This document shows positions 1-64,000 of a stretch of DNA of 64,000 nt, one piece after another. The position numbers and the translations under genes are program-made. Within the stretch, counting starts at the first letter, position 1. Every line of letters starts with the position of its first letter. A model generated the notes under the pieces. It saw nothing but the letters and a program-made list of their open reading frames with translations. It was not told the origin of the DNA and did not search any database. This stretch comes from a bacterium (GTDB lineage Bacteria > Pseudomonadota > Alphaproteobacteria > Rhizobiales > Aestuariivirgaceae), in contig JALHQC010000020.1 of NCBI GenBank assembly GCA_022842165.1, positions 1 through 64,000 on the forward strand, given 5' to 3'.

Positions 1-309
1 TTCTTCGAGCAGCGCATCCGCCACCGGGCCGATATTGCCTTCGTCGGTCGAATCGAAGGTCGAGCAGTATTTGAAGAAGATCTGTTTCGCGCCATGGCGC
101 TTCAGCCAGCGGCAGGCTTCGAGCGATTGCGCCACCGCATCAGCCACGGGAATGGTGCGCGATTTCAGCGCCACCACGATCGCATCGGCCTGTGGCGCAT
201 CACCTTTGGGGATGCCGATCGTCTGCACCGTGTGCATGCCGCGCCGCGTCAATGTGTTGGCGAGATCGGTGGCGCCGGTGAAGTCGTCAGCAATGCAACC
301 CAGAATCAT
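1..309 (-). CDS. Four-carbon acid sugar kinase (DUF1537), 5' part only; possible 3-oxo-isoapionate kinase
   Basis: This is the N-terminal 103 residues of a DUF1537 (OtnK/OiaK-type) kinase; the rest lies beyond the left edge. The start MILGCIADDFTGATDLAN carries the ADDFTGA signature of this family, which phosphorylates acid sugars such as 3-oxo-tetronate or 3-oxo-isoapionate with ATP. The ATG at 309 sits 4 nt after the stop of the upstream lactonase-like gene, so the two are surely cotranscribed. The family is clear. The OiaK role is inferred from the neighbouring ApnL-like and ApnO-like genes: in the known D-apionate pathway a DUF1537 kinase acts after the oxidoisomerase. OtnK-type tetronate kinase activity is the alternative. 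Confidence 0.85.
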   Translation of the reverse strand, partial: MILGCIADDFTGATDLANTLTRRGMHTVQTIGIPKGDAPQADAIVVALKSRTIPVADAVAQSLEACRWLKRHGAKQIFFKYCSTFDSTDEGNIGPVADALLEE

Positions 310-312
310 GCG

Positions 313-2277
313 TCAGGCGGCCCTTATCCGGACCACAGCATAAGGGCCAAGTTCCACAGATGAAACCTTCTTCAAGGCCTCGCCTGCGGAGGAGAGATAA
401 TCGGGCTTCGCGGTGATGGTGCCGAAGTTGCGGTCGCTCAAGCTGTGCATGACTGCGGCACCGGCAAAGCCCGAGACCTTCACCTTCTGCGGTTCGGACG
501 TGAGATTGGCGAGCCAGAGTTCGGGGCCATCATCTGAACGATGTGCCAAGGATGCGACGGTAGACGGCGCACTCGACTGCGTCTCGATACGCTTGTTGCC
601 GCTCGCATCGGCAAGGCCTGCCAGCACATGATATGTGGGGTAGACTTCGGCCTTCGTGCCGTCGAAGCCCGGCTGCTTGTACGAGGCCTTGCGGTAGATC
701 GCGCCTTGCGGGCCGGTGGCGGAACCCAGCGCCACGCTGTCGAGCCCGCCCTTCGCCATCGCGGCGGCAAGGCCCATGTTCCAGGCGGCGGCGAAAAGCC
801 CGCGCTGGCGTGGGTCCATGTCGGAGAGGCAGACGCGGCCGTTGTCCGGATTGGGTGCCACCGCCGCGCCATAGGGATTGTCGCGGCAGGGAATAGAGGA
901 GGGGCCGAGGTGATAGGGCGCCTTGCCGATCATGTTGCGGGTCGACGCGATGATGGACGGGATCGCTTCCAGCGTCTCCATCACCGACAAGTCATCCGCC
1001 GCATGAACGATGGGGCAGACCGTGTGGGTGATGAAATCGAACACGCCCTTCGGCACCGGCTTGCGGTTCAACTCCGTGAAGAAGGACAGCATGCCGCCGC
1101 CCAGCGGAATATTTGGAAAGGCCTCGCGCACGGCTGATGCCATTTCCTCATAGCTCGGCCCCCACGGCCGCGGCGTGTTGGGCTGGAAGGATTTGAGGTC
1201 GTGCATTTGGCTGACGATGATCGCGTCCGGCATGTAGTCCGCCGCGCGCAATTCGCTGGCAATGGCACGTATTTCATCCTCAGCCGAAGCCTTGGCGGGC
1301 AGCACGATTTCGAGTGCTGAAGGTATGCCGGTGCGTTCGCGCAATTCGCGATAGGCCGCGGCAGCTTCTGCCTGGCCCTTCTGGCGTCCGTCGATCTGGC
1401 AGATCAGGTGCGCGGGTGAGGCGTATTCGATGAGGTCAGAAGCTTCCAGCGCGGCCTGTGCTTCCGCCATGCCAACGCCGGTGGCAATCGAGGGCATCAC
1501 GCCTTTTGTGCCGCCCATCTCGACGGTGATGGCGCTTCCAGATTTCGCCGCCTTCTTCGCTGCGGGCTTGCCTTCGATGGTGAGCGTGATCGACTGCGTG
1601 AAACTTTCGCCCTTCGGCAGCGTGTAGGGCCAAGGGTCGAGCAGCGAGCACACATAGGTCTTGTAGGAGGCATCCATCCAGTTCCGATGGTCCTCCATCT
1701 CGAACTTGTTGCCCTCCATCAGCACGGTTGCGGTGACGCCCGGCATGACGGTGTGCTTCAGCGAGCGGATTTCGAAGACCGGCTGGCCGGGGCTGATGAA
1801 CTTCGGGAACCGCGACTTCCGCTTCTTGCCGTCGGTGTGGACGATCTCGACCGGTTCATTGACGACGCCGACGAGGGGATGCAGCACCACGAAGCCCGAG
1901 CGGTTGGTGAGGAAGTCGGTCAATGGCGTCGCCGTCACCTGGAACAGCACGGTGCCGTCGGCCTTGCCCTCGATCCGGGCCGCATAGCGCATGCCCTGTT
2001 CCTTGTCTTTCGCGGTCGCCGTGTAGCTGACGGTGAAGCCGTCCTTGCCCTGCCGGACTTTCAGGCCCTCGATCACCGGCCCATAGGTGCCCCAGTTCTT
2101 GTCGCGCAGCAGGTAGGCGATGCCGCGCAGCACTTCGACGCCCCGATACTTGATGTAGCGGAGCGCGCCATTGTCCAGCATGGCGGTGATGTGCCCAGCC
2201 TCGAGGATGCGGCGCTTGCCGTCCGGCACGTCGGTTCCGTAGAGCTTGACGGCGCGGGTTACTGCGGCTTTCGCCAT
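313..2277 (-). CDS. apnL: Probable D-apionate lactonase (ApnL-like)
   Basis: A 654-residue protein without signal peptide. The N-terminal third is probably beta-rich and contains the stretch RDKNWGTYGPVIEGLKV; the C-terminal half (about 260-560) looks like an alpha/beta glycosidase-like barrel. I recognise the overall pattern (gene length, NWGTY region, position beside an ABC transporter and DUF1537 kinase) as that of D-apionolactonases, which open D-apionolactone to D-apionate in the cytoplasm. The start is supported by GGGAGG just upstream. The ABC ATPase gene stops 18 nt upstream and the kinase gene starts 3 nt downstream, so it is mid-operon. Family recognition is from memory; an uncharacterised glycoside-hydrolase-like enzyme is the alternative. 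Confidence 0.55.
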   Translation of the reverse strand: MAKAAVTRAVKLYGTDVPDGKRRILEAGHITAMLDNGALRYIKYRGVEVLRGIAYLLRDKNWGTYGPVIEGLKVRQGKDGFTVSYTATAKDKEQGMRYAARIEGKADGTVLFQVTATPLTDFLTNRSGFVVLHPLVGVVNEPVEIVHTDGKKRKSRFPKFISPGQPVFEIRSLKHTVMPGVTATVLMEGNKFEMEDHRNWMDASYKTYVCSLLDPWPYTLPKGESFTQSITLTIEGKPAAKKAAKSGSAITVEMGGTKGVMPSIATGVGMAEAQAALEASDLIEYASPAHLICQIDGRQKGQAEAAAAYRELRERTGIPSALEIVLPAKASAEDEIRAIASELRAADYMPDAIIVSQMHDLKSFQPNTPRPWGPSYEEMASAVREAFPNIPLGGGMLSFFTELNRKPVPKGVFDFITHTVCPIVHAADDLSVMETLEAIPSIIASTRNMIGKAPYHLGPSSIPCRDNPYGAAVAPNPDNGRVCLSDMDPRQRGLFAAAWNMGLAAAMAKGGLDSVALGSATGPQGAIYRKASYKQPGFDGTKAEVYPTYHVLAGLADASGNKRIETQSSAPSTVASLAHRSDDGPELWLANLTSEPQKVKVSGFAGAAVMHSLSDRNFGTITAKPDYLSSAGEALKKVSSVELGPYAVVRIRAA

Positions 2278-2295
2278 GGAGGCCTCCCAATCAGG

Positions 2296-3369
<1,074 letters not shown>

Positions 3370-3373
3370 GTAC

Positions 3374-4213
3374 TCAACCCTTGACTGCGCCCATCGAGAT
3401 GCCGCGCACCAGATAGCGTTGCATCACCGCGACGGTGAAGAAGACAGGAATGGTGCCGAGCACCGACATGGCGGCGATCTTGGCCCAGAAGTTCGACTGG
3501 CCGCCGAAATAATGCGTGACCTGCACGGTATAAGTGGTGACCTCGGTGCGCGTGAGGACGAGCGCGAAGAGGAAATCGTTCCACGCGAAGATGAAGGTGA
3601 AGACGGCGGTGGCGAACAGGCCGGAACGCGCCATCGGCAGCACCACCTTCCACAGCACCTCCCAGCGCGTGCAACCATCGACCAGTGCCGACTCTTCAAG
3701 TTCCAGCGGAATGTCCTCGATATAGCCGCGCATCATCCAGATGACATAGGGCAGGCTGAACGCGGTGTAGAGGATGATGAGGCCATGATAGGTATCGACC
3801 CAGCCGAAATAGACATAGAGCAGGAACAGCGGAAACACGATGGCGACGGGCGGCATCATGCGCTGCGAGATGATCCACACGGCCAGGTTTTCGCCGCCCG
3901 TCTTGAAGCGCACGAGGCTGTAGGCCGCGATGGTGCCGAAGATCATGGCGAAGAAGGTGGAGACCGACGCCAGCACCAGGCTGTTCCACACCGACCAGGC
4001 ATCGCCATCCTTGAACAGCACGGCATAATTGTTGAACTGGATCGAGGCCGGGTACCAGACAGGCGGGAAAGCGAAGATTTCATCCGGCGTCTTGAACGAG
4101 ATGATGAACAGCCAATAGACCGGGAAGACGAAGACGATGACCAGCAGGACTGCGATGAGATAGCGCCATGCGAGGCGCACATCCTTGCGGCGGTGAAAGG
4201 GAAGCGCGCTCAT
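3374..4213 (-). CDS. Sugar ABC transporter permease, MalG type
   Basis: Inner-membrane permease, 279 residues, about six transmembrane helices. The EAA loop that contacts the ATPase reads EESALVDGCTRWEVLWKVVL, and the protein ends in the MalG-family tail GISMGAVKG. The start ATG at 4213 overlaps the stop of the first permease gene (ATGA), which fixes it; the same frame stays open far upstream but only over antisense of the neighbouring gene. It pairs with the permease at 4210-5091. Membrane core and partner contacts are as known for MalFGK2-type importers. Confidence 0.92.
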   Translation of the reverse strand: MSALPFHRRKDVRLAWRYLIAVLLVIVFVFPVYWLFIISFKTPDEIFAFPPVWYPASIQFNNYAVLFKDGDAWSVWNSLVLASVSTFFAMIFGTIAAYSLVRFKTGGENLAVWIISQRMMPPVAIVFPLFLLYVYFGWVDTYHGLIILYTAFSLPYVIWMMRGYIEDIPLELEESALVDGCTRWEVLWKVVLPMARSGLFATAVFTFIFAWNDFLFALVLTRTEVTTYTVQVTHYFGGQSNFWAKIAAMSVLGTIPVFFTVAVMQRYLVRGISMGAVKG

Positions 4214-5091
4214 TTCGCCAGCCCCATGCGGCGGATGGCCCAGGTACAGACGATCGTGAGGATGGCGATGACGAGGAAGGCGATCGCCGCCGTATAGCTC
4301 GTCTCGAACTGCTTGAAGCCCTGCACATAGGCGTAGATCGAGATCGTCTCGGTCTTGGTGCCGGGGCCGCCCTGGGTCAAGGCCCAGATGATGTCGAAGA
4401 TGCGGAACAGGTCCAGCCCGCGGATCAATATGGCGATGGCCATGACCGGCCAGATGGCGGGCAGCACGATGTAGCGGAAGCTGCGCCAGAAGCGCGCGCC
4501 ATCGATCTCGGCGGCTTCCGTCTGCGACTTGTCGACGTTGGACAAGGCTGCCAGCAGGATCAGGAACATGAAAGGCGTCCACTGCCAGATTTCGCAGAAG
4601 ATGATGGCGGGATAGACGAGTGTGGGGTTGATCGTCCACAGCGCATTGACGCGCTCGCCCGCGAACCAACCGAGGATCTGGTTGATCGGGCCATACTTGT
4701 TGTCGAACAGCAGACGCCATGTGGCGCCGGCGACGATGGGCGAAATGATGGTGGGCAGCACGAGGAGTGCGATGAAGATCTGCCGGCCCGGCATCTTTTC
4801 GAGGAAGAGATAGGCCATGGCCAGGCCCAGCAGCAGTTCGATGGGTAGAGCGATCGCCGTGATCAGCAGCGTATGCGCCAGCGACCACCACAGGCGCGAA
4901 TCCTTGAACAGGTTGGCGTAGTTGTAAAGGCCTGCAAACGAGGTGTCCGTGTCCATCATGTCGATCCGCATGAAGGAGACGATCAGCGAATAGATCAGCG
5001 GAAACAGGCCGACGAGCAGCAGCAGGAAGATCGCCGGCGTCAGCAGCCAGTATTTGAAATTGCGGTCGGGATGAACGGCGATGGCGGGCAT
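4210..5091 (-). CDS. Sugar ABC transporter permease, MalF type
   Basis: Inner-membrane permease of 293 residues with about six predicted helices and an EAA loop EAAEIDGARFWRSFRYIVLP. It forms a heterodimer with the MalG-type permease, whose start overlaps its stop by 4 nt. A 144-nt gap holding a multi-hairpin repeat separates it from the binding-protein gene, so it is probably translated from a processed part of the same transcript. The C-terminus continues as a final hydrophobic helix and ends RRMGLAK. Confidence 0.92.
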   Translation of the reverse strand: MPAIAVHPDRNFKYWLLTPAIFLLLLVGLFPLIYSLIVSFMRIDMMDTDTSFAGLYNYANLFKDSRLWWSLAHTLLITAIALPIELLLGLAMAYLFLEKMPGRQIFIALLVLPTIISPIVAGATWRLLFDNKYGPINQILGWFAGERVNALWTINPTLVYPAIIFCEIWQWTPFMFLILLAALSNVDKSQTEAAEIDGARFWRSFRYIVLPAIWPVMAIAILIRGLDLFRIFDIIWALTQGGPGTKTETISIYAYVQGFKQFETSYTAAIAFLVIAILTIVCTWAIRRMGLAK

Positions 5092-5110
5092 GGGTGCTCG
5101 GGGTCAGGGG

Positions 5111-5228
5111 GCCCTCATCCGCCCTGTCGGGCACCTTCTCCCATGCTGCGCACGGGAGAAGGCATTTGCGGCAATAGCCCCTTCTCCCGTCGAAGATGGG
5201 AGAAGGTGGCCGAAGGCCGGATGAGGGC
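5111..5228. repeat. Mosaic palindromic repeat between binding-protein and permease genes
   Basis: Outer arms GCCCTCATCCG (5111-5121) and CGGATGAGGGC (5218-5228) are perfect complements. Inside them CACCTTCTCCC (5132-5142) pairs with GGGAGAAGGTG (5198-5208), and GGGAGAAGG (5154-5162) pairs with CCTTCTCCC (5180-5188). The transcript can therefore fold as one long stem or as alternative hairpins. Elements of this make-up are widespread between genes in rhizobial genomes. In this position it would protect the 3' end of the upstream binding-protein message. Confidence 0.85.
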
Positions 5229-5235
5229 TCTTGTT

Positions 5236-6693
5236 CTACATCTTCGGGTAAGCGCCGGACTTCGACGCCCAGTCGGCATAGACGGCCTTCTGCTTGTCGG
5301 TGCCGATCTTGTCGGTGATTGCATCCCACTCGGCGGCGGCGGTATCGAGGATGGCCTTGGGGTCCTCGCCCGCCCACAGCTTCGAGACCGACTGGCGCAG
5401 CACTTCCTCGTACTTGTCGGTCTGCAGCAGTGACAGGTCGAGAAGACCGTTGTTGGCACCGTCCTGAAGCGCCTTGAGATAGTCTTTCGCTTCGGGCCAC
5501 AAGGCAGCATAGCCCGGATCGGTGAAGTGCGAGTCGCGGAAGGGGTCGCGCAGCGCATAGGGGAGCTTCACGCGCTCAAGGCTGGTCGCTTCGCTGTTCA
5601 GCCATTGGATGAACAGATAGGCCGCTTCCTTGTTCTTCGAGGCGGAGGAGACCGAGAGGCAGAAGCCCGCGGCCAGCTGCGGGTGCCCGCCTGGCGTCAT
5701 CGCATAGCCAACCTTGCCGGCGATCGTGGACTTCGGAACCCAGCTCATCACTTCCTGGTCGGTGCCGTAGCTGGCGGCCCAGCGGCCATAGGGCGGCCAC
5801 GAGATCGTCATCGCGGTCTGGCCCTGCAGGAAGGCCGCGAGGTTTTCGACGAAGCCCCATTGCTCGACGCCCGGAGGCGCAAACTTGTTTTCGGCGACCC
5901 AGTCGGTCAGAACCTTGACGCCCGCCTCCGAGTTGATCGTCGCCTTCATGGTGTCCGCATCGAAGAACTTGCCGCCCTCATTGCGGAAGCGCTCCTGGAA
6001 CATGAAGTTGCCGTAGCCCGACTCGCGGAAGAAGGCCGCGCCGTAAAGCTTGTCCTTGTTCATCTCGCTGATGAGCGCGGCGACCTGGTCGAAATCCTTC
6101 CAGTTCGTCGGCGGCACCGGCATGTCGGCGCCGTGCTTTTCCTTGTAGGCGGCCTGCAGCGCGGGATCGTTGAGAACGTCGGTGCGGTAGTACATGACGA
6201 AGACGTCGCCATCGTCGGGAAGTCCGAAGATCTTGCCGTTCACCTTCATCTGGTTGTCGCGGTAGGTCGGCGCGATCTTCATCAGTTCGTCGCGGTAGCC
6301 GTATTTGTCGACGTAGGAATCGAGTTCTTCGAGCGCGCCGGCATTGGCAAGGTCGGGCATCCACGACGGGATGACGTTCAGCGCGTCATAGGCGCCCGCA
6401 CCCGAACGGAAGTCCTGCATGATCTTGGTGAACATTTCGGCCACCGGAACCTCGACGACTTTAACGTCAATGCCGGTCAGCTCTTTCCACTTCGGGCCCG
6501 AGAAGTTCAGGGGATCGAGCGATTGCAGGCCCGCTTCCCAGACGATGGTGATCGTCTGGCCCGAAAACTGCTTTGCCGCTTCGACCGCCGCCGAAGCGCC
6601 GTCAGCCGCAAAAGCGGCACGCGGCATCATTCCGGCGGAGCCCGCAAGACCGGCAGCGATGCCGATCTTGCCTACGTCACGTCTTGTAACCAT
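5236..6693 (-). CDS. ABC transporter substrate-binding protein (family 1, MalE type), apionate-cluster
   Basis: Periplasmic solute receptor, 485 residues. The N-terminus MVTRRDVGKIGIAAGLAG then a hydrophobic stretch and AFA-ADG looks like a twin-arginine export signal cleaved near residue 30. The mature part has the two-lobed extracellular solute-binding fold, with typical segments such as QTITIVWEAG and PTNWKDFDQVA. GGGAGGAAG precedes the start. It lies 78 nt downstream of the start side of the leftward operon's dehydrogenase stop-to-start gap and 144 nt before the permease. It should deliver its ligand to the 3374-5091 permeases. The ligand cannot be read from sequence; the operon suggests a branched sugar acid, its lactone or a glycoside. 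Confidence 0.9.
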   Translation of the reverse strand: MVTRRDVGKIGIAAGLAGSAGMMPRAAFAADGASAAVEAAKQFSGQTITIVWEAGLQSLDPLNFSGPKWKELTGIDVKVVEVPVAEMFTKIMQDFRSGAGAYDALNVIPSWMPDLANAGALEELDSYVDKYGYRDELMKIAPTYRDNQMKVNGKIFGLPDDGDVFVMYYRTDVLNDPALQAAYKEKHGADMPVPPTNWKDFDQVAALISEMNKDKLYGAAFFRESGYGNFMFQERFRNEGGKFFDADTMKATINSEAGVKVLTDWVAENKFAPPGVEQWGFVENLAAFLQGQTAMTISWPPYGRWAASYGTDQEVMSWVPKSTIAGKVGYAMTPGGHPQLAAGFCLSVSSASKNKEAAYLFIQWLNSEATSLERVKLPYALRDPFRDSHFTDPGYAALWPEAKDYLKALQDGANNGLLDLSLLQTDKYEEVLRQSVSKLWAGEDPKAILDTAAAEWDAITDKIGTDKQKAVYADWASKSGAYPKM

Positions 6694-6771
6694 GTCTTCC
6701 TCCCATGTGTGAACGGCAGCGGAAGGCGGCCATTCGTTACTCCCCGGCTCCTGATGGGCAGGGAATTTCGC

Positions 6772-7815
6772 TTATCCGGCGCGCTTCGCGAAACGCTCCA
6801 GCTTCTGTTTGAACCCCGGTTGCTCAAGCACATTGCGGTTGACCACGCCGCGCGGCACCTGGCCTTTCTGAACGTCCAGCACGGCCCGCACATCCGCTGC
6901 GCCATTTCCCGCAAAGCACTGGTCGGTCCAGCACAGGGCGTGGGGAGCGGCGATGATGTTGTCGAGCTTCAGGATCGGATCGTTCGGGTCGGTCGGTTCA
7001 ACTTCAAACACATCAAGGCCGGCGCCGGCAATGCGGCGCTCCTGCAGCACCTTTGTCAGCGCCTTCTGGTCGACGATGGGACCGCGCGCCGTGTTGATGA
7101 AGAAAGCCGTAGGTTTCATCAGCGCCAGGCGTTCGGCATTGACGATGTGATGGGTCTCCGGCGTCAGCGGGCAATTGACGGTGAGGATGTCGGCGCGCCG
7201 GAACAGCTCCTCGATGCCGACAAGCTCGATGCCGAGTTCGGCGGCGACCTTCGGATCGGCAAAGGGATCATGCGCGATGAATTTCATGTCGAAGGGCTTT
7301 GCGAGCCGGAACATCTCGGCGCCGATATTGCCGACGCCGAGCGAGCCCAGCACCTTATCCACGAGACCCACACCCATGTGCTCGCCACGCGCGGCAAATC
7401 CCGGCGGGCCCTGCCGCGCCAGCTTGTCCTTCACCATCATCTTTCCCGTCAGCGCCAGGATGAAGGTGATGATCGAAACGGCAACCGGCCGCCGCACGCC
7501 GTCAGGCGTGATGACGAGCGCGATATCATTTGCCGTGCAGGCTGGCACGTCGACCGTGTCATAGCCGACGCCGAAACGCGCAATGACGGCGAGCCGGCCA
7601 CTTTTGGGCACACTGCCCGCTTCAAACCGCTGGCCAAGCAGGATCAGCGCATCGAAATCTTCCAGCTGATCGCCGCGCAGCGGATTGGCGTTTTCGAGAA
7701 ACACCATTTCAACATTGGGCGCAGATTTCAGCGGTTCGAGATCGAAATCCGGGAAGGTCGGCGTGCCGTCGGCCTTCCTGAAATCCCCAGACAGCGCGAC
7801 TCGGTACTTGCTCAT
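6772..7815 (-). CDS. D-isomer-specific 2-hydroxyacid dehydrogenase
   Basis: A 347-residue NAD(P)-dependent dehydrogenase of the PGDH/GRHPR group. The nucleotide fold GSLGVGNIGAEMFRLAKPF lies near residue 150-170. Catalytic residues are the Arg in INTARGPIVD, the Glu in DVFEVEP and the His in APHALCWTD. The start at 7815 overlaps the aldolase stop (ATGA). It would reduce or oxidise a 2-keto/2-hydroxy acid made in the pathway of this operon; glycolate/glyoxylate or hydroxypyruvate chemistry would fit the known products of D-apionate breakdown, but that is inference. The longer in-frame extension to 8076 is antisense to the aldolase frame and was rejected. Confidence 0.88.
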   Translation of the reverse strand: MSKYRVALSGDFRKADGTPTFPDFDLEPLKSAPNVEMVFLENANPLRGDQLEDFDALILLGQRFEAGSVPKSGRLAVIARFGVGYDTVDVPACTANDIALVITPDGVRRPVAVSIITFILALTGKMMVKDKLARQGPPGFAARGEHMGVGLVDKVLGSLGVGNIGAEMFRLAKPFDMKFIAHDPFADPKVAAELGIELVGIEELFRRADILTVNCPLTPETHHIVNAERLALMKPTAFFINTARGPIVDQKALTKVLQERRIAGAGLDVFEVEPTDPNDPILKLDNIIAAPHALCWTDQCFAGNGAADVRAVLDVQKGQVPRGVVNRNVLEQPGFKQKLERFAKRAG

Positions 7816-8582
7816 CCCTTCGCTCCCTCGCGAATGGTTTTCGCTGCTGCCGCCAGCCCGTCGCGCAGCACCCACACATCGCCCGAATAGCAGATGAAGT
7901 CGAAGCCCTGCTTCCAGTAGGAAATGCCTTGCTCGGTATTGGGAACGAGGCGGCCCAGCGATTTGCCGTGCTTCTTCGCTGCGGCGATGATGCGGTCCAT
8001 CGCGGCCTCGAATTTCGGATTGGCGAAGTCGCCGGGAATGCCGAGCGATACGGAAAGATCGAAATGGCCGATCCATAGCGCGTCCACGCCATCGATTGCG
8101 GCGATCGCATCGACGTTCTTGGCGCCATCCGCCGTTTCGATGAGGCAGATGACCGTGGTGCGCTTGTTGGCATTGGCGAGCGCTTCGGTGACGGGCGCGG
8201 CGCGATAATTGTCATGCGCCATCTGCAGGCCCACGCCGCGCTTTCCTTCCGGGTGATATTTGACCGAATCGACCATGCGCTGCGCCTGTTCAGGCGTCGA
8301 AATCATCGGTGCGATGAGGCCCTCGGCCCCCATGTCGCAAGCCCTGGCCAGCATGTCATTCTCTTGCGCTGGAACCCGGACGATGACCGGAACGCCCGCC
8401 GCCTCGAAATAGCGGATGGAGCTTTTCAGCGTTTCGAAGGAAAATCCCGAATGCTCCATGTCGAAGAACGCGAAATCGAGGCCTGCGGCCTTCAGGATGT
8501 GGCCGATGCCCGGTGTCGCGAATTCCACGATGAAATTACCGACCTTCAGCTCTTTCGAGCGGGTCATTTCCTTCAGTCCCAT
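7812..8582 (-). CDS. HpcH/HpaI-family class II aldolase
   Basis: A 256-residue aldolase related to 4-hydroxy-2-oxoheptanedioate and 2-dehydro-3-deoxyglucarate aldolases. Seen motifs are FAFFDMEHSGFSFET near the N-terminus, CLIETADGAKNVDAI (metal-binding Glu) and LWIGHFDLSVSLGIPG, all typical of the family. These enzymes cleave hydroxy-ketoacids to pyruvate or a relative plus an aldehyde, using a divalent metal. I chose the ATG at 8582 because AAGGGACGG lies about 10 nt upstream; GTG at 8609 and ATG at 8567 are possible. It is the first gene of the leftward operon, divergent from the ApnO-like gene. Confidence 0.85.
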   Translation of the reverse strand: MGLKEMTRSKELKVGNFIVEFATPGIGHILKAAGLDFAFFDMEHSGFSFETLKSSIRYFEAAGVPVIVRVPAQENDMLARACDMGAEGLIAPMISTPEQAQRMVDSVKYHPEGKRGVGLQMAHDNYRAAPVTEALANANKRTTVICLIETADGAKNVDAIAAIDGVDALWIGHFDLSVSLGIPGDFANPKFEAAMDRIIAAAKKHGKSLGRLVPNTEQGISYWKQGFDFICYSGDVWVLRDGLAAAAKTIREGAKG

Positions 8583-8632
8583 TCGGCGTCCGTCCCTTGA
8601 GGTGTTCACCCGGTTTGGCCCGGGTCGACTGA

Positions 8633-8660
8633 TTGACTTGTCATACCAGTAGCATGTAAG
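8633..8660 (+). promoter_or_regulatory. Candidate sigma-70 promoter and GntR/FadR-like operator in divergent region
   Basis: TTGACT (8633-8638), a 16-bp spacer and TGTAAG (8655-8660) give a plausible rightward promoter 30 nt before the ApnO-like start. Within it CTTGTCATACCAG (8637-8649) is an imperfect palindrome of the kind bound by FadR-subfamily GntR regulators of sugar-acid genes. A regulator here could control both divergent units; none is encoded inside the window near it. Confidence 0.45.
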
Positions 8661-8689
8661 CAGACCCGAACGCTATCCGAGGTTTCTGC

Positions 8690-9517
8690 ATGACGTCAAT
8701 CGCTCTCTTTGGTGCCGGCGGCAAAATGGGTCACAGATTGTCCCGCAATCTCAAGGACTCACGCTTCACCGTGCGTCATGTCGAGGTGAGTGAGGCGGGC
8801 CGCGCCCGGCTGGCGCAGGATTTCGGCATTCAATGTGTTGACGCCGCAACCGCCTTGCAGGATGCGGAGGTGGCCGTGCTGGCGGTGCCCGATACCCATA
8901 TCGGCAAGGTGGCGCAATCGATCCAGCATCTTCTGAAGCCCGGCACGATGGTGGTCGTCCTCGATGCGGCGGCCCCCTTCGCGGGCCATTTGCCGGAGCG
9001 CCCCGACCTCACCTATTTCGTCACCCACCCCTGCCATCCGCCGATCTTCAATGACGAGACCGATCCGCAGGCGAAGCTCGACCGTTTTGGCGGCGTTGCG
9101 GCGAAACAGCATATCGTCTCGGCCCTCATGCAGGGGCCGGAGGAACACTATGCGCTGGGCGAAGAGGTGGCCCGCACCATCTGGGCCCCCGTCATGCGCT
9201 CGCACCGGGTGACGGTCGAGCAGATGGCGTTGCTGGAGCCGGGCCTTTCTGAAACCGTCGTCGCCTCTCTATTGGACGTCATGCGCGAGGCCATGGACGA
9301 GGTGGTGGCCAGGGGCGTGCCGGCGGAAGCGGCGCGGGACTTCCTGCTGGGCCACATGAACATTCTGGGTGCGGTCATCTTCAAGGAGCAGCCCGGCGTG
9401 TTCTCGGATGCCTGCAACAAGGCGATCCAGTTCGGCAAGCCCATGCTGATGCGCGACGACTGGAAACAAGTTTTCGAGCCCGACGAGATCGCCGCCTCGA
9501 TCCGCCGCATTACCTGA
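8690..9517 (+). CDS. apnO: Probable D-apionate oxidoisomerase (ApnO-like)
   Basis: A 275-residue NAD-dependent enzyme. The N-terminal Rossmann motif GAGGKMGHRLSRNL is followed by a beta-strand with AVPDTHIGKV. The all-helical C-terminal half resembles the phosphogluconate/ketol-acid reductoisomerase type; segments such as YFVTHPCHPPIFNDE and DFLLGHMNILGAV recall the ApnO family, which oxidises and isomerises D-apionate to 3-oxo-isoapionate. It is transcribed away from the transporter operon across an 80-nt divergent control region. Assignment combines family memory with the ApnL-like and DUF1537 neighbours. A related semialdehyde or hydroxyacid dehydrogenase is the alternative. Confidence 0.65.
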   Translation: MTSIALFGAGGKMGHRLSRNLKDSRFTVRHVEVSEAGRARLAQDFGIQCVDAATALQDAEVAVLAVPDTHIGKVAQSIQHLLKPGTMVVVLDAAAPFAGHLPERPDLTYFVTHPCHPPIFNDETDPQAKLDRFGGVAAKQHIVSALMQGPEEHYALGEEVARTIWAPVMRSHRVTVEQMALLEPGLSETVVASLLDVMREAMDEVVARGVPAEAARDFLLGHMNILGAVIFKEQPGVFSDACNKAIQFGKPMLMRDDWKQVFEPDEIAASIRRIT

Positions 9518-9598
9518 GGATTGCTCCCTGGCTTTCCAATGAAACTCTTGCGCTTTGCGGCCCGTTGGTGCTGAAAGCCCGCTCGTCAGGAGTTTCGA

Positions 9599-10258
9599 AT
9601 GATTGAAGCCATCCAATCGCTGTTTTCGGCCGAAGCCATGTGGGCGCTGGGCCAGGTCATACTGATCGACCTCGTGTTGGCGGGCGACAATGCCGTGGTG
9701 ATCGGCCTTGCGGCCGCCGGCCTGCCCAAGGACCAGCGCAACAAGGCCATCCTCGTCGGCATCATCGCGGCGACCGTGCTGCGCATCGGCTTCGCCAGCA
9801 TCACCACCCAGCTTCTGCAGGTTCTGGGCCTCATCCTCGTGGGCGGAATCCTGCTGCTCTGGGTGAGCTGGAAAATGTGGCGCGAACTTCGCGATGGCCA
9901 TGGCGAGGCCGAGGGGGCGGAAGCCGTTACCGGCGTCGACCTCAATGCCGATGGCACGGTGGCGGGCGGCGCACCCCGGAAGACCTTCAAGCAGGCAGCG
10001 TGGCAGATCGTCATCGCCGACGTTTCGATGTCGCTCGACAATGTTCTGGCTGTCGCCGGCGCGGCGCGCGACCATCCCACCGTGCTGGTGATCGGCCTCA
10101 TCCTGTCCATTGCGCTGATGGGTCTTGCGGCCTCCTTCATCGCCAAGCTTCTCCAGAAGCATCGCTGGATCGCCTATGTGGGCCTCGCCATCATCCTTTA
10201 TGTGGCGCTCGAGATGATCTATCGCGGCATACTCGAAGTCTATCCTGTGGTGACCTGA
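9599..10258 (+). CDS. TerC/YjbE-family integral membrane protein
   Basis: A 219-residue protein with about six to seven membrane helices. The two internal half-repeats carry the family's acidic motifs DLVLAGDNAVVIGLA (about 22-36) and ADVSMSLDNVLAVAG (about 141-155), whose Asp/Asn residues are thought to line a metal ion (manganese) path. A hydrophilic loop of about 50 residues separates the halves. AGGAG stands 6 nt before the ATG. Its stop overlaps the start of the next gene (TGATG), so it is translationally coupled to a sugar-isomerase gene, an unusual partner for a metal transporter. Confidence 0.88.
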   Translation: MIEAIQSLFSAEAMWALGQVILIDLVLAGDNAVVIGLAAAGLPKDQRNKAILVGIIAATVLRIGFASITTQLLQVLGLILVGGILLLWVSWKMWRELRDGHGEAEGAEAVTGVDLNADGTVAGGAPRKTFKQAAWQIVIADVSMSLDNVLAVAGAARDHPTVLVIGLILSIALMGLAASFIAKLLQKHRWIAYVGLAIILYVALEMIYRGILEVYPVVT

Positions 10259-11271
10259 TGCTGAATTTCGACATTGACCGTTTCCTGCGGATCGAGGCCG
10301 GCGCCGTGGCCCTGGCGCCCGCCATTCACGAGGCGATAGGAAAATGCCTCCGGAACGGCGCGAAGAACATCTTCTTCCTTGGCACCGGGGGTGCGGCGAT
10401 CCTCATGCAGCCGGCAAGCCTGCTGTTGCAGCGGCGCTCGGGCTTTCCGGCCCATATGGAAATCGCCGCGGAATTCGTGGCGGGCGGGCATCGGGGGCTG
10501 GGACCTCACTCGATCGTGGTGATCCCGTCGCTTTCCGGCACCACCAAGGAGTCGGTCGCAACCCTCGACTACTGCAAGGACAAGGGTGCGACGATCATCG
10601 CGCTCGTCGGCCACAAGAATACGCCGCTGGGGCAGAAGGCCGACCATGTCTTCGTGAATTTCGCGGAAGACGACACGTCCTCCGAAAGCTTCTATCTGCA
10701 ATCGCTGCTGATCGCGCTGTCGGTGATGGCGCACCGCGGCGAATATCCGGACTATGACAAGACCGTTTCCGAGCTTTCAACGCTGCCGCGCCACCTCGTG
10801 GCGGCCAAGCAGATGTTCGAACCGGAGGCCGAAAGGATCGCCACGGCCTTCACCAGCGAGCCCTATCACATTATCACCGCGGCGGGGGCAGGCTGGGCGC
10901 AGGGCTGGTATTACGGCATGTGCATCTTGGAAGAGATGCAGTGGATCAGGACGAGGCCCGTTCACGCGGCGGACTTTTTCCACGGCACTCTGGAACTGGT
11001 CGAGAAGGGCGTCAGCGTCGTGATCATGCATGGCGAGGACGCCTATCGGCCCCTGACCCTGCGTGTGGAGAAATTCGCCCGTCAGTACACGGACAAGGTG
11101 ACGGTGCTCGATACCGCGAGCTTCGAGATGCCGGGTGTTTCGCAAGCCACTCGCGCACTGATCTCGCCCGTCATCCTCGCCACCATCCTCGAGCGGCTTT
11201 CGGCCCATCTCGAGGTGAAGCGCAACCATCCGCTGACGACGCGCCGCTACTACAAGAAGGTCGCCTACTGA
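10258..11271 (+). CDS. SIS-domain sugar isomerase / fructosamine deglycase-like (FrlB type)
   Basis: A 337-residue cytoplasmic protein with two SIS domains. The first contains IFFLGTGGAAILMQ and the Ser/Thr-rich phosphosugar loop IPSLSGTTKESV; the second contains the segment VHAADFFHGTLELVEKGVSV, which in FrlB-like deglycases and glucosamine-6-phosphate synthases carries active-site residues. Such proteins isomerise or deglycate phosphorylated amino sugars or fructosyl-amines. The start overlaps the TerC stop. The next gene is a PuuE-like deacetylase 16 nt downstream. The substrate is not determined; a fructosamine or amino-sugar compound is a guess from the family. Confidence 0.8.
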   Translation: MLNFDIDRFLRIEAGAVALAPAIHEAIGKCLRNGAKNIFFLGTGGAAILMQPASLLLQRRSGFPAHMEIAAEFVAGGHRGLGPHSIVVIPSLSGTTKESVATLDYCKDKGATIIALVGHKNTPLGQKADHVFVNFAEDDTSSESFYLQSLLIALSVMAHRGEYPDYDKTVSELSTLPRHLVAAKQMFEPEAERIATAFTSEPYHIITAAGAGWAQGWYYGMCILEEMQWIRTRPVHAADFFHGTLELVEKGVSVVIMHGEDAYRPLTLRVEKFARQYTDKVTVLDTASFEMPGVSQATRALISPVILATILERLSAHLEVKRNHPLTTRRYYKKVAY

Positions 11272-11287
11272 ACGGCAGGGGGACGCC

Positions 11288-12193
11288 ATGACCTATCCGC
11301 GTGACATGAAGGGCTATGGCCGCGCCATTCCCGATCCGAAGTGGCCGGGCGGCGCCCATGTCGCCGTGCAGTTCGTGCTGAACTACGAGGAAGGCGGCGA
11401 GAACAACCTCCTTCACGGCGATGCGGCCTCCGAAGCCTTCCTGTCCGAGATCGTTGGCGCCGCGGCCTGGCCCGGCCAGCGCCACTGGAACATGGAATCG
11501 ATCTACGAGTATGGGGCACGCGCCGGCTTCTGGCGGCTGTGGCGCATGTTCACCGCGCGCAGCGTGCCGCTCACCATTTATGGCGTGGCCCATGCGCTGA
11601 TGCGCTCGCCGGATCAGGTCGAGGCCATGAGGGAAGCGGACTGGGAGATCGCCAGCCACGGCCTCAAGTGGGTCGAGCACAAGGACATGCCCGAGGAAGC
11701 GGAGCGCGAGCAGATCGCCGAGGCGATCCGCATCCATACCGAGGTCACTGGCGAACGGCCTCTCGGCTGGTACACCGGGCGCTGCTCGATGAACACCACG
11801 AGGCTGGTGATGGAGGAGGGCGGTTTCCTTTATTCTTCAGATGATTACGCCGATGACCTGCCATACTGGCTGAAGCGGCCCGACGGTAACAAGCACCTCG
11901 TCATTCCCTATACGCTCGACGCCAACGACATGCGCTTCGCGACGCCGCAGGGCTTCAACACCGGCGAGCATTTCTACCAGTATCTGAAGGACTCCTTCGA
12001 TTGCCTTTATGAGGAAGGCAGGCGCGGCAGCCCGAAGATGATGTCGGTGGGCCTTCACTGCCGCCTTGCCGGAAGGCCCGGCCGTGCGCTTGGACTGGCG
12101 AAGTTCATCGACTACGTCTTGTCGCGTGACAGGGTGTGGATACCGCGCCGCATCGACATCGCGCGGCACTGGCATGCAAACTTCGGCGGCTAG
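11288..12193 (+). CDS. Polysaccharide deacetylase-family hydrolase, allantoinase PuuE-like
   Basis: A 301-residue protein that follows the PuuE pattern from its first residues: RDMKGYGRAIPDPKWPGG, then FVLNYEEGGENNLLHGD. It has the NodB fold used for amide or N-acetyl hydrolysis. PuuE proteins (about 308 residues) hydrolyse allantoin without metal. No other purine-degradation gene (allantoicase, urate hydroxylase, ureidoglycolate enzymes) is nearby, and the neighbours are an SIS isomerase, a HisD-like dehydrogenase and a ThDP enzyme. It may therefore act on another cyclic amide or N-acylated compound. Fold is certain; substrate is not. Confidence 0.8.
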   Translation: MTYPRDMKGYGRAIPDPKWPGGAHVAVQFVLNYEEGGENNLLHGDAASEAFLSEIVGAAAWPGQRHWNMESIYEYGARAGFWRLWRMFTARSVPLTIYGVAHALMRSPDQVEAMREADWEIASHGLKWVEHKDMPEEAEREQIAEAIRIHTEVTGERPLGWYTGRCSMNTTRLVMEEGGFLYSSDDYADDLPYWLKRPDGNKHLVIPYTLDANDMRFATPQGFNTGEHFYQYLKDSFDCLYEEGRRGSPKMMSVGLHCRLAGRPGRALGLAKFIDYVLSRDRVWIPRRIDIARHWHANFGG

Positions 12194-12222
12194 TTGCGGT
12201 TTCTTCTGATAATGGATCGGCC

Positions 12223-13548
12223 ATGACCATCAGTTTCCACGATCTCTCGAAGATGACGCGAGTCCAGCGCGACCGCCTGCTGACGCGCACCGAAGGCGAT
12301 CTCTCGTCATACGAGGAGAAGGTGAAGCCCATCATCGCGGCGGTGCGTGCAGAGGGTGACGTTGCACTCGCGCGTTTCGCGAAGCTGTTCGACAAGGCGC
12401 CGGTCGAGGCCCACGAGATCGCCGCGACCGAAGCGGACTTCGACCGTGCCGAGAAGACCCTCGATCCGCAGGTGAAGGAAGCCCTGGACTTCATGTCAGG
12501 ATCGATCCGCCGCTTCCACGAGGACCAGAAGCCGGAAGAGATGTGGTTCCACGAGATCCGCCCGGGGGTTTTCGCGGGCGACCGGACGACACCCATCCCA
12601 TCCGTCGGCTGCTACATTCCGCGCGGCAAGGGAGCGTTCCCTTCGGCAGTGATGATGACCACGATCCCCGCCAATGTGGCCGGCGTCACTGAGATCGCCA
12701 TCGTCACGCCGCCGGGGCCAGACGGCAAGATCGACGATGCGACGCTTGTAGCCGCCCGCATGTCGGGCGTGAGCAAGGTCTTCAAGGCTGGCGGCGCGCA
12801 GGCGATTGCCGCGGTGGCCTATGGCACTGAGACGGTGCCGAAATGCGCCAAGGTGGTGGGGCCGGGAAGCCCATGGGTTGGGGCTGCAAAGCGGCTTCTT
12901 TCGCATGTGCTCGACACCGGCACGCCGGCGGGGCCAAGCGAACTCATCGTGCTGGCGGATGAAACCGCCGATGGCAGGCTGGCGGGCCTCGACCTCATCA
13001 TCGAGTCGGAACACGGGCCGGACAGTTCGGCCTTTCTCGTCACCTGGAGCCGCAAGGTGGCGGAAGACGCGCTGACCGCGATTCCCGAATTCTGGAAGCA
13101 GATGGGCGCGCAGCGCGTGGAATATTCTTCAACCGTACTCGGCGGGCCGATGGGCGGGATCATTCTGGCGCGCGACGAGGATGAGGCGATCGCCTTCTGC
13201 AACGACTATGCACCCGAACATCTGGGCGTTCATTCCGAGGAACCGTTCCAGTATCTCGGCCGCCTGAAAAATGCCGGAGAGATCCTGCTCGGCAAGCACA
13301 CACCGCCGACGCTTGGAAACTTCGTGATCGGCGTCAACCACGTGCTGCCGACGAGCGGTTGGGCCAGGACCGGCTCGCCGCTGACGGTCTATGATTTCAT
13401 GAAGCGCACATCCATCGCCTATGTGACGGGCAAGGGTTATCCGGAACTGGCGAAGCATGCGCAGGTGATTGCCACCTACGAAGGCTTCGATGGTCATGCC
13501 AATGCCGTGTCCGAAACCCGCATGCGGCTCTTGAAGGGAAACAGATGA
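12223..13548 (+). CDS. HisD-family dehydrogenase with altered zinc ligands; likely catabolic, not biosynthetic
   Basis: A 441-residue histidinol-dehydrogenase-family protein (NAD-dependent oxidation of an alcohol to a carboxylate). The catalytic pair APEHL (Glu332/His333) is kept. Aligning by eye to E. coli HisD, zinc ligands Gln259, His262, Asp360 and His419 correspond here to Glu261, His264, Asn366 and His425. Two ligands have thus exchanged amide for acid in a reciprocal way. No his gene is nearby; the gene sits between a deacetylase and a ThDP enzyme, with a 4-nt overlap to the latter. Paralogues of HisD, such as the sulfopropanediol dehydrogenase HpsN, act in catabolism. I used the ATG at 12223 because the family N-terminus begins there. 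Confidence 0.85.
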   Translation: MTISFHDLSKMTRVQRDRLLTRTEGDLSSYEEKVKPIIAAVRAEGDVALARFAKLFDKAPVEAHEIAATEADFDRAEKTLDPQVKEALDFMSGSIRRFHEDQKPEEMWFHEIRPGVFAGDRTTPIPSVGCYIPRGKGAFPSAVMMTTIPANVAGVTEIAIVTPPGPDGKIDDATLVAARMSGVSKVFKAGGAQAIAAVAYGTETVPKCAKVVGPGSPWVGAAKRLLSHVLDTGTPAGPSELIVLADETADGRLAGLDLIIESEHGPDSSAFLVTWSRKVAEDALTAIPEFWKQMGAQRVEYSSTVLGGPMGGIILARDEDEAIAFCNDYAPEHLGVHSEEPFQYLGRLKNAGEILLGKHTPPTLGNFVIGVNHVLPTSGWARTGSPLTVYDFMKRTSIAYVTGKGYPELAKHAQVIATYEGFDGHANAVSETRMRLLKGNR

Positions 13549-15212
13549 GCTTGCGCACGGGCGGTCAGATCCTTGTCGACCAGTTGAAGATTCACGGCAC
13601 GAGCCACGTCTTCTGCGTGCCGGGCGAAAGCTATCTCGCGGTGCTGGATGCGCTCCATGACGCGGAGATCAAGACGATCGTCTGCCGGCAGGAAGGGGGC
13701 GCGGCCTTCATGGCGGAAGCTGCGGGCAAGACGACCGGCAGACCCGGCATCGTGATGGTGACCAGAGGTCCCGGCGCCACCAATGCCTCGCCCGGTATTC
13801 ATGTGGCCTCGCAGGATTCGACACCTCTCATCATGTTCGTGGGCCAGGTGGCGCGCGACATGAAGGAGCGCGAGGCCTTCCAGGAGCTCGACTACAAAGC
13901 GGTGTTCGGCAGCATGGCAAAGTGGGTGGTCGAAATCGACCGTGCCGAACGCATCCCCGAAATTCTCTCCCGCGCCTTCCACGTGGCAACGCAGGGCCGC
14001 CCCGGCCCGGTGGTGATCGCACTTCCCGAGGACATGCTGACCGACAGCGTGGATGTTGCCGATGCGCTGCCCTATGCGCCGGTGGTAATGCGCCCGGGAT
14101 CATCCGACATGGAGGCATTCCAGCGCAGGCTGCTCGCGGCGGACCGTCCGATCGTGCTGGCGGGCGGTTCCGGCTGGAGTGCCGAGGGCGTGGCGGACCT
14201 TGTGCAGTTCGCGGAAAACTTCGAACTTCCCGTCGCCGTGACCTTCAGGCGGCAGATGCTGTTTCCGGCGGACCATCCGAATTTCGCTGGCGACCTCGGT
14301 ATCGGCCCCAACCCGAAACTGCTGCAGCGCGTGAAGGATGCGGATCTTGTAATCCTGCTCGGCGGACGCATGTCGGAAATGCCGTCGCAGAGCTATACGC
14401 TCTTCGACATTCCGGGCGATGGCGCAAAGCTTGTCCATATTCATCCAGGTGCGGAGGAATTGAACCGCGTCTATCGCGCGGGGCTCGGCATTCTGGCGAC
14501 GCCAACGGCTTTCGCGGAAGCTGCGGCAGCATTGCCGAAGCCCAACCGCGTGAAGTGGAGTGGTGCTGCAGCCACTGCACATGGTGACTATGTGGTGTGG
14601 AGCGATCCGGCCCCAATCCGAACCGCTGGCGCCGTGCAGATGTCGCAGGTGATGGCGCATCTGGTCGACGTGATGCCGGCGGACACGGTCTATTGCAATG
14701 GTGCGGGAAACTACGCCACATGGGTGCATCGTTTCTGGCCCTTCCGCGCCTTCGCCTCGCAGCTGGCGCCGACCTGCGGCTCGATGGGCTATGGCGTTCC
14801 GGCTTCCGTCGCGGCGAAGGCGCTTGATCCGGAACGTGCGGTGATGGCCTTCGCCGGCGATGGCTGCTTCATGATGAACGGACAGGAATTCGCGACCGCC
14901 ATCCAGTATGATCTGCCCATCATTGTCGTCGTCGTGGACAATGGCATGTATGGTACCATCCGCATGCATCAGGAGCGCGAATATCCGGGCCGTGTATCGG
15001 CCACGCAATTGCGCAACCCCGATTTCGCCGAACTCGCCCGCGCCTATGGCGGCCATGGCGAGACGGTGCGGAAGACGGAGGATTTCGCCGCTGCATTGGA
15101 ACGCGCCAGGGCCAGCCGCAAGGCCGCGATCATCCACTGCCTGATTGATCCCGAAGCGATCACGCCAAGCCGCAGCCTGTCGGAGATCAGGGATGCGGCG
15201 CTGAAGGGTTAG
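13545..15212 (+). CDS. Thiamine-diphosphate-dependent enzyme, acetolactate synthase-like
   Basis: A 555-residue ThDP enzyme with the three-domain arrangement of acetohydroxyacid synthase. The cofactor-activating Glu50 is in CRQEGGAAFMAEAAG, a central domain runs from about 190 to 330, and the ThDP/Mg motif is AGDGCFMMNGQEF (near 440-452) followed by VVVDNGMYGTIRMHQ. Homologues include acetolactate synthases, glyoxylate carboligase, sulfoacetaldehyde acetyltransferase and decarboxylases. No IlvN-like small subunit is adjacent and the upstream gene is the HisD-like dehydrogenase (ATGA overlap). It may therefore decarboxylate or ligate a keto acid or aldehyde made by that enzyme. That is inference. 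Confidence 0.85.
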   Translation: MSLRTGGQILVDQLKIHGTSHVFCVPGESYLAVLDALHDAEIKTIVCRQEGGAAFMAEAAGKTTGRPGIVMVTRGPGATNASPGIHVASQDSTPLIMFVGQVARDMKEREAFQELDYKAVFGSMAKWVVEIDRAERIPEILSRAFHVATQGRPGPVVIALPEDMLTDSVDVADALPYAPVVMRPGSSDMEAFQRRLLAADRPIVLAGGSGWSAEGVADLVQFAENFELPVAVTFRRQMLFPADHPNFAGDLGIGPNPKLLQRVKDADLVILLGGRMSEMPSQSYTLFDIPGDGAKLVHIHPGAEELNRVYRAGLGILATPTAFAEAAAALPKPNRVKWSGAAATAHGDYVVWSDPAPIRTAGAVQMSQVMAHLVDVMPADTVYCNGAGNYATWVHRFWPFRAFASQLAPTCGSMGYGVPASVAAKALDPERAVMAFAGDGCFMMNGQEFATAIQYDLPIIVVVVDNGMYGTIRMHQEREYPGRVSATQLRNPDFAELARAYGGHGETVRKTEDFAAALERARASRKAAIIHCLIDPEAITPSRSLSEIRDAALKG

Positions 15213-15220
15213 TTGCGGTC

Positions 15221-15246
15221 CCCCCTCTCCCGCAAGGGGAGAAGGA
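15221..15246. repeat. Short GC-rich hairpin between convergent genes
   Basis: TCTCCC (15226-15231) and GGGAGA (15237-15242) form a small stem in a CCCCTCTCCC...GGGGAGAAGG context that resembles the inner part of the repeat at 5111-5228. It lies in the 41-nt gap between the converging ThDP-enzyme and SorC genes and may act as a two-way transcription stop, though there is no T-run. Confidence 0.45.
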
Positions 15247-15253
15247 AGAAACC

Positions 15254-16246
15254 TCACCCCATCCTGATCAGCAGTTCGCGCGCCGTCGACTCATTGGTGA
15301 TCAGCACATTGCAGCCGATGAGCTTGATGGCGCCCAGCAGGCACTCGACCTTCTCGTTGCCGCCCGATGCGATCACCCGCGTCGGCACACCGCGCAGCTG
15401 TTCGATGGGCAGCGACATGACGCGGCCGTTCACCGGATGCGCGACGACATTTCCCTCGCGGTCGAAGAAGTTGAACAGCAGGTCTCCGACCGCGCCCATC
15501 TTGATGAGCCCGACGCGCTCCTCGTCGCTGATGAGGTTGAAGCGGAAAGCGGTCGACGAGGGGGCCAGCGTGCCGACGCTGAGCAGCGCCATGTCGAGGC
15601 GTTCGGCGCGGCGGAAGATGTCGCGCAAGCCGCAACGCTCGATCAGCGCCTCGCGGGTCTCCGGGCTGTCGACCACGGCAGGCGCCTGGAAGAGATAGCA
15701 ATCCGCACCCACCATGCGCGCGAACTGCCAGGCGAATTCGGCGGGATTGAACTTCCGCGCCTGGACGATGCCGCCCAGCAGCGAAATCACTTGCACGTTT
15801 TCAAGTTCGCGCGGCGCCAGTGTCTGCAATGACTCGTAGAGTGTCGCGCCCCAGCCCACGCCCACCGTCATGTCATCGCTCAGCGCGTCGGACACATACA
15901 TGCCCGCCGCAACGCCGATCGACTTGGTGACGTTCTCGGCCATCACGGGTTCCGGCACCACGACGGCCTCCTTGAAGCCGAAGGCCTGCTTCAGCTGCGC
16001 CTCGAGTTCGAAGCACTCGGAGACTTCGCCCTCGATCCAGATCTTCACTTCGCGCTGCTTGATCGCCTCGTTGATATTGCGCACGACGGTGACGCGGCCG
16101 ATGCCCAGCCGGTCGGCGATTTCGTTCTGCGTCAGCCCCTCAACATAATACATCCAAGCGATACGCATGCGGTTGCGGGCGATGCGCCCGGCACCTCTGT
16201 CCGAGCCGGGGATGCGGGTCTTGCGTGACGGGCTCTTATCCAACAT
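15254..16246 (-). CDS. SorC/DeoR-type sugar-responsive transcriptional regulator
   Basis: A 330-residue regulator. The N-terminal helix-turn-helix is in AWMYYVEGLTQNEIADRLG followed by IGRVTVVRNINEA (about 30-60). The C-terminal 260 residues are a sugar-phosphate-binding domain of the SorC family, with GVGWGATLYESL and a NAGB-like ASGGNEKVECLLGAIKL near the end. It is divergent from the binding-protein operon 16724-21979 across 477 nt and is the obvious local regulator of that operon. A phosphorylated sugar or polyol is the expected inducer. Confidence 0.9.
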   Translation of the reverse strand: MLDKSPSRKTRIPGSDRGAGRIARNRMRIAWMYYVEGLTQNEIADRLGIGRVTVVRNINEAIKQREVKIWIEGEVSECFELEAQLKQAFGFKEAVVVPEPVMAENVTKSIGVAAGMYVSDALSDDMTVGVGWGATLYESLQTLAPRELENVQVISLLGGIVQARKFNPAEFAWQFARMVGADCYLFQAPAVVDSPETREALIERCGLRDIFRRAERLDMALLSVGTLAPSSTAFRFNLISDEERVGLIKMGAVGDLLFNFFDREGNVVAHPVNGRVMSLPIEQLRGVPTRVIASGGNEKVECLLGAIKLIGCNVLITNESTARELLIRMG

Positions 16247-16723
16247 GCTGACCGGATTTGATGGGTTGTGCGGTTCAGTTTGCCGTAGGATACATAATTA
16301 TGCAAGCTGGCACTTATGTAGCGCAATCTTTGCAACCTGTTGATACTCTGAAAGAATATTCTAGCTTCGAGCAACTCGGACTGTGGTGGCATCGTGATGC
16401 CCAAGGCGTTTCAGCTGATGATGCAGTGCAAAACCTTGTTGCACTGCCGCAATACGAAACATTTGCATTCGACTAAGCGATTTAGTACGTTAATTGAAGA
16501 TATCGCCTTGCGGACCGTCGCCTGAGAACAAGCGGCCGCATCTGGGAGGACTGCAATTGGCGGACGCGTCACGGCCTGATCTTCTATCCCGCAGGGCGCC
16601 GCACCGGTTGAACCTCTTCGTCCGCGCTTCCGTAAATTCCCATGCACGGAAAAGCCTCGCCCATGTCTGGCCTGACATGTCGCACAGGCACCACAACACA
16701 GGCCGTTTCAATGGAGGAAAGTA
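16247..16723. promoter_or_regulatory. Divergent control region with several palindromes
   Basis: This 477-nt region has no convincing gene. The half next to the SorC gene is clearly AT-richer than its surroundings. It contains the perfect palindrome CATAATTATG (16293-16302), a perfect inverted repeat GCAGTGCAA (16423-16431) / TTGCACTGC (16439-16447), a further arm pair CATGTC (16662-16667) / GACATG (16674-16679), and TTGCA/TGCAA half-sites at about 16301, 16331, 16427, 16439 and 16463. A weak promoter TTGCAT-17-TACGTT could start at 16463. GGAGG precedes the binding-protein ATG. SorC binding here is inference. Confidence 0.55.
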
Positions 16724-18301
16724 ATGCAGATCAAGAAAACCGGGTCGATGACCCGCCGTTCGCTGCTGAAGTCCACAGCCGCGGCTAGCGCTGCGCTGGT
16801 GGCCGGAACGGGCGGCGTCTCGCTGTTCAATGTCCGCAGCGCCTATGCGCAGAGCCTGCCGAACCCGGCTGATGTGCTGGCGAAGATCAACGTCGGCAAC
16901 TTTGTCAAAAAGGAATACCGCGACCAGTACAAGCTCGGCGACAACGACGAGCTCTGGGATCCGAAGAAGGACTGGATCCGCACCGCTGACTGGGAAGCCA
17001 TCCGCAAGGAACATGCCGGCAAGACCGTGCGCTTCGCCGTGGGCGCCGCCGACCGTGAATCGGCCCAGGAACAGACCCAGCCCTTCGCTGACCTCTCGGG
17101 CATCAAGATCGACGTCGTGTCGATCCCGGACGACGCCATGTACGACAAGGTCGTGGCCGAGTTCCTGTCCGGCAACGCGGGCTTCGACGCCATCCAGTTC
17201 TTCTCCCCCTGGCTCGGCGACTTCGCCGCACAAGGCTTCCTGAAGCCGCTCGACGAGTATGTCGCCAAGTGGGCGCTGCCCTTCGACGATTGGTACGAGA
17301 CCTATCAGCGCAACTACGGCCACTGGGGCGACAAGGGCATCCTCGGCATTCCCTTCGACTGCGACATCCAGCAGGTCCACGTGCGTCCGTCGATCTTCAA
17401 GAAGATCGGCATCAACGAGATCGACCGCGTCAACACCATCCCGTCCTACGACGAGATGCTGCGCATTGCGCCGGAACTCAACAAGGCGGAGCCCGGCGTC
17501 GCCGGTATCGGCCTGATGGCCGGCCGCGGCTTCTGGGCCACCTATGCCTGGGAGCACATTGCCGCGCAGTACGGCATGATGCTGTTCAACGACAAGTGGG
17601 AACCGGTGTTCAACGGCGACGCTGGTGTGAAGGGCCTCGAAATGCTCGCAGCCCTTTCGAAGCACGCCATTGAAGGCGTGGCCGCGGCCGACTGGCCGAC
17701 CAACCGCGCGGCAATGCTCGGCGGCCAGATCGCCTGCAACATCTCGTGGCAGGATACCGGCACCCAGGCGACCCGTCCCGACCAGTCGAAGATCGGCGAC
17801 GACATCGTCACGCTGTATGAGCCGCGCGTCGCCGGTGGCACCTATGCGCCGCCGAACATTGCCGGTTCGACATCGGTCGTGGCTTCGACCTCGCCGGAAC
17901 CGGAAGCGGCATTCCTCATGCTCGCCTACCTGACGACCTCCTCGATCATGGCCATGAACGAGGCCAATGCCAACGGCGTAGCTCCGGGTACCAAGTCGGT
18001 GCTGGCGAACGAGAAGCTCCGCGCCGTCTCGCAGCCGGCCAAGGTCTGGGCGGAAAGCCTGGATTACGCCTGGTGCGCGCCGCGCATTCCGTCGGGCTTC
18101 CAGGTCGAGCAGGAAATCGGCTTCCTCGTCAACGAAGTGATCGTTGGCACCAAGAAGCCGAAGGAAGCGCTGGACGAAGCCGCAGGCAAGGTCAAGGCCA
18201 TCATGGAAAAGAACGGCTTCTACAAGGGCGCCGATCCCATGAACTACGCCGCGACCGAACCTGGCCTGTGGATCGGCAAGGGCAAGGCGCTTCCTTTCTG
18301 A
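16724..18301 (+). CDS. ABC transporter substrate-binding protein with Tat signal
   Basis: Periplasmic solute receptor, 525 residues, longer than the usual 420-450. The N-terminus has a canonical twin-arginine motif MTRRSLLKSTAAASAALV and a likely AYA-QS cleavage near residue 43, so it is exported folded. The mature protein is of the extracellular solute-binding family 1 type with segments such as VRFAVGAADRESAQE and GILGIPFDCDIQQVHVRP. GGAGGAAAG is well placed upstream. It heads an operon with two permeases, an unknown protein and an alcohol dehydrogenase, under likely SorC control. The ligand is probably a sugar or polyol. Confidence 0.9.
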   Translation: MQIKKTGSMTRRSLLKSTAAASAALVAGTGGVSLFNVRSAYAQSLPNPADVLAKINVGNFVKKEYRDQYKLGDNDELWDPKKDWIRTADWEAIRKEHAGKTVRFAVGAADRESAQEQTQPFADLSGIKIDVVSIPDDAMYDKVVAEFLSGNAGFDAIQFFSPWLGDFAAQGFLKPLDEYVAKWALPFDDWYETYQRNYGHWGDKGILGIPFDCDIQQVHVRPSIFKKIGINEIDRVNTIPSYDEMLRIAPELNKAEPGVAGIGLMAGRGFWATYAWEHIAAQYGMMLFNDKWEPVFNGDAGVKGLEMLAALSKHAIEGVAAADWPTNRAAMLGGQIACNISWQDTGTQATRPDQSKIGDDIVTLYEPRVAGGTYAPPNIAGSTSVVASTSPEPEAAFLMLAYLTTSSIMAMNEANANGVAPGTKSVLANEKLRAVSQPAKVWAESLDYAWCAPRIPSGFQVEQEIGFLVNEVIVGTKKPKEALDEAAGKVKAIMEKNGFYKGADPMNYAATEPGLWIGKGKALPF

Positions 18302-18314
18302 TCTGACAAGAACC

Positions 18315-18402
18315 CTTCGAGGCCCCGCTTCCGCGGGGCGCACCTCAGGGTGAGGTACAAAAGTCCTCATGCTGAGGTGTCCTGCGGAGCAGGGCCTCGA
18401 AG
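18315..18402. repeat. Palindromic repeat between binding-protein and permease genes
   Basis: Outer arms CTTCGAGGCC (18315-18324) and GGCCTCGAAG (18393-18402) are perfect complements. Inside are a hairpin CCCCGC/GCGGGG (18323-18328 / 18333-18338), CACCTCA/TGAGGT (18341-18347 / 18351-18356) and CCTCATGCTGAGG (18365-18377). The type is known from many alphaproteobacterial intergenic regions and is unrelated in sequence to the element at 5111-5228, but it occupies the equivalent operon position. Confidence 0.85.
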
Positions 18403-18432
18403 CATCTCTGCAAGCCTACGGGATCACTGCAC

Positions 18433-19344
18433 ATGACAGATGCTGCGCTCGAACTTCCCCGCATTGTGATCCGCCGCCGTTCGCGCTTCATGCGCAAGGC
18501 GTTTCCCTATCTCATGGTGGGACCGGCCGTTGTCTATCTGTTGGGCATCACGCTGTGGCCCGGCGCCTTCGCGCTCTACCGTTCATTCTACACCGGCAAG
18601 TTCAAGTGGGACTATGTCGGCCTCGAGAATTACCGGGTCCTCCTCGGGGACGAGCATTTCTGGACGGCCGTGTGGAACACCCTGCTGCTGGGTTCGATCA
18701 CGCTGACCATCGAATTTTCAATTGCTCTTCTTCTGGCAGCGCTGGTTTATCGCTCCCCCTGGGTGAAGGGCTGGCGCATTCTGTTCATGCTGCCCATGCT
18801 GTTCATGCCCTCGGCGGTTGGCTTCCTGTGGAAGCTGATCTTCAACGACGGGCGCGTGATGGCGGATCTGCTGTTCCGGCTTGGCCTGGTTGACGGCGGC
18901 GTCGACTGGATGGCCCACACCTTCAACGCACGCTTCGTGCTGGTGCTGGTCGACGTTTGGCAATGGACGCCATTCCTCTTCATCATTCTCGTGGCCGGCC
19001 TGCAGGGCCAGGACAAGGAGATCGAGGAAGCCGCACGGCTGGACGGCGCATCCTTCGCCAGGATGTTCTGGAACATATCGCTGCCCTTGCTGCGCCCGAT
19101 CATAGCGATTGCGCTGGTGCTGCGCGGCATCGACCTTCTCAACAACATGTCGGCCGTCAACATCATCACGCAAGGCTCGCCCGCAGGCGACACCGAAACG
19201 CTGAGCTACTTCATCTACCGTACGGCCTTCCGCAGCTTTGACCACGGCTATGCCTCCGCGGCTTCCGTGCTGTTGCTGATCGCCACCGTCATTCTGGCGC
19301 AGCTTTTGGTGCGCAAGTTCTTCAGGTCGGGAACTGAATCATGA
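18433..19344 (+). CDS. Sugar ABC transporter permease, MalF type
   Basis: Inner-membrane permease, 303 residues, about six helices. The first helix (about 26-48) reads PYLMVGPAVVYLLGITLWPG and the EAA loop is EEAARLDGASFARMFWNISL. It follows the Tat-exported binding protein after a repeat-bearing gap of 131 nt and overlaps the next permease by 4 nt. No ATPase gene is present in this operon, so the pair must borrow an ATPase encoded elsewhere. Confidence 0.92.
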   Translation: MTDAALELPRIVIRRRSRFMRKAFPYLMVGPAVVYLLGITLWPGAFALYRSFYTGKFKWDYVGLENYRVLLGDEHFWTAVWNTLLLGSITLTIEFSIALLLAALVYRSPWVKGWRILFMLPMLFMPSAVGFLWKLIFNDGRVMADLLFRLGLVDGGVDWMAHTFNARFVLVLVDVWQWTPFLFIILVAGLQGQDKEIEEAARLDGASFARMFWNISLPLLRPIIAIALVLRGIDLLNNMSAVNIITQGSPAGDTETLSYFIYRTAFRSFDHGYASAASVLLLIATVILAQLLVRKFFRSGTES

Positions 19345-20168
19345 GCAAGCGTATGGAAGGCCCGCGCTGGGGCTGGATCATCCTTTCGATCTGGGGCGTC
19401 TTCGCGCTGCTGCCGATCATCTACTTCGCGTCGATCGCGCTGCGCCCCCGCAATGAAATCATCGCGCCGGTGCCGATCTATTTCCCGACGCTGACGACGG
19501 AGACGTGGTTCAAGATCTGGACGGAATGGCCGATCGGCCTGTATTTCTACAACTCCATCGTCGCCGTCAGCGGCAGCGTGTTCATCTGCCTCATCCTCGG
19601 CGTTCCTGCGGCCTACGCGCTGGCCCGCTACAAGTTCAAGGGCAATGCCGACATCGGCTATTACATTCTATCGACCAAGATGATGGCGCCGGCCGCCGTG
19701 GTGGTGCCCATGTTCTTCCTGTTCGGCAAGCTGAAGCTGATCGACTCCGTCTGGGCGCTGATGCTGGTCTATGCTGCGATGAACCTCTCGATCGTGGTGT
19801 GGATCATCCGCAGCTACATGATCGACATTCATCCCGAAATCGAAGATGCCGCCCGCACCGATGGCGCCTCTGACCTCCGCATCCTGTGGGAAATCATCAT
19901 CCCCATGTGCATGCCGGGCATCATCACCGCCGCGGTGATCGCCGCCATCTTCGCGATGAACGAGTATCTCTTCACCCTCATCATCGCCTCGAAGAACGCC
20001 TATCCCCTGTCTGTCGCGCTGGCGAATTTCTCGGGCGGCTCCGATGGCATCATCTACAACGCCATCGCGCTGGTGGGCTTCCTTGCCTTCTTCCCAGCAC
20101 TGCTTCTGGTGATCCTCATTCAGAACCATCTCTCGCGCGGCTTGACGATGGGTGCCGTTAAGGGCTGA
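19341..20168 (+). CDS. Sugar ABC transporter permease, MalG type
   Basis: Inner-membrane permease, 275 residues, about six helices, EAA loop EDAARTDGASDLRILWEIII, and the MalG-family tail RGLTMGAVKG. The start overlaps the stop of the MalF-type gene (ATGA). It is followed after 9 nt by a gene of unknown function. It pairs with the permease at 18433-19344. Confidence 0.92.
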   Translation: MSKRMEGPRWGWIILSIWGVFALLPIIYFASIALRPRNEIIAPVPIYFPTLTTETWFKIWTEWPIGLYFYNSIVAVSGSVFICLILGVPAAYALARYKFKGNADIGYYILSTKMMAPAAVVVPMFFLFGKLKLIDSVWALMLVYAAMNLSIVVWIIRSYMIDIHPEIEDAARTDGASDLRILWEIIIPMCMPGIITAAVIAAIFAMNEYLFTLIIASKNAYPLSVALANFSGGSDGIIYNAIALVGFLAFFPALLLVILIQNHLSRGLTMGAVKG

Positions 20169-20177
20169 TATGACGCC

Positions 20178-20960
20178 ATGAGCACTGCTTCGCGCTATCC
20201 CGGCACGCCGATTGCCGCCCATGCCGTCTGCGCCGCGGCGGGCGTGCGCGATGGCTTGCGCGCCGCCCAGTTCTACGTACGCGATCTTTCGAACGCCGAC
20301 CGCTTTGGGCGCGGCGAACCGCAAAGTGTGCCTTTCCTGTCACGCGTGGTGGCGCGCGGCGCAAGGTTTGTCGACGGCTTCATGAGCTGGAGCGCCAATG
20401 TGGCGATCCGCACCTTTTTGCCCGGCTGGCGGAAGCTGCCGTCGCCCTTCACGCCAGGCCTGATGCATGAGGTGGCAAAAGGCATCCGCGAGGACAGCCT
20501 GATCCACAATCCGCTGTTCAACGCCTACTTCTTCCGCGCCGCAATCCACATTGCCAGCCGGTATTCGGCGCCGCCCTATCTGATCCTCGAACATCGCGTC
20601 GACGCCGCCCGCCGCGGCCTGGCGCTGCGTGTGGACGACGCGGCGAGCGAGAACGAGATGGTGGCGCGCATCCTGATCGCGCTGGTGGAGCAGGGGCCGG
20701 TAGCGCGCATTGGCGCGGTGGCCGAACGCAACCGCTTCTTCAGCCTGGTCGAGCCCAACATCGCAGTCAACGCCATCGCCTGCGTGGCCCTGATGTTCGC
20801 GGAAGAAGGAAAGCCAACCGAGGTCATCAACGAGGATGAATTCTTCCAGGTGACTGGCGCCCTGATCGGACCCCGGCTCAGGGCCATCGCCGATCTTGTG
20901 GAACGCCGCGACGAGACGGGCCTTGCCCGCGAGCTCACCGACATCAAGTCGATGTATTGA
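20178..20960 (+). CDS. Conserved-looking protein of unknown function in a sugar-uptake operon
   Basis: I do not recognise this 260-residue protein. It has no signal peptide and no clear membrane helix; the central part is Arg-rich and probably helical (LSRVVARGARFVDGFMSWSA), and a later segment EPNIAVNAIACVALMFAEEG is amphipathic. It is coupled to its neighbours: 9 nt after the permease gene and overlapping the TTG start of the alcohol dehydrogenase. Codon use matches the surroundings, so it is a genuine gene. The position suggests an accessory or enzymatic role in use of the imported substrate. Confidence 0.75.
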   Translation: MSTASRYPGTPIAAHAVCAAAGVRDGLRAAQFYVRDLSNADRFGRGEPQSVPFLSRVVARGARFVDGFMSWSANVAIRTFLPGWRKLPSPFTPGLMHEVAKGIREDSLIHNPLFNAYFFRAAIHIASRYSAPPYLILEHRVDAARRGLALRVDDAASENEMVARILIALVEQGPVARIGAVAERNRFFSLVEPNIAVNAIACVALMFAEEGKPTEVINEDEFFQVTGALIGPRLRAIADLVERRDETGLARELTDIKSMY

Positions 20961-21979
20961 AGGCGGCGGTCTTCCATAAGCCGGACGTCATGGCGGTGGA
21001 GGCCGTGGCCGAACCCGCCATGCAGCGCGGCGACATGCTCATCCGCATGACGGCCGCAGCAATCTGCGGCACCGATATCCGCATCTTGCGGGGCCGGAAG
21101 ACGAAGGGCGTGCGGGCACGCTCGATTCTGGGCCATGAATTCACGGGCGAAATCCTCGAAACCGGCGGGCACCGTGGCTGGAACATGGGCGACACGGTCG
21201 CCATCTGCCCGGCACTTCCCTGCGGCCAGTGCCGCGAGTGCCTGATGGAAGCCGAGAACATCTGCGCCAACCTGACTGCTTTCGGGTATGAAATCGATGG
21301 CGGCTTCGCGGAACGGATCCGCGTGCCGGAAGCCTTCGTGAAGGCTGGCAACGTCTTCCGCCTGCGCGGTGATGTTTCGCCGGAGGCGGCCGCACTGGCC
21401 GAACCGCTGGCCTGCGTGATCAACGGCCAGGAGCTGATGGGCTTGAAACCGGGCGGCAGCGTCGCCGTGCTGGGCACCGGCCCCATTGGCCTGCTGCACG
21501 TGATGCTGGCACGCCATGGTGGTGCTGGCGAAGTGATCGCCGTGCAACGCAGCGCCCACCGGCGCGAGGCGGCATTGGCACTGGGCGCGGACCGCGCCTT
21601 GCCGCCCGACGAGGCGGAAGGCTTGAGTGTCGATGCGGCGATCGTTGCGGTGGGATCGCCAGAGCTTGCGAACCTGGCGGCACGTATCACCAGGCCACGC
21701 GGCAAGATCAGTCTCTTCGCGGGCTTCCCTGCCGGCGTCGAGACGTCATTCGACCTGAATGCCATCCATTATGGTGAGCACAGCGTGACGGGTGCCTTCG
21801 GGCTGACGCGCAAGCAGTTCGCAATGGCGCTTGATCTCATTGCGTCCGGCGCGTTGCCGGTGAACAAGCTGGTCTCGCATCGCTATGCATTGGATGATGC
21901 GATGGAAGCCTTCGCCATCGCCGAGCAGGGCAGCGCGCTGAAAGTCGTGTTGACGGCCAAATGTCTTCGCCCTGCGTGA
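20957..21979 (+). CDS. Zinc-dependent alcohol/polyol dehydrogenase (MDR family), TTG start
   Basis: A 340-residue medium-chain dehydrogenase. Catalytic zinc ligands lie in AICGTDIRI (Cys) and LGHEFTG (His/Glu); the structural zinc site is the four-Cys set in CGQCRECLMEAENIC (about residues 90-104). The NAD fold is AVLGTGPIGLLHV. It resembles sorbitol/threonine-type dehydrogenases. The family N-terminus MKAAVFHKP begins at a TTG codon at 20957 that overlaps the preceding stop (TTGA), which argues strongly for this non-ATG, coupled start. It would oxidise the imported polyol or a derivative in the cytoplasm. Confidence 0.88.
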   Translation: MKAAVFHKPDVMAVEAVAEPAMQRGDMLIRMTAAAICGTDIRILRGRKTKGVRARSILGHEFTGEILETGGHRGWNMGDTVAICPALPCGQCRECLMEAENICANLTAFGYEIDGGFAERIRVPEAFVKAGNVFRLRGDVSPEAAALAEPLACVINGQELMGLKPGGSVAVLGTGPIGLLHVMLARHGGAGEVIAVQRSAHRREAALALGADRALPPDEAEGLSVDAAIVAVGSPELANLAARITRPRGKISLFAGFPAGVETSFDLNAIHYGEHSVTGAFGLTRKQFAMALDLIASGALPVNKLVSHRYALDDAMEAFAIAEQGSALKVVLTAKCLRPA

Positions 21980-22108
21980 GCGGGGAGAAGAAAGGGGCCC
22001 AATGCGCACGCATTGGGATAGAAGAGGGGCAACCGGGTTTTGCTTGATGCGAAGAACCGGTTGCCCCTCTCCTCCCCCAACTTTGTTGGGTCCCCTTCCT
22101 CTCCCCGC
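21980..22108. repeat. Multi-hairpin intergenic element between convergent genes
   Basis: The longest arms, AGAGGGGCAACCGG (22023-22036) and CCGGTTGCCCCTCT (22057-22070), are perfect over 14 nt. Others are CCCAATGCG/CGCATTGGG (21998-22006 / 22009-22017), CCCAAC/GTTGGG (22076-22081 / 22085-22090) and outer GCGGGGAG/CTCCCCGC (21980-21987 / 22101-22108). It starts right after the alcohol dehydrogenase stop and ends 20 nt before the PfkB stop. It can end transcription from both sides, and its mosaic build suggests a mobile-type rhizobial repeat. Confidence 0.8.
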
Positions 22109-22128
22109 TGGCGCGGGGCGAGGACATC

Positions 22129-23073
22129 TCAGCGGGTCTTCGTCGTCTTCATGAAATTGAGCGTGTGCTCGAAGCTCGTCACCCCGGCCTGAGAGCCGAG
22201 GCCCGTGGCATTGAGCGCCGAAGTTGCCTGCGCGAACCGTACCGTGTCCTCAGGGCTGAAGCCCTTGACGAGGCCCACAGCGAAACCGGCGTTGAAGGCA
22301 TCGCCGCAGCCGCAGGTGCACTTCACGCTGATATCGAAGGCGGGAATGTGGAATTTCGTTCCGTCGCGGTCATGATAATAGGCGCCATCGCCGCCCAGCG
22401 TCAGCGCACAGGCTTTCACGCCCATGTCGATGAAGAACTTTGCCGTATCGGCGGGATCGCCCAAACCACACAGCGCCTGGGCTTCCTCGATCGAGGGCAT
22501 GAAATAATCCGTATACGGAAGGACATCCGCTACGGCGGGAAGGTCCTTGGGCGACCCCGCGAAAACATCGACGGTCGTGAGCGCACCCCTGGCTTTCGCG
22601 GCCTTCATCACCACGGCTGTGCGGCCCTTGTCCATGGCGTCCATCAGGCCGACGCCGCCAACGTGGAGGACGGTGGCATCGATCACCTGCGGGATCATCG
22701 CATCATCGACGTAGAAATTGCCCGTCGCACCCTTCATGTGAAGAGCGGGGCGGGAACCGTCGCGCCGCGTGGTGACGATGGAGGATGACGTCTTCCAGCC
22801 GGGCTTCCGCTGCATCACCGAGGTATCGACGCCGAAATGCTGCAGCCGCTGCATCACCCAGTCGCCCATCAGGTCTTCGCCGACACCCGATACGGCAAGG
22901 GTCTTGAGGCCCATCTTGGCAGCGGCGATTGCTGCGGTGCCGCCGGCACCCGAGACGGCGAGCGTCAACTCGTCGATGAAGACCGTGCCGCCGCCGGACG
23001 GCACTTCGGTAAAGGGCCAGCCCAGGCAATCATAGGTGTAAAAACCCATCGAGGAATAGTCGTAGCGCGCCAT
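22129..23073 (-). CDS. PfkB-family carbohydrate kinase
   Basis: A 314-residue ribokinase-family enzyme that phosphorylates a sugar or sugar acid with ATP. The N-terminal substrate region is GGGTVFIDELTLAVSGAGGTAAIAA read in pieces: GGG near 27-29 and the GGTAAIAA helix near 45-52. The C-terminal PfkB motif is KCTCGCGDAFNAGFAVGL; the catalytic Asp258 is kept, but the usual DTTGAGD is changed to CTCGCGD, giving a Cys cluster. It is the last gene of a leftward operon, 29 nt after the E2 gene. Confidence 0.88.
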   Translation of the reverse strand: MARYDYSSMGFYTYDCLGWPFTEVPSGGGTVFIDELTLAVSGAGGTAAIAAAKMGLKTLAVSGVGEDLMGDWVMQRLQHFGVDTSVMQRKPGWKTSSSIVTTRRDGSRPALHMKGATGNFYVDDAMIPQVIDATVLHVGGVGLMDAMDKGRTAVVMKAAKARGALTTVDVFAGSPKDLPAVADVLPYTDYFMPSIEEAQALCGLGDPADTAKFFIDMGVKACALTLGGDGAYYHDRDGTKFHIPAFDISVKCTCGCGDAFNAGFAVGLVKGFSPEDTVRFAQATSALNATGLGSQAGVTSFEHTLNFMKTTKTR

Positions 23074-23102
23074 GCGTGGCCCTCCCGGAATTCAGTGCCG
23101 GT

Positions 23103-24353
23103 CTATGCCAGCATCAGCAATGGGTCTTCAATAAACGAGCGGAAGGCCTGCAGCAATTCTGCCCCCACCGCGCCATCCACCGCGCGGTGATCGCAGGACA
23201 GCGTACAGGTCATCTGCGTTGCCAGCACCGGCTGGCCGTTGACGGGCACGAAGCGTTCGACGCCCGCCCCCACCGCAAGGATCGAGGCATGGGGCGGGTT
23301 GATGATCGCAGTGAATTCCTCGATGCCGAACATGCCGAGATTCGAGATGGCCGTGGTGCCGCCCTGATACTCCGAAGGCACAAGCTTCCGCGCCCGCGCC
23401 TTGGCCGCAAGCGCCTTCATCTCCTGGCTGATGGCGGCAAGGGTCTTGGTCTCGACCGCGCGGATGACGGGCGTGAACAGCCCGCCTTCGACGGCAACCG
23501 CAACGCCCACATCGCTCACGCGATGGCGCAGAATGGCGTCTCCCGCCCAGGTGACGTTCGCGGCAGGAACGCGCTGCAGTGCCCGTCCCATCGCCTTGAT
23601 GACGAAGTCGTTGATCGACAGCCGCCACAGCGGCTTCTTCTCCGCATCGCGCGGGGCGGATGCATTGAGCGATTCGCGCGCAGCCATCAGCTTGCCGATG
23701 TTGGCGGTGACCGAGAGATAGAAATGCGGCACCGTCTGCTTCGATAGCGTAAGCCGTTGCGCGATCGTGCGGCGCATGCCGTCGACAGGCTGAACCTCGA
23801 AGCTGCCGGACTGATAGAGCTTGTGGATCGCATCGTCGGGTTGAGCCGGAGCCAGAACTGGCGCCGGAGCCGAAACCGGCTTCTCGGCAGCCTTGCGAAC
23901 ATCCTCGGCTACGATGCGCCCGCGCGGGCCGCTGCCGGAGATGTTGCTCAGTGAAAGGGATGCTTCCTTGGCAAGCCTGCGGGCAAGCGGCGTGGCGCGC
24001 GGTCCTTCGCCATCCTTTGACGAGGAGGGCTGGACAACAGCCGCAGCCTTTGTGGGAGCAAGAGCTTCAGTCTTGGGCGCTTCGGTTTTCACAGCGGCTG
24101 CGGAGACAGCCTCGCCCTCGGCATAGATATAGGCAACGGCACTGCCGACCGGCGCGGACAGACCTTCGCCCACCAGCACGTTGCGCAGGATGCCGTCAGC
24201 CGGGGCCTCGATCTCCATTGCGGCCTTGTCGGTCTCGATCTCGAACAGCACCGCACCCTTGGCGACGCGCTCGCCCTCCCTGACGTGCCACTTGCTGATC
24301 TTGCCCGTGGCCATGTCCATGTCGACTTTGGGCAGGATGACTTCGACGGCCAT
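23103..24353 (-). CDS. E2 dihydrolipoamide acyltransferase of a 2-oxoacid/acetoin dehydrogenase-type complex
   Basis: A 416-residue E2 subunit. The lipoyl domain (about 2-77) has the lipoylated Lys43 in EIETDKAAMEIEAP. An Ala/Pro-rich linker leads to the E1/E3-binding domain (about 119-156, PRATPLARRLAKEASLS). The catalytic core (about 190-416) ends with the SCDHRAVDGAVG active-site motif. It transfers an acyl group from lipoate to CoA. It lies 4 nt after the E1 beta gene. No E3 (dihydrolipoamide dehydrogenase) gene is in the operon. Confidence 0.92.
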   Translation of the reverse strand: MAVEVILPKVDMDMATGKISKWHVREGERVAKGAVLFEIETDKAAMEIEAPADGILRNVLVGEGLSAPVGSAVAYIYAEGEAVSAAAVKTEAPKTEALAPTKAAAVVQPSSSKDGEGPRATPLARRLAKEASLSLSNISGSGPRGRIVAEDVRKAAEKPVSAPAPVLAPAQPDDAIHKLYQSGSFEVQPVDGMRRTIAQRLTLSKQTVPHFYLSVTANIGKLMAARESLNASAPRDAEKKPLWRLSINDFVIKAMGRALQRVPAANVTWAGDAILRHRVSDVGVAVAVEGGLFTPVIRAVETKTLAAISQEMKALAAKARARKLVPSEYQGGTTAISNLGMFGIEEFTAIINPPHASILAVGAGVERFVPVNGQPVLATQMTCTLSCDHRAVDGAVGAELLQAFRSFIEDPLLMLA

Positions 24354-24357
24354 GGGT

Positions 24358-25347
24358 TTACGTCCTGCCCGTCACAAGATTGCGCAAGCCCTCGACGATG
24401 CCTTGCACCTGCGGCACCGCGGCTTTCTCCAGCACCGGGTTGTAGGGGATCGGCGATTCAGCACCGCCCAGCCGCAGGATCGGCGCATCGAGATAATCGA
24501 AGGCCTCGCTCTCGGCGATGCGCGCGCTGATTTCCGCGCCGATGCCCAGCGTCTTGACGCCTTCATAGACGCAGGCAAGACGCGTGGTCTTCTTGACACT
24601 CTCAATGATGGTCGCGGTGTCCATGGGCCTGAGCGTGCGGAGGTCGATCACCTCGACGTCGATCCCCTCCGCGGCAAGTGTCTCTGCCGCTTCGAGTGAC
24701 TTGTGCACCATGATGGAGGTGGCGACGATGGTCACGTCGCTGCCTTCGCGCGCGACATGCGCCTTGCCGATGGGCACGCGATAGGCCTCTTCCGGCACTT
24801 CGCCCTTGGTCTTGTAGAGAAGCTTGTGCTCGAACACCATGACGGGATCGGGATCGTCGATGGCGGCCAGCAGCATGCCCTTCATGTCATAGGGCGTCGA
24901 AGGCTGGATGACCTTCAGTCCCGGAACGTGCGCGAGCCACGCATCGAGCGACTGCGAATGCTGGGCCGCGGCACCCGTGCCGGAGCCTGCGGGAAAGCGC
25001 ATGACGAGCGGTACGTTCACCTTGCCGCCCAGCATGAAGCGCAGCTTCGCCGCCTGATTGACGATCTGCTCCATCGCAAGCGTTGCAAAGTCGGAGAACT
25101 GGAATTCCAGCACCGGCTTGCAGCCCGCGAGTGCGGCACCAACGGCAACGCCGGCCTGGCCCAGTTCCGAGATCGGCGCATCCATCACCCGGTCTTCGCC
25201 GAAGCGGTGGACGAGATCGCCCGTCACCTGGAAGGCACCGCCATAGACGCCGATGTCCTCGCCCATCAGGAATACGGCGGGATCGGCCTCCATTGCCTGT
25301 CCCAGCGCTTCCTGGATGGCCTGCGCGTAGGTGATCTCGCGGCTCAT
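24358..25347 (-). CDS. E1 component beta subunit, transketolase C-terminal type
   Basis: A 329-residue E1 beta subunit of the PdhB/AcoB group. It opens with [20 protein letters not shown] and has the EDIGVYGG segment, the [20 protein letters not shown] strand-helix and the [20 protein letters not shown] region seen in all members. It forms an alpha2beta2 decarboxylase with the E1 alpha subunit, whose stop overlaps its start (ATGA). The 2-oxoacid or acetoin-like substrate cannot be told from sequence. Confidence 0.92.
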
Positions 25348-26363
25348 GAATTGACCCCGCTGGAATAGACGTCGCGGGTCACTTCATTGGGATCGGGATC
25401 GGTGCCGGTGCGGGCATACTCGATGCCATTGGTGATTTCGGTTTCGGCGGAAATGCGGATAGCGGTCACTTCATCCTCGGTGGCCAGTCCATGCGCGATC
25501 AATTCGGCTTCGAACAGCGGGATCGGGTCCTTGGCCTTCCACTCGTCGATCTCTTCCTTGGTGCGGTAGCGGTTGCGATCGGAGCGCGAGTGACCGCGCG
25601 TGCGGTAAGTCTTGCATTCGACGAGCGTCGGGCCTTCGCCCTTGCGCGCGCGCTCCGTTGCGGCGGCGATGGCTTCGGCCACATCGGCCACCGAATTGCC
25701 GTCGACGATCACGCCCGGCATGCCATAGGCAGGCGCCCGGTCCGCGACGTTTGCCACAGCCATCGAGCGTTCGGTTGAAACCGACATGCCGTACTTGTTG
25801 TTCTCGCACACGAAGATGACGGGGAGCTTCCACACCGCCGCCATGTTGAGCGCCTCGTGGAACGCGCCTTCGTTCGAGGCGCCGTCGCCGAAGAAGCACA
25901 TGGCGACATCGTCACGCTTCTGCTTCTTGATGGCAAGTGCGGCACCGACCGCGATGGGAAGACCGCCGCCCACGATGCCATTGGCGCCGAGATTGCCGGT
26001 TGCCACGTCCGCAATATGCATGGAGCCGCCGCGGCCCCGGCAATAGCCTTCTTCCTTGCCGAAGAATTCCGCGAACATCAGTTTCGGGTCCGCCCCCTTG
26101 CCGATGCAGTGGCCGTGGCCGCGATGGGTGGAGGTGATGTAGTCGGTGTTCCGCAACGCCATGGTGGAGCCGACGGCGGAGGCCTCCTGCCCGATCGAGA
26201 GATGCATGGTGCCGTGGATGAGGCCGCGCATATAGGCTTCTTCCGCGCCTTCCTCGAAGCGGCGGATCAGATACATCTTGCGCAGCGCCTCCTTCAGTTC
26301 TCCCGCGCTGTGGCGCTGGAAGAAGGGGCGGGCATTGGCCTTCACGGCACGCAGTGCGCTCAC
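25344..26363 (-). CDS. E1 component alpha subunit (ThDP-dependent dehydrogenase)
   Basis: A 339-residue E1 alpha subunit. The ThDP/Mg motif is [20 protein letters not shown] followed by [10 protein letters not shown]; the phosphorylation-loop-like region [10 protein letters not shown] is also present. It decarboxylates a 2-oxoacid (or cleaves acetoin) and passes the acyl group to E2. I set the start at the GTG at 26363 ([15 protein letters not shown]), which overlaps the upstream stop (GTGA). The longer frame to 26438 would read across the neighbouring gene's end without homology-like sequence. Confidence 0.9.
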
Positions 26364-27715
26364 GCGGCAACTCCCTTCAGCATGTCGTCCTGGCGCTTGC
26401 GCAACACGACGATGCCGGACGTGGCATCGACCGCGCAATTGTCATAGGTGAGAAGCTCGCCCTTCTTGATGGGCTTCGTCACCTTGCCGCCTTCGAGCAG
26501 ACCGCAAGGGACGGCTTTCGAAGTGACGGCATCTTCCACCGTCATGATCCAGGCGCGGTAGGTATATTCGCCGATGGCGTCGATCCGCTCACCGGGTGCG
26601 AGGTCCTTCTTCGCCACCGCGCAGACTTCCGCCGAGGGCACATCCAGCGGCTGCATGTCGGCCGTCTTGTAGAGCACGGCGCGCGCACAGGAGAGCGGCA
26701 CTTCGAGGCTGGTGAGGTGATAGGGGCGATAGAAGGTGTAGTAGGGGCCCGCACCGAGCTTGAGGTCATGCATGCGCTCGCGCACTCTGGCGTGCGCCAT
26801 TTCCGCAATGACGAAGACACCGGGCGCAACACCCTTGCCGATGGAATAGTCCACCACGCCCTTGCGCGAGAGAACGCCGCCATCTTCCTTGGGGCACAGC
26901 ACCTTTTCAAGCTGGTCCATCGTGGCCGCCGGGCCATGCATGCCGGGACAATCGGGAACGAGCCCCGTCGCGTTTGCAATCGCGGCCATTTCCACCATGG
27001 TCTTCGAACCGTCGACGAATTCGACCAGCATGCGCGGGTTCATGTTCCGGCGCTTGGCTTCTTCCATATAGGCGTCGGGCGTCGCGTCGATGTTCAAGGG
27101 ATTGTTCTTGCCCTTGCCGGCGGCAACGATGGGGTAGCCAAGGCCGGTGACGAAGTTGACGAGTTCCATGGTGGAGGAGGGCTCGTCCCCCGCGCCCAGC
27201 GTATAGACGACGCCAAGCCGCTTGGCCTCCCGCGCCAGATAGGCGCCGATGGTGACATCCGCCTCGACGTTCATCATGACAAGATGCTTGCCATGCTCCA
27301 TGGCGGTGAGGCCGATTGCAGCACCGACCGCGGGCTTGCCCGTCGCATCGATGACGACGTCGATATGATCCGACCCGCAGACGAGCTGCGCATCCTGCGT
27401 GATGGCGGTCTTGCCCGATTCCAGCGCGGCGGCGAAACCCTTTGCAGTGTCAGATACCGCGTGCCCGTCCTCCGGGCGGCCGGCGATGCGCAGCGCCTTC
27501 TTCGCGGAGTCGATGTTGATCTCGGCGATGGCGGCGACCGTGATGCCGGTCATCTGGTGGCACTGGGTGACGATGTCGGTTCCCATCTCGCCGGACCCGA
27601 TGAGTCCGATGCGGATCGGCCTGCCGGTTTCTTCCAGCCGCCGGGCCAGATCGGCGGCAAGACCTGTTGCCGGGCCGATCTTCCGTTTATCCTGCAAAAT
27701 GTCGTAAGCCGCCAT
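26360..27715 (-). CDS. COG4091-type NAD(P)-dependent oxidoreductase: homoserine-dehydrogenase-like with C-terminal SAF domain
   Basis: A 451-residue protein. The N-terminal Rossmann domain has IGLIGSGEMGTDIVTQC near residue 35, followed by a homoserine-dehydrogenase-like catalytic middle (VDVVIDATGKPAVGA-like DHIDVVIDATGKPAVG; HLVMMNVEADV). The last 80 or so residues look like a SAF domain (AKKDLAPGERIDAIGEYT, IKKGELLTYDNC). The family is widespread in alphaproteobacterial sugar clusters but its reaction is not established to my knowledge. GGGAGG precedes the start. It is the first gene of the operon and is coupled to E1 alpha. It probably makes the compound that feeds the E1/E2 complex. Confidence 0.85.
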   Translation of the reverse strand: MAAYDILQDKRKIGPATGLAADLARRLEETGRPIRIGLIGSGEMGTDIVTQCHQMTGITVAAIAEINIDSAKKALRIAGRPEDGHAVSDTAKGFAAALESGKTAITQDAQLVCGSDHIDVVIDATGKPAVGAAIGLTAMEHGKHLVMMNVEADVTIGAYLAREAKRLGVVYTLGAGDEPSSTMELVNFVTGLGYPIVAAGKGKNNPLNIDATPDAYMEEAKRRNMNPRMLVEFVDGSKTMVEMAAIANATGLVPDCPGMHGPAATMDQLEKVLCPKEDGGVLSRKGVVDYSIGKGVAPGVFVIAEMAHARVRERMHDLKLGAGPYYTFYRPYHLTSLEVPLSCARAVLYKTADMQPLDVPSAEVCAVAKKDLAPGERIDAIGEYTYRAWIMTVEDAVTSKAVPCGLLEGGKVTKPIKKGELLTYDNCAVDATSGIVVLRKRQDDMLKGVAA

Positions 27716-27750
27716 CTGGGCCTCCCGTGCATGCTCATGCGTTGCTTAAT

Positions 27751-27778
27751 AAGATACTTTTGATCATGGAAGTGTCAA
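27751..27778 (-). promoter_or_regulatory. Sigma-70-like promoter of the COG4091-E1-E2-kinase operon
   Basis: On the minus strand a perfect TTGACA (27773-27778) and TATCTT (27751-27756) are separated by 16 bp. They stand about 36 nt upstream of the COG4091-type start, in an AT-rich gap. TGATCA lies inside the spacer. Confidence 0.65.
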
Positions 27779-28022
27779 TAAGTATTGTTTGTGGCGGCGA
27801 ACCTGATTGTGCAAGTGCGAACGTGTTTTGGCAGGTGCGAAATGGGCAAATTGCCAAGGCCGAGCCGTCTGAAATGGTCAATCTCCAGCGTCGAACTGAG
27901 GTTGATTACGAAACATATGAATTCAAATCTTGAAATTGTTTCACTTTTGTGAAACTCATATCGCCAGAAACGTGGCGCGGCAGCAAGCGGCGCAGCCACA
28001 CGGGCTTTGGTTGGGAAACGTC
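27779..28022. promoter_or_regulatory. AT-rich intergenic control region with inverted and direct repeats
   Basis: No gene seen. It holds a perfect inverted repeat GTTTCAC (27938-27944) / GTGAAAC (27949-27955), an arm pair TTGGCA (27828-27833) / TGCCAA (27852-27857), and the direct repeat GTGCGAA at 27815-27821 and 27835-27841, exactly 20 bp apart (two helical turns). These are plausible operator sites for the divergent ATPase gene or the leftward operon. No regulator gene is adjacent. Confidence 0.5.
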
Positions 28023-29072
28023 ATGGCATCGATCAGTCTGCAAAAGATCAGCAAGTCTTGGGGCCTGGTCGTTGGCGTCGATGCCATCGACCTCGAAATC
28101 AAGGACAAGGAATTCATGGTGTTCCTTGGCCCCTCGGGCTGCGGCAAGACCACGACGATGCGCATGATTGCCGGCCTTGAAGACCCCAACAGCGGTGAAA
28201 TCCGCATCGATGGCGAGCTGATGAACGACGTCGACGCGCGGGACCGCGACGTCGCCATGGTGTTCCAGAGCTATGCGCTCTATCCCAACATGACAATCTA
28301 CGAGAACATCCGCTTTCCGCTGCGCATGCGCGACATCCCGAAAGACCAGCACGACAGATTGGTGCGCGAGGCCGCGGCGATCGTGGAGCTGGGCGACCTT
28401 CTCGACAGGAAGCCGCGCGCGCTTTCGGGCGGCCAGCGCCAGCGCGCGGCGCTCGCCCGTGCGGTTGTGCGCCACCCCCGCGTGTTCCTCATGGATGAGC
28501 CGCTGTCGAACCTCGATGCCAAGCTTCGCCTCACCATGCGCGCGCAACTGAAGCACATCCAGCGCCGGCTCGAGACCACCACGATCTACGTCACCCACGA
28601 CCAGATCGAGGCGATGACGCTGGCTGATCGCATCGCCATCATGAACAAGGGCAAGATCCAGCAGCTCGGCACGCCGGACGAGGTCTATAACAATCCCGCC
28701 AATGTCTTCGTCGCGGGCTTCATCGGTTCGCCGCCCATGAACCTGATCAAGGGCGACATCGAGAACGGCACATTCATCGGGCCCGATACGCGTCTTGAAG
28801 GTGTCGCCAAGGGCAGCCGCAAGAACGTCATCCTCGGCATCAGGCCGGAGGACATCTCGGTGACGGAGGCCGGCAAGGGCAGCCTGAATTCGAAGCTCTA
28901 CTCGCTGGAGCCGACCGGCGACCAGACGCTCGTCGCGGCCTTTTCGGGCGACCAGCTCGTCGTCGCCAAGGGCGCGCGAAGCTTCCGCCAGGCGCTCGAC
29001 ACGCCGATCGCGTTGAAGTTCGACGCCGCCCACGCCTACCTCTTCGACGCCGCCGGCGGCGAGCGGATCTAA
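28023..29072 (+). CDS. Orphan sugar ABC transporter ATP-binding protein (UgpC/MsmX family)
   Basis: A 349-residue ATPase with Walker A GPSGCGKTT, signature LSGGQRQR, Walker B FLMDEPLSNLDA and switch region YVTHDQIEAMTLADR, plus the C-terminal regulatory domain. I chose ATG 28023 because MASISLQKISKSWG is the family N-terminus. There is no permease or binding-protein gene next to it. The ABC operon at 16724-21979 lacks an ATPase, so this protein may serve it; MsmX-type ATPases are known to be shared between importers. The 3' side borders an AT-richer patch. Confidence 0.93.
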   Translation: MASISLQKISKSWGLVVGVDAIDLEIKDKEFMVFLGPSGCGKTTTMRMIAGLEDPNSGEIRIDGELMNDVDARDRDVAMVFQSYALYPNMTIYENIRFPLRMRDIPKDQHDRLVREAAAIVELGDLLDRKPRALSGGQRQRAALARAVVRHPRVFLMDEPLSNLDAKLRLTMRAQLKHIQRRLETTTIYVTHDQIEAMTLADRIAIMNKGKIQQLGTPDEVYNNPANVFVAGFIGSPPMNLIKGDIENGTFIGPDTRLEGVAKGSRKNVILGIRPEDISVTEAGKGSLNSKLYSLEPTGDQTLVAAFSGDQLVVAKGARSFRQALDTPIALKFDAAHAYLFDAAGGERI

Positions 29073-29167
29073 GGAAGTATTTTGGGGCTTGCCCTTAGAT
29101 TTTCTATAGAAATCCAGTAGTTGTTTGCAGTTGCGTAGTTCTCACAACTGGCTGCTAAGATGATTAC

Positions 29168-29392
29168 ATGGAATGGTTCTACTTAACAGTCCTTTTGGTT
29201 GGCCCGGGGCTCTTCGCCAGCCTCTGTGGCTATGGTGCTGTGAAGTTGCCAAGGATGAACCATAACTTCACTCACAGTCTTCTGTTAACAGCTGTGTTCG
29301 TGCTCCTCTCAACAGCTGCGTTCGTGGCTGGAATCTGCCAGTTCGTCATCTGGGTTCTCATGCTATCGATTGGTGAGGGGATGGGACCTTGA
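29168..29392 (+). CDS. Small putative membrane protein
   Basis: A 74-residue open frame with two hydrophobic segments (about 4-22 and 37-68) joined by a short basic loop KLPRMNHN. It sits in an AT-richer patch after the orphan ATPase and before the DUF4926 gene. No strong ribosome site is visible and I recognise no family. It could be real or chance. Confidence 0.4.
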   Translation: MEWFYLTVLLVGPGLFASLCGYGAVKLPRMNHNFTHSLLLTAVFVLLSTAAFVAGICQFVIWVLMLSIGEGMGP

Positions 29393-29453
29393 GAAATTCG
29401 GTACCCTGGTCTTAACTTCAGACTCAAGCACTGATCTCTTGAATGTGGCTATA

Positions 29454-29675
29454 ATGAAAGCTTCGGGCTTCAAGATTTATAAAGATGTGGTTTTTGTCGG
29501 ACCAGCGGATTTTGCCCCCGGACTGAGCCAGAGAGATGTCGGAACAGTTCTCGAAGTTTTCGATGGAGGAAATTACGAGGTCGAGTTTATCAACGATGAT
29601 GGTTCGACAAGAGTTCTTCAAGCTTTTCCAGCGGTTTACCTCCAGCATTTTGTATCTGACCCCATCGCAAGTTAA
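29454..29675 (+). CDS. DUF4926 domain protein
   Basis: A 73-residue protein that matches the DUF4926 pattern throughout: YKDVVFVGPADFAPGLSQRD, then VGTVLEVFDGGNYEVEFIND and FPAVYLQHF. This is a small all-beta domain of unknown role, often found in mobile or defence-like neighbourhoods. The start at 29454 is chosen from the domain's usual N-terminus; the upstream in-frame extension from a TTG looks non-coding. Base composition is AT-richer than in neighbouring genes, which points to acquisition from elsewhere. Confidence 0.7.
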   Translation: MKASGFKIYKDVVFVGPADFAPGLSQRDVGTVLEVFDGGNYEVEFINDDGSTRVLQAFPAVYLQHFVSDPIAS

Positions 29676-29706
29676 ATCACGGATCTTGACCCTCAGACTG
29701 CTGCCC

Positions 29707-29734
29707 TTGAAATAACCAGATAGTTATTTATAAC
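29707..29734 (+). promoter_or_regulatory. Strong promoter with embedded operator upstream of the GMC oxidoreductase
   Basis: TTGAAA (29707-29712), a 16-bp spacer and TATAAC (29729-29734) form a near-consensus promoter 40 nt before the ATG at 29774. A perfect inverted repeat AAATAAC (29710-29716) / GTTATTT (29723-29729) fills the spacer, so a bound repressor would block polymerase. Confidence 0.65.
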
Positions 29735-29773
29735 TCTTGCCAGTGGCCCGGACCGGGCGGCTGGAGAGGGCAG

Positions 29774-31360
29774 ATGTTCGATTACGTGATCGTGGGCGCG
29801 GGCTCGGCAGGCTGCGTGCTGGCGGCAAGGCTCTCTGAAATTCCCGAAGCGAAAGTGCTCGTCATCGAGGCCGGCCCCACCGATCGCGATCCCTTCATCC
29901 ACATGCCCGTCGGCTTCTTCAAGATGACGTCCGGCCCTCTGACCTGGGGCTGGCAGACAGCACCGCTCAAGCACGCCAACAATCGCACCGCTGTCTATCC
30001 GCAGGCCCGCGTGCTGGGCGGCGGAAGCTCGATCAATGCCGAAATCTACACACGCGGCTGCCCGGAAGATTACGATAACTGGGCAAAGGCCCATGGCTGC
30101 GACGGCTGGAGCTGGGCGGAACTCAAGTCGTATTTCATCAAGTCGGAAGGCAATTCGCGGCTGGGGGCCCCCGATCACGGCACTGACGGTCCGCTCGGCG
30201 TATCCGACCTCAACACCTACAATCAGGTCTCGCGCGCCTATGTGGAGGGTTGCATCGAGTTCGGAATGCCGCGCAATCCGGACTTCAATTCCGGACGGCA
30301 GGAGGGCGCTGGCCTTTATCAGACGACCACGAAGAATGGCCGCCGCTGCAGTGCCGCCGTCGGCTATCTGAAGCCGGTAATGAACCGCCCGAACCTGACG
30401 CTCCGCACCGATGTCTTCGTCAATCGCATCATTGTCGAGAACGGCAGGGCCAGGGGCATCGAGATTGTCGAGAATGGTGCGGTGAAGCGGATCGACGCGG
30501 CGAGCGAAGTGATCGTGACCGCAGGCGCCATCGGTTCGCCCAAGCTTCTGATGCTTTCCGGCATCGGACCCGCTGCGCACCTGAAAGAGGTTGGCGTTCC
30601 GGTCGTCCATGATCTTCCAGGCGTAGGCCAGAATTTTCACGATCACTTCTCGACCGACGTCACCTGGGTGCTGAACGGCGCGCACTCCTACGACAAATAC
30701 AAGAAGAAGCGCTGGCAGCTTCTGGCCGGCATGCAATATCTGATGTTCAAGTCAGGCCCCGTCTCGTCGAACATCGTCGAGGCCGGGGCCTTCTGGTGGG
30801 GCGACCGGACCGAGAAGACGCCCGACCTGCAATTCCATTTCCTGGCCGGCGCAGGCGTCGAGGAAGGTGTTGGCACGGTTCCCGGCGGCAACGGCGCCAC
30901 CTGCAATTCCTATCACACGCGGCCGCGCTCGCGCGGTTTCGTGAAGCTGCGCTCGTCCAATCCGCATGACGCCCCGGTCATCGATCCGAATTCCTTTGCC
31001 GAGCCTTATGATCTCGACCGCCATATCGATGGCATCAAGGTAACGCAGGAAGTGGGCCGCACCCGCGCCATGCAGCGCTTCGTATCGGTCGAGCACTTCC
31101 CCGGCCCCGCCGTGAAGACGCGGAAGGACTACGAGGATGCCGCACGCGCCAATGCGCGATCCTCTTACCATCCCGTCGGCACCTGCAAGATGGGCCGCGA
31201 CGCGATGGCAGTGATCGACCCCATGCTGCGCGTTCATGGCATCGGGGCTTTGCGCGTCTGCGACAGTTCCATCATGCCGGAGGTCGTATCCTCCAACACC
31301 AATGCGCCAACCATTGCCATTGCAGAAAAGGCCGCCGACATCATTCGCGGCAACAGGTGA
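29774..31360 (+). CDS. GMC-family FAD oxidoreductase (choline dehydrogenase-like)
   Basis: A 528-residue flavoprotein. The FAD fold starts at once with DYVIVGAGSAGCVLAARLSE; the second GMC signature is VIVTAGAIGSPKLLMLSGIG, and the C-terminal active-site region is SSYHPVGTCKMG ... SNTNAPTIAIAEKAAD. It oxidises a primary or secondary alcohol group of an unknown small molecule, passing electrons to a quinone or cytochrome rather than oxygen in most bacterial members. It is first in an operon with a CoA-transferase (6 nt gap) and an enoyl-CoA hydratase, which suggests alcohol to acid to acyl-CoA processing. Confidence 0.9.
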   Translation: MFDYVIVGAGSAGCVLAARLSEIPEAKVLVIEAGPTDRDPFIHMPVGFFKMTSGPLTWGWQTAPLKHANNRTAVYPQARVLGGGSSINAEIYTRGCPEDYDNWAKAHGCDGWSWAELKSYFIKSEGNSRLGAPDHGTDGPLGVSDLNTYNQVSRAYVEGCIEFGMPRNPDFNSGRQEGAGLYQTTTKNGRRCSAAVGYLKPVMNRPNLTLRTDVFVNRIIVENGRARGIEIVENGAVKRIDAASEVIVTAGAIGSPKLLMLSGIGPAAHLKEVGVPVVHDLPGVGQNFHDHFSTDVTWVLNGAHSYDKYKKKRWQLLAGMQYLMFKSGPVSSNIVEAGAFWWGDRTEKTPDLQFHFLAGAGVEEGVGTVPGGNGATCNSYHTRPRSRGFVKLRSSNPHDAPVIDPNSFAEPYDLDRHIDGIKVTQEVGRTRAMQRFVSVEHFPGPAVKTRKDYEDAARANARSSYHPVGTCKMGRDAMAVIDPMLRVHGIGALRVCDSSIMPEVVSSNTNAPTIAIAEKAADIIRGNR

Positions 31361-31366
31361 CATTCG

Positions 31367-32944
31367 ATGCCGAAGATCGTTTCAGCCGCCGCAGCGGTGA
31401 AGGCCATTCCCGATGACGCGATCGTCGCGGTCAATTCTTCCTCGGGGCTCAATTGCCCGGATGCGGTGCTGAAGGCGCTGGGCGAACGCTTCGATGCGGA
31501 ATCCCATCCCCGCAACCTCACCATGCTGCACCCCATCGCAGCCGGCGACATGTTCGGCATCAAGGGCGTGGAGCACGTCGCGAAACCGGGGCTGATCTCG
31601 CGCATCATCGGCGGCTCCTATCCTTCCGGTCCTTCGACGTCCGAACCGCCGAAAATCTGGCAGATGCTGGGGGCCAACGAGATCGCGGCCTATAACGTGC
31701 CATCGGGCATCATGTTCGACCTGATGCGGGAAGCGGCGGCGAAACGCCCCGGCGTCATCACCAAGGTGGGCTTGGACACTTTCGTCGATCCCCGGAACGA
31801 AGGCTGCGCCATGAATGCCAGGGCCGCGGCAGCGCCCATCGTGCGCAGGATCGAGTTCGACGGCGAGGAGTGGCTCTATTTCCCGGCCATCGTCCCAGAG
31901 GTCGCCATCATCAGGGGCAGCACTTGCGACGAGCGCGGCAACATGAGCTTCGAACAGGAAGGCGCCTATCTGGGTGCGATGGAACTGGCGCTTGCCGCCC
32001 ACAACAATGGCGGCATCGTCATCGCCCAGGTGCGGACCATTGCGGAGAATGAAACCATCAAGCCGCATCAGGTGAGGGTGCCGGGCATTCTCGTTGACTA
32101 TATCGTCGAGGCGCCGGACCAGTGGCAGACGACGCAGACGCCCTATGACGCGACGATCTCCGGTGAGGTGTTCAAGCCGATCTCGAGTTTCGCGCTGATG
32201 GATTTCGGCACCGGCAAGGCGATCGCCCGGCGCGTCGCGCAGGAACTGAAACAGGGCTGGGCGGTGAACCTGGGCTTCGGCGTTTCCGCCAATGTGCCGC
32301 GCATCTTCATCGAGGAAGGCCTGCATGGCCAGGCGACCTGGGTGATCGAGCAGGGTGCCGTGGGCGGCGTGCCGCTGCTCGAGTTCCAGTTCGGCTGTTC
32401 GTCCAACGCCGAAGCCTTCGTGCCATCCGCCTATCAGTTCACTTATTTCCAGGCGGCGGGTTTCGATTGCTCACTTCTGTCCTTCCTGCAAATCGACAGC
32501 CATGGCTCCGTCAATGTCTCGAAGCTTGGCGTCAGGCCGCATGTGACGGCGGGTGCGGGCGGCTTCGTTGATATCACCAGCCGTGCCCGCAAGATCGTGT
32601 TCTCCGGCTTCTACAATGCCGGAGCGAAGATGGAGATTGCAGACGGCAAGCTGAAGATCGAGAAGGAAGGCAAGGTCAGGAAACTGGTGAAGGACGTGGA
32701 GCAGATTTCCTTCTCCGGAAAACGCGGCGTGATGCAAGGCCAGGACGTGACCTATGTGACCGAGCGCTGCGTGATGAAGCTGACGCCGGAAGGGATCGTC
32801 CTGACCGAGATCGCACCGGGCGTGGAGCTTGCAACCAACATTCTCGATCAGGCCGAATTCCCGCTCATCGTATCGCCGCGGCTGAAGGAAATGGACAAGC
32901 GTCTTTTCCAGCCCGGTATCATGGGATTGCAACTTCATGGCTGA
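31367..32944 (+). CDS. Family I CoA-transferase, fused subunits (YdiF/propionate CoA-transferase type)
   Basis: A 525-residue single-chain CoA-transferase. The N-terminal alpha half has the CoA-binding segment GGSYPSGPS... region near 82-90; the beta half carries the catalytic Glu328 in VIEQGAVGGVPLLEFQFG, which forms the glutamyl-CoA intermediate. It moves CoA from acetyl- or another acyl-CoA to a carboxylic acid. It overlaps the enoyl-CoA hydratase gene by 8 nt. The acid is probably the product of the upstream GMC enzyme's pathway; this is inference. Confidence 0.9.
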   Translation: MPKIVSAAAAVKAIPDDAIVAVNSSSGLNCPDAVLKALGERFDAESHPRNLTMLHPIAAGDMFGIKGVEHVAKPGLISRIIGGSYPSGPSTSEPPKIWQMLGANEIAAYNVPSGIMFDLMREAAAKRPGVITKVGLDTFVDPRNEGCAMNARAAAAPIVRRIEFDGEEWLYFPAIVPEVAIIRGSTCDERGNMSFEQEGAYLGAMELALAAHNNGGIVIAQVRTIAENETIKPHQVRVPGILVDYIVEAPDQWQTTQTPYDATISGEVFKPISSFALMDFGTGKAIARRVAQELKQGWAVNLGFGVSANVPRIFIEEGLHGQATWVIEQGAVGGVPLLEFQFGCSSNAEAFVPSAYQFTYFQAAGFDCSLLSFLQIDSHGSVNVSKLGVRPHVTAGAGGFVDITSRARKIVFSGFYNAGAKMEIADGKLKIEKEGKVRKLVKDVEQISFSGKRGVMQGQDVTYVTERCVMKLTPEGIVLTEIAPGVELATNILDQAEFPLIVSPRLKEMDKRLFQPGIMGLQLHG

Positions 32945-33716
32945 CACTGGCGACAATCGCATCCGCCTTGAGATCGACGGCGATCTCGCGCTGATCACCA
33001 TCGCGCGTCCGGAAAAGTTGAACGCCCTCGACTACGACATGGTCATGGCGCTGGAACGCGCCGCGCACATGATCGACGTGATGAAGCGCGTGCGCGCCGC
33101 AATCGTCACCGGCGAAGGCGAAAAATCCTTCTGCGCGGGAGGCGATATCGACGCGTGGTCGGCCTGGAGCCCCGATGACTTCGCCATGGCCTGGGTGCGC
33201 CACGGGCACCGTGCGTTTGATGCGCTGGCCCGTATCCGCCAGCCGCTGATCGCCGCGCTGAACGGTCATACGCTCGGCGGCGGCCTCGAGCTTGCGGCGA
33301 CGGCGGATTTTCGCATCGCGGCCGATCACGTGAAGCTGGGTTCTCCCGAAACGAGCCTTGGCATCATCCCCGGCTGGTCGGGCACGCAGCGCACGGTCCG
33401 GCGATTTGGATCGCAGGTGGTTCGCCGCATGGCGCTGCTTGGAGAGATATTCACGGCAAACGAGGGCCTGGCGCTCGGCCTCGTCGATGCTGTGGTGCAG
33501 CGCGATCAGGCCTTGCCGGCAGCGCGCGAAATGGCAGCACGGCTGATGTCGCGCGGGCCTCTTGCGACGCAGGCCACGAAGATGCTGATCAATGCTGCGG
33601 AAGGCGAAGAGGCCGAGCGTCCGTTCGAAGCGCTCGCCGGTCATGTTGCATCTGCGAGCAACGATCTGCAACGCGGCGTCGCGGCCTTCAAGGCAAAGCA
33701 GGAGCCTCAATTTTGA
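32937..33716 (+). CDS. Enoyl-CoA hydratase/isomerase (crotonase family)
   Basis: A 259-residue crotonase-fold enzyme. Oxyanion-hole segments are SFCAGGDIDAW and NGHTLGGGLELAATADFR; the loop ETSLGIIPGWSGTQ carries one catalytic Glu. The usual first catalytic Glu position is occupied by Leu/Glu in GGGLELA, so hydratase activity is possible. It uses an acyl-CoA, presumably that made by the CoA-transferase with which it overlaps by 8 nt. It ends the operon; the ABC transporter starts 152 nt later with its own promoter. Confidence 0.88.
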   Translation: MADTGDNRIRLEIDGDLALITIARPEKLNALDYDMVMALERAAHMIDVMKRVRAAIVTGEGEKSFCAGGDIDAWSAWSPDDFAMAWVRHGHRAFDALARIRQPLIAALNGHTLGGGLELAATADFRIAADHVKLGSPETSLGIIPGWSGTQRTVRRFGSQVVRRMALLGEIFTANEGLALGLVDAVVQRDQALPAAREMAARLMSRGPLATQATKMLINAAEGEEAERPFEALAGHVASASNDLQRGVAAFKAKQEPQF

Positions 33717-33780
33717 GCACTGGATTCGACTGCTTCCGGCAACCACGCCGTCAATTTATACAGCTGTTGCGCATGGCTTG

Positions 33781-33808
33781 TTGACAAGTGTCACTAGTCG
33801 AATAGTGT
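33781..33808 (+). promoter_or_regulatory. Candidate promoter upstream of the third binding-protein gene
   Basis: A perfect TTGACA (33781-33786) and a weak TAGTGT (33803-33808), 16 bp apart, lie about 60 nt before the ATG at 33869. The arms TGACA (33782-33786) and TGTCA (33789-33793) form a small inverted repeat over the -35 element and could be an operator. Confidence 0.45.
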
Positions 33809-33868
33809 GCCCCTCCGATGCAGCCCGATAGAGAGGACTGCGCGAAAAAAATTGGGAGGACCCAGACT

Positions 33869-35344
33869 ATGACACTTCGCAAGACAATTGCCGGAGCCAT
33901 GATGGCCAGCGCCGCGATCTGCGGCCTTGCAGCCACGAGCTCCGCTGGTGAATTCGATGGGGTGACCATCAACATCCTGACGCGTCCAGGCCCGGTGATC
34001 GCCCAGCCGCTGAAGGAACGCGGACTGGTGTTCGAAAAGGAAACCGGCGCCAAGATCGTCGTGAACGAAGTTCCCTTCGCCGAAATTTTCCCGAAGATCC
34101 AGAATGACTGGACGACGGGCACCAACTCGATCGACGTCGGCGTGTTTGCCGCCGGCTGGGGCGTTGAACTCGACGCGGCGGGCCTGCTTGAGGACATGGA
34201 TCCCTATATCGCCAAGGACTCGAAGCTCGACACCAACGACATCGCGCCATACTTCCGCGAATTCGGCCAGAAGATCGGCGGCAAGACCAAGATGCTGATG
34301 GTCGATGGCGACTTCCAGATGGTCTATTACCGCAAGGACGTGCTGGAAAAGGCCGGCCTGCAGCCGCCCAAGACCTGGCAGGACTATGTCGACGTGGCCT
34401 CCAAGATCCACGGCCAGGACATGAATGGCGATGGCGAGGCTGACTACGGCTCGTGCATCTTCAAGAAGCGCAACGCCCAGTCCTACTTCGCGATCCAGAC
34501 GATCGCGTCTTCCTTCGTGCAGACGCAGGGAACGGCCCAGGGCTTCCATTTCGACAACGCCACGATGAAGCCGATTGTCAACAACGAAGCCTGGAAGAAG
34601 GCCTTCGAGCTCTACAAGGAAACCGGCAAGTATGGTCCGCCGGAAGAGCTGAACATGGACATCGGCGATACCCGCGCGGTGTTCAAGGCCGGCCGTTGCG
34701 GTGTGCTTATCGAATGGGGTGATCCGGGAACGCTGCAGCTCGACAAGGACGCCGAGAAGGTCAAGGGCCTGATCTATGCGGTCTCCGCGGTGGGCTCGAC
34801 GGAAGTGCTCGACCGCGCGACGGGCAAGCTCGTGCCGGTCACCAAGGAAAATGCGCCGAACTCGGTCGATGGCGTCAACTACGCTCCCTTCGCTGCCTTC
34901 GGCGGCTGGGCGGGCGCAATCAACGCCAAGGCGGACGAGAAGAAGAAGGCGGCCGCCTATGCCTTCCTTTCGCACATGAACCAGGCTGCACAGTCGAACG
35001 TCGACGTGACCCAGGGCTATACCGGTTATAATCCCTATCGCCTGTCGCAGCTTGCGAGCACGGAACTCTGGGTGAAGGCCGGCATGCCCGAAGATCTCGC
35101 CAAGAATTATCTTGGCGCAATCAACGGCGCTCTCAACAATCCCAACATGGCTTCGGATATGAAGATCCCCGGCGCGCAGCAGTACACCGGCGTCGTGCTC
35201 GACACCGAACTCGCCCGCTACCTCGCCGGCGAAATCACGGTTGACGAGGCCTTGAAGAACATCGAGGACGGCTGGGAGAAGATCACGGAAGACTTCGGCC
35301 GTGATGAGCAGATCAAGGCTCAGGCACTGGCGCTCGGACTCTAA
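33869..35344 (+). CDS. ABC transporter substrate-binding protein, Sec-exported
   Basis: Periplasmic receptor, 491 residues. The Sec signal MTLRKTIAGAMMASAAICGL ends at a likely TSSAGEF site near residue 26. The mature protein is of the family 1 solute-binding type (VTINILTRPGPVIAQPLKER, GLQPPKTWQDYVDVASKIHG). The ATG at 33869 follows GGGAGGA; upstream in-frame codons from 33818 are not part of the gene. It is followed by two unusual eight-helix permeases and an ATPase, making a full importer. The ligand is unknown; glycerol-like, sugar or polyol ligands are usual. Confidence 0.92.
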   Translation: MTLRKTIAGAMMASAAICGLAATSSAGEFDGVTINILTRPGPVIAQPLKERGLVFEKETGAKIVVNEVPFAEIFPKIQNDWTTGTNSIDVGVFAAGWGVELDAAGLLEDMDPYIAKDSKLDTNDIAPYFREFGQKIGGKTKMLMVDGDFQMVYYRKDVLEKAGLQPPKTWQDYVDVASKIHGQDMNGDGEADYGSCIFKKRNAQSYFAIQTIASSFVQTQGTAQGFHFDNATMKPIVNNEAWKKAFELYKETGKYGPPEELNMDIGDTRAVFKAGRCGVLIEWGDPGTLQLDKDAEKVKGLIYAVSAVGSTEVLDRATGKLVPVTKENAPNSVDGVNYAPFAAFGGWAGAINAKADEKKKAAAYAFLSHMNQAAQSNVDVTQGYTGYNPYRLSQLASTELWVKAGMPEDLAKNYLGAINGALNNPNMASDMKIPGAQQYTGVVLDTELARYLAGEITVDEALKNIEDGWEKITEDFGRDEQIKAQALALGL

Positions 35345-35355
35345 GCGCCACGCCA

Positions 35356-36510
35356 ATGGCTGTTGCAAACGAAACGTACCAGCCGGGGACAACCCCGGCT
35401 GGCCTGGCCTTCCGTGAAAGCTGGGCTGAATGGTTTGACCGCCATTCCCGCACTTTTTTCATCGCGCCCGCCGTCACGCTCATTCTCATCTTTGCGATCT
35501 TCCCGACTTTCTATTCCATCGTCTTCGCATTGAGCCGTGTGCGCTTTTCCGCCACGGGGCTGAGGTTCCGCTTCGTCTGGTTCGACAATTTCCTCGCCCA
35601 GTTCTCCGGCAACGAGCAGACGCATTTCCTGGGGCGCACGACCGAGATCGGCATTTTTGGCGCCATCTTCGCGCTGGCATGTCTGATCGCGGCTCTCTGG
35701 TGGCTCTACAAGTCCTATCGCAACGGTGCGACGTGGGTTGGGATGACCGGCCGCGTCATCTCGGCGGCGATGTTTGTCTTCGTTGCATTCCTGCTGGGGG
35801 CGACGCTGCTGTCCGGCAACCCCTGGGGCACGCTGCTGACCACGCTGTTCTACGTGATCGTCGGCTGTACCCTGCAGTTCATCATCGGCACCGCGCTGGC
35901 GTTCCTGTGTTCGCAGCCGATTGCGGGCAAAAGCTTTTTCCGCGTGCTGTTCTTCATCCCGCTGATGATCACGCCGCTGGGCGTCGGCTACGCCTTCAAG
36001 ATGGTGCTCGACATCACCAAGGGCCCGTTGCAGCCCTTGTGGGACTATGTGGGTCTGCAGAACTGGGCGTGGTCCACCGATGCCTGGGCGGCGCGCTGGT
36101 TCGTGATCCTGGGCGACTCCTGGCAATGGATCCCGTTCATCTTCATCGTCATGCTGGCCGCGCTTGAAACCGTGCCGAAGGATCACGTGGAAGCAGCTCA
36201 GGTCGATGGCGCATCGAGCATCCAGATCTTCCGCGAGATCACCTGGCCGCAGATCGTTCCGGTGGCGGTGACGGTCATCCTCATCCGCATGATCGAGGCC
36301 TTCAAGATCGTCGACCTTCCCAACATCATGACATCGGGTGGACCAGGCATCGCCACCGAGTCGATGACGCTGCACTCCTATTTCCTGTGGCGCGCGAATG
36401 ACATGGGGTCTTCCGCTGCGGTGGCCTATCTGCTTTTGATCCTCACCGTGGTGGTCTGCGCCTCCTTCTTCAACTACGTCGTGCTCGGCCAGTTGAGGAA
36501 GGTGAAATGA
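35356..36510 (+). CDS. ABC transporter permease, MalF type with an extra two-helix insert
   Basis: Inner-membrane permease of 384 residues, about 80 longer than usual. After the first helix (about 36-58) comes an added hydrophobic pair at about 95-117 and 135-155 (IGIFGAIFALACLIAALWWL; VISAAMFVFVAFLLGATLL) before the conserved core. The EAA loop EAAQVDGASSIQIFREITWP is normal. It overlaps the second permease by 4 nt. The insert may bind a partner or widen the membrane path; no function is known to me. Confidence 0.9.
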   Translation: MAVANETYQPGTTPAGLAFRESWAEWFDRHSRTFFIAPAVTLILIFAIFPTFYSIVFALSRVRFSATGLRFRFVWFDNFLAQFSGNEQTHFLGRTTEIGIFGAIFALACLIAALWWLYKSYRNGATWVGMTGRVISAAMFVFVAFLLGATLLSGNPWGTLLTTLFYVIVGCTLQFIIGTALAFLCSQPIAGKSFFRVLFFIPLMITPLGVGYAFKMVLDITKGPLQPLWDYVGLQNWAWSTDAWAARWFVILGDSWQWIPFIFIVMLAALETVPKDHVEAAQVDGASSIQIFREITWPQIVPVAVTVILIRMIEAFKIVDLPNIMTSGGPGIATESMTLHSYFLWRANDMGSSAAVAYLLLILTVVVCASFFNYVVLGQLRKVK

Positions 36511-37691
36511 GCGACACCGCATTCCGCTTCGACAAGGCCGAGCGCAGCTTGATGGAGCGGCTCTTCGAGCCGCCGGCGGTCGGCCGGATGTCGCCCGTCG
36601 CCAAGGTCGTTGCCTACAGTCTTCTGGTCTTCTGGGCGATCTTCGTGATCTTTCCGATCTATTGGGTGGTGATCACCGCCTTCAAGGATGCTGCCGCTGT
36701 CAACCAGGGGCCGTTCTATATTCCCTTCGTCGACTTCCAGCCGAACCTCGACGCCTGGCGGGTCCACATCTCGTCCGATCCCTATTGCGACGTCTACGCC
36801 ATCGGCCGCCAGTTCGTTCTCTATGCCTACAACTCCGTGGCTTTCATCCTGTCGCCGGTAGTTTCGATCCAGCCGATGGAACCGCAGATCTGCAAGCTCT
36901 ATCTGGCATTCTCGAATTCCCTTGTCATCGGCATCGCCGCCACCGCGCTCTGCGTCACGATCGGCAGCATGGCGGCCTATGCCCTGGCGCGCGTGCAGTA
37001 CAAGCCGAAGTTCGGCAACGTCGTCGTCTTCGTCGTGCTGACGCTGCTGATGATCGTGGCAACGAGCTATGCCGGCATCCCATGGTATTTCAGCGCCGCC
37101 GTGGCGCTGGCACTGTTCTTTCTTCTGGCGCGAGCCTTCGGCAAGCATTTCAAGGCATCGCTCAGCAACGGCGACATCCTCTTCTGGATGATCTCGCAGC
37201 GCATCCTGCCGCCGATCGTCGTCATCATACCGGTCTACATGATGTTCCAGTCGGTGGGGTTGCTCGACACGCATCTGGGCCTCATCATCATCTATGCCGT
37301 CGCCAACCTGCCGATCGTCGTGTGGCTGATGCATGACTTCTTCGCGAGCCTGCCGATCGAACTGGAGGAATCGGCCCAGCTCGATGGCTGCACGCGCTTC
37401 GGAATATTCTGGGAGATCGTGCTTCCGCTCACCCGGCCGGGGCTTGCCGCCACCACGCTGCTGACCCTGATCCTGAACTGGAATGAGTATCTGTTCGCCG
37501 TTTTCCTCTCGACTTCGAAGGCCCAGACCATGCCGATCATGGTCGCGGCCAAGAACGCCGGCGAAAAGGGCATCTTGTGGTGGGAAATGTGCGCGGTCAT
37601 CGTGGTCATGATCATTCCCGTCATCATCATGGCCATCATCCTGCAGCGGTTCATTTCCAAGGGCGTGCTCATGGGCGCCGTCAAGGGTTAG
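36507..37691 (+). CDS. ABC transporter permease, MalG type with an internal two-helix insert
   Basis: Inner-membrane permease of 394 residues, over 100 longer than usual. The extra material includes a periplasmic stretch after helix 1 (SSDPYCDVYAIGRQFVLYAY) and a hydrophobic pair at about 170-205 (VVVFVVLTLLMIVATSYAGI; FSAAVALALFFLLARAFG) inserted between ALARVQYKPKFG and the conserved MISQRILPP. The EAA loop is EESAQLDGCTRFGIFWEIVL; the tail is SKGVLMGAVKG. Its partner at 35356 has an insert at a different place. Confidence 0.9.
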   Translation: MSDTAFRFDKAERSLMERLFEPPAVGRMSPVAKVVAYSLLVFWAIFVIFPIYWVVITAFKDAAAVNQGPFYIPFVDFQPNLDAWRVHISSDPYCDVYAIGRQFVLYAYNSVAFILSPVVSIQPMEPQICKLYLAFSNSLVIGIAATALCVTIGSMAAYALARVQYKPKFGNVVVFVVLTLLMIVATSYAGIPWYFSAAVALALFFLLARAFGKHFKASLSNGDILFWMISQRILPPIVVIIPVYMMFQSVGLLDTHLGLIIIYAVANLPIVVWLMHDFFASLPIELEESAQLDGCTRFGIFWEIVLPLTRPGLAATTLLTLILNWNEYLFAVFLSTSKAQTMPIMVAAKNAGEKGILWWEMCAVIVVMIIPVIIMAIILQRFISKGVLMGAVKG

Positions 37692-37710
37692 AGGGTAGGG
37701 GTCTGTTCTG

Positions 37711-38781
37711 ATGGTATCGGCAACAACCGGCGTTCCGGTCAATTTCGAGGGGATCGAAAAATCCTTCGGCGCGGTGCGAGTTCTCGAAGAGCTTTCGCTC
37801 AAGGTGGCGCCCGGCGAGTTTCTGGTGCTGCTGGGTGCCTCGGGCTCCGGCAAGACCACGGCACTCCGTATCCTCGCGGGCCTCGAAACCGCCAGCTCAG
37901 GCCGCGTCCTGATCGGTGGCCGCGACGTCACCGATATCCTCCCGAAATATCGCGACGTATCGATGGTGTTCCAGTCCTACGCGCTTTACCCGCACAAGAC
38001 GGTGGCCGAGAATATCGGTTTTCCCTTGAAGGTGCGGAAGGTGCCGACGGCTGAGCGCGATGTGGCGGTGAAGGAGGCCGCATCGCAAGTCCAGATCGAC
38101 ATGCTGCTCGACCGTTATCCGCGGCAATTGTCGGGCGGCCAGCGCCAGCGCGTGGCGCTTGCGCGCGCCATGGTGCGCAGGCCCTCGGTGTTCCTGATGG
38201 ACGAGCCGTTGTCGAACCTCGACGCCAAGCTGCGCGGTCACATGCGCGCCGAGCTGAAGCACATGCAATCGACGCTCGGCACCACCACGATCTACGTGAC
38301 ACACGACCAGATCGAGGCGATGACGCTCGCGCACCGTGTGGCCATTCTCGAGAAGGGCGTGCTGCAGCAGCTCGATACGCCGGCGAAGATCTACAATGAT
38401 CCCGCCAACCTGTTCGTCGCGCAGTTCATTGGCTCGCCACCGATGAATGTCGTGCACGGCAGCCTTGAAGCGTCGGCCTTCAAGACCACGGGCGCCAGTG
38501 TCAGCCTGCCGGTATCGGGCAGCATCGCAAAGGCTATTCTCGGCGTGCGGCCGGAAGACTGCGCCGTCGTGGCGCCGTCCAAGGGCAACATCAGGGGCGA
38601 GATCTACGCCGTCGAACTGATCGGCGATCACACGCTGGTGACGGTGAAGACCGGCGCCGACATGCTGACGGTCAAGGCCTCGAAGGAGTTTTCCGGCGCG
38701 ATTGGCGAGAACATCGGAATCTCGGTCGTGAAGGACCGGCTCTTCGTATTCGATGCCGCCACCGGCGCCAGGGTCAGGTAA
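37711..38781 (+). CDS. Sugar ABC transporter ATP-binding protein (UgpC/MsmX family)
   Basis: A 356-residue ATPase with Walker A GASGSGKTT, signature LSGGQRQR, Walker B FLMDEPLSNLDA and switch YVTHDQIEAMTLAHR, then the regulatory OB-fold. It ends the importer operon 19 nt after the MalG-type permease and is dedicated to it by position. The Walker A residues GASGSGKT differ from the GPSGCGKS/T of the other two ATPases here, so the three are not recent copies of each other. Confidence 0.93.
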   Translation: MVSATTGVPVNFEGIEKSFGAVRVLEELSLKVAPGEFLVLLGASGSGKTTALRILAGLETASSGRVLIGGRDVTDILPKYRDVSMVFQSYALYPHKTVAENIGFPLKVRKVPTAERDVAVKEAASQVQIDMLLDRYPRQLSGGQRQRVALARAMVRRPSVFLMDEPLSNLDAKLRGHMRAELKHMQSTLGTTTIYVTHDQIEAMTLAHRVAILEKGVLQQLDTPAKIYNDPANLFVAQFIGSPPMNVVHGSLEASAFKTTGASVSLPVSGSIAKAILGVRPEDCAVVAPSKGNIRGEIYAVELIGDHTLVTVKTGADMLTVKASKEFSGAIGENIGISVVKDRLFVFDAATGARVR

Positions 38782-38795
38782 GTTACAAAAGCTGA

Positions 38796-38841
38796 AGCCT
38801 GCAGTGACCGCCCATAGCATGGGGGCGAAGCACGGCAGGCT
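38796..38841. terminator. Nested hairpin between convergent genes, probable bidirectional terminator
   Basis: AGCCTGC (38796-38802) pairs with GCAGGCT (38835-38841), enclosing a second stem CGCCCAT (38809-38815) / ATGGG...GCG (38819-38827). CCTTTG follows on the plus side. It lies between the ABC ATPase stop and the stop of the acidic exported protein gene. Confidence 0.55.
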
Positions 38842-38853
38842 CCTTTGTCTAGT

Positions 38854-39087
38854 TCAGCAGCGCGAATTCTCGATCGTGTCGCCGCAGACGTCATCATTGC
38901 CGGTGGCGTTTTCGTTCGCCCGTTCATTGGCATGATCTTCGGAGTTGCCGTTGTCATCATCATCGTCTTCGTCGGAAACGGTCATGCCGTCGGCAAGTGC
39001 CTGGGTCTGCATCGGACCGCTGAGGGTCATCGCGAAGGCCAGAGCAAGCGCCGCGAGGAAAGTCCGGGATTTGGCTTCGAGTGTCAT
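38854..39087 (-). CDS. Tiny acidic exported protein
   Basis: A 77-residue protein: signal peptide MTLEAKSRTFLAALALAFAM ... ALA-DG cleaved near residue 32, then a mature chain of about 45 residues that begins with a run of seven acidic residues (SDEDDDDD) and ends in CGDTIENSRC with its only two Cys, which could form a disulfide. AGGAG precedes the start, and the gene begins 28 nt after the TadG-like gene stop in the same direction, so they are cotranscribed. I recognise no family. It could bind calcium or the upstream von Willebrand protein. Confidence 0.65.
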   Translation of the reverse strand: MTLEAKSRTFLAALALAFAMTLSGPMQTQALADGMTVSDEDDDDDNGNSEDHANERANENATGNDDVCGDTIENSRC

Positions 39088-39115
39088 TGGAGTTCTCCTG
39101 GAATGGTGTGTTTGG

Positions 39116-40786
39116 TTACTTGCTGAGATAGATGTTGGTGTTGGCAACGTTTTCGCCGATGTGATCGAACACTGCGGCCAGCGCGACGCCATCGGCGGCG
39201 TAGCTGTAGTGCGTTACCGTCGACGCGCAGGACCTGAGCCGGTTCTGGACCGTTGGCGAATTGACGCGGAATGCCACGGTATAGATCGTCACCCCCTGCG
39301 CCTTGATGTTGTTGCAGAGCTCGATCATGTTGTCGTTGAGCGCGGCGCTTGTCTGGTAAGAGTCGGTCGTGCCGAAGCGATTGTATGACGTTTCCTTGCC
39401 ACGTCCGTAGGCGCTGTACCAGGTGCCGTTCAGGGAATTGATCTGGTTGCCGCTGGAGAGAACGTCGTTCTCGCCGTCGGTCATCACGACCATGATCTTC
39501 TGCCACCGTGCGCTGTTGTAGGGCGCAATATTGTCGGCTGGTATGCTCGCGGTGCCCTCGACCCGGGTGAGCGGTTCAGTGGGAGAGAGCGCACGCCAGC
39601 CCCAGGCGATGCCTTCCGGAATGACCGTCGAACCCGAAGACGTCATCGCCGTGATGCCGGCCTCGATCTTCGCGCGGTTATGAGTGAGGCTGACGAGCTT
39701 CGACTTCGCGCAGTTGAACCAGGGTCCGTTGTCAGAACCGCTTTCTGCGGTGATTGTCCTGTTAACGTACTTGTTCTGGTTTTCCTGGCGGGGAAGCCAG
39801 TTTGAAGACGAGGTGGACGTTGAAATGCCCGTCTGCTCGTTCGGTGTGCCGGAGTTATTGATGTAGCTGTTCAGGAAATTATTCGGCGAGCTTGTGCTGC
39901 CCGAAAACGTCGGCTCGTCGGGAGCGAAATACGGTGTGAACAGCGTGCTTCCGGCAAGCGGCGCCGTGTCGTCGGTAGCATAGTCGCCGTAGCGTGCTTC
40001 AACGCAGCCGTTCCACGGGCGGTTGCTCAACTGGTTCCAAGCCATGTAGTTGTGCCACGATGTATTGGTGAAATTGAGCTTCGAGACGGGCGCCGCACCG
40101 GTCGTGTCGATCCAGTCCATGTCGAAGTCGAAGCCGGCCGTGTCGAGCCGGACGGCGCCGGAGAACGGCACCAGCGCCACGCGGATGTATTCGCTTTCCG
40201 GTTCCTGGGCCAGCGTTCCGCCATAGACCTTGGTCAGAAGGTTGCGGGCCGCCGTCTTGGCCTGTGACATGTAGGTCGAGCCCATGGAGCCGGTGGTGTC
40301 CATCACCATCACGAGTTCGACAGGCTGCGCGGCCTTCTTCACTTCCGAAGTGACGGTGACGGTCGGGCCGAAGAGGTCGAACGCGCCAAGCCAGGGCGCA
40401 TCGATGTCATGATCGGCGGTGAGCCGCACCATGTCTCCCGTGATCGTGAGATCGAGCGAGAAGCCATTGTCGCTGCCGTTGCGCGGAGCGTAGTTCGCTT
40501 CGATATAGTCCGAGGCGATGCCCTCGAGCTCGTTCATGCGATTGGCAAGAGCCGTGCCCGTGAGGCCCGTGATGCGGGCCTTGTCCGAGGCAACGACGGC
40601 CATCACCGCCGAGTCGGTCGCCGCCTGAAAGGCGGAGAGGTCACGGGTCATGCTGACGTAATCGATTGCCGCCCCGGCCGTCATGAAGAGCGGAAGGGCC
40701 GCCAAAGCCGCGGTCATGGTGATATTGCCGGAGCTGTCCTTGAGACAGTGCCGAATAGTTTTGTAAACGTTTACAAGCCGCGTCAT
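39116..40786 (-). CDS. TadG-like pilus-associated protein with von Willebrand factor A domain
   Basis: A 556-residue protein. The N-terminal 65 residues are TadE/TadG-like: a short basic start, then GNITMTAALAALPLFMTAGA (membrane anchor) and IDYVSMTRDLSAFQAATDSA. The vWA domain runs from about 155 to the end with a MIDAS motif D163-T-T-G-S167, VVMTDGEND near 440, and a long Ser/Asn-rich insert (about 260-350). Such proteins are secreted or anchored with Flp/Tad pili and mediate adhesion. No other tad gene is in the window. GGAGG precedes the ATG at 40786. Confidence 0.85.
   Translation of the reverse strand: MTRLVNVYKTIRHCLKDSSGNITMTAALAALPLFMTAGAAIDYVSMTRDLSAFQAATDSAVMAVVASDKARITGLTGTALANRMNELEGIASDYIEANYAPRNGSDNGFSLDLTITGDMVRLTADHDIDAPWLGAFDLFGPTVTVTSEVKKAAQPVELVMVMDTTGSMGSTYMSQAKTAARNLLTKVYGGTLAQEPESEYIRVALVPFSGAVRLDTAGFDFDMDWIDTTGAAPVSKLNFTNTSWHNYMAWNQLSNRPWNGCVEARYGDYATDDTAPLAGSTLFTPYFAPDEPTFSGSTSSPNNFLNSYINNSGTPNEQTGISTSTSSSNWLPRQENQNKYVNRTITAESGSDNGPWFNCAKSKLVSLTHNRAKIEAGITAMTSSGSTVIPEGIAWGWRALSPTEPLTRVEGTASIPADNIAPYNSARWQKIMVVMTDGENDVLSSGNQINSLNGTWYSAYGRGKETSYNRFGTTDSYQTSAALNDNMIELCNNIKAQGVTIYTVAFRVNSPTVQNRLRSCASTVTHYSYAADGVALAAVFDHIGENVANTNIYLSK
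40761..40776. promoter_or_regulatory. Perfect 16-bp LacI-type palindrome inside the first codons of the TadG-like gene
   Basis: TTGTAAACGTTTACAA is self-complementary and has the central AACGTT and spacing typical of LacI-family (and catabolite-repression type) operators. It covers about codons 4 to 9 (minus strand). A protein bound here would act as a roadblock just after the start codon. It could instead be a by-product of the coding sequence LVNVYK. Confidence 0.5.
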
Positions 40787-40930
40787 TTTCTGCCGCCTCC
40801 ACTAGATGTATGCCAGTGAAGATTGCAAACAACTGAGAACAGAAGGTTACAGACCCCCGAGCAATTTTATCGGCTCGCATGTTTCCGGATGGTCAGGCCT
40901 GCCTGCACTCGCCGGAGGGTATACAGAGTC

Positions 40931-41866
40931 TTAAACTTGACCTCTGCTTTGTAAGCTCAAGTTCTCCATGTGCGATGCCGTCAGCTGCTTCACCACGCGC
41001 ACGAAGTTCAACAAGGCCGGGTTCTTGTAGGCGCGGTTCCAGGCCAGAACGGTTTCGACGCGGGCATGGCTGTCTTCGATGGGGCGCGTCATGATGGTGC
41101 GCGGCTGGAATCTTTCTATCGATTGTGAGTAGACCGACAGCCCCAGGCCGGAGCCCACGAGACCCAATATCCCGAGCGCGTTCGAAGCTTCGAAGCGGAC
41201 GTTCACATGATGGCCGGCGCGCGCGAAGACGTCCAGCACGAAGGGGCGGAAGAAATCCCATTCCGCCGTCGAGCCGAGGACCATCGGATATGCGGCCAGG
41301 TCTTCCAGCGTGACCCTGGGCCTCGTCGTGAGCCGGTGGTCGATAGGAAGAATCGCGACGAGGGGCTCGCTTTCGACCTGCAAGGTTTCGAATTGCGGGT
41401 GGCTGAATGGACCCAGCATGAAGCCGAGGTCGAGCGTGTTGCGCGCCAATTCGATCTTCTGGCCCTGGGTGCGGACATAGCGCAACTCGAGTTCGACATC
41501 CGGAAACGCCTTCGAGAAGGCCGCCACCGCGCGCGGCATCCATTCGATCGACGCAAAGGACATGTAGCCGATGCGCAGCTGGCCACGCTTTCCTTCGGCC
41601 GCAATACGCCCGGCATGGGCAGCGCGTTCGATTTCGGAGCCGATCAGCCGGGTGCGTTCGTGAAAGACCTGGCCTGCCGATGTCAGCGAGACTTCACGCG
41701 TGGTGCGCCGGATCAGCTGATAGCCAAGCAATTCCTCAAGCTGCCTGATGCGGCGCGACAAGGCGCTCTGGTCGATGGCCAGCCGCTCGGCGGCGCGGCG
41801 GAACGACAACTCCACCGCCACCACGTTGAAAAACTCGATATCACGCGAGCTCGGAAGCCCAGGCAT
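40931..41866 (-). CDS. LysR-family transcriptional regulator
   Basis: A 311-residue LysR regulator. The winged helix-turn-helix is at about 5-60 (FFNVVAVELSFRRAAERLAI, DQSALSRRIRQLEELLG). The effector-binding domain begins near residue 85 (LRIGYMSFASIEWMPRAVAA). The start at 41866 (MPGLPSSRDIEFFN) fits the family N-terminus; 41890 is an alternative. It is divergent from the N-carbamoylsarcosine amidase gene across about 137 nt and very likely activates the amidase-hydantoinase operon in response to an intermediate. Confidence 0.93.
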   Translation of the reverse strand: MPGLPSSRDIEFFNVVAVELSFRRAAERLAIDQSALSRRIRQLEELLGYQLIRRTTREVSLTSAGQVFHERTRLIGSEIERAAHAGRIAAEGKRGQLRIGYMSFASIEWMPRAVAAFSKAFPDVELELRYVRTQGQKIELARNTLDLGFMLGPFSHPQFETLQVESEPLVAILPIDHRLTTRPRVTLEDLAAYPMVLGSTAEWDFFRPFVLDVFARAGHHVNVRFEASNALGILGLVGSGLGLSVYSQSIERFQPRTIMTRPIEDSHARVETVLAWNRAYKNPALLNFVRVVKQLTASHMENLSLQSRGQV

Positions 41867-41901
41867 GGATAAAATCCTGTTGTGCCGCAACTGTTTAGGT
41901 C

Positions 41902-41924
41902 ATTAATGCAAAATTGTCCATAAT
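41902..41924. promoter_or_regulatory. Candidate LysR box and -10 element
   Basis: ATTAATG (41902-41908) and CCATAAT (41918-41924) form an imperfect interrupted dyad of the T-N11-A kind bound by LysR proteins. CATAAT (41919-41924) could be the -10 of the rightward amidase-hydantoinase promoter; the -35 is poor, as expected for an activated promoter. Confidence 0.5.
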
Positions 41925-42003
41925 AGAGGGTGATTGAGCCATTCCCCAGCGGCCGGTTTGTGACGACAACAAGGCAATCCCAACCGACAAAAGGATCGCG
42001 ATC

Positions 42004-42714
42004 ATGAGCTCCCTCGACAATGCCCAGTTGGACAAGATGCTGAGCGACGCGTTTGCGGCCGCCAGCAAGCTTTACAAGGAGCGCGGATTCCAGCGCCGCA
42101 TCGGCTGGGGCAAGAAGCCGGCGCTGGTCAGTGTCGATCTCGCCAATGCCTGGACGCGCCCGGGCAATCCCTTCACCTGCGATCAGGAGAAGATGAACAA
42201 TGAAATCATTCCTGGCATGCAGGCGCTGTTGAAAGCCTTCCGCTCGGCGAAGTTCCCCGTCGTCCACGTCACGACGGCCTACGAGATCACCGACCGCAAC
42301 GCCGACTTCACCGACATGGGCCTGTGGCACGACAAGATTCCGATCGAGGCGGTGGACCTCGCCAACAAGGATCTGTGGGCGATCGACAGCCGCATCGCCC
42401 CGATCGCAGGAGAATACACGCTGCTGAAGAAGCGCGCGTCGGCATTCCACGGCACGGAACTGGCTGGCATCCTGCGGGCCAACAACGTCGATACGATCGT
42501 CGTCACCGGCGTCACCGCTTGTGCCTGCGTGCGCCAGACCGTTTGCGACGGCATCGCTGACGGGTTCCGCACCATCGCCGCCCGCGAAGCGATCGGCGAC
42601 CGGGTGCCGGGTGCCGTTGCCTGGAACCTGTTCGACATCGACGCGAAGTTCGGCGACGTCGAAAGCGTGGCCGACATCTGCAAGAAGGTGGCCGAACTCG
42701 CCGTCAAAGCCTGA
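42004..42714 (+). CDS. N-carbamoylsarcosine amidohydrolase (isochorismatase-like fold)
   Basis: A 236-residue amidase that hydrolyses N-carbamoylsarcosine to sarcosine, CO2 and ammonia. It follows the Arthrobacter enzyme pattern closely, as I recall it: YKERGFQRRIGWG, DLANAWTRPGNPF, GLWHDKIPIEA, RIAPIAGEYTLLKKRASAFHGT and IGDRVPGAVAWNLFDIDAKF. The catalytic triad is Asp45, Lys142 and Cys175 (in TACACVRQT). It is first in an operon with both subunits of an ATP-dependent hydantoinase, which supplies its substrate. A divergent LysR regulator controls it. Other N-carbamoyl amino acids are a less likely substrate. Confidence 0.85.
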   Translation: MSSLDNAQLDKMLSDAFAAASKLYKERGFQRRIGWGKKPALVSVDLANAWTRPGNPFTCDQEKMNNEIIPGMQALLKAFRSAKFPVVHVTTAYEITDRNADFTDMGLWHDKIPIEAVDLANKDLWAIDSRIAPIAGEYTLLKKRASAFHGTELAGILRANNVDTIVVTGVTACACVRQTVCDGIADGFRTIAAREAIGDRVPGAVAWNLFDIDAKFGDVESVADICKKVAELAVKA

Positions 42715-42780
42715 CCGGTTCCGGCAGCAGGGCGGGGCGCAACGGCGTCCCGCGCCCAATAACGATAAGCGGAGGAGCAA

Positions 42781-44853
42781 ATGGCGCGCATCGGCGTTGA
42801 CGTGGGCGGAACCAACACCGACCTGGTTCTGGAGTGCGACAAGGGAATCTTCTTTCACAAGGTGCCCTCGACAACCAGGGATCAGTCCATCGCCGTCATC
42901 CGTGGCGTGCTGGAAATCTGCGAGATCGCCGGTATCGGAAAGGAAGAGGTCGATGTGATCGCCCACGGCACCACGGTGGCGACGAACATCACGATCGAGC
43001 ACAACGGCGCCGAAGTGGGAATGATCACCACCAAGGGCTTCCGCGACATTCTCCACATCGGCCGTCACAAGCGCCCGCACAATTTCTCGCTCCATTTCGA
43101 CGTGCCCTGGCAGAGCCACCCTCTCGTGAAACGCCGCAACCGCATCGCGGTGACCGAGCGCATCCGCCCGCCGACAGGCGAGATCGAAACCCCGCTGAAC
43201 GAGGCCGAAGTGCGTGCGGGCTGCGCCATCTTCCGCAAGCGCGGCATCATGTCGGTCTGCATCGGCTTCATGTTCTCGTTCCTGAACGACGCCCATGAGC
43301 GCCGGGCGCGCGAGATCGTCGCCGAGGAAATCCCGGGCTGCTACATTTCGATTTCATCCGAAGTGGCGAACGTCATCCGCGAATACGAACGCTTCTCGAC
43401 GGTGGCGATGAACGCCTATGTCGGCCCCAAGGCGGCGCTCTATCTGCGCAATCTCGAAACCAAGGTGCGCGAGGCCGGAATTCCTGCCAAGCTGCGGGTG
43501 ATCCAGTCGAACGGCGGCATTTCGACCATCGAAGGCTGCGCCAGGAAGCCGGTCGGCATCCTGATGTCCGGCCCCGCCGGTGGCGTGATTGGCGCGCTCG
43601 CAGAAGCCCGCCTTGCCGGCATCACCAACATCATGACCAATGATATCGGTGGCACTTCGGCCGATATCTCGACCATCGCAGGCGCTACGCTGCGTATCAA
43701 GAACCCGCGCGACACGGTGGTGTCGGGCCATGCCGTCATGGCGCCCATGATCGATCTCGAAACCATGGGCGCCGGCGGCGGCTCGATTGCCTGGCTGGAC
43801 AGCGCCGGTGGCTTCCACGTCGGCCCGCGCTCGGCCGGGTCGGAACCGGGGCCTGCCTGCTATGGCCGCGGCGGCACCGAACCGACGGTGACCGATGCGC
43901 AGGTGGTGCTCGGCCGCATGGATGCCGACAAGTTCCTGGGTGGCGACCTGCCGCTCGAGCCTGCCCTCGCGCACAAGGCGATCAAGGACAAGATTGCCGA
44001 TCCCCTTGGAATCTCCGTCACCGAAGCGGCACTCGGCATCATCAAGGTCGTCAACAACAACATGGCGCTGAAGATGCGGGCGAATTCCGTGGCGCGCGGC
44101 TACGATCCCCGCGAATTCTCGCTCATGCCGTTTGGCGGCGCGGGGCCATTCCACGGCGTGGCGCTCGCCGAACTCGTGTCGGCGCGCGACGTGCTCGTTC
44201 CGCTGGCGCCCGGAATCACGGCGGCCATGGGGCTTCTCGGCACCAACCTGCAATACGAGCATATTCGCTCGGTCATCACCAATCTCTTCAACGCCGATCA
44301 ATCCGCACTGGACAGGGTGAACGCGGTGATCGGCGAGCTTGTCGAAGCGGGCAGGGCAGACCTCGATCTCGACGCCGTGCCGGCGAAAGACCGCAAGTTC
44401 GATGTGATCGCCGAGGTGCGCTATCACGGCCAGGGCTTCGAACTCCGCGTGCCGGTTCCCGGCGGCAAGCTGACCATGGCCAACAAGCACAAGGTCGTGG
44501 CGGCGTTCCACAAGGCGCACACCGCCGATTACGGCTATGCCTTCGACGACAATCTGGTCGAGCTCTACAACATCCGCATCATCGCGACCGCCAAGGTGCG
44601 CCATCTGGAATTGCCGAAGATCGCCAAGGGCACGAAGGACGACGTCAAGCGCGCTTTCCTCTACGAACGCGACACCGTGTTCGATGATGGCACCAGCCAC
44701 AAGACCCCGCGCCTCGATCGCGGCAAGCTGGGTGCCGGCACCAGGGTGAAGGGCCCCGCCATCATCATCCAGCACAATTCCACCACGCTGCTCCCACCCC
44801 GCTACGTTGCCGAGGTTCTGGACCACGGCAGCATGCGGCTCGCCAGGGCATAA
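42781..44853 (+). CDS. hyuA: Hydantoinase/oxoprolinase subunit A (HyuA; N-methylhydantoinase)
   Basis: A 690-residue subunit of an ATP-dependent hydantoinase. It begins with the actin-like ATP-binding signature RIGVDVGGTNTDLVLE and has TNDIGGTSADISTIAGA and GPRSAGSEPGPACYGRGGTE further in, both characteristic of the family. With the B subunit it opens cyclic amides such as N-methylhydantoin to N-carbamoylsarcosine at the cost of ATP. GGAGGAG stands before the start. The B subunit follows after 12 nt. The N-methylhydantoin assignment comes from the adjacent N-carbamoylsarcosine amidase; 5-oxoprolinase or acetophenone carboxylase relatives lack that partner. Confidence 0.9.
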   Translation: MARIGVDVGGTNTDLVLECDKGIFFHKVPSTTRDQSIAVIRGVLEICEIAGIGKEEVDVIAHGTTVATNITIEHNGAEVGMITTKGFRDILHIGRHKRPHNFSLHFDVPWQSHPLVKRRNRIAVTERIRPPTGEIETPLNEAEVRAGCAIFRKRGIMSVCIGFMFSFLNDAHERRAREIVAEEIPGCYISISSEVANVIREYERFSTVAMNAYVGPKAALYLRNLETKVREAGIPAKLRVIQSNGGISTIEGCARKPVGILMSGPAGGVIGALAEARLAGITNIMTNDIGGTSADISTIAGATLRIKNPRDTVVSGHAVMAPMIDLETMGAGGGSIAWLDSAGGFHVGPRSAGSEPGPACYGRGGTEPTVTDAQVVLGRMDADKFLGGDLPLEPALAHKAIKDKIADPLGISVTEAALGIIKVVNNNMALKMRANSVARGYDPREFSLMPFGGAGPFHGVALAELVSARDVLVPLAPGITAAMGLLGTNLQYEHIRSVITNLFNADQSALDRVNAVIGELVEAGRADLDLDAVPAKDRKFDVIAEVRYHGQGFELRVPVPGGKLTMANKHKVVAAFHKAHTADYGYAFDDNLVELYNIRIIATAKVRHLELPKIAKGTKDDVKRAFLYERDTVFDDGTSHKTPRLDRGKLGAGTRVKGPAIIIQHNSTTLLPPRYVAEVLDHGSMRLARA

Positions 44854-44865
44854 GGAGAGGCCGAC

Positions 44866-46635
44866 ATGCTGAACAAGACAAGGATCGACCCGATCACGCT
44901 GCAGGTCATCCGCGGCTCCATCGAAACCATCGCCGAGGAGATGGCGCATGTGCTGTTCCGCATGTCCTTTTCCTCGATCATCCGCGAGTCGGAGGATCTT
45001 GGCGCAGGCCTGTTCGACAAGGACTTCAACACCCTTTGCGAGTCGGAATCGACGCCGATGCATATCGGCTCGATTCCCGGTTATCTTGGCGGCATCAAGG
45101 AGTGCCTCGACGATGGCGAGTGGTACGATGGCGACGTCGTCGTGCATAACCATCCCTACTACGGCGCCTCGCATTCGCCCGACCTCGCCATCGTGATCCC
45201 GATTTTCTACAAGGGCGAACTGGTCGGCTATTCCGCGAATACCGCGCACCACATCGATATCGGCGCCGCGACGCCGGGCCTGATCATCGACGTGCCCGAC
45301 GTCTATGCCGAGGGCATGCTGTTTGCCGGCACCAAGCTCTATCGGAAGGGCAAGCGCAACGAGACGATGTGGAACTACATCCGCCGCAACAGCCGTGCGG
45401 CGCGGCAGCTTGTTGACGACATCGAGGCGCAGATCGCTTCCGCCCGCTTGGGCGTGAAGCGGTTCAAGGAACTGCTCGACCGCTATGGCAAGGCCCTGGT
45501 TTTCGATGCCTGCAACCAGCTCATGGATTATTCCGAATCGATGCTGCGCCAGCGCATCGCCGCCATTCCGGACGGGGAATATCGCGCCGAAGGCTGGCTG
45601 GACGACGATGGCCGCAACCGTGGCCAGCACCTGCCCGTGAAGGTCTGCGTCCGCGTCATCGGCGACAGGATCGAGGTGGACCTGACAGGTTCTGCCCCGC
45701 AAACGCCCACCGCCTACAACGTGCCCTTCGAAGGCTCGACCAAGGTTGCGGCCTTCGCGGCGTTCCGCAAGCTCCTGCTCGACACCGCGACGAGCGCCTC
45801 GCGCGTGCCGTCGAACCAGGGGAGTTTCCGGCCGATCAAGGTCATCGCTCCCAAAGGCTCGATCTTCAATCCTGAAAGCCCGGCTGCGGCTGAAGCGCGC
45901 TTCACCCAATGCAACTTCATGATCGACTTGATCATGAAGGCGATGGCGCCAGTGCTGCCGGAAGAGATCATCGCCGGTTCCTCGGCGTCGATTTCCTTTG
46001 CGTCCTATGCGGGCGTGCGGCCCGATGGCAATTACTGGGTGTTCCTCGAAGTGAACGAAGGCGCCTATGGCGGCAGGCCGAAAAGCGACGGGCCGGACGC
46101 CATCGACAATCTGATGGCTAACACCCGGAACAATCCGCTCGAAGATCTCGCCATGCACATTCCGATGATCTGCGAGCGCTACGAACTGCGCGACGACGTG
46201 GCGCCGGGCGCGGGCCGCTATCGTGGCGGCATCGGGGTGGTGAAGGCGCAGCGCATTCTGACGGACGGCATCATCACGCATGAATCCGAACGCCACACCA
46301 ATGTTCCGTGGGGCATTTTCGGCGGCAAGGCGGGCGCCCTGGGCAAATGCGACATCTACAACGTGAACGGCGGCGACGCGCGGCCGATGCACTCCAAGTT
46401 TCATGGCCTCGCAGTGAAGAAAGACGATGTCCTCGCATATTACAGTCCCTGCGGCGGCGGCTATGGCAGCCCGCTGGAGCGTGATCCCCAGAAGGTGCTG
46501 GACGACGTGCTGGATGGATTCTGCACTCCGGAGGATGCGCTGAACGTCTACGGCGTCGTCCTCGATCTCGACTCCGAAACCGTCAGCCTGGATGCAACCC
46601 GCGCCAAGCGCACCGAACTCGAGGCACAAGCGTGA
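44866..46635 (+). CDS. hyuB: Hydantoinase/oxoprolinase subunit B (HyuB; N-methylhydantoinase)
   Basis: A 589-residue B subunit. Family segments are IDPITLQVIRGSIETIAEEM at the start, DVVVHNHPYYGASHSPDL, HHIDIGAATPG (metal-binding His), GSSASISFASYAG and GAGRYRGGIGVVKAQR. It carries out the hydrolytic ring opening, with ATP handled by subunit A. GGAGAGG precedes the ATG. It ends the amidase-hydantoinase operon and converges on the molybdoenzyme gene 95 nt away; that gap has only a short GGGG/CCCC hairpin. Confidence 0.9.
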   Translation: MLNKTRIDPITLQVIRGSIETIAEEMAHVLFRMSFSSIIRESEDLGAGLFDKDFNTLCESESTPMHIGSIPGYLGGIKECLDDGEWYDGDVVVHNHPYYGASHSPDLAIVIPIFYKGELVGYSANTAHHIDIGAATPGLIIDVPDVYAEGMLFAGTKLYRKGKRNETMWNYIRRNSRAARQLVDDIEAQIASARLGVKRFKELLDRYGKALVFDACNQLMDYSESMLRQRIAAIPDGEYRAEGWLDDDGRNRGQHLPVKVCVRVIGDRIEVDLTGSAPQTPTAYNVPFEGSTKVAAFAAFRKLLLDTATSASRVPSNQGSFRPIKVIAPKGSIFNPESPAAAEARFTQCNFMIDLIMKAMAPVLPEEIIAGSSASISFASYAGVRPDGNYWVFLEVNEGAYGGRPKSDGPDAIDNLMANTRNNPLEDLAMHIPMICERYELRDDVAPGAGRYRGGIGVVKAQRILTDGIITHESERHTNVPWGIFGGKAGALGKCDIYNVNGGDARPMHSKFHGLAVKKDDVLAYYSPCGGGYGSPLERDPQKVLDDVLDGFCTPEDALNVYGVVLDLDSETVSLDATRAKRTELEAQA

Positions 46636-46730
46636 ACTGCTGTTGAACAAGCTTGCTTGGGGAAGCCCCGTGCCTGTCTGGCTGGCGCAGTACTCGAAAT
46701 TGCCATCCGCTGCGGGAGAGCCTTGCAGCG

Positions 46731-49010
46731 TCAGATGAGGATCCGCACGGGAACGCCTTTATAGGCGGGGGTCTTTGAGAGCAGGTCGTGATGTTCGAGG
46801 GGTATCAGCGGATTCATCTCCGGATAATACGCCCCGACACATCGGGCGGGGAGATCGAAGGGCGTGACCTTCAAGGGATGAGATATCCGCTCATGCCCAT
46901 CCTCGACGGCGCAGACGAGCCTCACGGCCTGGTTCGCGGCAAGGTTAGCCCGGCGCATTTCATCAGGGTTGATCAGCAGGATGTCGCGTGAGCCTTCAAG
47001 GCCCCGCAGCCGGTCGCTGAAGCCATAGATCGTCGTGTTGAACTGATCGTTCGAACGCAGCGTGATCAGCGTATACTCGTCCTCCCTGAGCGGCTCCTTC
47101 AATGCACGCAGCACATGAGGCGCGGTGAATTCCGCCTTGCCGCTTTCGGTCTCCCACTTGCGTTCGCGCGCCGCATTGCCGCGATAGAAGCCGCCGGGCG
47201 TGAACAGCCGCTTGTTGAAGTCGCGGAACTCCTCGGGGTAGGTTTCCTCGATAAGGTCGCGGATGCGCGCGTAGTCGCCCGCCCATTCATCCCATGCCAC
47301 CCTCGGGTTTGGTTGCAGCGTCTCCTTGGCGATCCCGGCAATGATCGCAATTTCCGACAGAAGTGCGGGGCTAGCAGGTTGGTTCTTGCCGACCGAGCCG
47401 TGGATGTGACTGAGGCTGCACTCCATCGACACGGCCTGCGGGCCGGTGGACTGCATGTCTTCCTCCGAGCGCACCAGGCAGGGCAGCAGGAATGATGTCC
47501 TGCCGGGGTGGAGATGGGTGCGGTTGAGTTTCGTCGCCACCTGCACGTTCAGCTCCAGCCGTTCCCATGCGGACTCGGCACGCGCGCTATCGGAAATCGC
47601 ATGGGCGAAATTGCCGCCGAGGCCAATGAAGCCCTGCACCGAACCGTCAAGGACGCCTTCCACGACTTCGACGGTGGTGCGGCCCTTGTCTCGCGGCGGG
47701 TCGAATCCGAACATCCTGCCGATCTTGTCGAGCGGCACGAGCTCGGGCTTTTCGGTAATACCGACGGTGCGCTGGCCCTGCACATTCGAGTGCCCGCGCA
47801 CCGGCGAAACCCCCGTGCCCTCACGGCCGATGTTGCCGCGAAGCAACGCCAGGTTTACGAGCATGGCGATGTTGAGCGACCCGTGCACATGCTGGGTCAG
47901 CCCCATGCCATAGACACAGATGACGCGCTCCGACCGGCAATAGATCTCCACGACCTGCTCGAGGTTCTCGCGTGACAAGCCGGACTCCGCTTCGATCTGG
48001 CTCCAGCCTGTCTCCCGCATGCTGGCGGCAAATTCCTCGAAGTTATTCGTATGCTGGGCGATGAAGGCGCGGTCGAGCACGCCGCCAGTGTCACCGTCGA
48101 TTTCCAGCACGCGCTTGCAGATGCCGGCGAGCGCTGCGATATCGCCGCCCGGCCGCACCTGCAGATAGAGATCCGAAATCGGAGTGGACGGTTTCACCGT
48201 CATTTGCAGCGGGCTCTGCGGGTTGACGAATCTGACAAGCCCGGCTTCGCGGACGGGATTGAACGTGATGATCCGGCAGCCGCGCTGCACCGCCTGCTGC
48301 AGGGTATGAAGAAAGCGCGGGCTGTTCGTTCCGGTATTCTGGCCGAAGAACAGGATCAGGTCGCAGGCCTCGAAGTCCGAGAGCACGCAGGTTCCGACTG
48401 ACGAGCCGGTGACCTTTTTCAGACCGACGCTCGTGGTTTCATGGCACATGTTGGAACTGTCGGGCAGATTGTTGTGCCCATAGAGCCGCGCAAACAGGGC
48501 ATAGAGATAAGACGTTTCGATGCTGGCGCGGCCCGACGCGTAGAAGACAACGGACTTGGGGTCGAGCGCCTTGAGCCTTGCCCCGATCGTGGCGAAGGCT
48601 TCCTCCCAGCTGCAGGGCGCGTAGTGACCACTGGCCGCGTCGTAGCGCAACGGATGCGTCAGCCGTCCGGCTTTTTCGAGATCATGGTCGCTCCACCCGC
48701 GCAATTCCCGGATGCTGTGTGCAGCGAAGAACTCCGGCGTGCAGCGATCGCTCGTCAGGTCCCAGATGGTGGCCTTTGCGCCATTCTCGCAGAATTCGAA
48801 GAGGTGCGGCTTGGATGGTTTGGTCCATGCGCAGGACGTGCACATATGGCCTTCGGGCTTGTTCTGCCGCCACAGCGTCTGAAGCACGGCTGGCGCCGGA
48901 CGCTCCTCGCCGAAGACGTGACTGACGCTGGCGAGCGACCTCCAGCCTCCTGCGGCCCCGTCATAATGTTCAACGTCTTCCCGTTGGGAGGTCTGATCGT
49001 CTTCAGCCAT
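46731..49010 (-). CDS. FdhF/YdeP-family molybdopterin oxidoreductase
   Basis: A 759-residue formate-dehydrogenase-like molybdoenzyme of the YdeP group. Near the N-terminus Cys57, Cys60 and Cys74 (HMCTSC, FEFCENG) suit an iron-sulfur site. Cys189 in DSSNMCHETTS is at the place of the molybdenum ligand, which is Sec in E. coli FDH-H. Bis-MGD-binding segments include FFGQNTGTNSPRF and GMGLTQHVHGSLNIAML. There is no Tat signal, so it is cytoplasmic. I chose ATG 49010; the frame open to 49253 is rich in Arg/Pro/Cys and not family-like. Substrate unknown; formate is only one possibility for YdeP proteins. Confidence 0.88.
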   Translation of the reverse strand: MAEDDQTSQREDVEHYDGAAGGWRSLASVSHVFGEERPAPAVLQTLWRQNKPEGHMCTSCAWTKPSKPHLFEFCENGAKATIWDLTSDRCTPEFFAAHSIRELRGWSDHDLEKAGRLTHPLRYDAASGHYAPCSWEEAFATIGARLKALDPKSVVFYASGRASIETSYLYALFARLYGHNNLPDSSNMCHETTSVGLKKVTGSSVGTCVLSDFEACDLILFFGQNTGTNSPRFLHTLQQAVQRGCRIITFNPVREAGLVRFVNPQSPLQMTVKPSTPISDLYLQVRPGGDIAALAGICKRVLEIDGDTGGVLDRAFIAQHTNNFEEFAASMRETGWSQIEAESGLSRENLEQVVEIYCRSERVICVYGMGLTQHVHGSLNIAMLVNLALLRGNIGREGTGVSPVRGHSNVQGQRTVGITEKPELVPLDKIGRMFGFDPPRDKGRTTVEVVEGVLDGSVQGFIGLGGNFAHAISDSARAESAWERLELNVQVATKLNRTHLHPGRTSFLLPCLVRSEEDMQSTGPQAVSMECSLSHIHGSVGKNQPASPALLSEIAIIAGIAKETLQPNPRVAWDEWAGDYARIRDLIEETYPEEFRDFNKRLFTPGGFYRGNAARERKWETESGKAEFTAPHVLRALKEPLREDEYTLITLRSNDQFNTTIYGFSDRLRGLEGSRDILLINPDEMRRANLAANQAVRLVCAVEDGHERISHPLKVTPFDLPARCVGAYYPEMNPLIPLEHHDLLSKTPAYKGVPVRILI

Positions 49011-49143
49011 TGCGGTTTTCCTTGCAGGCCTGCTCGGAATGGGGTCCTTGAGGAATCGCAACGCGACGGGCGGTTCCGGGTTCCGAGGCCTGCCGACCGA
49101 TGAGGGGTCGCTGCCCCGCATGAGAAACCGGCGATCTGGCGCG

Positions 49144-50397
49144 TCACCTCCGCTGCAGCATGCGCGCAGCGACGTCCCGGCCGGCGCGCACGGCGCCTTC
49201 GATGAAGCCGGGAAAGGCTGGAGCAAGTTCCGCGCCGGTGAAGTGAAGGCCATCGTGCGGCTGCCTCATGGGTGACCATGGGTCTTCCGTCTCCCACGGG
49301 CGGGCCCAGGTGGCATAGCCGCCGCCCACCCAGGGATGATCGGTCCAGTTGGTTTGCACGACGGTGACCGGCTGGCGAACCTGTGGCCCCAGCATCGGCT
49401 CAATGATGTTCATCACCTTGGCGAGGATGGCATCATCCGGCAGGCCATCCATGGCAACCGCCGCCGTGCCGCCGCAGAACACCGCCAGCACGTTGAGTGT
49501 CCCTTCGACGTTCGAGGCATCCATGACGGAAAGGCCGGACGGACTATCCGTCTGACCGAGCCAGCCAAAATCGCTGCCGCGCCAGAAGGGCTTGCCATAA
49601 CGCAGCACGATCTTGCGCATCTTGCCCGCCACGAAGCGATTGGGATGCCGCTTCAGCCACTCGTCCTGCGGCGCCCGCCAGTCGATCCGGCGCAGCACGA
49701 CGGGGCTTGCGGCATAGACGATCTCCTTCGCGGCGACGGTGCCAATGGGCGTTGCGAGATGAAACAGGCCATCCTTCCGGCCAACGGCTGAGACCGGCGC
49801 ATTCGCCTGGAAGCCATCTCCCAGCTCCTTCGCCATCAACCCCGCAAGCGTGCCCAGCCCCTCGGCGCAGCAATACTCCATGGTGTTTTCGAAACTCTCG
49901 AACTTGCTGAGGCACTCGAGGGTCGAACGGAACGACAGCTCCTCGATCGGGCGGCCCAGCACTTCTTCGCAGCCGGACTCGATCATCGCCACCGCTTCGG
50001 CATCGAGCCCTAAAGACCGCACCCAGTTGCCGAGACTGCCGGGCCGGTGCGGATCGGCCTTGAAGATTTTCTCGAAGAAGTGATGTTCGAGGAAGTCTCT
50101 CTCCAGTACCTTGCGCTTGCCGCCCAGCATCGCCACCACGCCCGGTTCCTTGCGCACGTCACGGCGCGTCAGGCCATATGCCTCGACGAGGCCCGCGATA
50201 TTGGTCATGTCCCTGCAATAGAACTGCCCGCCCTTTTCATAGGCCAGGCCATCGTCATGCACGATGGTCTTGACGCGCCCGCCGGCCACATCCTGCGCTT
50301 CGAGGACGAGCACTTTCGCTCCACCATCACGAAGCGCATGCGCCGCGGACAATCCGGCAAAGCCAGCACCGATCACCGCCACATCGACTGTTCTCAT
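49144..50397 (-). CDS. FAD-dependent amine oxidase-like protein
   Basis: A 417-residue flavoprotein of the flavin-containing amine oxidase/NAD(P)-binding Rossmann group. The dinucleotide motif is VDVAVIGAGFAGLSAAHALR followed by VLVLEAQDVAGGRVKT, and the C-terminal FAD region is LHFTGAELAPAFPGFIEGAV. It should oxidise an amine or a ring C-N bond. ATG 50397 has GGGGAG upstream; GTG 50406 is an alternative. It is 133 nt upstream of the molybdoenzyme gene in the same direction and may be cotranscribed with it. Its amine substrate is unknown, though sarcosine is made by the nearby hydantoinase pathway. Confidence 0.87.
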   Translation of the reverse strand: MRTVDVAVIGAGFAGLSAAHALRDGGAKVLVLEAQDVAGGRVKTIVHDDGLAYEKGGQFYCRDMTNIAGLVEAYGLTRRDVRKEPGVVAMLGGKRKVLERDFLEHHFFEKIFKADPHRPGSLGNWVRSLGLDAEAVAMIESGCEEVLGRPIEELSFRSTLECLSKFESFENTMEYCCAEGLGTLAGLMAKELGDGFQANAPVSAVGRKDGLFHLATPIGTVAAKEIVYAASPVVLRRIDWRAPQDEWLKRHPNRFVAGKMRKIVLRYGKPFWRGSDFGWLGQTDSPSGLSVMDASNVEGTLNVLAVFCGGTAAVAMDGLPDDAILAKVMNIIEPMLGPQVRQPVTVVQTNWTDHPWVGGGYATWARPWETEDPWSPMRQPHDGLHFTGAELAPAFPGFIEGAVRAGRDVAARMLQRR

Positions 50398-50613
50398 CCG
50401 TGTCACTCCCCGTCAAGCAACGATGTTCATCCTGCTCAGATGGGTCAAGCACGAAATGCCCAGGCTGCTTCCTCGTCCGCTGCGCTGCCGGCGCCATGGC
50501 TTTCAGTCAGAACACGCCGGCAAGACATGGCGCATGAGCTGGTTTCATCACCCCCGCAGAGATTTGCTGCATTCCCAATTGTGTGCCTCACCCTCGCGAG
50601 CTAGATAGCAACC

Positions 50614-51636
50614 ATGAACGAAAACACGCCACTGGCCGTGGCGCGCGGCAAGTCACTCGCCGTGGCGCCCATGATGGACTGGACCGACCGGCACTGCCGG
50701 ATGTTCCATCGCCAGCTGACGCGGCACGCCACGCTTTATACCGAGATGGTGACGGCGCTGGCGATCCGCCACGGCGACCGCCGGAAGCTCCTCGGCTTCG
50801 ATCCTGCCGAGCAACCGGTGGCGCTGCAGATCGGCGGCAGCGATCCCGCAATCCTCGCCGAGGCCGCGAAATGGGGCGAGGATTTCGGCTATCGCGAAAT
50901 CAATCTCAATGTCGGCTGCCCGTCTGACCGGGTGCAATCAGGCCGCTTCGGCGCCTGCCTGATGGCCGAGCCGGAACTGGTGCGCGATTGCATCGGTGCG
51001 ATGCGCGATGCGGTGAAGGTGCCCGTCACCGTCAAGTGCCGGATCGGCATCGACGATCAGGATGACGAGGAGGATTTCAACCGCTTCGTCGAAACCGTGA
51101 TGCAGTCGGGCTGCACCACATTCATCGTCCATGCCCGGAAGGCCTGGCTCAAGGGTCTCTCGCCCAAGGAAAACCGCGAGATTCCACCCCTCAATTATGA
51201 GCGCGTCCACCGGCTGAAGCGGAAGCATCCGGAACTGACTGTCATCATCAACGGCGGCATCGCGACGATCGCCGAGGCCGAAGCGCATTTGGCCCACGTC
51301 GATGGCGTCATGCTGGGCCGCGCCGCCTATCACACGCCATGGATTCTTCACGAGGTGGACCACAGGATTTTCGGCGTTGCGGCCAGCACCTTCTCCGCGC
51401 TTGATATCGTGGAGCGTATGAAGCCCTATATCGCGCGCGAACTGGCCAATGGCGTGTGGCTGCACAACATCACCCGCCACATGCTGGGCCTGTTCCATGG
51501 CGTGAAGGGTGGAAAGCTCTGGCGCCGCGTTCTCTCGGAGGAGGCAACGAAACCCGGCGCCGGGCTCAATGTACTGGAGAAGGCGGCAGCCGAAGTCGCA
51601 TCGCGGATTGAACGGCCCGCCATCGCCGCCGAATAG
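50614..51636 (+). CDS. dusA: tRNA-dihydrouridine synthase DusA
   Basis: A 340-residue FMN enzyme that reduces U20/U20a in tRNA D-loops. It has the DusA layout: VAPMMDWTDRHCRMFHRQLT (FMN-binding start), LYTEMVTALAI, QIGGSDP, and catalytic Cys102 in EINLNVGCPSDRVQSGRFGA. The C-terminal helical tRNA-binding domain includes NITRHMLGLFHGVKGGK. Length fits DusA (about 330-345) rather than DusB/C. It is a singleton; the 216-nt gap to the divergent amine oxidase gene must hold both promoters but shows no clear motif. Confidence 0.93.
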   Translation: MNENTPLAVARGKSLAVAPMMDWTDRHCRMFHRQLTRHATLYTEMVTALAIRHGDRRKLLGFDPAEQPVALQIGGSDPAILAEAAKWGEDFGYREINLNVGCPSDRVQSGRFGACLMAEPELVRDCIGAMRDAVKVPVTVKCRIGIDDQDDEEDFNRFVETVMQSGCTTFIVHARKAWLKGLSPKENREIPPLNYERVHRLKRKHPELTVIINGGIATIAEAEAHLAHVDGVMLGRAAYHTPWILHEVDHRIFGVAASTFSALDIVERMKPYIARELANGVWLHNITRHMLGLFHGVKGGKLWRRVLSEEATKPGAGLNVLEKAAAEVASRIERPAIAAE

Positions 51637-51680
51637 GAACTTGGCCCACAGCGCCCATTTTGTGCTAAGGTGATTTGACC

Positions 51681-52784
51681 ATGGGGAAGATGATGTCGAA
51701 ACTCGCGATAGGCACTGGCGCGATGCTGTTTGCGGTAGCGGTTTCACCAGCCGCATTCTCGCAGACATTGCAGTCACGGGATGACTGCATCGACGTTTTT
51801 CAGCAGGACAATGCCGTGCGCTTCAACGAATGCGCGGCAGGCCAGCAGGCGCGCTTTTCGACGATCTACGTGCCGCAGGTTGTCCAGCGTGCCCTGAAGA
51901 ACAGCTTCGGATTTGGCCCCGGATCGGTCGAGCCGGCCGGATTGTCGGAGGTGATTGCCGATGATGCCCGATCGCGCCTCGCTCCCTCCGCCTTCATCAT
52001 TGCGCCGACGGCCGATACCGCGCCCGTTGAGGCCGCGTCCAGCCTGTGGAACACCTGGGTCGATGGCCGCTATCTCTACAGCGAATTTGCCAATGCGGCA
52101 GGCGGCCTCGATGGCCCGACATGGAGCGGGCTCGCAGGCCTCGATTACAAGCTGACATCGAAGGTTACCGTCGGCTTGCTGTTCTCGGGCGAAGGCTCCG
52201 ACCTCGAAGGCGGCGGCAGCGACCTCAGAAGCACGACCTATGGCGCTGGCCCCTACATCGGCATCGTGCTGACCGACAATATCGTGTTCTCCGCCAACCT
52301 GATGGGCAGCCGGATGGAGTCCGAGCAGGCAGGCGGCGCACTGGATTTCGATACCGACCGTGTGCAGGCCTCGGCCGGGCTTACCGGCTATTGGTACAAG
52401 GATACCTGGCGCTTCACGCCGGGCCTCACCCTGTCCTGGTCAAAGGATTGGGAGGAGGAGGACAATAACCTGCTCCCCGACCGGACCATCGAAACCGGCA
52501 TCCTCACGCCTTCCGTGCAGTTCGGAAACACCGTCAATCTCTCGAATACCACAACCATGGAACCCTGGATCGGCGCCGCGCTGGACTGGACATTCCTCAA
52601 TGAAACGGATGTCTCGGGCGGCGGTTCGACCAGCGACCAGTCGACCGATTTGCGGCTCCAGGCCGGATTGAATTTCGGCTTCGGCGCCAATGCGCAACTG
52701 GGGCTGAGCGCCGAATACTCCGGCCTGCTGATCGACGATCTCGATTCCTATTCCGGCGGCATCAACCTGGCGGTCCAGTTCTAG
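51681..52784 (+). CDS. Outer-membrane beta-barrel (autotransporter-like) protein
   Basis: A 367-residue exported protein. The signal peptide is about 1-28 (MSKLAIGTGAMLFAVAVSPA ... AFS-QT). Two Cys in the early mature part (DDCIDVF, FNECAAG) could pair. From about residue 115 it shows alternating hydrophobic strands, GLAGLDYKLTSKVTVGLLFS and so on, as in the autotransporter barrel (about 250 residues, 10-12 strands), and it ends in the aromatic barrel signal INLAVQF. AAGGTGA stands 7 nt before the ATG. There is almost no passenger domain, so it is a barrel-only protein rather than a classical autotransporter. Confidence 0.8.
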   Translation: MGKMMSKLAIGTGAMLFAVAVSPAAFSQTLQSRDDCIDVFQQDNAVRFNECAAGQQARFSTIYVPQVVQRALKNSFGFGPGSVEPAGLSEVIADDARSRLAPSAFIIAPTADTAPVEAASSLWNTWVDGRYLYSEFANAAGGLDGPTWSGLAGLDYKLTSKVTVGLLFSGEGSDLEGGGSDLRSTTYGAGPYIGIVLTDNIVFSANLMGSRMESEQAGGALDFDTDRVQASAGLTGYWYKDTWRFTPGLTLSWSKDWEEEDNNLLPDRTIETGILTPSVQFGNTVNLSNTTTMEPWIGAALDWTFLNETDVSGGGSTSDQSTDLRLQAGLNFGFGANAQLGLSAEYSGLLIDDLDSYSGGINLAVQF

Positions 52785-52786
52785 GA

Positions 52787-53032
52787 TCAGCCGCCGTTCA
52801 GGGCCATAAGCCGTCCGGCGCGTCCGCCGCGGCGGCTTTTCTTGCGGGTGAGCGAGGAAACCCGGTCAGGCAGGCCTTCCATCACCGTGCGGCGCTGCTC
52901 CACGCTCATGCCCAGCCAGCCGCCGATCTCGCCGCGCGTGCGGCCGCAGCCGATGCAAAATCCGGTTTCAGGATCGACGACGCAGATCTTGATGCAGGGC
53001 GTCTCGATCGCGTTCTGGCTCATGGCGTTCAT
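52787..53032 (-). CDS. DUF1289 (YdhL-like) small four-cysteine protein
   Basis: An 81-residue protein with the DUF1289 pattern [20 protein letters not shown] followed by [14 protein letters not shown] and a basic tail. The four Cys (about 13, 17, 26, 29) probably bind zinc or an iron-sulfur cluster. Start by family at 53032 (53023 possible). It converges with the barrel gene, 2 nt between stops. Function unknown; common in proteobacteria. Confidence 0.85.
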
Positions 53033-53100
53033 GGCATCGAGAATAGGGGCGGCCGCGCGTCGTTGCGGGACGGAAACGCCGCTTGGCTGCACAAATGCGG

Positions 53101-53562
53101 CTAGTCCCTGAGGTAAAGGACGCCGTCCTCCACCTTGAAGCTGCTCAACCGGCTGAGGAAGCTCATCCCCAGCAGCGTGCCGCGCAGCGCGCCTTCCGGC
53201 AGCACCAGGCCCTCGACATCCTCGACTTCGATGCCGTCGATGGCAATCTGGTCGATCTTCACCCGTGCCGCCCTGGCAATGCCGTTGGCGGTGGAAACCG
53301 GAACGTCGAAGTCGAGTGTGCCGGGTCTTAGTCCGGCATGCGTGGCATCCTCGTAGCTGAGCGCCACCACCGTGGCGCCCGTATCGACCAGAACCTCGAT
53401 GCTGCGGCCATTGATTTCCGCCGCGGTTACGAAGTGCCCGCCCTGGTTAGCCTTGAGTTCGGTGATCGCCATCAGGCGGAGCTGGGGAATGTCCGAAGCC
53501 TGGGCCACGGCACAGCCAAGGCCCGAAGCAATAGCCGTGAGAACCAGCAATCTGCGCATCAT
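53101..53562 (-). CDS. Retropepsin-like aspartic protease family protein (TIGR02281 type), exported
   Basis: A 153-residue protein with a signal peptide ([21 protein letters not shown], cleaved near 22). The single catalytic motif [13 protein letters not shown] (Asp-Thr-Gly) marks a clan AA aspartic protease, active only as a dimer; the partner strand [13 protein letters not shown] is near the C-terminus. Periplasmic or membrane-associated. It lies 69 nt upstream of the DUF1289 gene in the same direction and may be cotranscribed with it. Substrate unknown. Confidence 0.87.
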
Positions 53563-53643
53563 GTCCTGTAACCCCCCGTGAAGCTGGAGAGATACTGCGC
53601 GCCGAGTTTGAAACGCGCATCAACGCGCCGTTCACATCGTGAT

Positions 53644-54462
53644 TCAGGGTAAAGAGATCGTTGCCGCGTAGACCGCGATCATCGCGGTCTCGGACAGGAC
53701 CTGACCTGCTCCGCACACGTCGCCGGTCTGTCCGCCGATCTTGCGCATCGCCAGGGCCCGCAGGATGGCCAGCGTCAGGCCTGCGGCGACGAGTGCCAGA
53801 ATGCCGGCCTCCGGCGCCAGCACCATGCTGCCGCCAAACCCCGCGCCAATGCCGCCGATCGCCAGGGCCAGCAGCGTCGTATTGCGGCTCGGCTGCCCCG
53901 CCATCACCGAAAGCCCGCCCGTCCGCGCCGGTCGCGTCGCCCACAGCAGGTCGACCATCATGGCGCGCGAGAACGCGGCCGCCCCGGCGAGCAGGATGAT
54001 AATGGTGAGCGGCGGCAGGTCGAGAAGTGCGGTGAGAAGCGAGGCGCGAGCCAGGACGGCAAGGCACAGCGTAAGCGTGCCATAGCTGCCGATGCGGCTG
54101 TCCTTCATGATCTCGAGGCGGTGCTCGCGGGTTTGCCCGCCCCAGAACCCGTCTGCCACGTCGGCAAGCCCGTCCTCGTGGAAGGCGCCCGTCACCAAAG
54201 CTCCGGCGGCCAGCGCGAAGGCAGCACAGAACAGTTCGGGCAGGCCTGCGAAATAGGCGATGTTGAGTGCCGCCGCCATGATGGCGCCTACCAGCGCGCC
54301 CACCACCGGGAACATCGCCATCGAATCTCGCAGCGGCGGCGGATCGAGCCTGCGCACGAAGGGCGCTGGCAGCCGCGTCAGGAAGCGGAGCGCGACGAGA
54401 AACGACGCGAAGGGTCGAAAGCCGCCCCGATATGCGCGTTGAGGCTCAAACCCGTCGCTCAT
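53644..54462 (-). CDS. cobS: Adenosylcobinamide-GDP ribazoletransferase CobS (CobV)
   Basis: A 272-residue inner-membrane enzyme that joins adenosylcobinamide-GDP and alpha-ribazole to make adenosylcobalamin (phosphate). Seen motifs are FLVALRFLTRLPAP, FPVVGALVGAIMAA, and the acidic active-site segment FHEDGLADVADGFWGG followed by EIMKDSRIGSYG. About six to seven helices. Start at 54462 (MSDGFEPQ); the upstream in-frame part is basic and not family-like. It is divergent from cobT across 63 nt. No cobalamin riboswitch fits in that gap. Confidence 0.93.
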   Translation of the reverse strand: MSDGFEPQRAYRGGFRPFASFLVALRFLTRLPAPFVRRLDPPPLRDSMAMFPVVGALVGAIMAAALNIAYFAGLPELFCAAFALAAGALVTGAFHEDGLADVADGFWGGQTREHRLEIMKDSRIGSYGTLTLCLAVLARASLLTALLDLPPLTIIILLAGAAAFSRAMMVDLLWATRPARTGGLSVMAGQPSRNTTLLALAIGGIGAGFGGSMVLAPEAGILALVAAGLTLAILRALAMRKIGGQTGDVCGAGQVLSETAMIAVYAATISLP

Positions 54463-54525
54463 GTTGCTTAACCGACCCGAATCCTGTGATGACGTGCGGC
54501 GTGAAAATAGGAGTCTTCGTCCCAA

Positions 54526-55551
54526 ATGACAAATGCGCCAACGGGATTGCCGTTCGACGATATTCGCAACCTCTTAAGGGATCTTCCCGGCCCCGATGCC
54601 GGCGCTGCCGAATCCTGCCGGGCGCGCGAGGCGCAACTGACCAAACCTCCCGGCGCCCTTGGCAGGCTGGAGAAGATTTCGGAATGGCTGGCGGCCTGGC
54701 AGGCCAGCTATCCGCCGAAAGCCGAACGCGTGGTCGTCGCCGTGTTTGCCGGAAACCATGGCGTGGTGGCGCAGGGCGTTGCCGCCTATCCCCAGGCCGT
54801 GACGAAACAGATGGTGGCCAATTTCCAGGCCGACGGCGCCGCCGTGAACCAGATCTGCAAGACCTTCGGGCTGGGCCTCAAGGTCTTCGAACTGGCGCTC
54901 GAGATTCCGACGAAAGACATCACCCAGGCCGCCGCGCTGGAAGAGGCGGAATGCGCCGCCACCATGGCCTATGGCATGGAGGCGACCGAGGGCTGCGACC
55001 TTCTCTGCATCGGCGAGATGGGGATCGGCAACACCACGATCGCCGCTGCTATCTCCCACGCATTGTTCGGCGGAACGCCCGAGGACTGGGTGGGGCCGGG
55101 AACCGGCGTCGATGCGGAGGGGCTGAAGCGCAAGGCTGACGCCGTGCGCCGCGCGGTAGACCTCCACAAGGCGCACTTGGGCGATCCGCTGGAAGTGCTG
55201 CGCCGGCTCGGCGGGCGTGAGATCGCCGCGATGACTGGCGCCATCCTGGCCGCGCGCCTGCAGCGCATTCCGGTGCTGATCGATGGCTACGTCGCGACCG
55301 CCGCCGCGGCGGTCCTCCATGCGATGCGGCCCGATGCGCTCGATCATTGCATGGCCGCACACCGCTCCGCCGAACCTGCCCATCAGCGTTTGCTCGCCAG
55401 GATCGGGAAGGAACCCTTGCTCGATCTGGGCATGAGGCTCGGCGAAGGCTCGGGCGCAGCGATGGCCGCAGGCATCGTGAAGGCCGCCGCCGACCTTCAC
55501 AACAACATGGCGACCTTCCAGTCCGCCGGAGTGAGCAACAAGGAAGCCTAG
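54526..55551 (+). CDS. cobT: Nicotinate-nucleotide-dimethylbenzimidazole phosphoribosyltransferase CobT (CobU)
   Basis: A 341-residue enzyme that activates dimethylbenzimidazole to alpha-ribazole phosphate for the lower ligand of cobalamin. Family motifs are REAQLTKPPGALGRLE, VVAVFAGNHGVVAQGVAAYP, EMGIGNTTIAAA and the catalytic-Glu segment RLGEGSGAAMA near residue 300. AGGAG stands about 11 nt upstream. Its product is used by CobS, encoded divergently. The stop shares a CTAG with the convergent GGDEF-EAL gene. Confidence 0.95.
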   Translation: MTNAPTGLPFDDIRNLLRDLPGPDAGAAESCRAREAQLTKPPGALGRLEKISEWLAAWQASYPPKAERVVVAVFAGNHGVVAQGVAAYPQAVTKQMVANFQADGAAVNQICKTFGLGLKVFELALEIPTKDITQAAALEEAECAATMAYGMEATEGCDLLCIGEMGIGNTTIAAAISHALFGGTPEDWVGPGTGVDAEGLKRKADAVRRAVDLHKAHLGDPLEVLRRLGGREIAAMTGAILAARLQRIPVLIDGYVATAAAAVLHAMRPDALDHCMAAHRSAEPAHQRLLARIGKEPLLDLGMRLGEGSGAAMAAGIVKAAADLHNNMATFQSAGVSNKEA

Positions 55552-57713
55552 GCCGAAAGCGCCGCCGGCTGGCCGTCGTTCAGGAAGGCGGTGATCTGCT
55601 GGGCTTCGACCGGCCGCGAGAACAGATAGCCCTGGAACTGGCTGCATCCCGCCAGGCGGAGGACCGACACCTGGTTTTCGTCCTCGATGCCTTCGGCGAC
55701 GACTGTGAGGCCGAGCGCATCCGCCATTGCGATCGTGCCTTGCACCAGCCGCAGCGCAGAGGGCTGGCGCAGGATGTCGATCACCATCGAGCGGTCGAGC
55801 TTGAGCTTGTCGAACTTGAAGCGGCGGAGATGGCCGATCGACGAGAAGCCGGTGCCGAAATCGTCGAGCGCCACGCGTACATGCATGTCATGCAGGCGGT
55901 TGATGATGGTGGTGGCCCTGGCGGCGTTGTCGATAATGAAGCCTTCCGTCACCTCGATCTCGAGGCGCCTGGCGTCAAGCCCGGTTTTCACCAGCGTCTG
56001 GTGGACGAGTTCGCCGAAATTGGGGTTCATGAACTGGATGGGCGAGACATTGACGGCGACGAAGATGCCGTCCCACTGGGCGGCCTGCTGACAGGCTTCG
56101 CTCAGCACGAAATAGCCGAGATCCTCGATCAGACCGAACTCCTCGGCCACCGGAATGAAGACATCGGGCGTATAGCGCGTCGAAGCGTCCTTGGGCCAGC
56201 GCACCAGGGCCTCGACGCCCTTGGTCTTGCGCGTTCTGGCATCGACGATCGGCTGGTAGACCACGCTCAGATTACGCCGCTGGATGTGCTCGCGGAGCTG
56301 AAGCGCGATGGTGCGGTTTTCGTCGCGCTTGAAATCGAGCGACTTCTGGTAGACGTAGACGCAGTTGCGACCTTCCGACTTCGCCTTGTACATGGCGACG
56401 TCCGCACGGCGGATGATCTCCTCGACGTCGGCCTCGTCGTCATCGAGGTCGACGATCCCGGCGCTCACCGAAACGGACGCGATGCGGCCGTCGAAGATCA
56501 TCGGTTCCGCGAGGAAGGAAATCATGCTGGCGGCGACGGCACGGGCCCGTCCGGCGCTGCCTTGCCCGGTGATGATGATAGCGAACTCGTCGCCGCCGAG
56601 CCTGGCGACCATCTGCGCGTCCTTGGCGATATAGGCAAATCCCGCCGCCGCGGCTTTGAGCAGCAGGTCGCCGATCTCGTGGCCGTAGCTATCGTTTACC
56701 TCCTTGAACCCGTCGAGGTCGGCATAGATGACTGAAAGCGTCGAGCCCTCGGCGCGGGCAACTGCCAGATGGCGGGTGAGGGCCGCGAGCATTTCGCGGC
56801 GGTTCGCCAGGCCTGTGAGATCGTCTCGCAGCGATGCGCTGATGGCGTCGGCCTGGCTGTCGTTGGCTTCCTTGAAGCCCTTCCAGCTCATGTAGAGCAG
56901 CACGGCGATCATGAACAGGAACATCACGACGATCATCGAGACGACATAGCCGTATTTGGCGCGCACGATGTTGCCGGGGCTCCGGCTTTTCCAGGTGAGT
57001 TTGCCGATCGCTTCGCCCGACGGCGACAGGATTGTTACCGCGCCGTTCCCCGCCTGCTGGTCGAGCGGAATGAAACGCAGCTCCTCCATGGCGTAGCGCC
57101 GCGCCAGGGCGGACAGAACCTTCGCATCCCAGCGCTTGGCGATGATCAGGGTATTGTCAGTCGACTGCGCGCCATTGTTGGCCTCCGTCCACCTGATCCG
57201 CGCCATGGCAACCGAACTCAGCACCCCGCCGGTGCGGACGATGCCCGACGTCAGGCCGCGGCTGTTTTCGGTCACGGCGTTGCGTTCCAGGAGCAGCATC
57301 AGATCGTCGCCGATATAGTCCGCCGCGTCGATCTTTTCGCGGCTGCCGTTGGTGGCGGCATAAAGCGTATTACCCTTAGCATCGACGATGAAGACCGTGT
57401 CATAGACGCCGATCTCGCTGGAATAGCCCCAGGTTTCATCGACCCATTGCATGTCGATGGGCGTCGTGCCGGCTTTCTGCGCGGCATCGTCCCAGATCGA
57501 ATTGTCGTGGACGATGGTCTCCAGGCTGTCACGCAGCGAGCCGACCGCGGATGTCGTCAGCCGCTCGGAATGGATGGTGTCGAGACGGTTGGTTTCTTCG
57601 AAAATCCCGTTGACGATGTAGAGCAGCAGAATCGCAATGCTGCCGACCGCGAAAATGCTCGGCGTGAGCACTTTCAGCGCGAAGGTCGGCGTGATCGACT
57701 TCACTGAGGCCAT
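55548..57713 (-). CDS. Membrane GGDEF-EAL protein (c-di-GMP turnover) with CHASE4-like sensor
   Basis: A 721-residue protein. Helices at about 14-35 and 256-275 enclose a periplasmic domain (about 40-250; VHDNSIWDDAAQK is CHASE4-like). The GGDEF motif is at 373-377 (ARLGGDEFAII) in a full diguanylate-cyclase domain; no RxxD inhibitory site precedes it. The EAL domain (about 466-715) has EAL at 501-503 and the loop-6 motif DDFGTGFSSI, so both making and breaking c-di-GMP look possible. GGGGA supports ATG 57713; 57731 is an alternative. It likely controls the motile/sessile switch. Confidence 0.92.
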   Translation of the reverse strand: MASVKSITPTFALKVLTPSIFAVGSIAILLLYIVNGIFEETNRLDTIHSERLTTSAVGSLRDSLETIVHDNSIWDDAAQKAGTTPIDMQWVDETWGYSSEIGVYDTVFIVDAKGNTLYAATNGSREKIDAADYIGDDLMLLLERNAVTENSRGLTSGIVRTGGVLSSVAMARIRWTEANNGAQSTDNTLIIAKRWDAKVLSALARRYAMEELRFIPLDQQAGNGAVTILSPSGEAIGKLTWKSRSPGNIVRAKYGYVVSMIVVMFLFMIAVLLYMSWKGFKEANDSQADAISASLRDDLTGLANRREMLAALTRHLAVARAEGSTLSVIYADLDGFKEVNDSYGHEIGDLLLKAAAAGFAYIAKDAQMVARLGGDEFAIIITGQGSAGRARAVAASMISFLAEPMIFDGRIASVSVSAGIVDLDDDEADVEEIIRRADVAMYKAKSEGRNCVYVYQKSLDFKRDENRTIALQLREHIQRRNLSVVYQPIVDARTRKTKGVEALVRWPKDASTRYTPDVFIPVAEEFGLIEDLGYFVLSEACQQAAQWDGIFVAVNVSPIQFMNPNFGELVHQTLVKTGLDARRLEIEVTEGFIIDNAARATTIINRLHDMHVRVALDDFGTGFSSIGHLRRFKFDKLKLDRSMVIDILRQPSALRLVQGTIAMADALGLTVVAEGIEDENQVSVLRLAGCSQFQGYLFSRPVEAQQITAFLNDGQPAALSA

Positions 57714-57810
57714 GATATCCCCATTCGGCATGCCCGCGAGACATTAGGGAACAATCGTTAATAGCCTCTGGCCGGGCAGGCCTCCGGACGCGGTCCGTCC
57801 TGAATCTGCC

Positions 57811-59343
57811 TTAACCGGTGATGGCGATCAGCTTGCGCTGGCTTTCCGAGGAAATGGTCGGCGCGGCCAGCACCTCGCCGCGGGGGCCGCCCAGAACGCG
57901 CCGTTCCGGAAAGGTCACGACGACTTCGGTGCCAGGGCCATTGCCGCTCTGGATCGAGATATCCCCTCCGTGAACGTCCATCAGGCCCTTGACGATCGGA
58001 AGGCCGAGGCCCGCGCCGTCGATCGCCTTCTTGGTGGCGAAGCTGCCGCGCGCGAAGGCGCCTAGGGCATGGGAAATCTCATGAGGGGGAATGCCGGGCC
58101 CATTGTCCTTGACGCTGATGAACAGGCCGCCCTTGGCGTCGCGGCCGCTGCTGATCAGCACACGCCCGCCCGCTGGCGTGAACTTGATGGCGTTGGACAG
58201 GAGATTGATAAGGATCTGGTTGAGCCCGCGCTTGTCGGCCATCAGCTTCGGCAGATTGTCCGGCACCTCGACCACGACGTCGATCTTCTTTTCCGCCGCC
58301 CGGAGCAGCAGGAGGTGATTGACCTCCTCGACCGCCACCAGGACGCTGAGCGGCTCTTCCTGGATCTCGCGGCGGCCCGCCTCGATGCGCGACAGGTCAA
58401 GAATGTCGTTGATCAGCGCCAGCAGATAGTGGCCGGAATGATGGATGTCGTCGGCATAGTTTTTGTAGGCGGGCACCGTCATCGGCCCGAACATTTCGCG
58501 CTTCAGGACTTCCGAAAACCCCATGATGGCGTTGAGTGGCGTGCGGAGTTCGTGGCTCATGGTGGCGAGGAAGGCGGATTTTGCCAGGCTGGCTTCCTGG
58601 GCCTTGGATTTTTCCTCCTCGGCCTTTTCCTTTTCGCGCCTGAGATCGGCGATGAGCTGGTCCTTCTGGGCCCGGAAGATGAGCATGTCGCGGGCCGTAT
58701 CCTGGAGGTTCCGCGCGACGAGCAGGAAGAACGCCTCGAGCGCCACGATCGTGCCGCCAAGCGCCAGATAGACGTGATCGGCTTCGAACACGCAGCGCAG
58801 CGCGACGCCGATCGTCAGGACGCCTGTGCCGGCGATCAACACCGGCATGAAGCTGTTGACGACCAGAAGCCGCACGGCGATGACCGCCATGATGGTGGCG
58901 ATGAGATAGATCTGCTGCATGCTGTTGGCGCCCTGCCAGAACAGGAACAGCGGCAGGCACCAGCACATGCCGATCAGCAGTTCGGACGCCGAGAGCATGC
59001 CGATCCAGTCGCGCTGCTCTTCGCGCGTGCGCTCGCGTCTGAAATAGCTCCGGCAGAGGTAGATCTGGATGCCGAGGCAGAACACCGCGGCGGCGAACCA
59101 ACCGGCGGCCAGCGGCAAGGGCACCCACTGCAGGCTGGTGACGCTGAGCAGCACCGCCATGACCGGCATCGCCGGCATGACCCGCATCTGGTTCTTGAGG
59201 AACATGACCAGCAGTTCGTGCTGCCAGTCGAGGAATTTTGGCGCCGCCGAAGCGGGCTGCTGCCGCACGGCGGCATCGGCATTGGGCTCGCCGAGGAAAT
59301 TATAGCGCTCCAGATGCTGTAAATCGCTGTCGCTGCTGCCCAT
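57811..59343 (-). CDS. Membrane sensor histidine kinase (PAS-less, HWE-unlike, orphan)
   Basis: A 510-residue kinase. Residues about 55-210 hold five to six membrane helices with very short loops, so sensing is within or near the membrane. A charged coiled coil (about 225-255, rich in Glu/Lys) leads to the HisKA box with His264 in MSHELRTPLNAIMGFSEVL. The ATPase domain has N-box NQILINLLSNAIKF and G-boxes VKDNGPGIP and GAGLGLPIVKGLM. GGAG supports ATG 59343 over 59367. No response regulator is adjacent; the GGDEF-EAL gene follows in the same direction after 97 nt. Confidence 0.9.
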   Translation of the reverse strand: MGSSDSDLQHLERYNFLGEPNADAAVRQQPASAAPKFLDWQHELLVMFLKNQMRVMPAMPVMAVLLSVTSLQWVPLPLAAGWFAAAVFCLGIQIYLCRSYFRRERTREEQRDWIGMLSASELLIGMCWCLPLFLFWQGANSMQQIYLIATIMAVIAVRLLVVNSFMPVLIAGTGVLTIGVALRCVFEADHVYLALGGTIVALEAFFLLVARNLQDTARDMLIFRAQKDQLIADLRREKEKAEEEKSKAQEASLAKSAFLATMSHELRTPLNAIMGFSEVLKREMFGPMTVPAYKNYADDIHHSGHYLLALINDILDLSRIEAGRREIQEEPLSVLVAVEEVNHLLLLRAAEKKIDVVVEVPDNLPKLMADKRGLNQILINLLSNAIKFTPAGGRVLISSGRDAKGGLFISVKDNGPGIPPHEISHALGAFARGSFATKKAIDGAGLGLPIVKGLMDVHGGDISIQSGNGPGTEVVVTFPERRVLGGPRGEVLAAPTISSESQRKLIAITG

Positions 59344-59461
59344 GTCCCACACTCCGGCCGGATGCATTCAGATGAATGGCTATGGGTCAGAGTATCCGAA
59401 CGGCACTAAGATCAGGTTGTGTCCGCCACTAAATTTTGACGAAGATTGTTGACGAAACCTC

Positions 59462-60109
59462 ATGGATGACCTTCTCGCCCGCATCGCAGCCTGCCGGCTG
59501 TGCCGCGATACCCCGCGCGGAAAGCCGCTGCCGCACGAGCCGCGGCCCGTGCTGCAGGCCGCGCCAGCGGCAAGGATCATGATCGCCGGTCAGGCGCCGG
59601 GAACCCGTGTTCATGCCTCGGGCCGGCCCTTTACCGACCCCTCCGGCGACCGGCTGCGGCAATGGCTTGGGGTGGATGCGGAAACCTTCTATGATCCGCA
59701 AAAATTCGCAATCATTCCAATGGGTTTCTGCTTTCCCGGCCTCGATTTGAAGGGTGCCGACCTGCCGCCGCGCCCGGAATGCGCAGGCGCCTGGCGGGCG
59801 GAAGTGCTGGCCCGCATGCCGCATATCGGCCTCATCATCTGCCTTGGCGGCAATGCCATGCGCTGGCATCTCGGCAAACTGCCGGGCGGCTCGGTCGATG
59901 GCGCTGTCCGGAACTGGCGCGAGGGCCTGGAACGCCATCCCGCGGTGCTGCCGTTGCCGCACCCGTCCTGGCGCAACAGCGGATGGCTAAAGCGCAACCC
60001 CTGGTTCGCAGAAGACGTGCTGCCCGTATTGCAGAGCAGGGTGAAACACCTTGCAGCATCGCGAACTTGCTGGCCGCCGCCGCAGCCTCTACATGACGGC
60101 GAAACATAA
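59462..60109 (+). CDS. Uracil-DNA glycosylase superfamily protein
   Basis: A 215-residue protein of the UDG fold. It has an N-terminal CRLC pair (IAACRLCRDT), motif 1 IMIAGQAPGTRVHASGRPFT and C-terminal motif PHPSWRNSGWLKRNPWF, with a central LIICLGGNAMRWHL strand. These fit the YcdS-like branch related to family 4/5 enzymes, but the CxxC is not the four-Cys iron-sulfur set of family 4. Activity on uracil is not certain. It precedes the Mrp gene by 13 nt and may share its transcript. Confidence 0.82.
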   Translation: MDDLLARIAACRLCRDTPRGKPLPHEPRPVLQAAPAARIMIAGQAPGTRVHASGRPFTDPSGDRLRQWLGVDAETFYDPQKFAIIPMGFCFPGLDLKGADLPPRPECAGAWRAEVLARMPHIGLIICLGGNAMRWHLGKLPGGSVDGAVRNWREGLERHPAVLPLPHPSWRNSGWLKRNPWFAEDVLPVLQSRVKHLAASRTCWPPPQPLHDGET

Positions 60110-60122
60110 GGATTCCCAGCCG

Positions 60123-61226
60123 ATGGCCCAGGTCACACAAGATGCCGTTCTCAGCGTTCTGAAGCGGATTGCTGCACCCGACGGACGGGGCAACATCGTG
60201 TCTGCGGGCCTCGTCTCGGATATCGCCATCCAGGACGGTACTGTGATGTTCGCACTGACGACATCGCCCCAGCACGTGAAGACGATGGAAATCCTGCGGG
60301 GCGCCGTCGAGAAGGCAGTGCTGGGGATACCTGGCGTCGCCAAGGCGATGGTGGCGCTCACCGCCGAGCGCCAGGCACCGCCTTCACCCCAGCCGGCAGC
60401 CCAGGCGCGCGGCACGTCCGTTCCGGGCATCAAGCATCTCGTGGCGGTGGCCTCTGGCAAGGGCGGCGTTGGAAAATCGACGACAGCCATCAATCTGGCC
60501 CTGGGCCTCCACGCGCTGGGCTTGCGCGTTGCAGTGCTCGATGCCGATGTCTATGGCCCCTCGATGCCGAAACTGTTCGGGCTGACCGGCAAGCCGCAGT
60601 CATCCGACGCCGAAGGCAAGAAGATGAAGCCCATGTCGCGCTATGGCGTGGAACTGATGTCGATCGGCTTTCTCGTGGCCGAAGAAACCCCGATGATCTG
60701 GCGCGGCCCCATGGTGATGTCGGCCCTGACGCAACTGCTCCGCGAGACGGAATGGAGCGAGACCGACGTGATGATCATCGACATGCCGCCCGGAACCGGC
60801 GATGCGCAGCTGACGCTCGCCCAGCAGACGCCGCTGTCCGGCGCCGTCATCGTGTCCACCCCGCAGGATCTGGCCCTGATCGACGCCCGGAAGGGCCTCA
60901 ACATGTTCCGCAAGGTCAATGTGCCGGTGATCGGAATTGTTGAAAACATGAGCTATTTCGTCTGCACGAAATGCGGTGAACGCCACGAGATCTTCGGCCA
61001 TGGCGGCGCGCGCGAGGAGGCCGAACGGCTTTCCGTGCCCTTCCTTGGCGAAGTGCCGCTCGACATGGAAGTCCGGCTCCGCTCCGACCGGGGCGAGCCC
61101 GTGGTGGCGACCTTGCCGGACAGCATGCACGCCTCGATTTATCGCGACATCGCCCGCCACGTGTGGGCCAGCCTCCAGGGCGGCGGTCTGGCCCGTCCCG
61201 CACCCCGGATTGTGGTGGAAAACTAA
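60123..61226 (+). CDS. mrp: Mrp/ApbC iron-sulfur cluster carrier ATPase
   Basis: A 367-residue protein. Residues 1-85 are a DUF59 (MIP18-like) domain; a Pro/Ala linker follows; the ParA/MinD-type ATPase starts near 105 with the deviant Walker A ASGKGGVGKST, DADVYGPSMPKL, and DMPPGTGDAQLT. The cluster-binding pair is in YFVCTKCGERHEIFG (CxxC). It assembles or carries 4Fe-4S clusters to client proteins. Start at 60123 by family; 60093 is possible. It runs codirectionally 13 nt after the glycosylase gene. Confidence 0.94.
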   Translation: MAQVTQDAVLSVLKRIAAPDGRGNIVSAGLVSDIAIQDGTVMFALTTSPQHVKTMEILRGAVEKAVLGIPGVAKAMVALTAERQAPPSPQPAAQARGTSVPGIKHLVAVASGKGGVGKSTTAINLALGLHALGLRVAVLDADVYGPSMPKLFGLTGKPQSSDAEGKKMKPMSRYGVELMSIGFLVAEETPMIWRGPMVMSALTQLLRETEWSETDVMIIDMPPGTGDAQLTLAQQTPLSGAVIVSTPQDLALIDARKGLNMFRKVNVPVIGIVENMSYFVCTKCGERHEIFGHGGAREEAERLSVPFLGEVPLDMEVRLRSDRGEPVVATLPDSMHASIYRDIARHVWASLQGGGLARPAPRIVVEN

Positions 61227-61278
61227 AGACTTCCACCAGCTTTCCATTGATGGAATATTAACCATGCCTGCAGTCTTT
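61225..61278. other. Intergenic inverted repeats after mrp
   Basis: AAAGACT (61225-61231) pairs with AGTCTTT (61272-61278), enclosing TTCCA-TTGA-TGGAA (61242-61255). The structure overlaps the mrp stop and could end mrp transcription or shape the leader of the next gene. No T-run follows. Confidence 0.35.
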
Positions 61279-61328
61279 ATGGGAGAAGTAAATCTGCGGG
61301 CGAATCACTTCTGCCCAAGGGGGCCGTG

Positions 61329-62120
61329 ATGTCGAAACTGATGTGGATTGCCGGGATATTGCTGATCGCAATCGGCGTGGCGCTTGGTCTGATGGTATTC
61401 GTGTCACCGGCCTCGATTGTCGGCTGGGGACTGACGCCCGAAGTCGCGGCGATCCTTCTAGTCGGCGGCTTCCTCAGCCTGGGGCTGGGCGGCGTCATCA
61501 ATGCCGTCGAGAACCGGCCAGGACCCGTTGTGGAGGCCTACGCGCGCCGTGCCGAGGCACCCGCCACTCCCATTCCTGAATTTGGCCGCCGCATGAACGA
61601 GGTGACAGCGCCGCCGTCTGTTCCGCCAGCCGCAAAGGCGGCGGCAACGGCAGCGCCGGCCTCGGCCTCGATCGCCGGCGACCTCCCGGAAGTCTCCGCA
61701 CCGGTGAAGGAAACCATCCAGGCGCTCGAACAGGCGCGCCAGAAGATCGAGCAAGCCTTCGATCCCAAACCCTCCGAAGTGCTGGCAACCGAGATCAGGG
61801 CCGTTGTGGCAACCGCGCCCGAACCCGTCATCGAGTCGCTGGCATCGGATCAGCCGGTTTCCGCCGCCAGGCCGCCGGACGAGCCGGAAGAACCTGCAGG
61901 CGAGGCCGACGCCGAGCCCGAGGCAGAAGCGGGCGGCGAGGACGAGATCATCGAGGACGGCCAGCTCTATGTGGTCGAAGAGCGTTTCATCCGTGCAAGA
62001 CCTGCGCGCATCCTGTCCGATGGCACGGTCGAGGCCGAAACCGACGAAGGCTGGATGCGCTTCGAGAACCTCGAGCATCTCGACGAATATCTGGATTCGA
62101 TGGCTCCGGCGCGCGGCTGA
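61329..62120 (+). CDS. Membrane-anchored protein of unknown function with acidic linker
   Basis: A 263-residue protein. Two helices at the N-terminus (about 6-27 and 37-58; WIAGILLIAIGVALGLMVFV) are followed by a long Pro/Ala/Glu-rich, probably disordered region (about 65-210) and a C-terminal segment of about 50 residues with a clear beta pattern (GQLYVVEERFIRARPARILS, GTVEAETDEGWMRFENLEHL). This tail looks folded and conserved, perhaps a small SH3-like domain. ATG 61329 is preferred to GTG 61326. I recognise no family. A strong terminator follows. Confidence 0.75.
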   Translation: MSKLMWIAGILLIAIGVALGLMVFVSPASIVGWGLTPEVAAILLVGGFLSLGLGGVINAVENRPGPVVEAYARRAEAPATPIPEFGRRMNEVTAPPSVPPAAKAAATAAPASASIAGDLPEVSAPVKETIQALEQARQKIEQAFDPKPSEVLATEIRAVVATAPEPVIESLASDQPVSAARPPDEPEEPAGEADAEPEAEAGGEDEIIEDGQLYVVEERFIRARPARILSDGTVEAETDEGWMRFENLEHLDEYLDSMAPARG

Positions 62121-62142
62121 TATCCTCTGCCGCAGTCTCTGC

Positions 62143-62170
62143 AATGGCCGGGCACAACCCGGCCATTTTC
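62143..62170. terminator. Strong intrinsic terminator, usable in both directions
   Basis: AATGGCCGGG (62143-62152) and CCCGGCCATT (62158-62167) form a perfect 10-bp stem with a five-base loop and a following TTT. It sits between the converging unknown membrane protein and GST genes. Confidence 0.85.
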
Positions 62171-62173
62171 ATG

Positions 62174-62800
62174 TCAGGCGCGGGCGCGCGGCATCAGGTC
62201 ATAGGGGTGTTTCCACCCCGGCAGCGAGCGGATGCGGTCGAGCCATTTGAGAACATTGACATAGGGGTCGAGCGGAACGGTCAGCTCCTCGCCATAGAAC
62301 ATGTAGCCCGCCATCGACAGGTCGGCGATGGTGGCGCGCTTGCCGATCATGAAGGGCGTGTTCGCCAGATGCGCGTCGGCGATCTTCAGCGCGTTGATGG
62401 CGCGCGTGCGCAAAAACTCGGTAACCGGCGTCTCGCCCGTATTCGCAAACTGGATGAGGAAGCGCAGCGTCGCGAGGTTCGCGGTGAACTTGTGATTGTC
62501 GAACAGGATCCAGCGCCAGATCTCGCGCCGCTCGTCATCGCTTTTTGCCCCGAACTTGCGTGTCACCTCGGCCAGATAGTCGAGAATGACGCCGGACTGC
62601 GTGAGCTTCAGGGCCCCATGGTGCAGAACCGGCGCTTCGCCCATCTCGTTCACTGCGGTACGAAAGTCGGGCGAGCGTGTTTCGCCATTGAAGAAGTCGA
62701 CCTTGACCGGCTCCCACTCCAGCCTGCACAGTTCGAGCATCAGCGCCGCCTTGTAGGCATTCCCTGATTCACCGAAGCAATAGAGTTTGAAGTCCTTCAT
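62174..62800 (-). CDS. Glutathione S-transferase family protein
   Basis: A 208-residue GST. The thioredoxin-like N-terminal domain (1-80) runs KDFKLYCFGESGNAYKAALM with EAPVLHHGALKLTQSGVILD as the glutathione-binding edge; the helical domain follows, with the N-capping ATIADLSMAGYMF motif near 160. Ser12 or Asn14 in GESGNAY is the probable thiol-activating residue. Start at 62800 by family; the upstream frame to 62926 is not GST-like. Role in detoxification or a specific isomerisation is not clear. Singleton. Confidence 0.9.
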   Translation of the reverse strand: MKDFKLYCFGESGNAYKAALMLELCRLEWEPVKVDFFNGETRSPDFRTAVNEMGEAPVLHHGALKLTQSGVILDYLAEVTRKFGAKSDDERREIWRWILFDNHKFTANLATLRFLIQFANTGETPVTEFLRTRAINALKIADAHLANTPFMIGKRATIADLSMAGYMFYGEELTVPLDPYVNVLKWLDRIRSLPGWKHPYDLMPRARA

Positions 62801-62947
62801 CACCAAGCCATCCCCCGAGACATTCGGCGCATCTGCACGTGAACCCGGATTGAACATGGGCGGGCCCCGCCCGTCCACGGCAAGCCGCAGCACTGGCACA
62901 TGACCTGATTCAGAGCCGGCGGACAAGCCGAATTGCGGGGGCGGGCG

Positions 62948-63955
62948 CTATCTCACATCGAGAACGCTGGTGCGAGCCTTGCGCACCACTTCGGTGGCCG
63001 TCGAGCCGCGAACCACGCGCTGCAGCCGCGAGCGGCCTTCGTCGGTGACCACGATGATGCGGTAGAGCGAGCCGGATTCGACGATCTCTTCCGCCGCATT
63101 GCCGACCGCCACGCGGGTTTCCGCAACCTGGATCTTCATGGCCTTGAGCAGGGCCTTGGCATTGGCAACGTTTTCTTCAGCGGCGGCCTTGCCGGCCTTG
63201 CTGTCGGCTACCGAGAACAGCGTGATGGGCTCTCCCGTCACATGCGCCAGCACGGCGGAGCGGCGCACCGCCTGCATCGAGCGTGACGAACCATCGGTGC
63301 AGATGAAGAAGCCCGTCTTGTCGAGGCTCTGGCGCGCCACCAGGACCGAGCAGGGCGCCATGGTGGTCACGGTCTGGACGACGCCGGAATCGAAGAAGGC
63401 CATCAGTTCGCCCCGCCAGCGCGACGGCTCGCCCATGATGATGAGGTTGTAGGGCCCGAGTTCATACTGGTCGAGAATGCCATGCGCCACATCGGGCGCG
63501 GTCTTGAGCTTCAGGACAACGCTGCGCCCTTCCGGGCTGTTGTATTCGATCTTGTTGTCGCCCGCCGGATCGCCCCAGGCATCGCGATGCTGCGTTTCCG
63601 TCTTCCAGTCGGTAACGTCGATGCCTTCCTCCTTGAGGATTTCGAGCGCCCGCTTCAGGTGGCTGACGCCGGGAATTTCAAAACCGGCCTCCAGCATGTT
63701 CTGGCGCGCCAGCCGCACCTGCAACCCGCCCGAATGCAGGCCCTGGTCGATCGGGCGCACGAACAGCACGATCAAGTCGCAGTTGTTCTGGATGCAGAAG
63801 CGCGCGGCAAAGCGCACGGTGACGAAGGCCTCGTCGGTGCCGTCGATGCAGGCGAGGATGCGGAACCGGTTGCGCCGCTGCGCACGGAGGTTCTGCAGCG
63901 TCTTCTGGACCGCCGCTTCCTGCCGGTCTGAAAGTATCGAGCGCGTGAATGCCAT
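62948..63955 (-). CDS. Universal stress protein, tandem-domain type
   Basis: A 335-residue cytoplasmic protein with two Usp-like halves. The first starts at FRILACIDGTDEAFVTVRFA (about 32); its end has YNLIIMGEPSRWRGELMAFF and TMAPCSVLVARQS. The second starts at GFFICTDGSSRSMQAVRRSA (about 215) and ends RIIVVTDEGRSRLQRVVRGS ... ARTSVLDVR. The glycine-rich ATP-binding loop is seen in part (GxxG-x-S variants). It is probably induced under stress. Singleton at the right edge. Confidence 0.88.
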   Translation of the reverse strand: MAFTRSILSDRQEAAVQKTLQNLRAQRRNRFRILACIDGTDEAFVTVRFAARFCIQNNCDLIVLFVRPIDQGLHSGGLQVRLARQNMLEAGFEIPGVSHLKRALEILKEEGIDVTDWKTETQHRDAWGDPAGDNKIEYNSPEGRSVVLKLKTAPDVAHGILDQYELGPYNLIIMGEPSRWRGELMAFFDSGVVQTVTTMAPCSVLVARQSLDKTGFFICTDGSSRSMQAVRRSAVLAHVTGEPITLFSVADSKAGKAAAEENVANAKALLKAMKIQVAETRVAVGNAAEEIVESGSLYRIIVVTDEGRSRLQRVVRGSTATEVVRKARTSVLDVR

Positions 63956-64000
63956 TGCGCCGCGAGCTTAAGGCCGCAGGAAAGGCCAGTACAGCACCGA

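Follow-up and report, generated by a model that had tools for sequence, protein, structure and literature searches.

Gene content and organization of the locus

The window analysed here (the whole stretch of 64,000 nucleotides) begins at the end of a contig, C20, and carries the following genes in its first part. The genes that an earlier note on this DNA had named were all found in place by profile and frame checks.

1..309, minus strand: N-terminus (103 aa) of a DUF1537 kinase of the OtnK (3-oxo-tetronate) type; remainder on contig C56
313..2277, minus strand: ApnL-family lactonase, long form (named ApnL')
2296..3369, minus strand: UgpC/MalK-type ABC ATPase (NF008653, 446.4 bits, cut-off 432)
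3374..4213, minus strand: ABC permease, MalG/UgpE side (PF00528; start checked)
4210..5091, minus strand: ABC permease, UgpA side (PF00528; nearest NCBIfam models GlcT and UgpA)
5236..6693, minus strand: family-1 (MalE-type) binding protein (PF01547, 112.3 bits; twin-arginine N-terminus, judged by eye)
6772..7815, minus strand: D-2-hydroxyacid dehydrogenase, HADH (PF02826/PF00389; start overlaps the HpcH stop)
7812..8609, minus strand: HpcH/HpaI-family aldolase of its own subfamily, with a GHFDLS motif (PF03328)
8690..9517, plus strand: ApnO-like oxidoisomerase, divergent from HpcH (PF16896, 251.7 bits; PDB 5t57, E 5.7e-128)

Two neighbouring gene pairs of the window overlap by 4 bases (ATGA) and the gene order was found again in many genomes; the gene set is therefore far from a chance assembly. 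The core that recurs across relatives consists of the HpcH aldolase, HADH, the MalE/UgpC-type importer and the long-form ApnL-family lactonase. The HpcH-type aldolase and 2-hydroxyacid dehydrogenase, singled out earlier as additional enzymes, are both present and mark a variant.

The truncated kinase and the genes of the tetronate and apionate exits

Since C20 ends at position 1, the kinase gene is cut by the assembly. The left neighbour is C56, whose last 119 bases are identical to the first 119 of the window, and the kinase joined across the two contigs reads as one 419-aa frame. Whereas a DUF1537 kinase was correctly recognised in the earlier note, its proposed identity as OiaK has to be given up: the C56 part alone scored 503.7 bits with the model of the 3-oxo-tetronate kinase OtnK (NF043035), above the cut-off of 350, but the 3-oxo-isoapionate kinase model (OiaK, NF042436) gave the cut kinase 113 bits against a cut-off of 700. 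The next gene on C56 encodes a class II aldolase-family decarboxylase, OtnC, which scored above its family cut-off (322.7 bits); it occupies the place for which a RuBisCO-like gene had been predicted, and a profile search of the genome revealed no RuBisCO-family gene on C56 or C20. That prediction failed for the immediate neighbourhood but is partly vindicated by the genome, in which OiaX lies on contig C15 (776 bits, cut-off 700), and in two congeneric genomes OiaX, ApnO and a Gfo/Idh-type dehydrogenase adjoin the same module. C15 also encodes an OiaK-like kinase with 454 bits in the OiaK model (cut-off 700; the R. etli kinase that adjoins classical ApnL scored 467.5), as well as an LtnD–OtnI pair (456.3 bits, cut-off 350, and 348.7 bits, cut-off 325) that does not adjoin the operon. 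A second RuBisCO-family match, on C6, was nearest to the 2,3-diketo-5-methylthiopentyl-1-phosphate enolase model, under its cut-off, and reached 45.7 of 700 bits with the OiaX model.

Family assignment of the lactonase, importer and enzymes

ApnL' matched the D-apionate lactonase model NF049900 over its full length (profile 2–593 of 595) with 632 bits, so that membership in the ApnL family, as first proposed, stands, although the score lies under the equivalog cut-off of 750. Seven further members from relatives scored 585–652, and classical ApnL proteins 1045 and 1064. E402 and other columns were invariant in 49 aligned ApnL sequences, and comparison of 4 classical with 26 HpcH-linked proteins revealed no group-specific switch within the barrel; one such switch was found outside the barrel, at residue 131, with only 4 sequences on the classical side. 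E402 and the H425/D428/D429 loop are candidates for the active site. No solved sequence relative of ApnL' was found, and its fold matches were glycoside hydrolases, which say nothing of the reaction. This is the sole ApnL of the genome.

The family-1 binding protein, two permeases and MalK-type ATPase with OB_MalK/TOBE domains place the importer in the MalE/UgpC class (CUT1). A ribose-type importer adjoins classical ApnL in Rhizobium etli, and the difference in importer class noted earlier was borne out. No close solved relative of the binding protein was found; the best match, 4rya (E 3.2e-13), is too distant for a ligand call.

The ApnO-like protein, whose match in PDB (5t57) we take to be a characterised ApnO, was 78–79% identical to ApnO at loci L042, L046 and L051 and 78% identical to the protein of the R. 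etli apionate-type cluster; it belongs to the same family as the ApnO found beside OiaX and classical ApnL, in agreement with its initial annotation, and is the only close ApnO copy in the genome. A close D-apiose dehydrogenase was not found in this genome: the best match was 42% identical and lies beside ribose-type transport genes, and no NCBIfam match was obtained at 1e-40, a threshold at which the query protein itself has none either. In the HpcH aldolase, H53, R78, E158 and D184 were invariant in 41 of 41 aligned sequences, as were R239, E268 and H287 in all 40 aligned HADH sequences (numbering of the frame from 7800).

Distribution of the lactonase and its partner genes

Analysis of 37 congeneric genomes revealed that HpcH was present in 18 of the 20 with ApnL' and in none of the 17 without (p 1.2e-8), and OtnK at ≥65% identity in 15/20 and 0/17 (p 3.1e-6), whereas ApnO and OiaX did not track ApnL' (p 0.1 and 0.19, respectively); these p values take genomes as independent and ignore kinship. 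Genome sets for the counts were assembled by hand from search results, with the 51% ApnO of G005 excluded from the ApnO set and the shorter ApnL matches (49–54%) of G012, G016, G020 and G028 not counted as ApnL'. Six genomes (94–100% complete) contained ApnL' and HpcH, yet neither ApnO at ≥76% nor OiaX. In G002 and G026, which contained ApnL' and HpcH, no match to ApnO, OiaX or OtnK passed the thresholds applied. Aestuariivirga litoralis KCTC 52945 contained the core together with ApnO and OiaX, and Dongia deserti (L072) the core together with OtnK and OtnC. OtnI was present in 46/61 genomes, too common to discriminate.

Neighbours were counted at the best 80 of 591 confirmed ApnL matches, a choice that biases the loci towards the form found in the window; flanking sequence was sufficient at 55 of the 80. 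HpcH (≥50%) and HADH (≥55%) occurred together at 34 of these 55 and never one alone, with weaker matches, such as distant betaproteobacterial pairs, scored absent. OtnK was nearby at only 9 of the 34 well-flanked HpcH loci. In one relative (L073) the complete set stood side by side, with a gene for a 2-oxo-tetronate isomerase (344 bits, cut-off 325) as its last member, and at another locus (L104) HpcH and HADH belonged to one run that also held ApnO, OiaK and a RuBisCO-like gene. In Bradyrhizobium and Mesorhizobium the operons inspected stop at ApnL', a finding made at the level of the operon. Close HpcH relatives were found in 6 of 72,556 plasmid records; the same six rank highest for ApnL, and in them the genes lie within 6 kb. 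Mapped onto a tree of 49 ApnL rows, built by a quick method and with the states of the window and L051 assigned by hand, HpcH presence changed at least six times, so the HpcH–ApnL link is old or repeated, and we draw no direction from it.

A candidate route and its alternatives

Apiose occurs in rhamnogalacturonan II and many plant glycosides; the described bacterial apiose routes rely on importers of the ribose type, and for apionate they employ ApnO together with RuBisCO-like or other decarboxylases. The locus most likely acts on a branched sugar acid of plant cell walls; its importer is of a different kind from the described one, and the two extra enzymes point to an undescribed breakdown route. 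Tentatively, and at somewhat less than an even chance, we read HpcH, HADH, the importer, ApnL', OtnK and OtnC jointly as a single operon for the uptake and breakdown of D-apionate, apionolactone or a nearly identical acid whose C3 bears a hydroxymethyl branch, with an exit of its own. The earlier proposal of an apionate module is thereby retained in its lactonase, oxidoisomerase, importer class and variant enzymes, but not in OiaK or an adjoining RuBisCO-like gene.

After import of the ligand by the MalE/UgpC-class system, ApnL' would open the lactone, HADH would oxidise C2 to give 2-oxo-apionate, and HpcH would cleave C3–C4 to release formaldehyde and the enediolate of 2-/3-oxo-tetronate. Chemistry favours this reading: retro-aldol cleavage of a 2-oxo acid should yield 2-oxo-tetronate only with OH and CH2OH on C3. 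An isomerase, probably OtnI, encoded elsewhere in the genome, with an LsrG-like protein as a possible second candidate in many relatives, would supply 3-oxo-tetronate, from which OtnK and then OtnC would produce dihydroxyacetone phosphate and CO2. Because ApnO adjoins the operon, and an OiaK-like kinase and OiaX are encoded on another contig, two exits would run in one genome from a single uptake and lactonase step, the OtnK arm and ApnO/OiaK-like/OiaX. That D-apionate itself is degraded free of a RuBisCO-like enzyme, by NAD-dependent oxidation, formaldehyde release by HpcH and the tetronate trunk behind a MalE-type importer, all on a portable alphaproteobacterial operon that is plasmid-borne in some rhizobia, is a more specific and rather unlikely version. 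No HpcH route for apionate appeared in titles and abstracts of the literature searched, and we do not claim its absence from print.

The HpcH route to the OtnK arm is favoured by the OtnK and OtnC scores and that of OiaX, by the tracking of ApnL' with HpcH and OtnK rather than with ApnO and OiaX, and by the complete row at L073 with its isomerase. However, ApnL' falls short of equivalog level, and OtnK and OtnC may serve L-threonate only, as the LtnD–OtnI pair is in the genome and genes for LtnD (439.5 bits, cut-off 350) or D-erythronate dehydrogenase (378.1 bits, cut-off 325) adjoin OtnC in some relatives. The same genes suit a tetronate module, in which the importer would take L-threonate, D-erythronate or their lactones, ApnL' would be a tetronolactonase, HADH or LtnD would form 2-oxo-tetronate for OtnI, OtnK and OtnC, and HpcH would be a side enzyme, for example in hydroxypyruvate chemistry. 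We consider this unlikely: HpcH and HADH accompany ApnL even at loci that lack OtnK, the lactonase belongs to the ApnL family and shows no barrel switch between classical and HpcH-linked forms, and HpcH is left without a clear job. The genome's LtnD–OtnI pair speaks for both readings.

Less likely still is that only the known apionate route operates, with ApnL' and ApnO feeding OiaK and OiaX on the other contig, HpcH and HADH peripheral, and OtnK/OtnC devoted to threonate breakdown. The divergent ApnO gene beside HpcH, the location of the genome's sole ApnL and close ApnO at this locus, the OiaX score, and G004 and G025, in which module, ApnO and OiaX lie within one locus, agree with it; the six near-complete genomes with ApnL' and HpcH and the lack of association between ApnL' and either ApnO or OiaX within the genus argue for the HpcH route instead, as do the HpcH–HADH pair at ApnL loci, the joint occurrence of HpcH and ApnL on plasmids and the run at L104. 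Oxidation of a linear pentonate or hexonate at C2 by HADH, followed by HpcH cleavage to hydroxypyruvate and an aldehyde and reduction of hydroxypyruvate by HADH, is improbable. Passages of PMC7610986 describe hydroxypyruvate as a usable donor for HpcH aldolases, and among named proteins those nearest to HADH are glyoxylate reductases and phosphoglycerate dehydrogenases, but this route accounts neither for OtnK/OtnC/OtnI in the same run nor for the links to ApnO/OiaK/RuBisCO-like genes.

Other points weigh against the HpcH–OtnK route. In G002 and G026, and with the rhizobial operons that end at ApnL', the product of HpcH would have to be consumed in some other way. The best D-apiose dehydrogenase candidate is the distant one described above, and no recurrently linked formaldehyde gene was recognised by eye among neighbour clusters present in at least 4 loci. 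One FrmA gene lies near ApnL' (L044); FrmA is a housekeeping gene present in 50/61 genomes, so it says nothing about the aldolase route. One aldehyde-dehydrogenase-like cluster is present near 8 loci.

Relationship to described systems

Carter et al. 2018 reportedly established the D-apionate pathway ApnL-ApnO-OiaK-OiaX. The same pathway is given in passages of PMC6302742 and PMC11747546, and its cluster on Rhizobium etli CIAT 652 plasmid pC shares with the present locus an ApnL-family lactonase and a 78% identical ApnO, with OiaX elsewhere in our genome. In contrast to that cluster, the importer of the locus is MalE/UgpC-type and not ribose-type, HpcH and HADH are part of the operon, OtnK/OtnC take the place of OiaK/OiaX, and ApnL is a long form that scores under the model cut-off. 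With the L-threonate/D-erythronate pathway LtnD-OtnI-OtnK-OtnC, which leads to DHAP (Zhang et al. 2016, as cited in a passage of PMC12540250), it shares a kinase and decarboxylase above family cut-offs, and OtnI and LtnD in the genome; the lactonase, HpcH aldolase, HADH and family-1 importer are additional, and LtnD and OtnI do not adjoin. The predicted HpcH reaction, loss of formaldehyde from a 2-oxo acid whose C3 is fully substituted, is the reverse of ketopantoate hydroxymethyltransferase chemistry and of that of the HpcH-family RhmA, which takes formaldehyde as partner according to a passage of PMC7610986, but the enzyme belongs to the HpcH and not the PanB family.

If the HpcH–OtnK route holds, apionate use would be under-predicted, given a widespread operon with an ApnL-family lactonase, another importer and an aldolase; the enzymes named here could be assayed directly, and HpcH would be a natural aldolase that splits formaldehyde off a fully substituted carbon, a reaction now being engineered by chemists in the opposite direction. 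In two of the plasmid records the lactonase is annotated as "hypothetical protein", the aldolase as "aldolase/citrate lyase family protein" and the dehydrogenase as "NAD(P)-dependent oxidoreductase".

Gene order and continuation beyond the contig edge

Family-model searches located in the window all of the genes that the earlier note had named. The window covers bases 1 to 64,000 of contig C20, which is 64,984 bases long and one of 117 contigs in the draft assembly; this genome contains a single ApnL match and a single close ApnO, both inside the window. The genes are listed below, those of the minus strand in order of transcription.

Minus strand, HpcH/HpaI aldolase (HpcH)
Minus strand, D-2-hydroxyacid dehydrogenase (HADH)
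Minus strand, family-1 binding protein
Minus strand, two permeases
Minus strand, UgpC-type ATPase
Minus strand, ApnL-family protein of the long form (ApnL'), 654 aa
Minus strand, start of the DUF1537 kinase
Plus strand, ApnO, divergent from HpcH

HpcH and HADH, the two permeases, and the kinase and the decarboxylase OtnC overlap by four bases each, and three bases separate the ApnL stop from the kinase start. The kinase remainder was located by family searches at the end of contig C56, whose last 119 bases are the first 119 of the window, giving a joined frame of 419 aa. The C56 part scored 503.7 bits against the 3-oxo-tetronate kinase (OtnK) model (cut-off 350), whereas as OiaK, the kinase of the known D-apionate exit, it reached 113 bits against a cut-off of 700. 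The operon thus continues into OtnK and OtnC, and not into OiaK and the RuBisCO-like gene that had been predicted past the left edge.

Just beyond OtnC (L009:15327-17347, on C56) are a gene resembling 3-hydroxy-D-aspartate aldolase (188.6 bits, cut-off 690), which also comes after the module in several Aestuariivirga loci, and an SDR gene. At 10255-16246 of the window, adjoining ApnO and a TerC gene, lie a SIS deglycase-like gene, followed by genes that, judged by eye, resemble those of polysaccharide deacetylase, histidinol dehydrogenase and a TPP enzyme, and also a DeoR/LsrR-type regulator; the first four are retained next to ApnO in the relative G001 (L036). Positions 16724-38781 contain, by eye, more importer gene sets of the family-1 type together with genes for a PfkB kinase and PDH-like proteins, and the 451-aa protein at 26360-27715 matched no NCBIfam model at 1e-10.

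The RuBisCO-family matches of the genome were on contigs C15 and C6. The C15 protein scored 776 bits against the model of OiaX, the RuBisCO-like protein of the known exit (cut-off 700), and beside it are a GntR-type regulator and an OiaK-like kinase with 454 bits, below the cut-off of 700; this carries little weight, because the R. etli kinase adjoining classical ApnL is likewise below it (467.5). C15 also encodes L-threonate dehydrogenase (456.3 bits against a cut-off of 350) and, after it, 2-oxo-tetronate isomerase (348.7 bits against 325). The C6 protein scored 45.7 against OiaX and was nearest to a methionine-salvage enolase model, with a score below the cut-off of the latter.

Conservation of the module in relatives

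The window module is genuine and occurs widely, as a variant of apionate-type catabolism. The classical layout is that of the cluster in R. etli CIAT 652, with rbcL-like, OiaK-like, tpiA, rpiB (254.9 against the D-erythrulose-4-phosphate isomerase model, cut-off 240), ApnO, a ribose-type importer, an oxidoreductase, ApnL (1064, cut-off 750) and DhaK-/DhaL-like genes. An ApnL-family gene and ApnO (78% identical) are common to both, but the window module has another importer class, additional HpcH and HADH, and OtnK and OtnC. Strain LCG007 grows on D-apiose, and its annotated genes span lactonase to 3-oxo-isoapionate-4-phosphate decarboxylase (PMC11747546).

ApnL matches occurred in 29 of 61 genomes searched (its own and 60 relatives). 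Twenty neighbourhoods were mapped first, then 80 loci from named records (the best 80 of 591 ApnL matches). These revealed a repeated run of GntR, HpcH, HADH, binding protein, two permeases, ATPase and ApnL'. Among the genera with this run are Aestuariivirga, Bradyrhizobium, Mesorhizobium and Dongia; the window and its closest relatives have ApnO in the GntR position. The Mesorhizobium importer is more diverged (binding protein ~45%), with HpcH and HADH still at 65–79%. Several betaproteobacterial loci retain the importer and ApnL', and four (L080, L083, L084, L097) have more distant HpcH and HADH (40–52%), some kilobases off. Among the 55 of these best 80 loci whose flanks reach at least 7 kb ahead of ApnL and at least 5 kb past it, HpcH (≥50%) was present in 34 and HADH (≥55%) in those same 34, a family-1 binding protein in 41, a ribose-type ATPase in 10, ApnO in 12, an OiaX-like gene in 8 and OtnK in 10.

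L104 carries GntR, a RuBisCO-like gene, OiaK, ApnO, HpcH and HADH in this order on one strand, and in L103 a RuBisCO-like gene and OiaK precede the operon; these RuBisCO-like proteins scored 456.9 and 432.9, below the OiaX cut-off, and may therefore be of the transcarboxylase type. L060 (G004) and L066 (G025) join the module with ApnO, OiaX and a Gfo/Idh-type dehydrogenase, that of G004 being 62% identical to the R. etli cluster's. The L073 module ends with OtnK (594.7), OtnC (311.5) and 2-oxo-tetronate isomerase (344), all exceeding their cut-offs; L-threonate dehydrogenase follows OtnC in L071, and D-erythronate dehydrogenase adjoins it on the opposite strand in L072.

Other arrangements were noted. 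L152 (contig C42:24000-35000 of the window's genome) contains ribose-type permeases, what looks by eye like an SDR gene, and a protein that shares 42% identity with the G004 dehydrogenase. L143 (G019:C96) and L044 have an additional HpcH-HADH-GntR set next to a ribose-type importer, and L115 has two ApnL genes (37% and 40% to the window's) flanking HpcH, HADH and importer genes on either side.

Co-occurrence of HpcH with ApnL'

Among 37 congeneric genomes including its own, 20 with and 17 without ApnL', HpcH was present in 18/20 versus 0/17 (p 1.2e-8), OtnK (≥65% identity) in 15/20 versus 0/17 (p 3.1e-6), ApnO in 13/20 versus 6/17 (p 0.1) and OiaX in 12/20 versus 6/17 (p 0.19), with p-values that assume independent genomes and ignore the kinship of these related ones. 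OiaX and ApnO track each other (OiaX in 18 of 19 genomes having ApnO, 0 of 18 lacking it). Six genomes have ApnL' and HpcH without OiaX or ApnO (G005 ApnO 51%), with OtnK present in G005, G010, G017 and G024 and absent in G002 and G026; six others have ApnO and OiaX but lack both ApnL' and HpcH. Close HpcH occurred in 22 of the 61 genomes, 21 of which also have an ApnL match. In the one exception, G040, HpcH and HADH run with OtnK, OtnC and a different transporter; this locus (L142, G040:C11) reads HpcH, HADH, ATPase, ALDH-like gene, OtnK and OtnC, with a transporter that by eye is of the glycine-betaine type.

In the plasmid collection, ApnL matched 236 records; HpcH matches (E 1e-60 or better) were confined to six, the six best ApnL records, with HpcH and ApnL within 6 kb. 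Two of these six records were inspected, M. ciceri pMESCI01 and that of Bradyrhizobium sp. CB82, and both carry a free-standing operon whose last gene is ApnL'.

Proposed aldolase exit

Membership of the lactonase in the ApnL family points to apionolactone as substrate. Between 4 classical and 26 HpcH-linked proteins, no barrel position was fixed differently, and one position outside the barrel was switched. Putative catalytic residues are kept throughout, namely Arg, Glu and His in 40/40 aligned HADH proteins, and His, Arg, Glu and Asp in 41/41 HpcH proteins. At the site where five aligned solved aldolases have GPSD, GPAD, GPRD or GAAD, the motif of HpcH is invariably GH[FM]D; HpcH thus looks active yet a subfamily of its own.

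HADH and an aldolase in an operon without dehydratase imply a substrate with 2-OH and 4-OH. We propose, on chemical grounds, a new aldolase exit in which lactonase, HADH, HpcH, isomerase, OtnK and OtnC would form a single line. The lactonase would open apionolactone, HADH would convert apionate to its 2-oxo form, and HpcH would cleave this by retro-aldol reaction to 2-oxo-tetronate, requiring a C3 with OH and CH2OH; with CH2OH as C4, the acid would be apionate and the second product formaldehyde. The enediolate remaining after cleavage is one that 2-oxo- and 3-oxo-tetronate share, and OtnK acts on the 3-oxo form; an isomerase, then OtnK, then OtnC could finish the route. Formaldehyde as aldol partner and hydroxypyruvate as donor are published for an HpcH-family enzyme (PMC7610986), and LtnD-OtnI-OtnK-OtnC yields DHAP (PMC12540250). 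More speculatively, in genomes without OtnK a second cleavage might give hydroxypyruvate, which HADH could reduce to glycerate.

An ABM-fold protein of ~100 aa resembled LsrG most closely (two tested proteins gave 38 and 41 bits, cut-off 135; E 5.3e-9 against PDB 2gff). LsrG moves a carbonyl along a hydroxyketone, so by analogy this protein may act as a 2-/3-oxo-tetronate isomerase. No such gene was found in the window or the read part of C56; the search of 85 sequences gave 25 with it (two of them one and the same place), and it lies at most 112 bases from HpcH in 20 of the best 80 of 591 ApnL matches. Next to HpcH it stands mostly between HpcH and GntR (for example, L153:9630-9935), and in L094 between ApnL' and OtnK.
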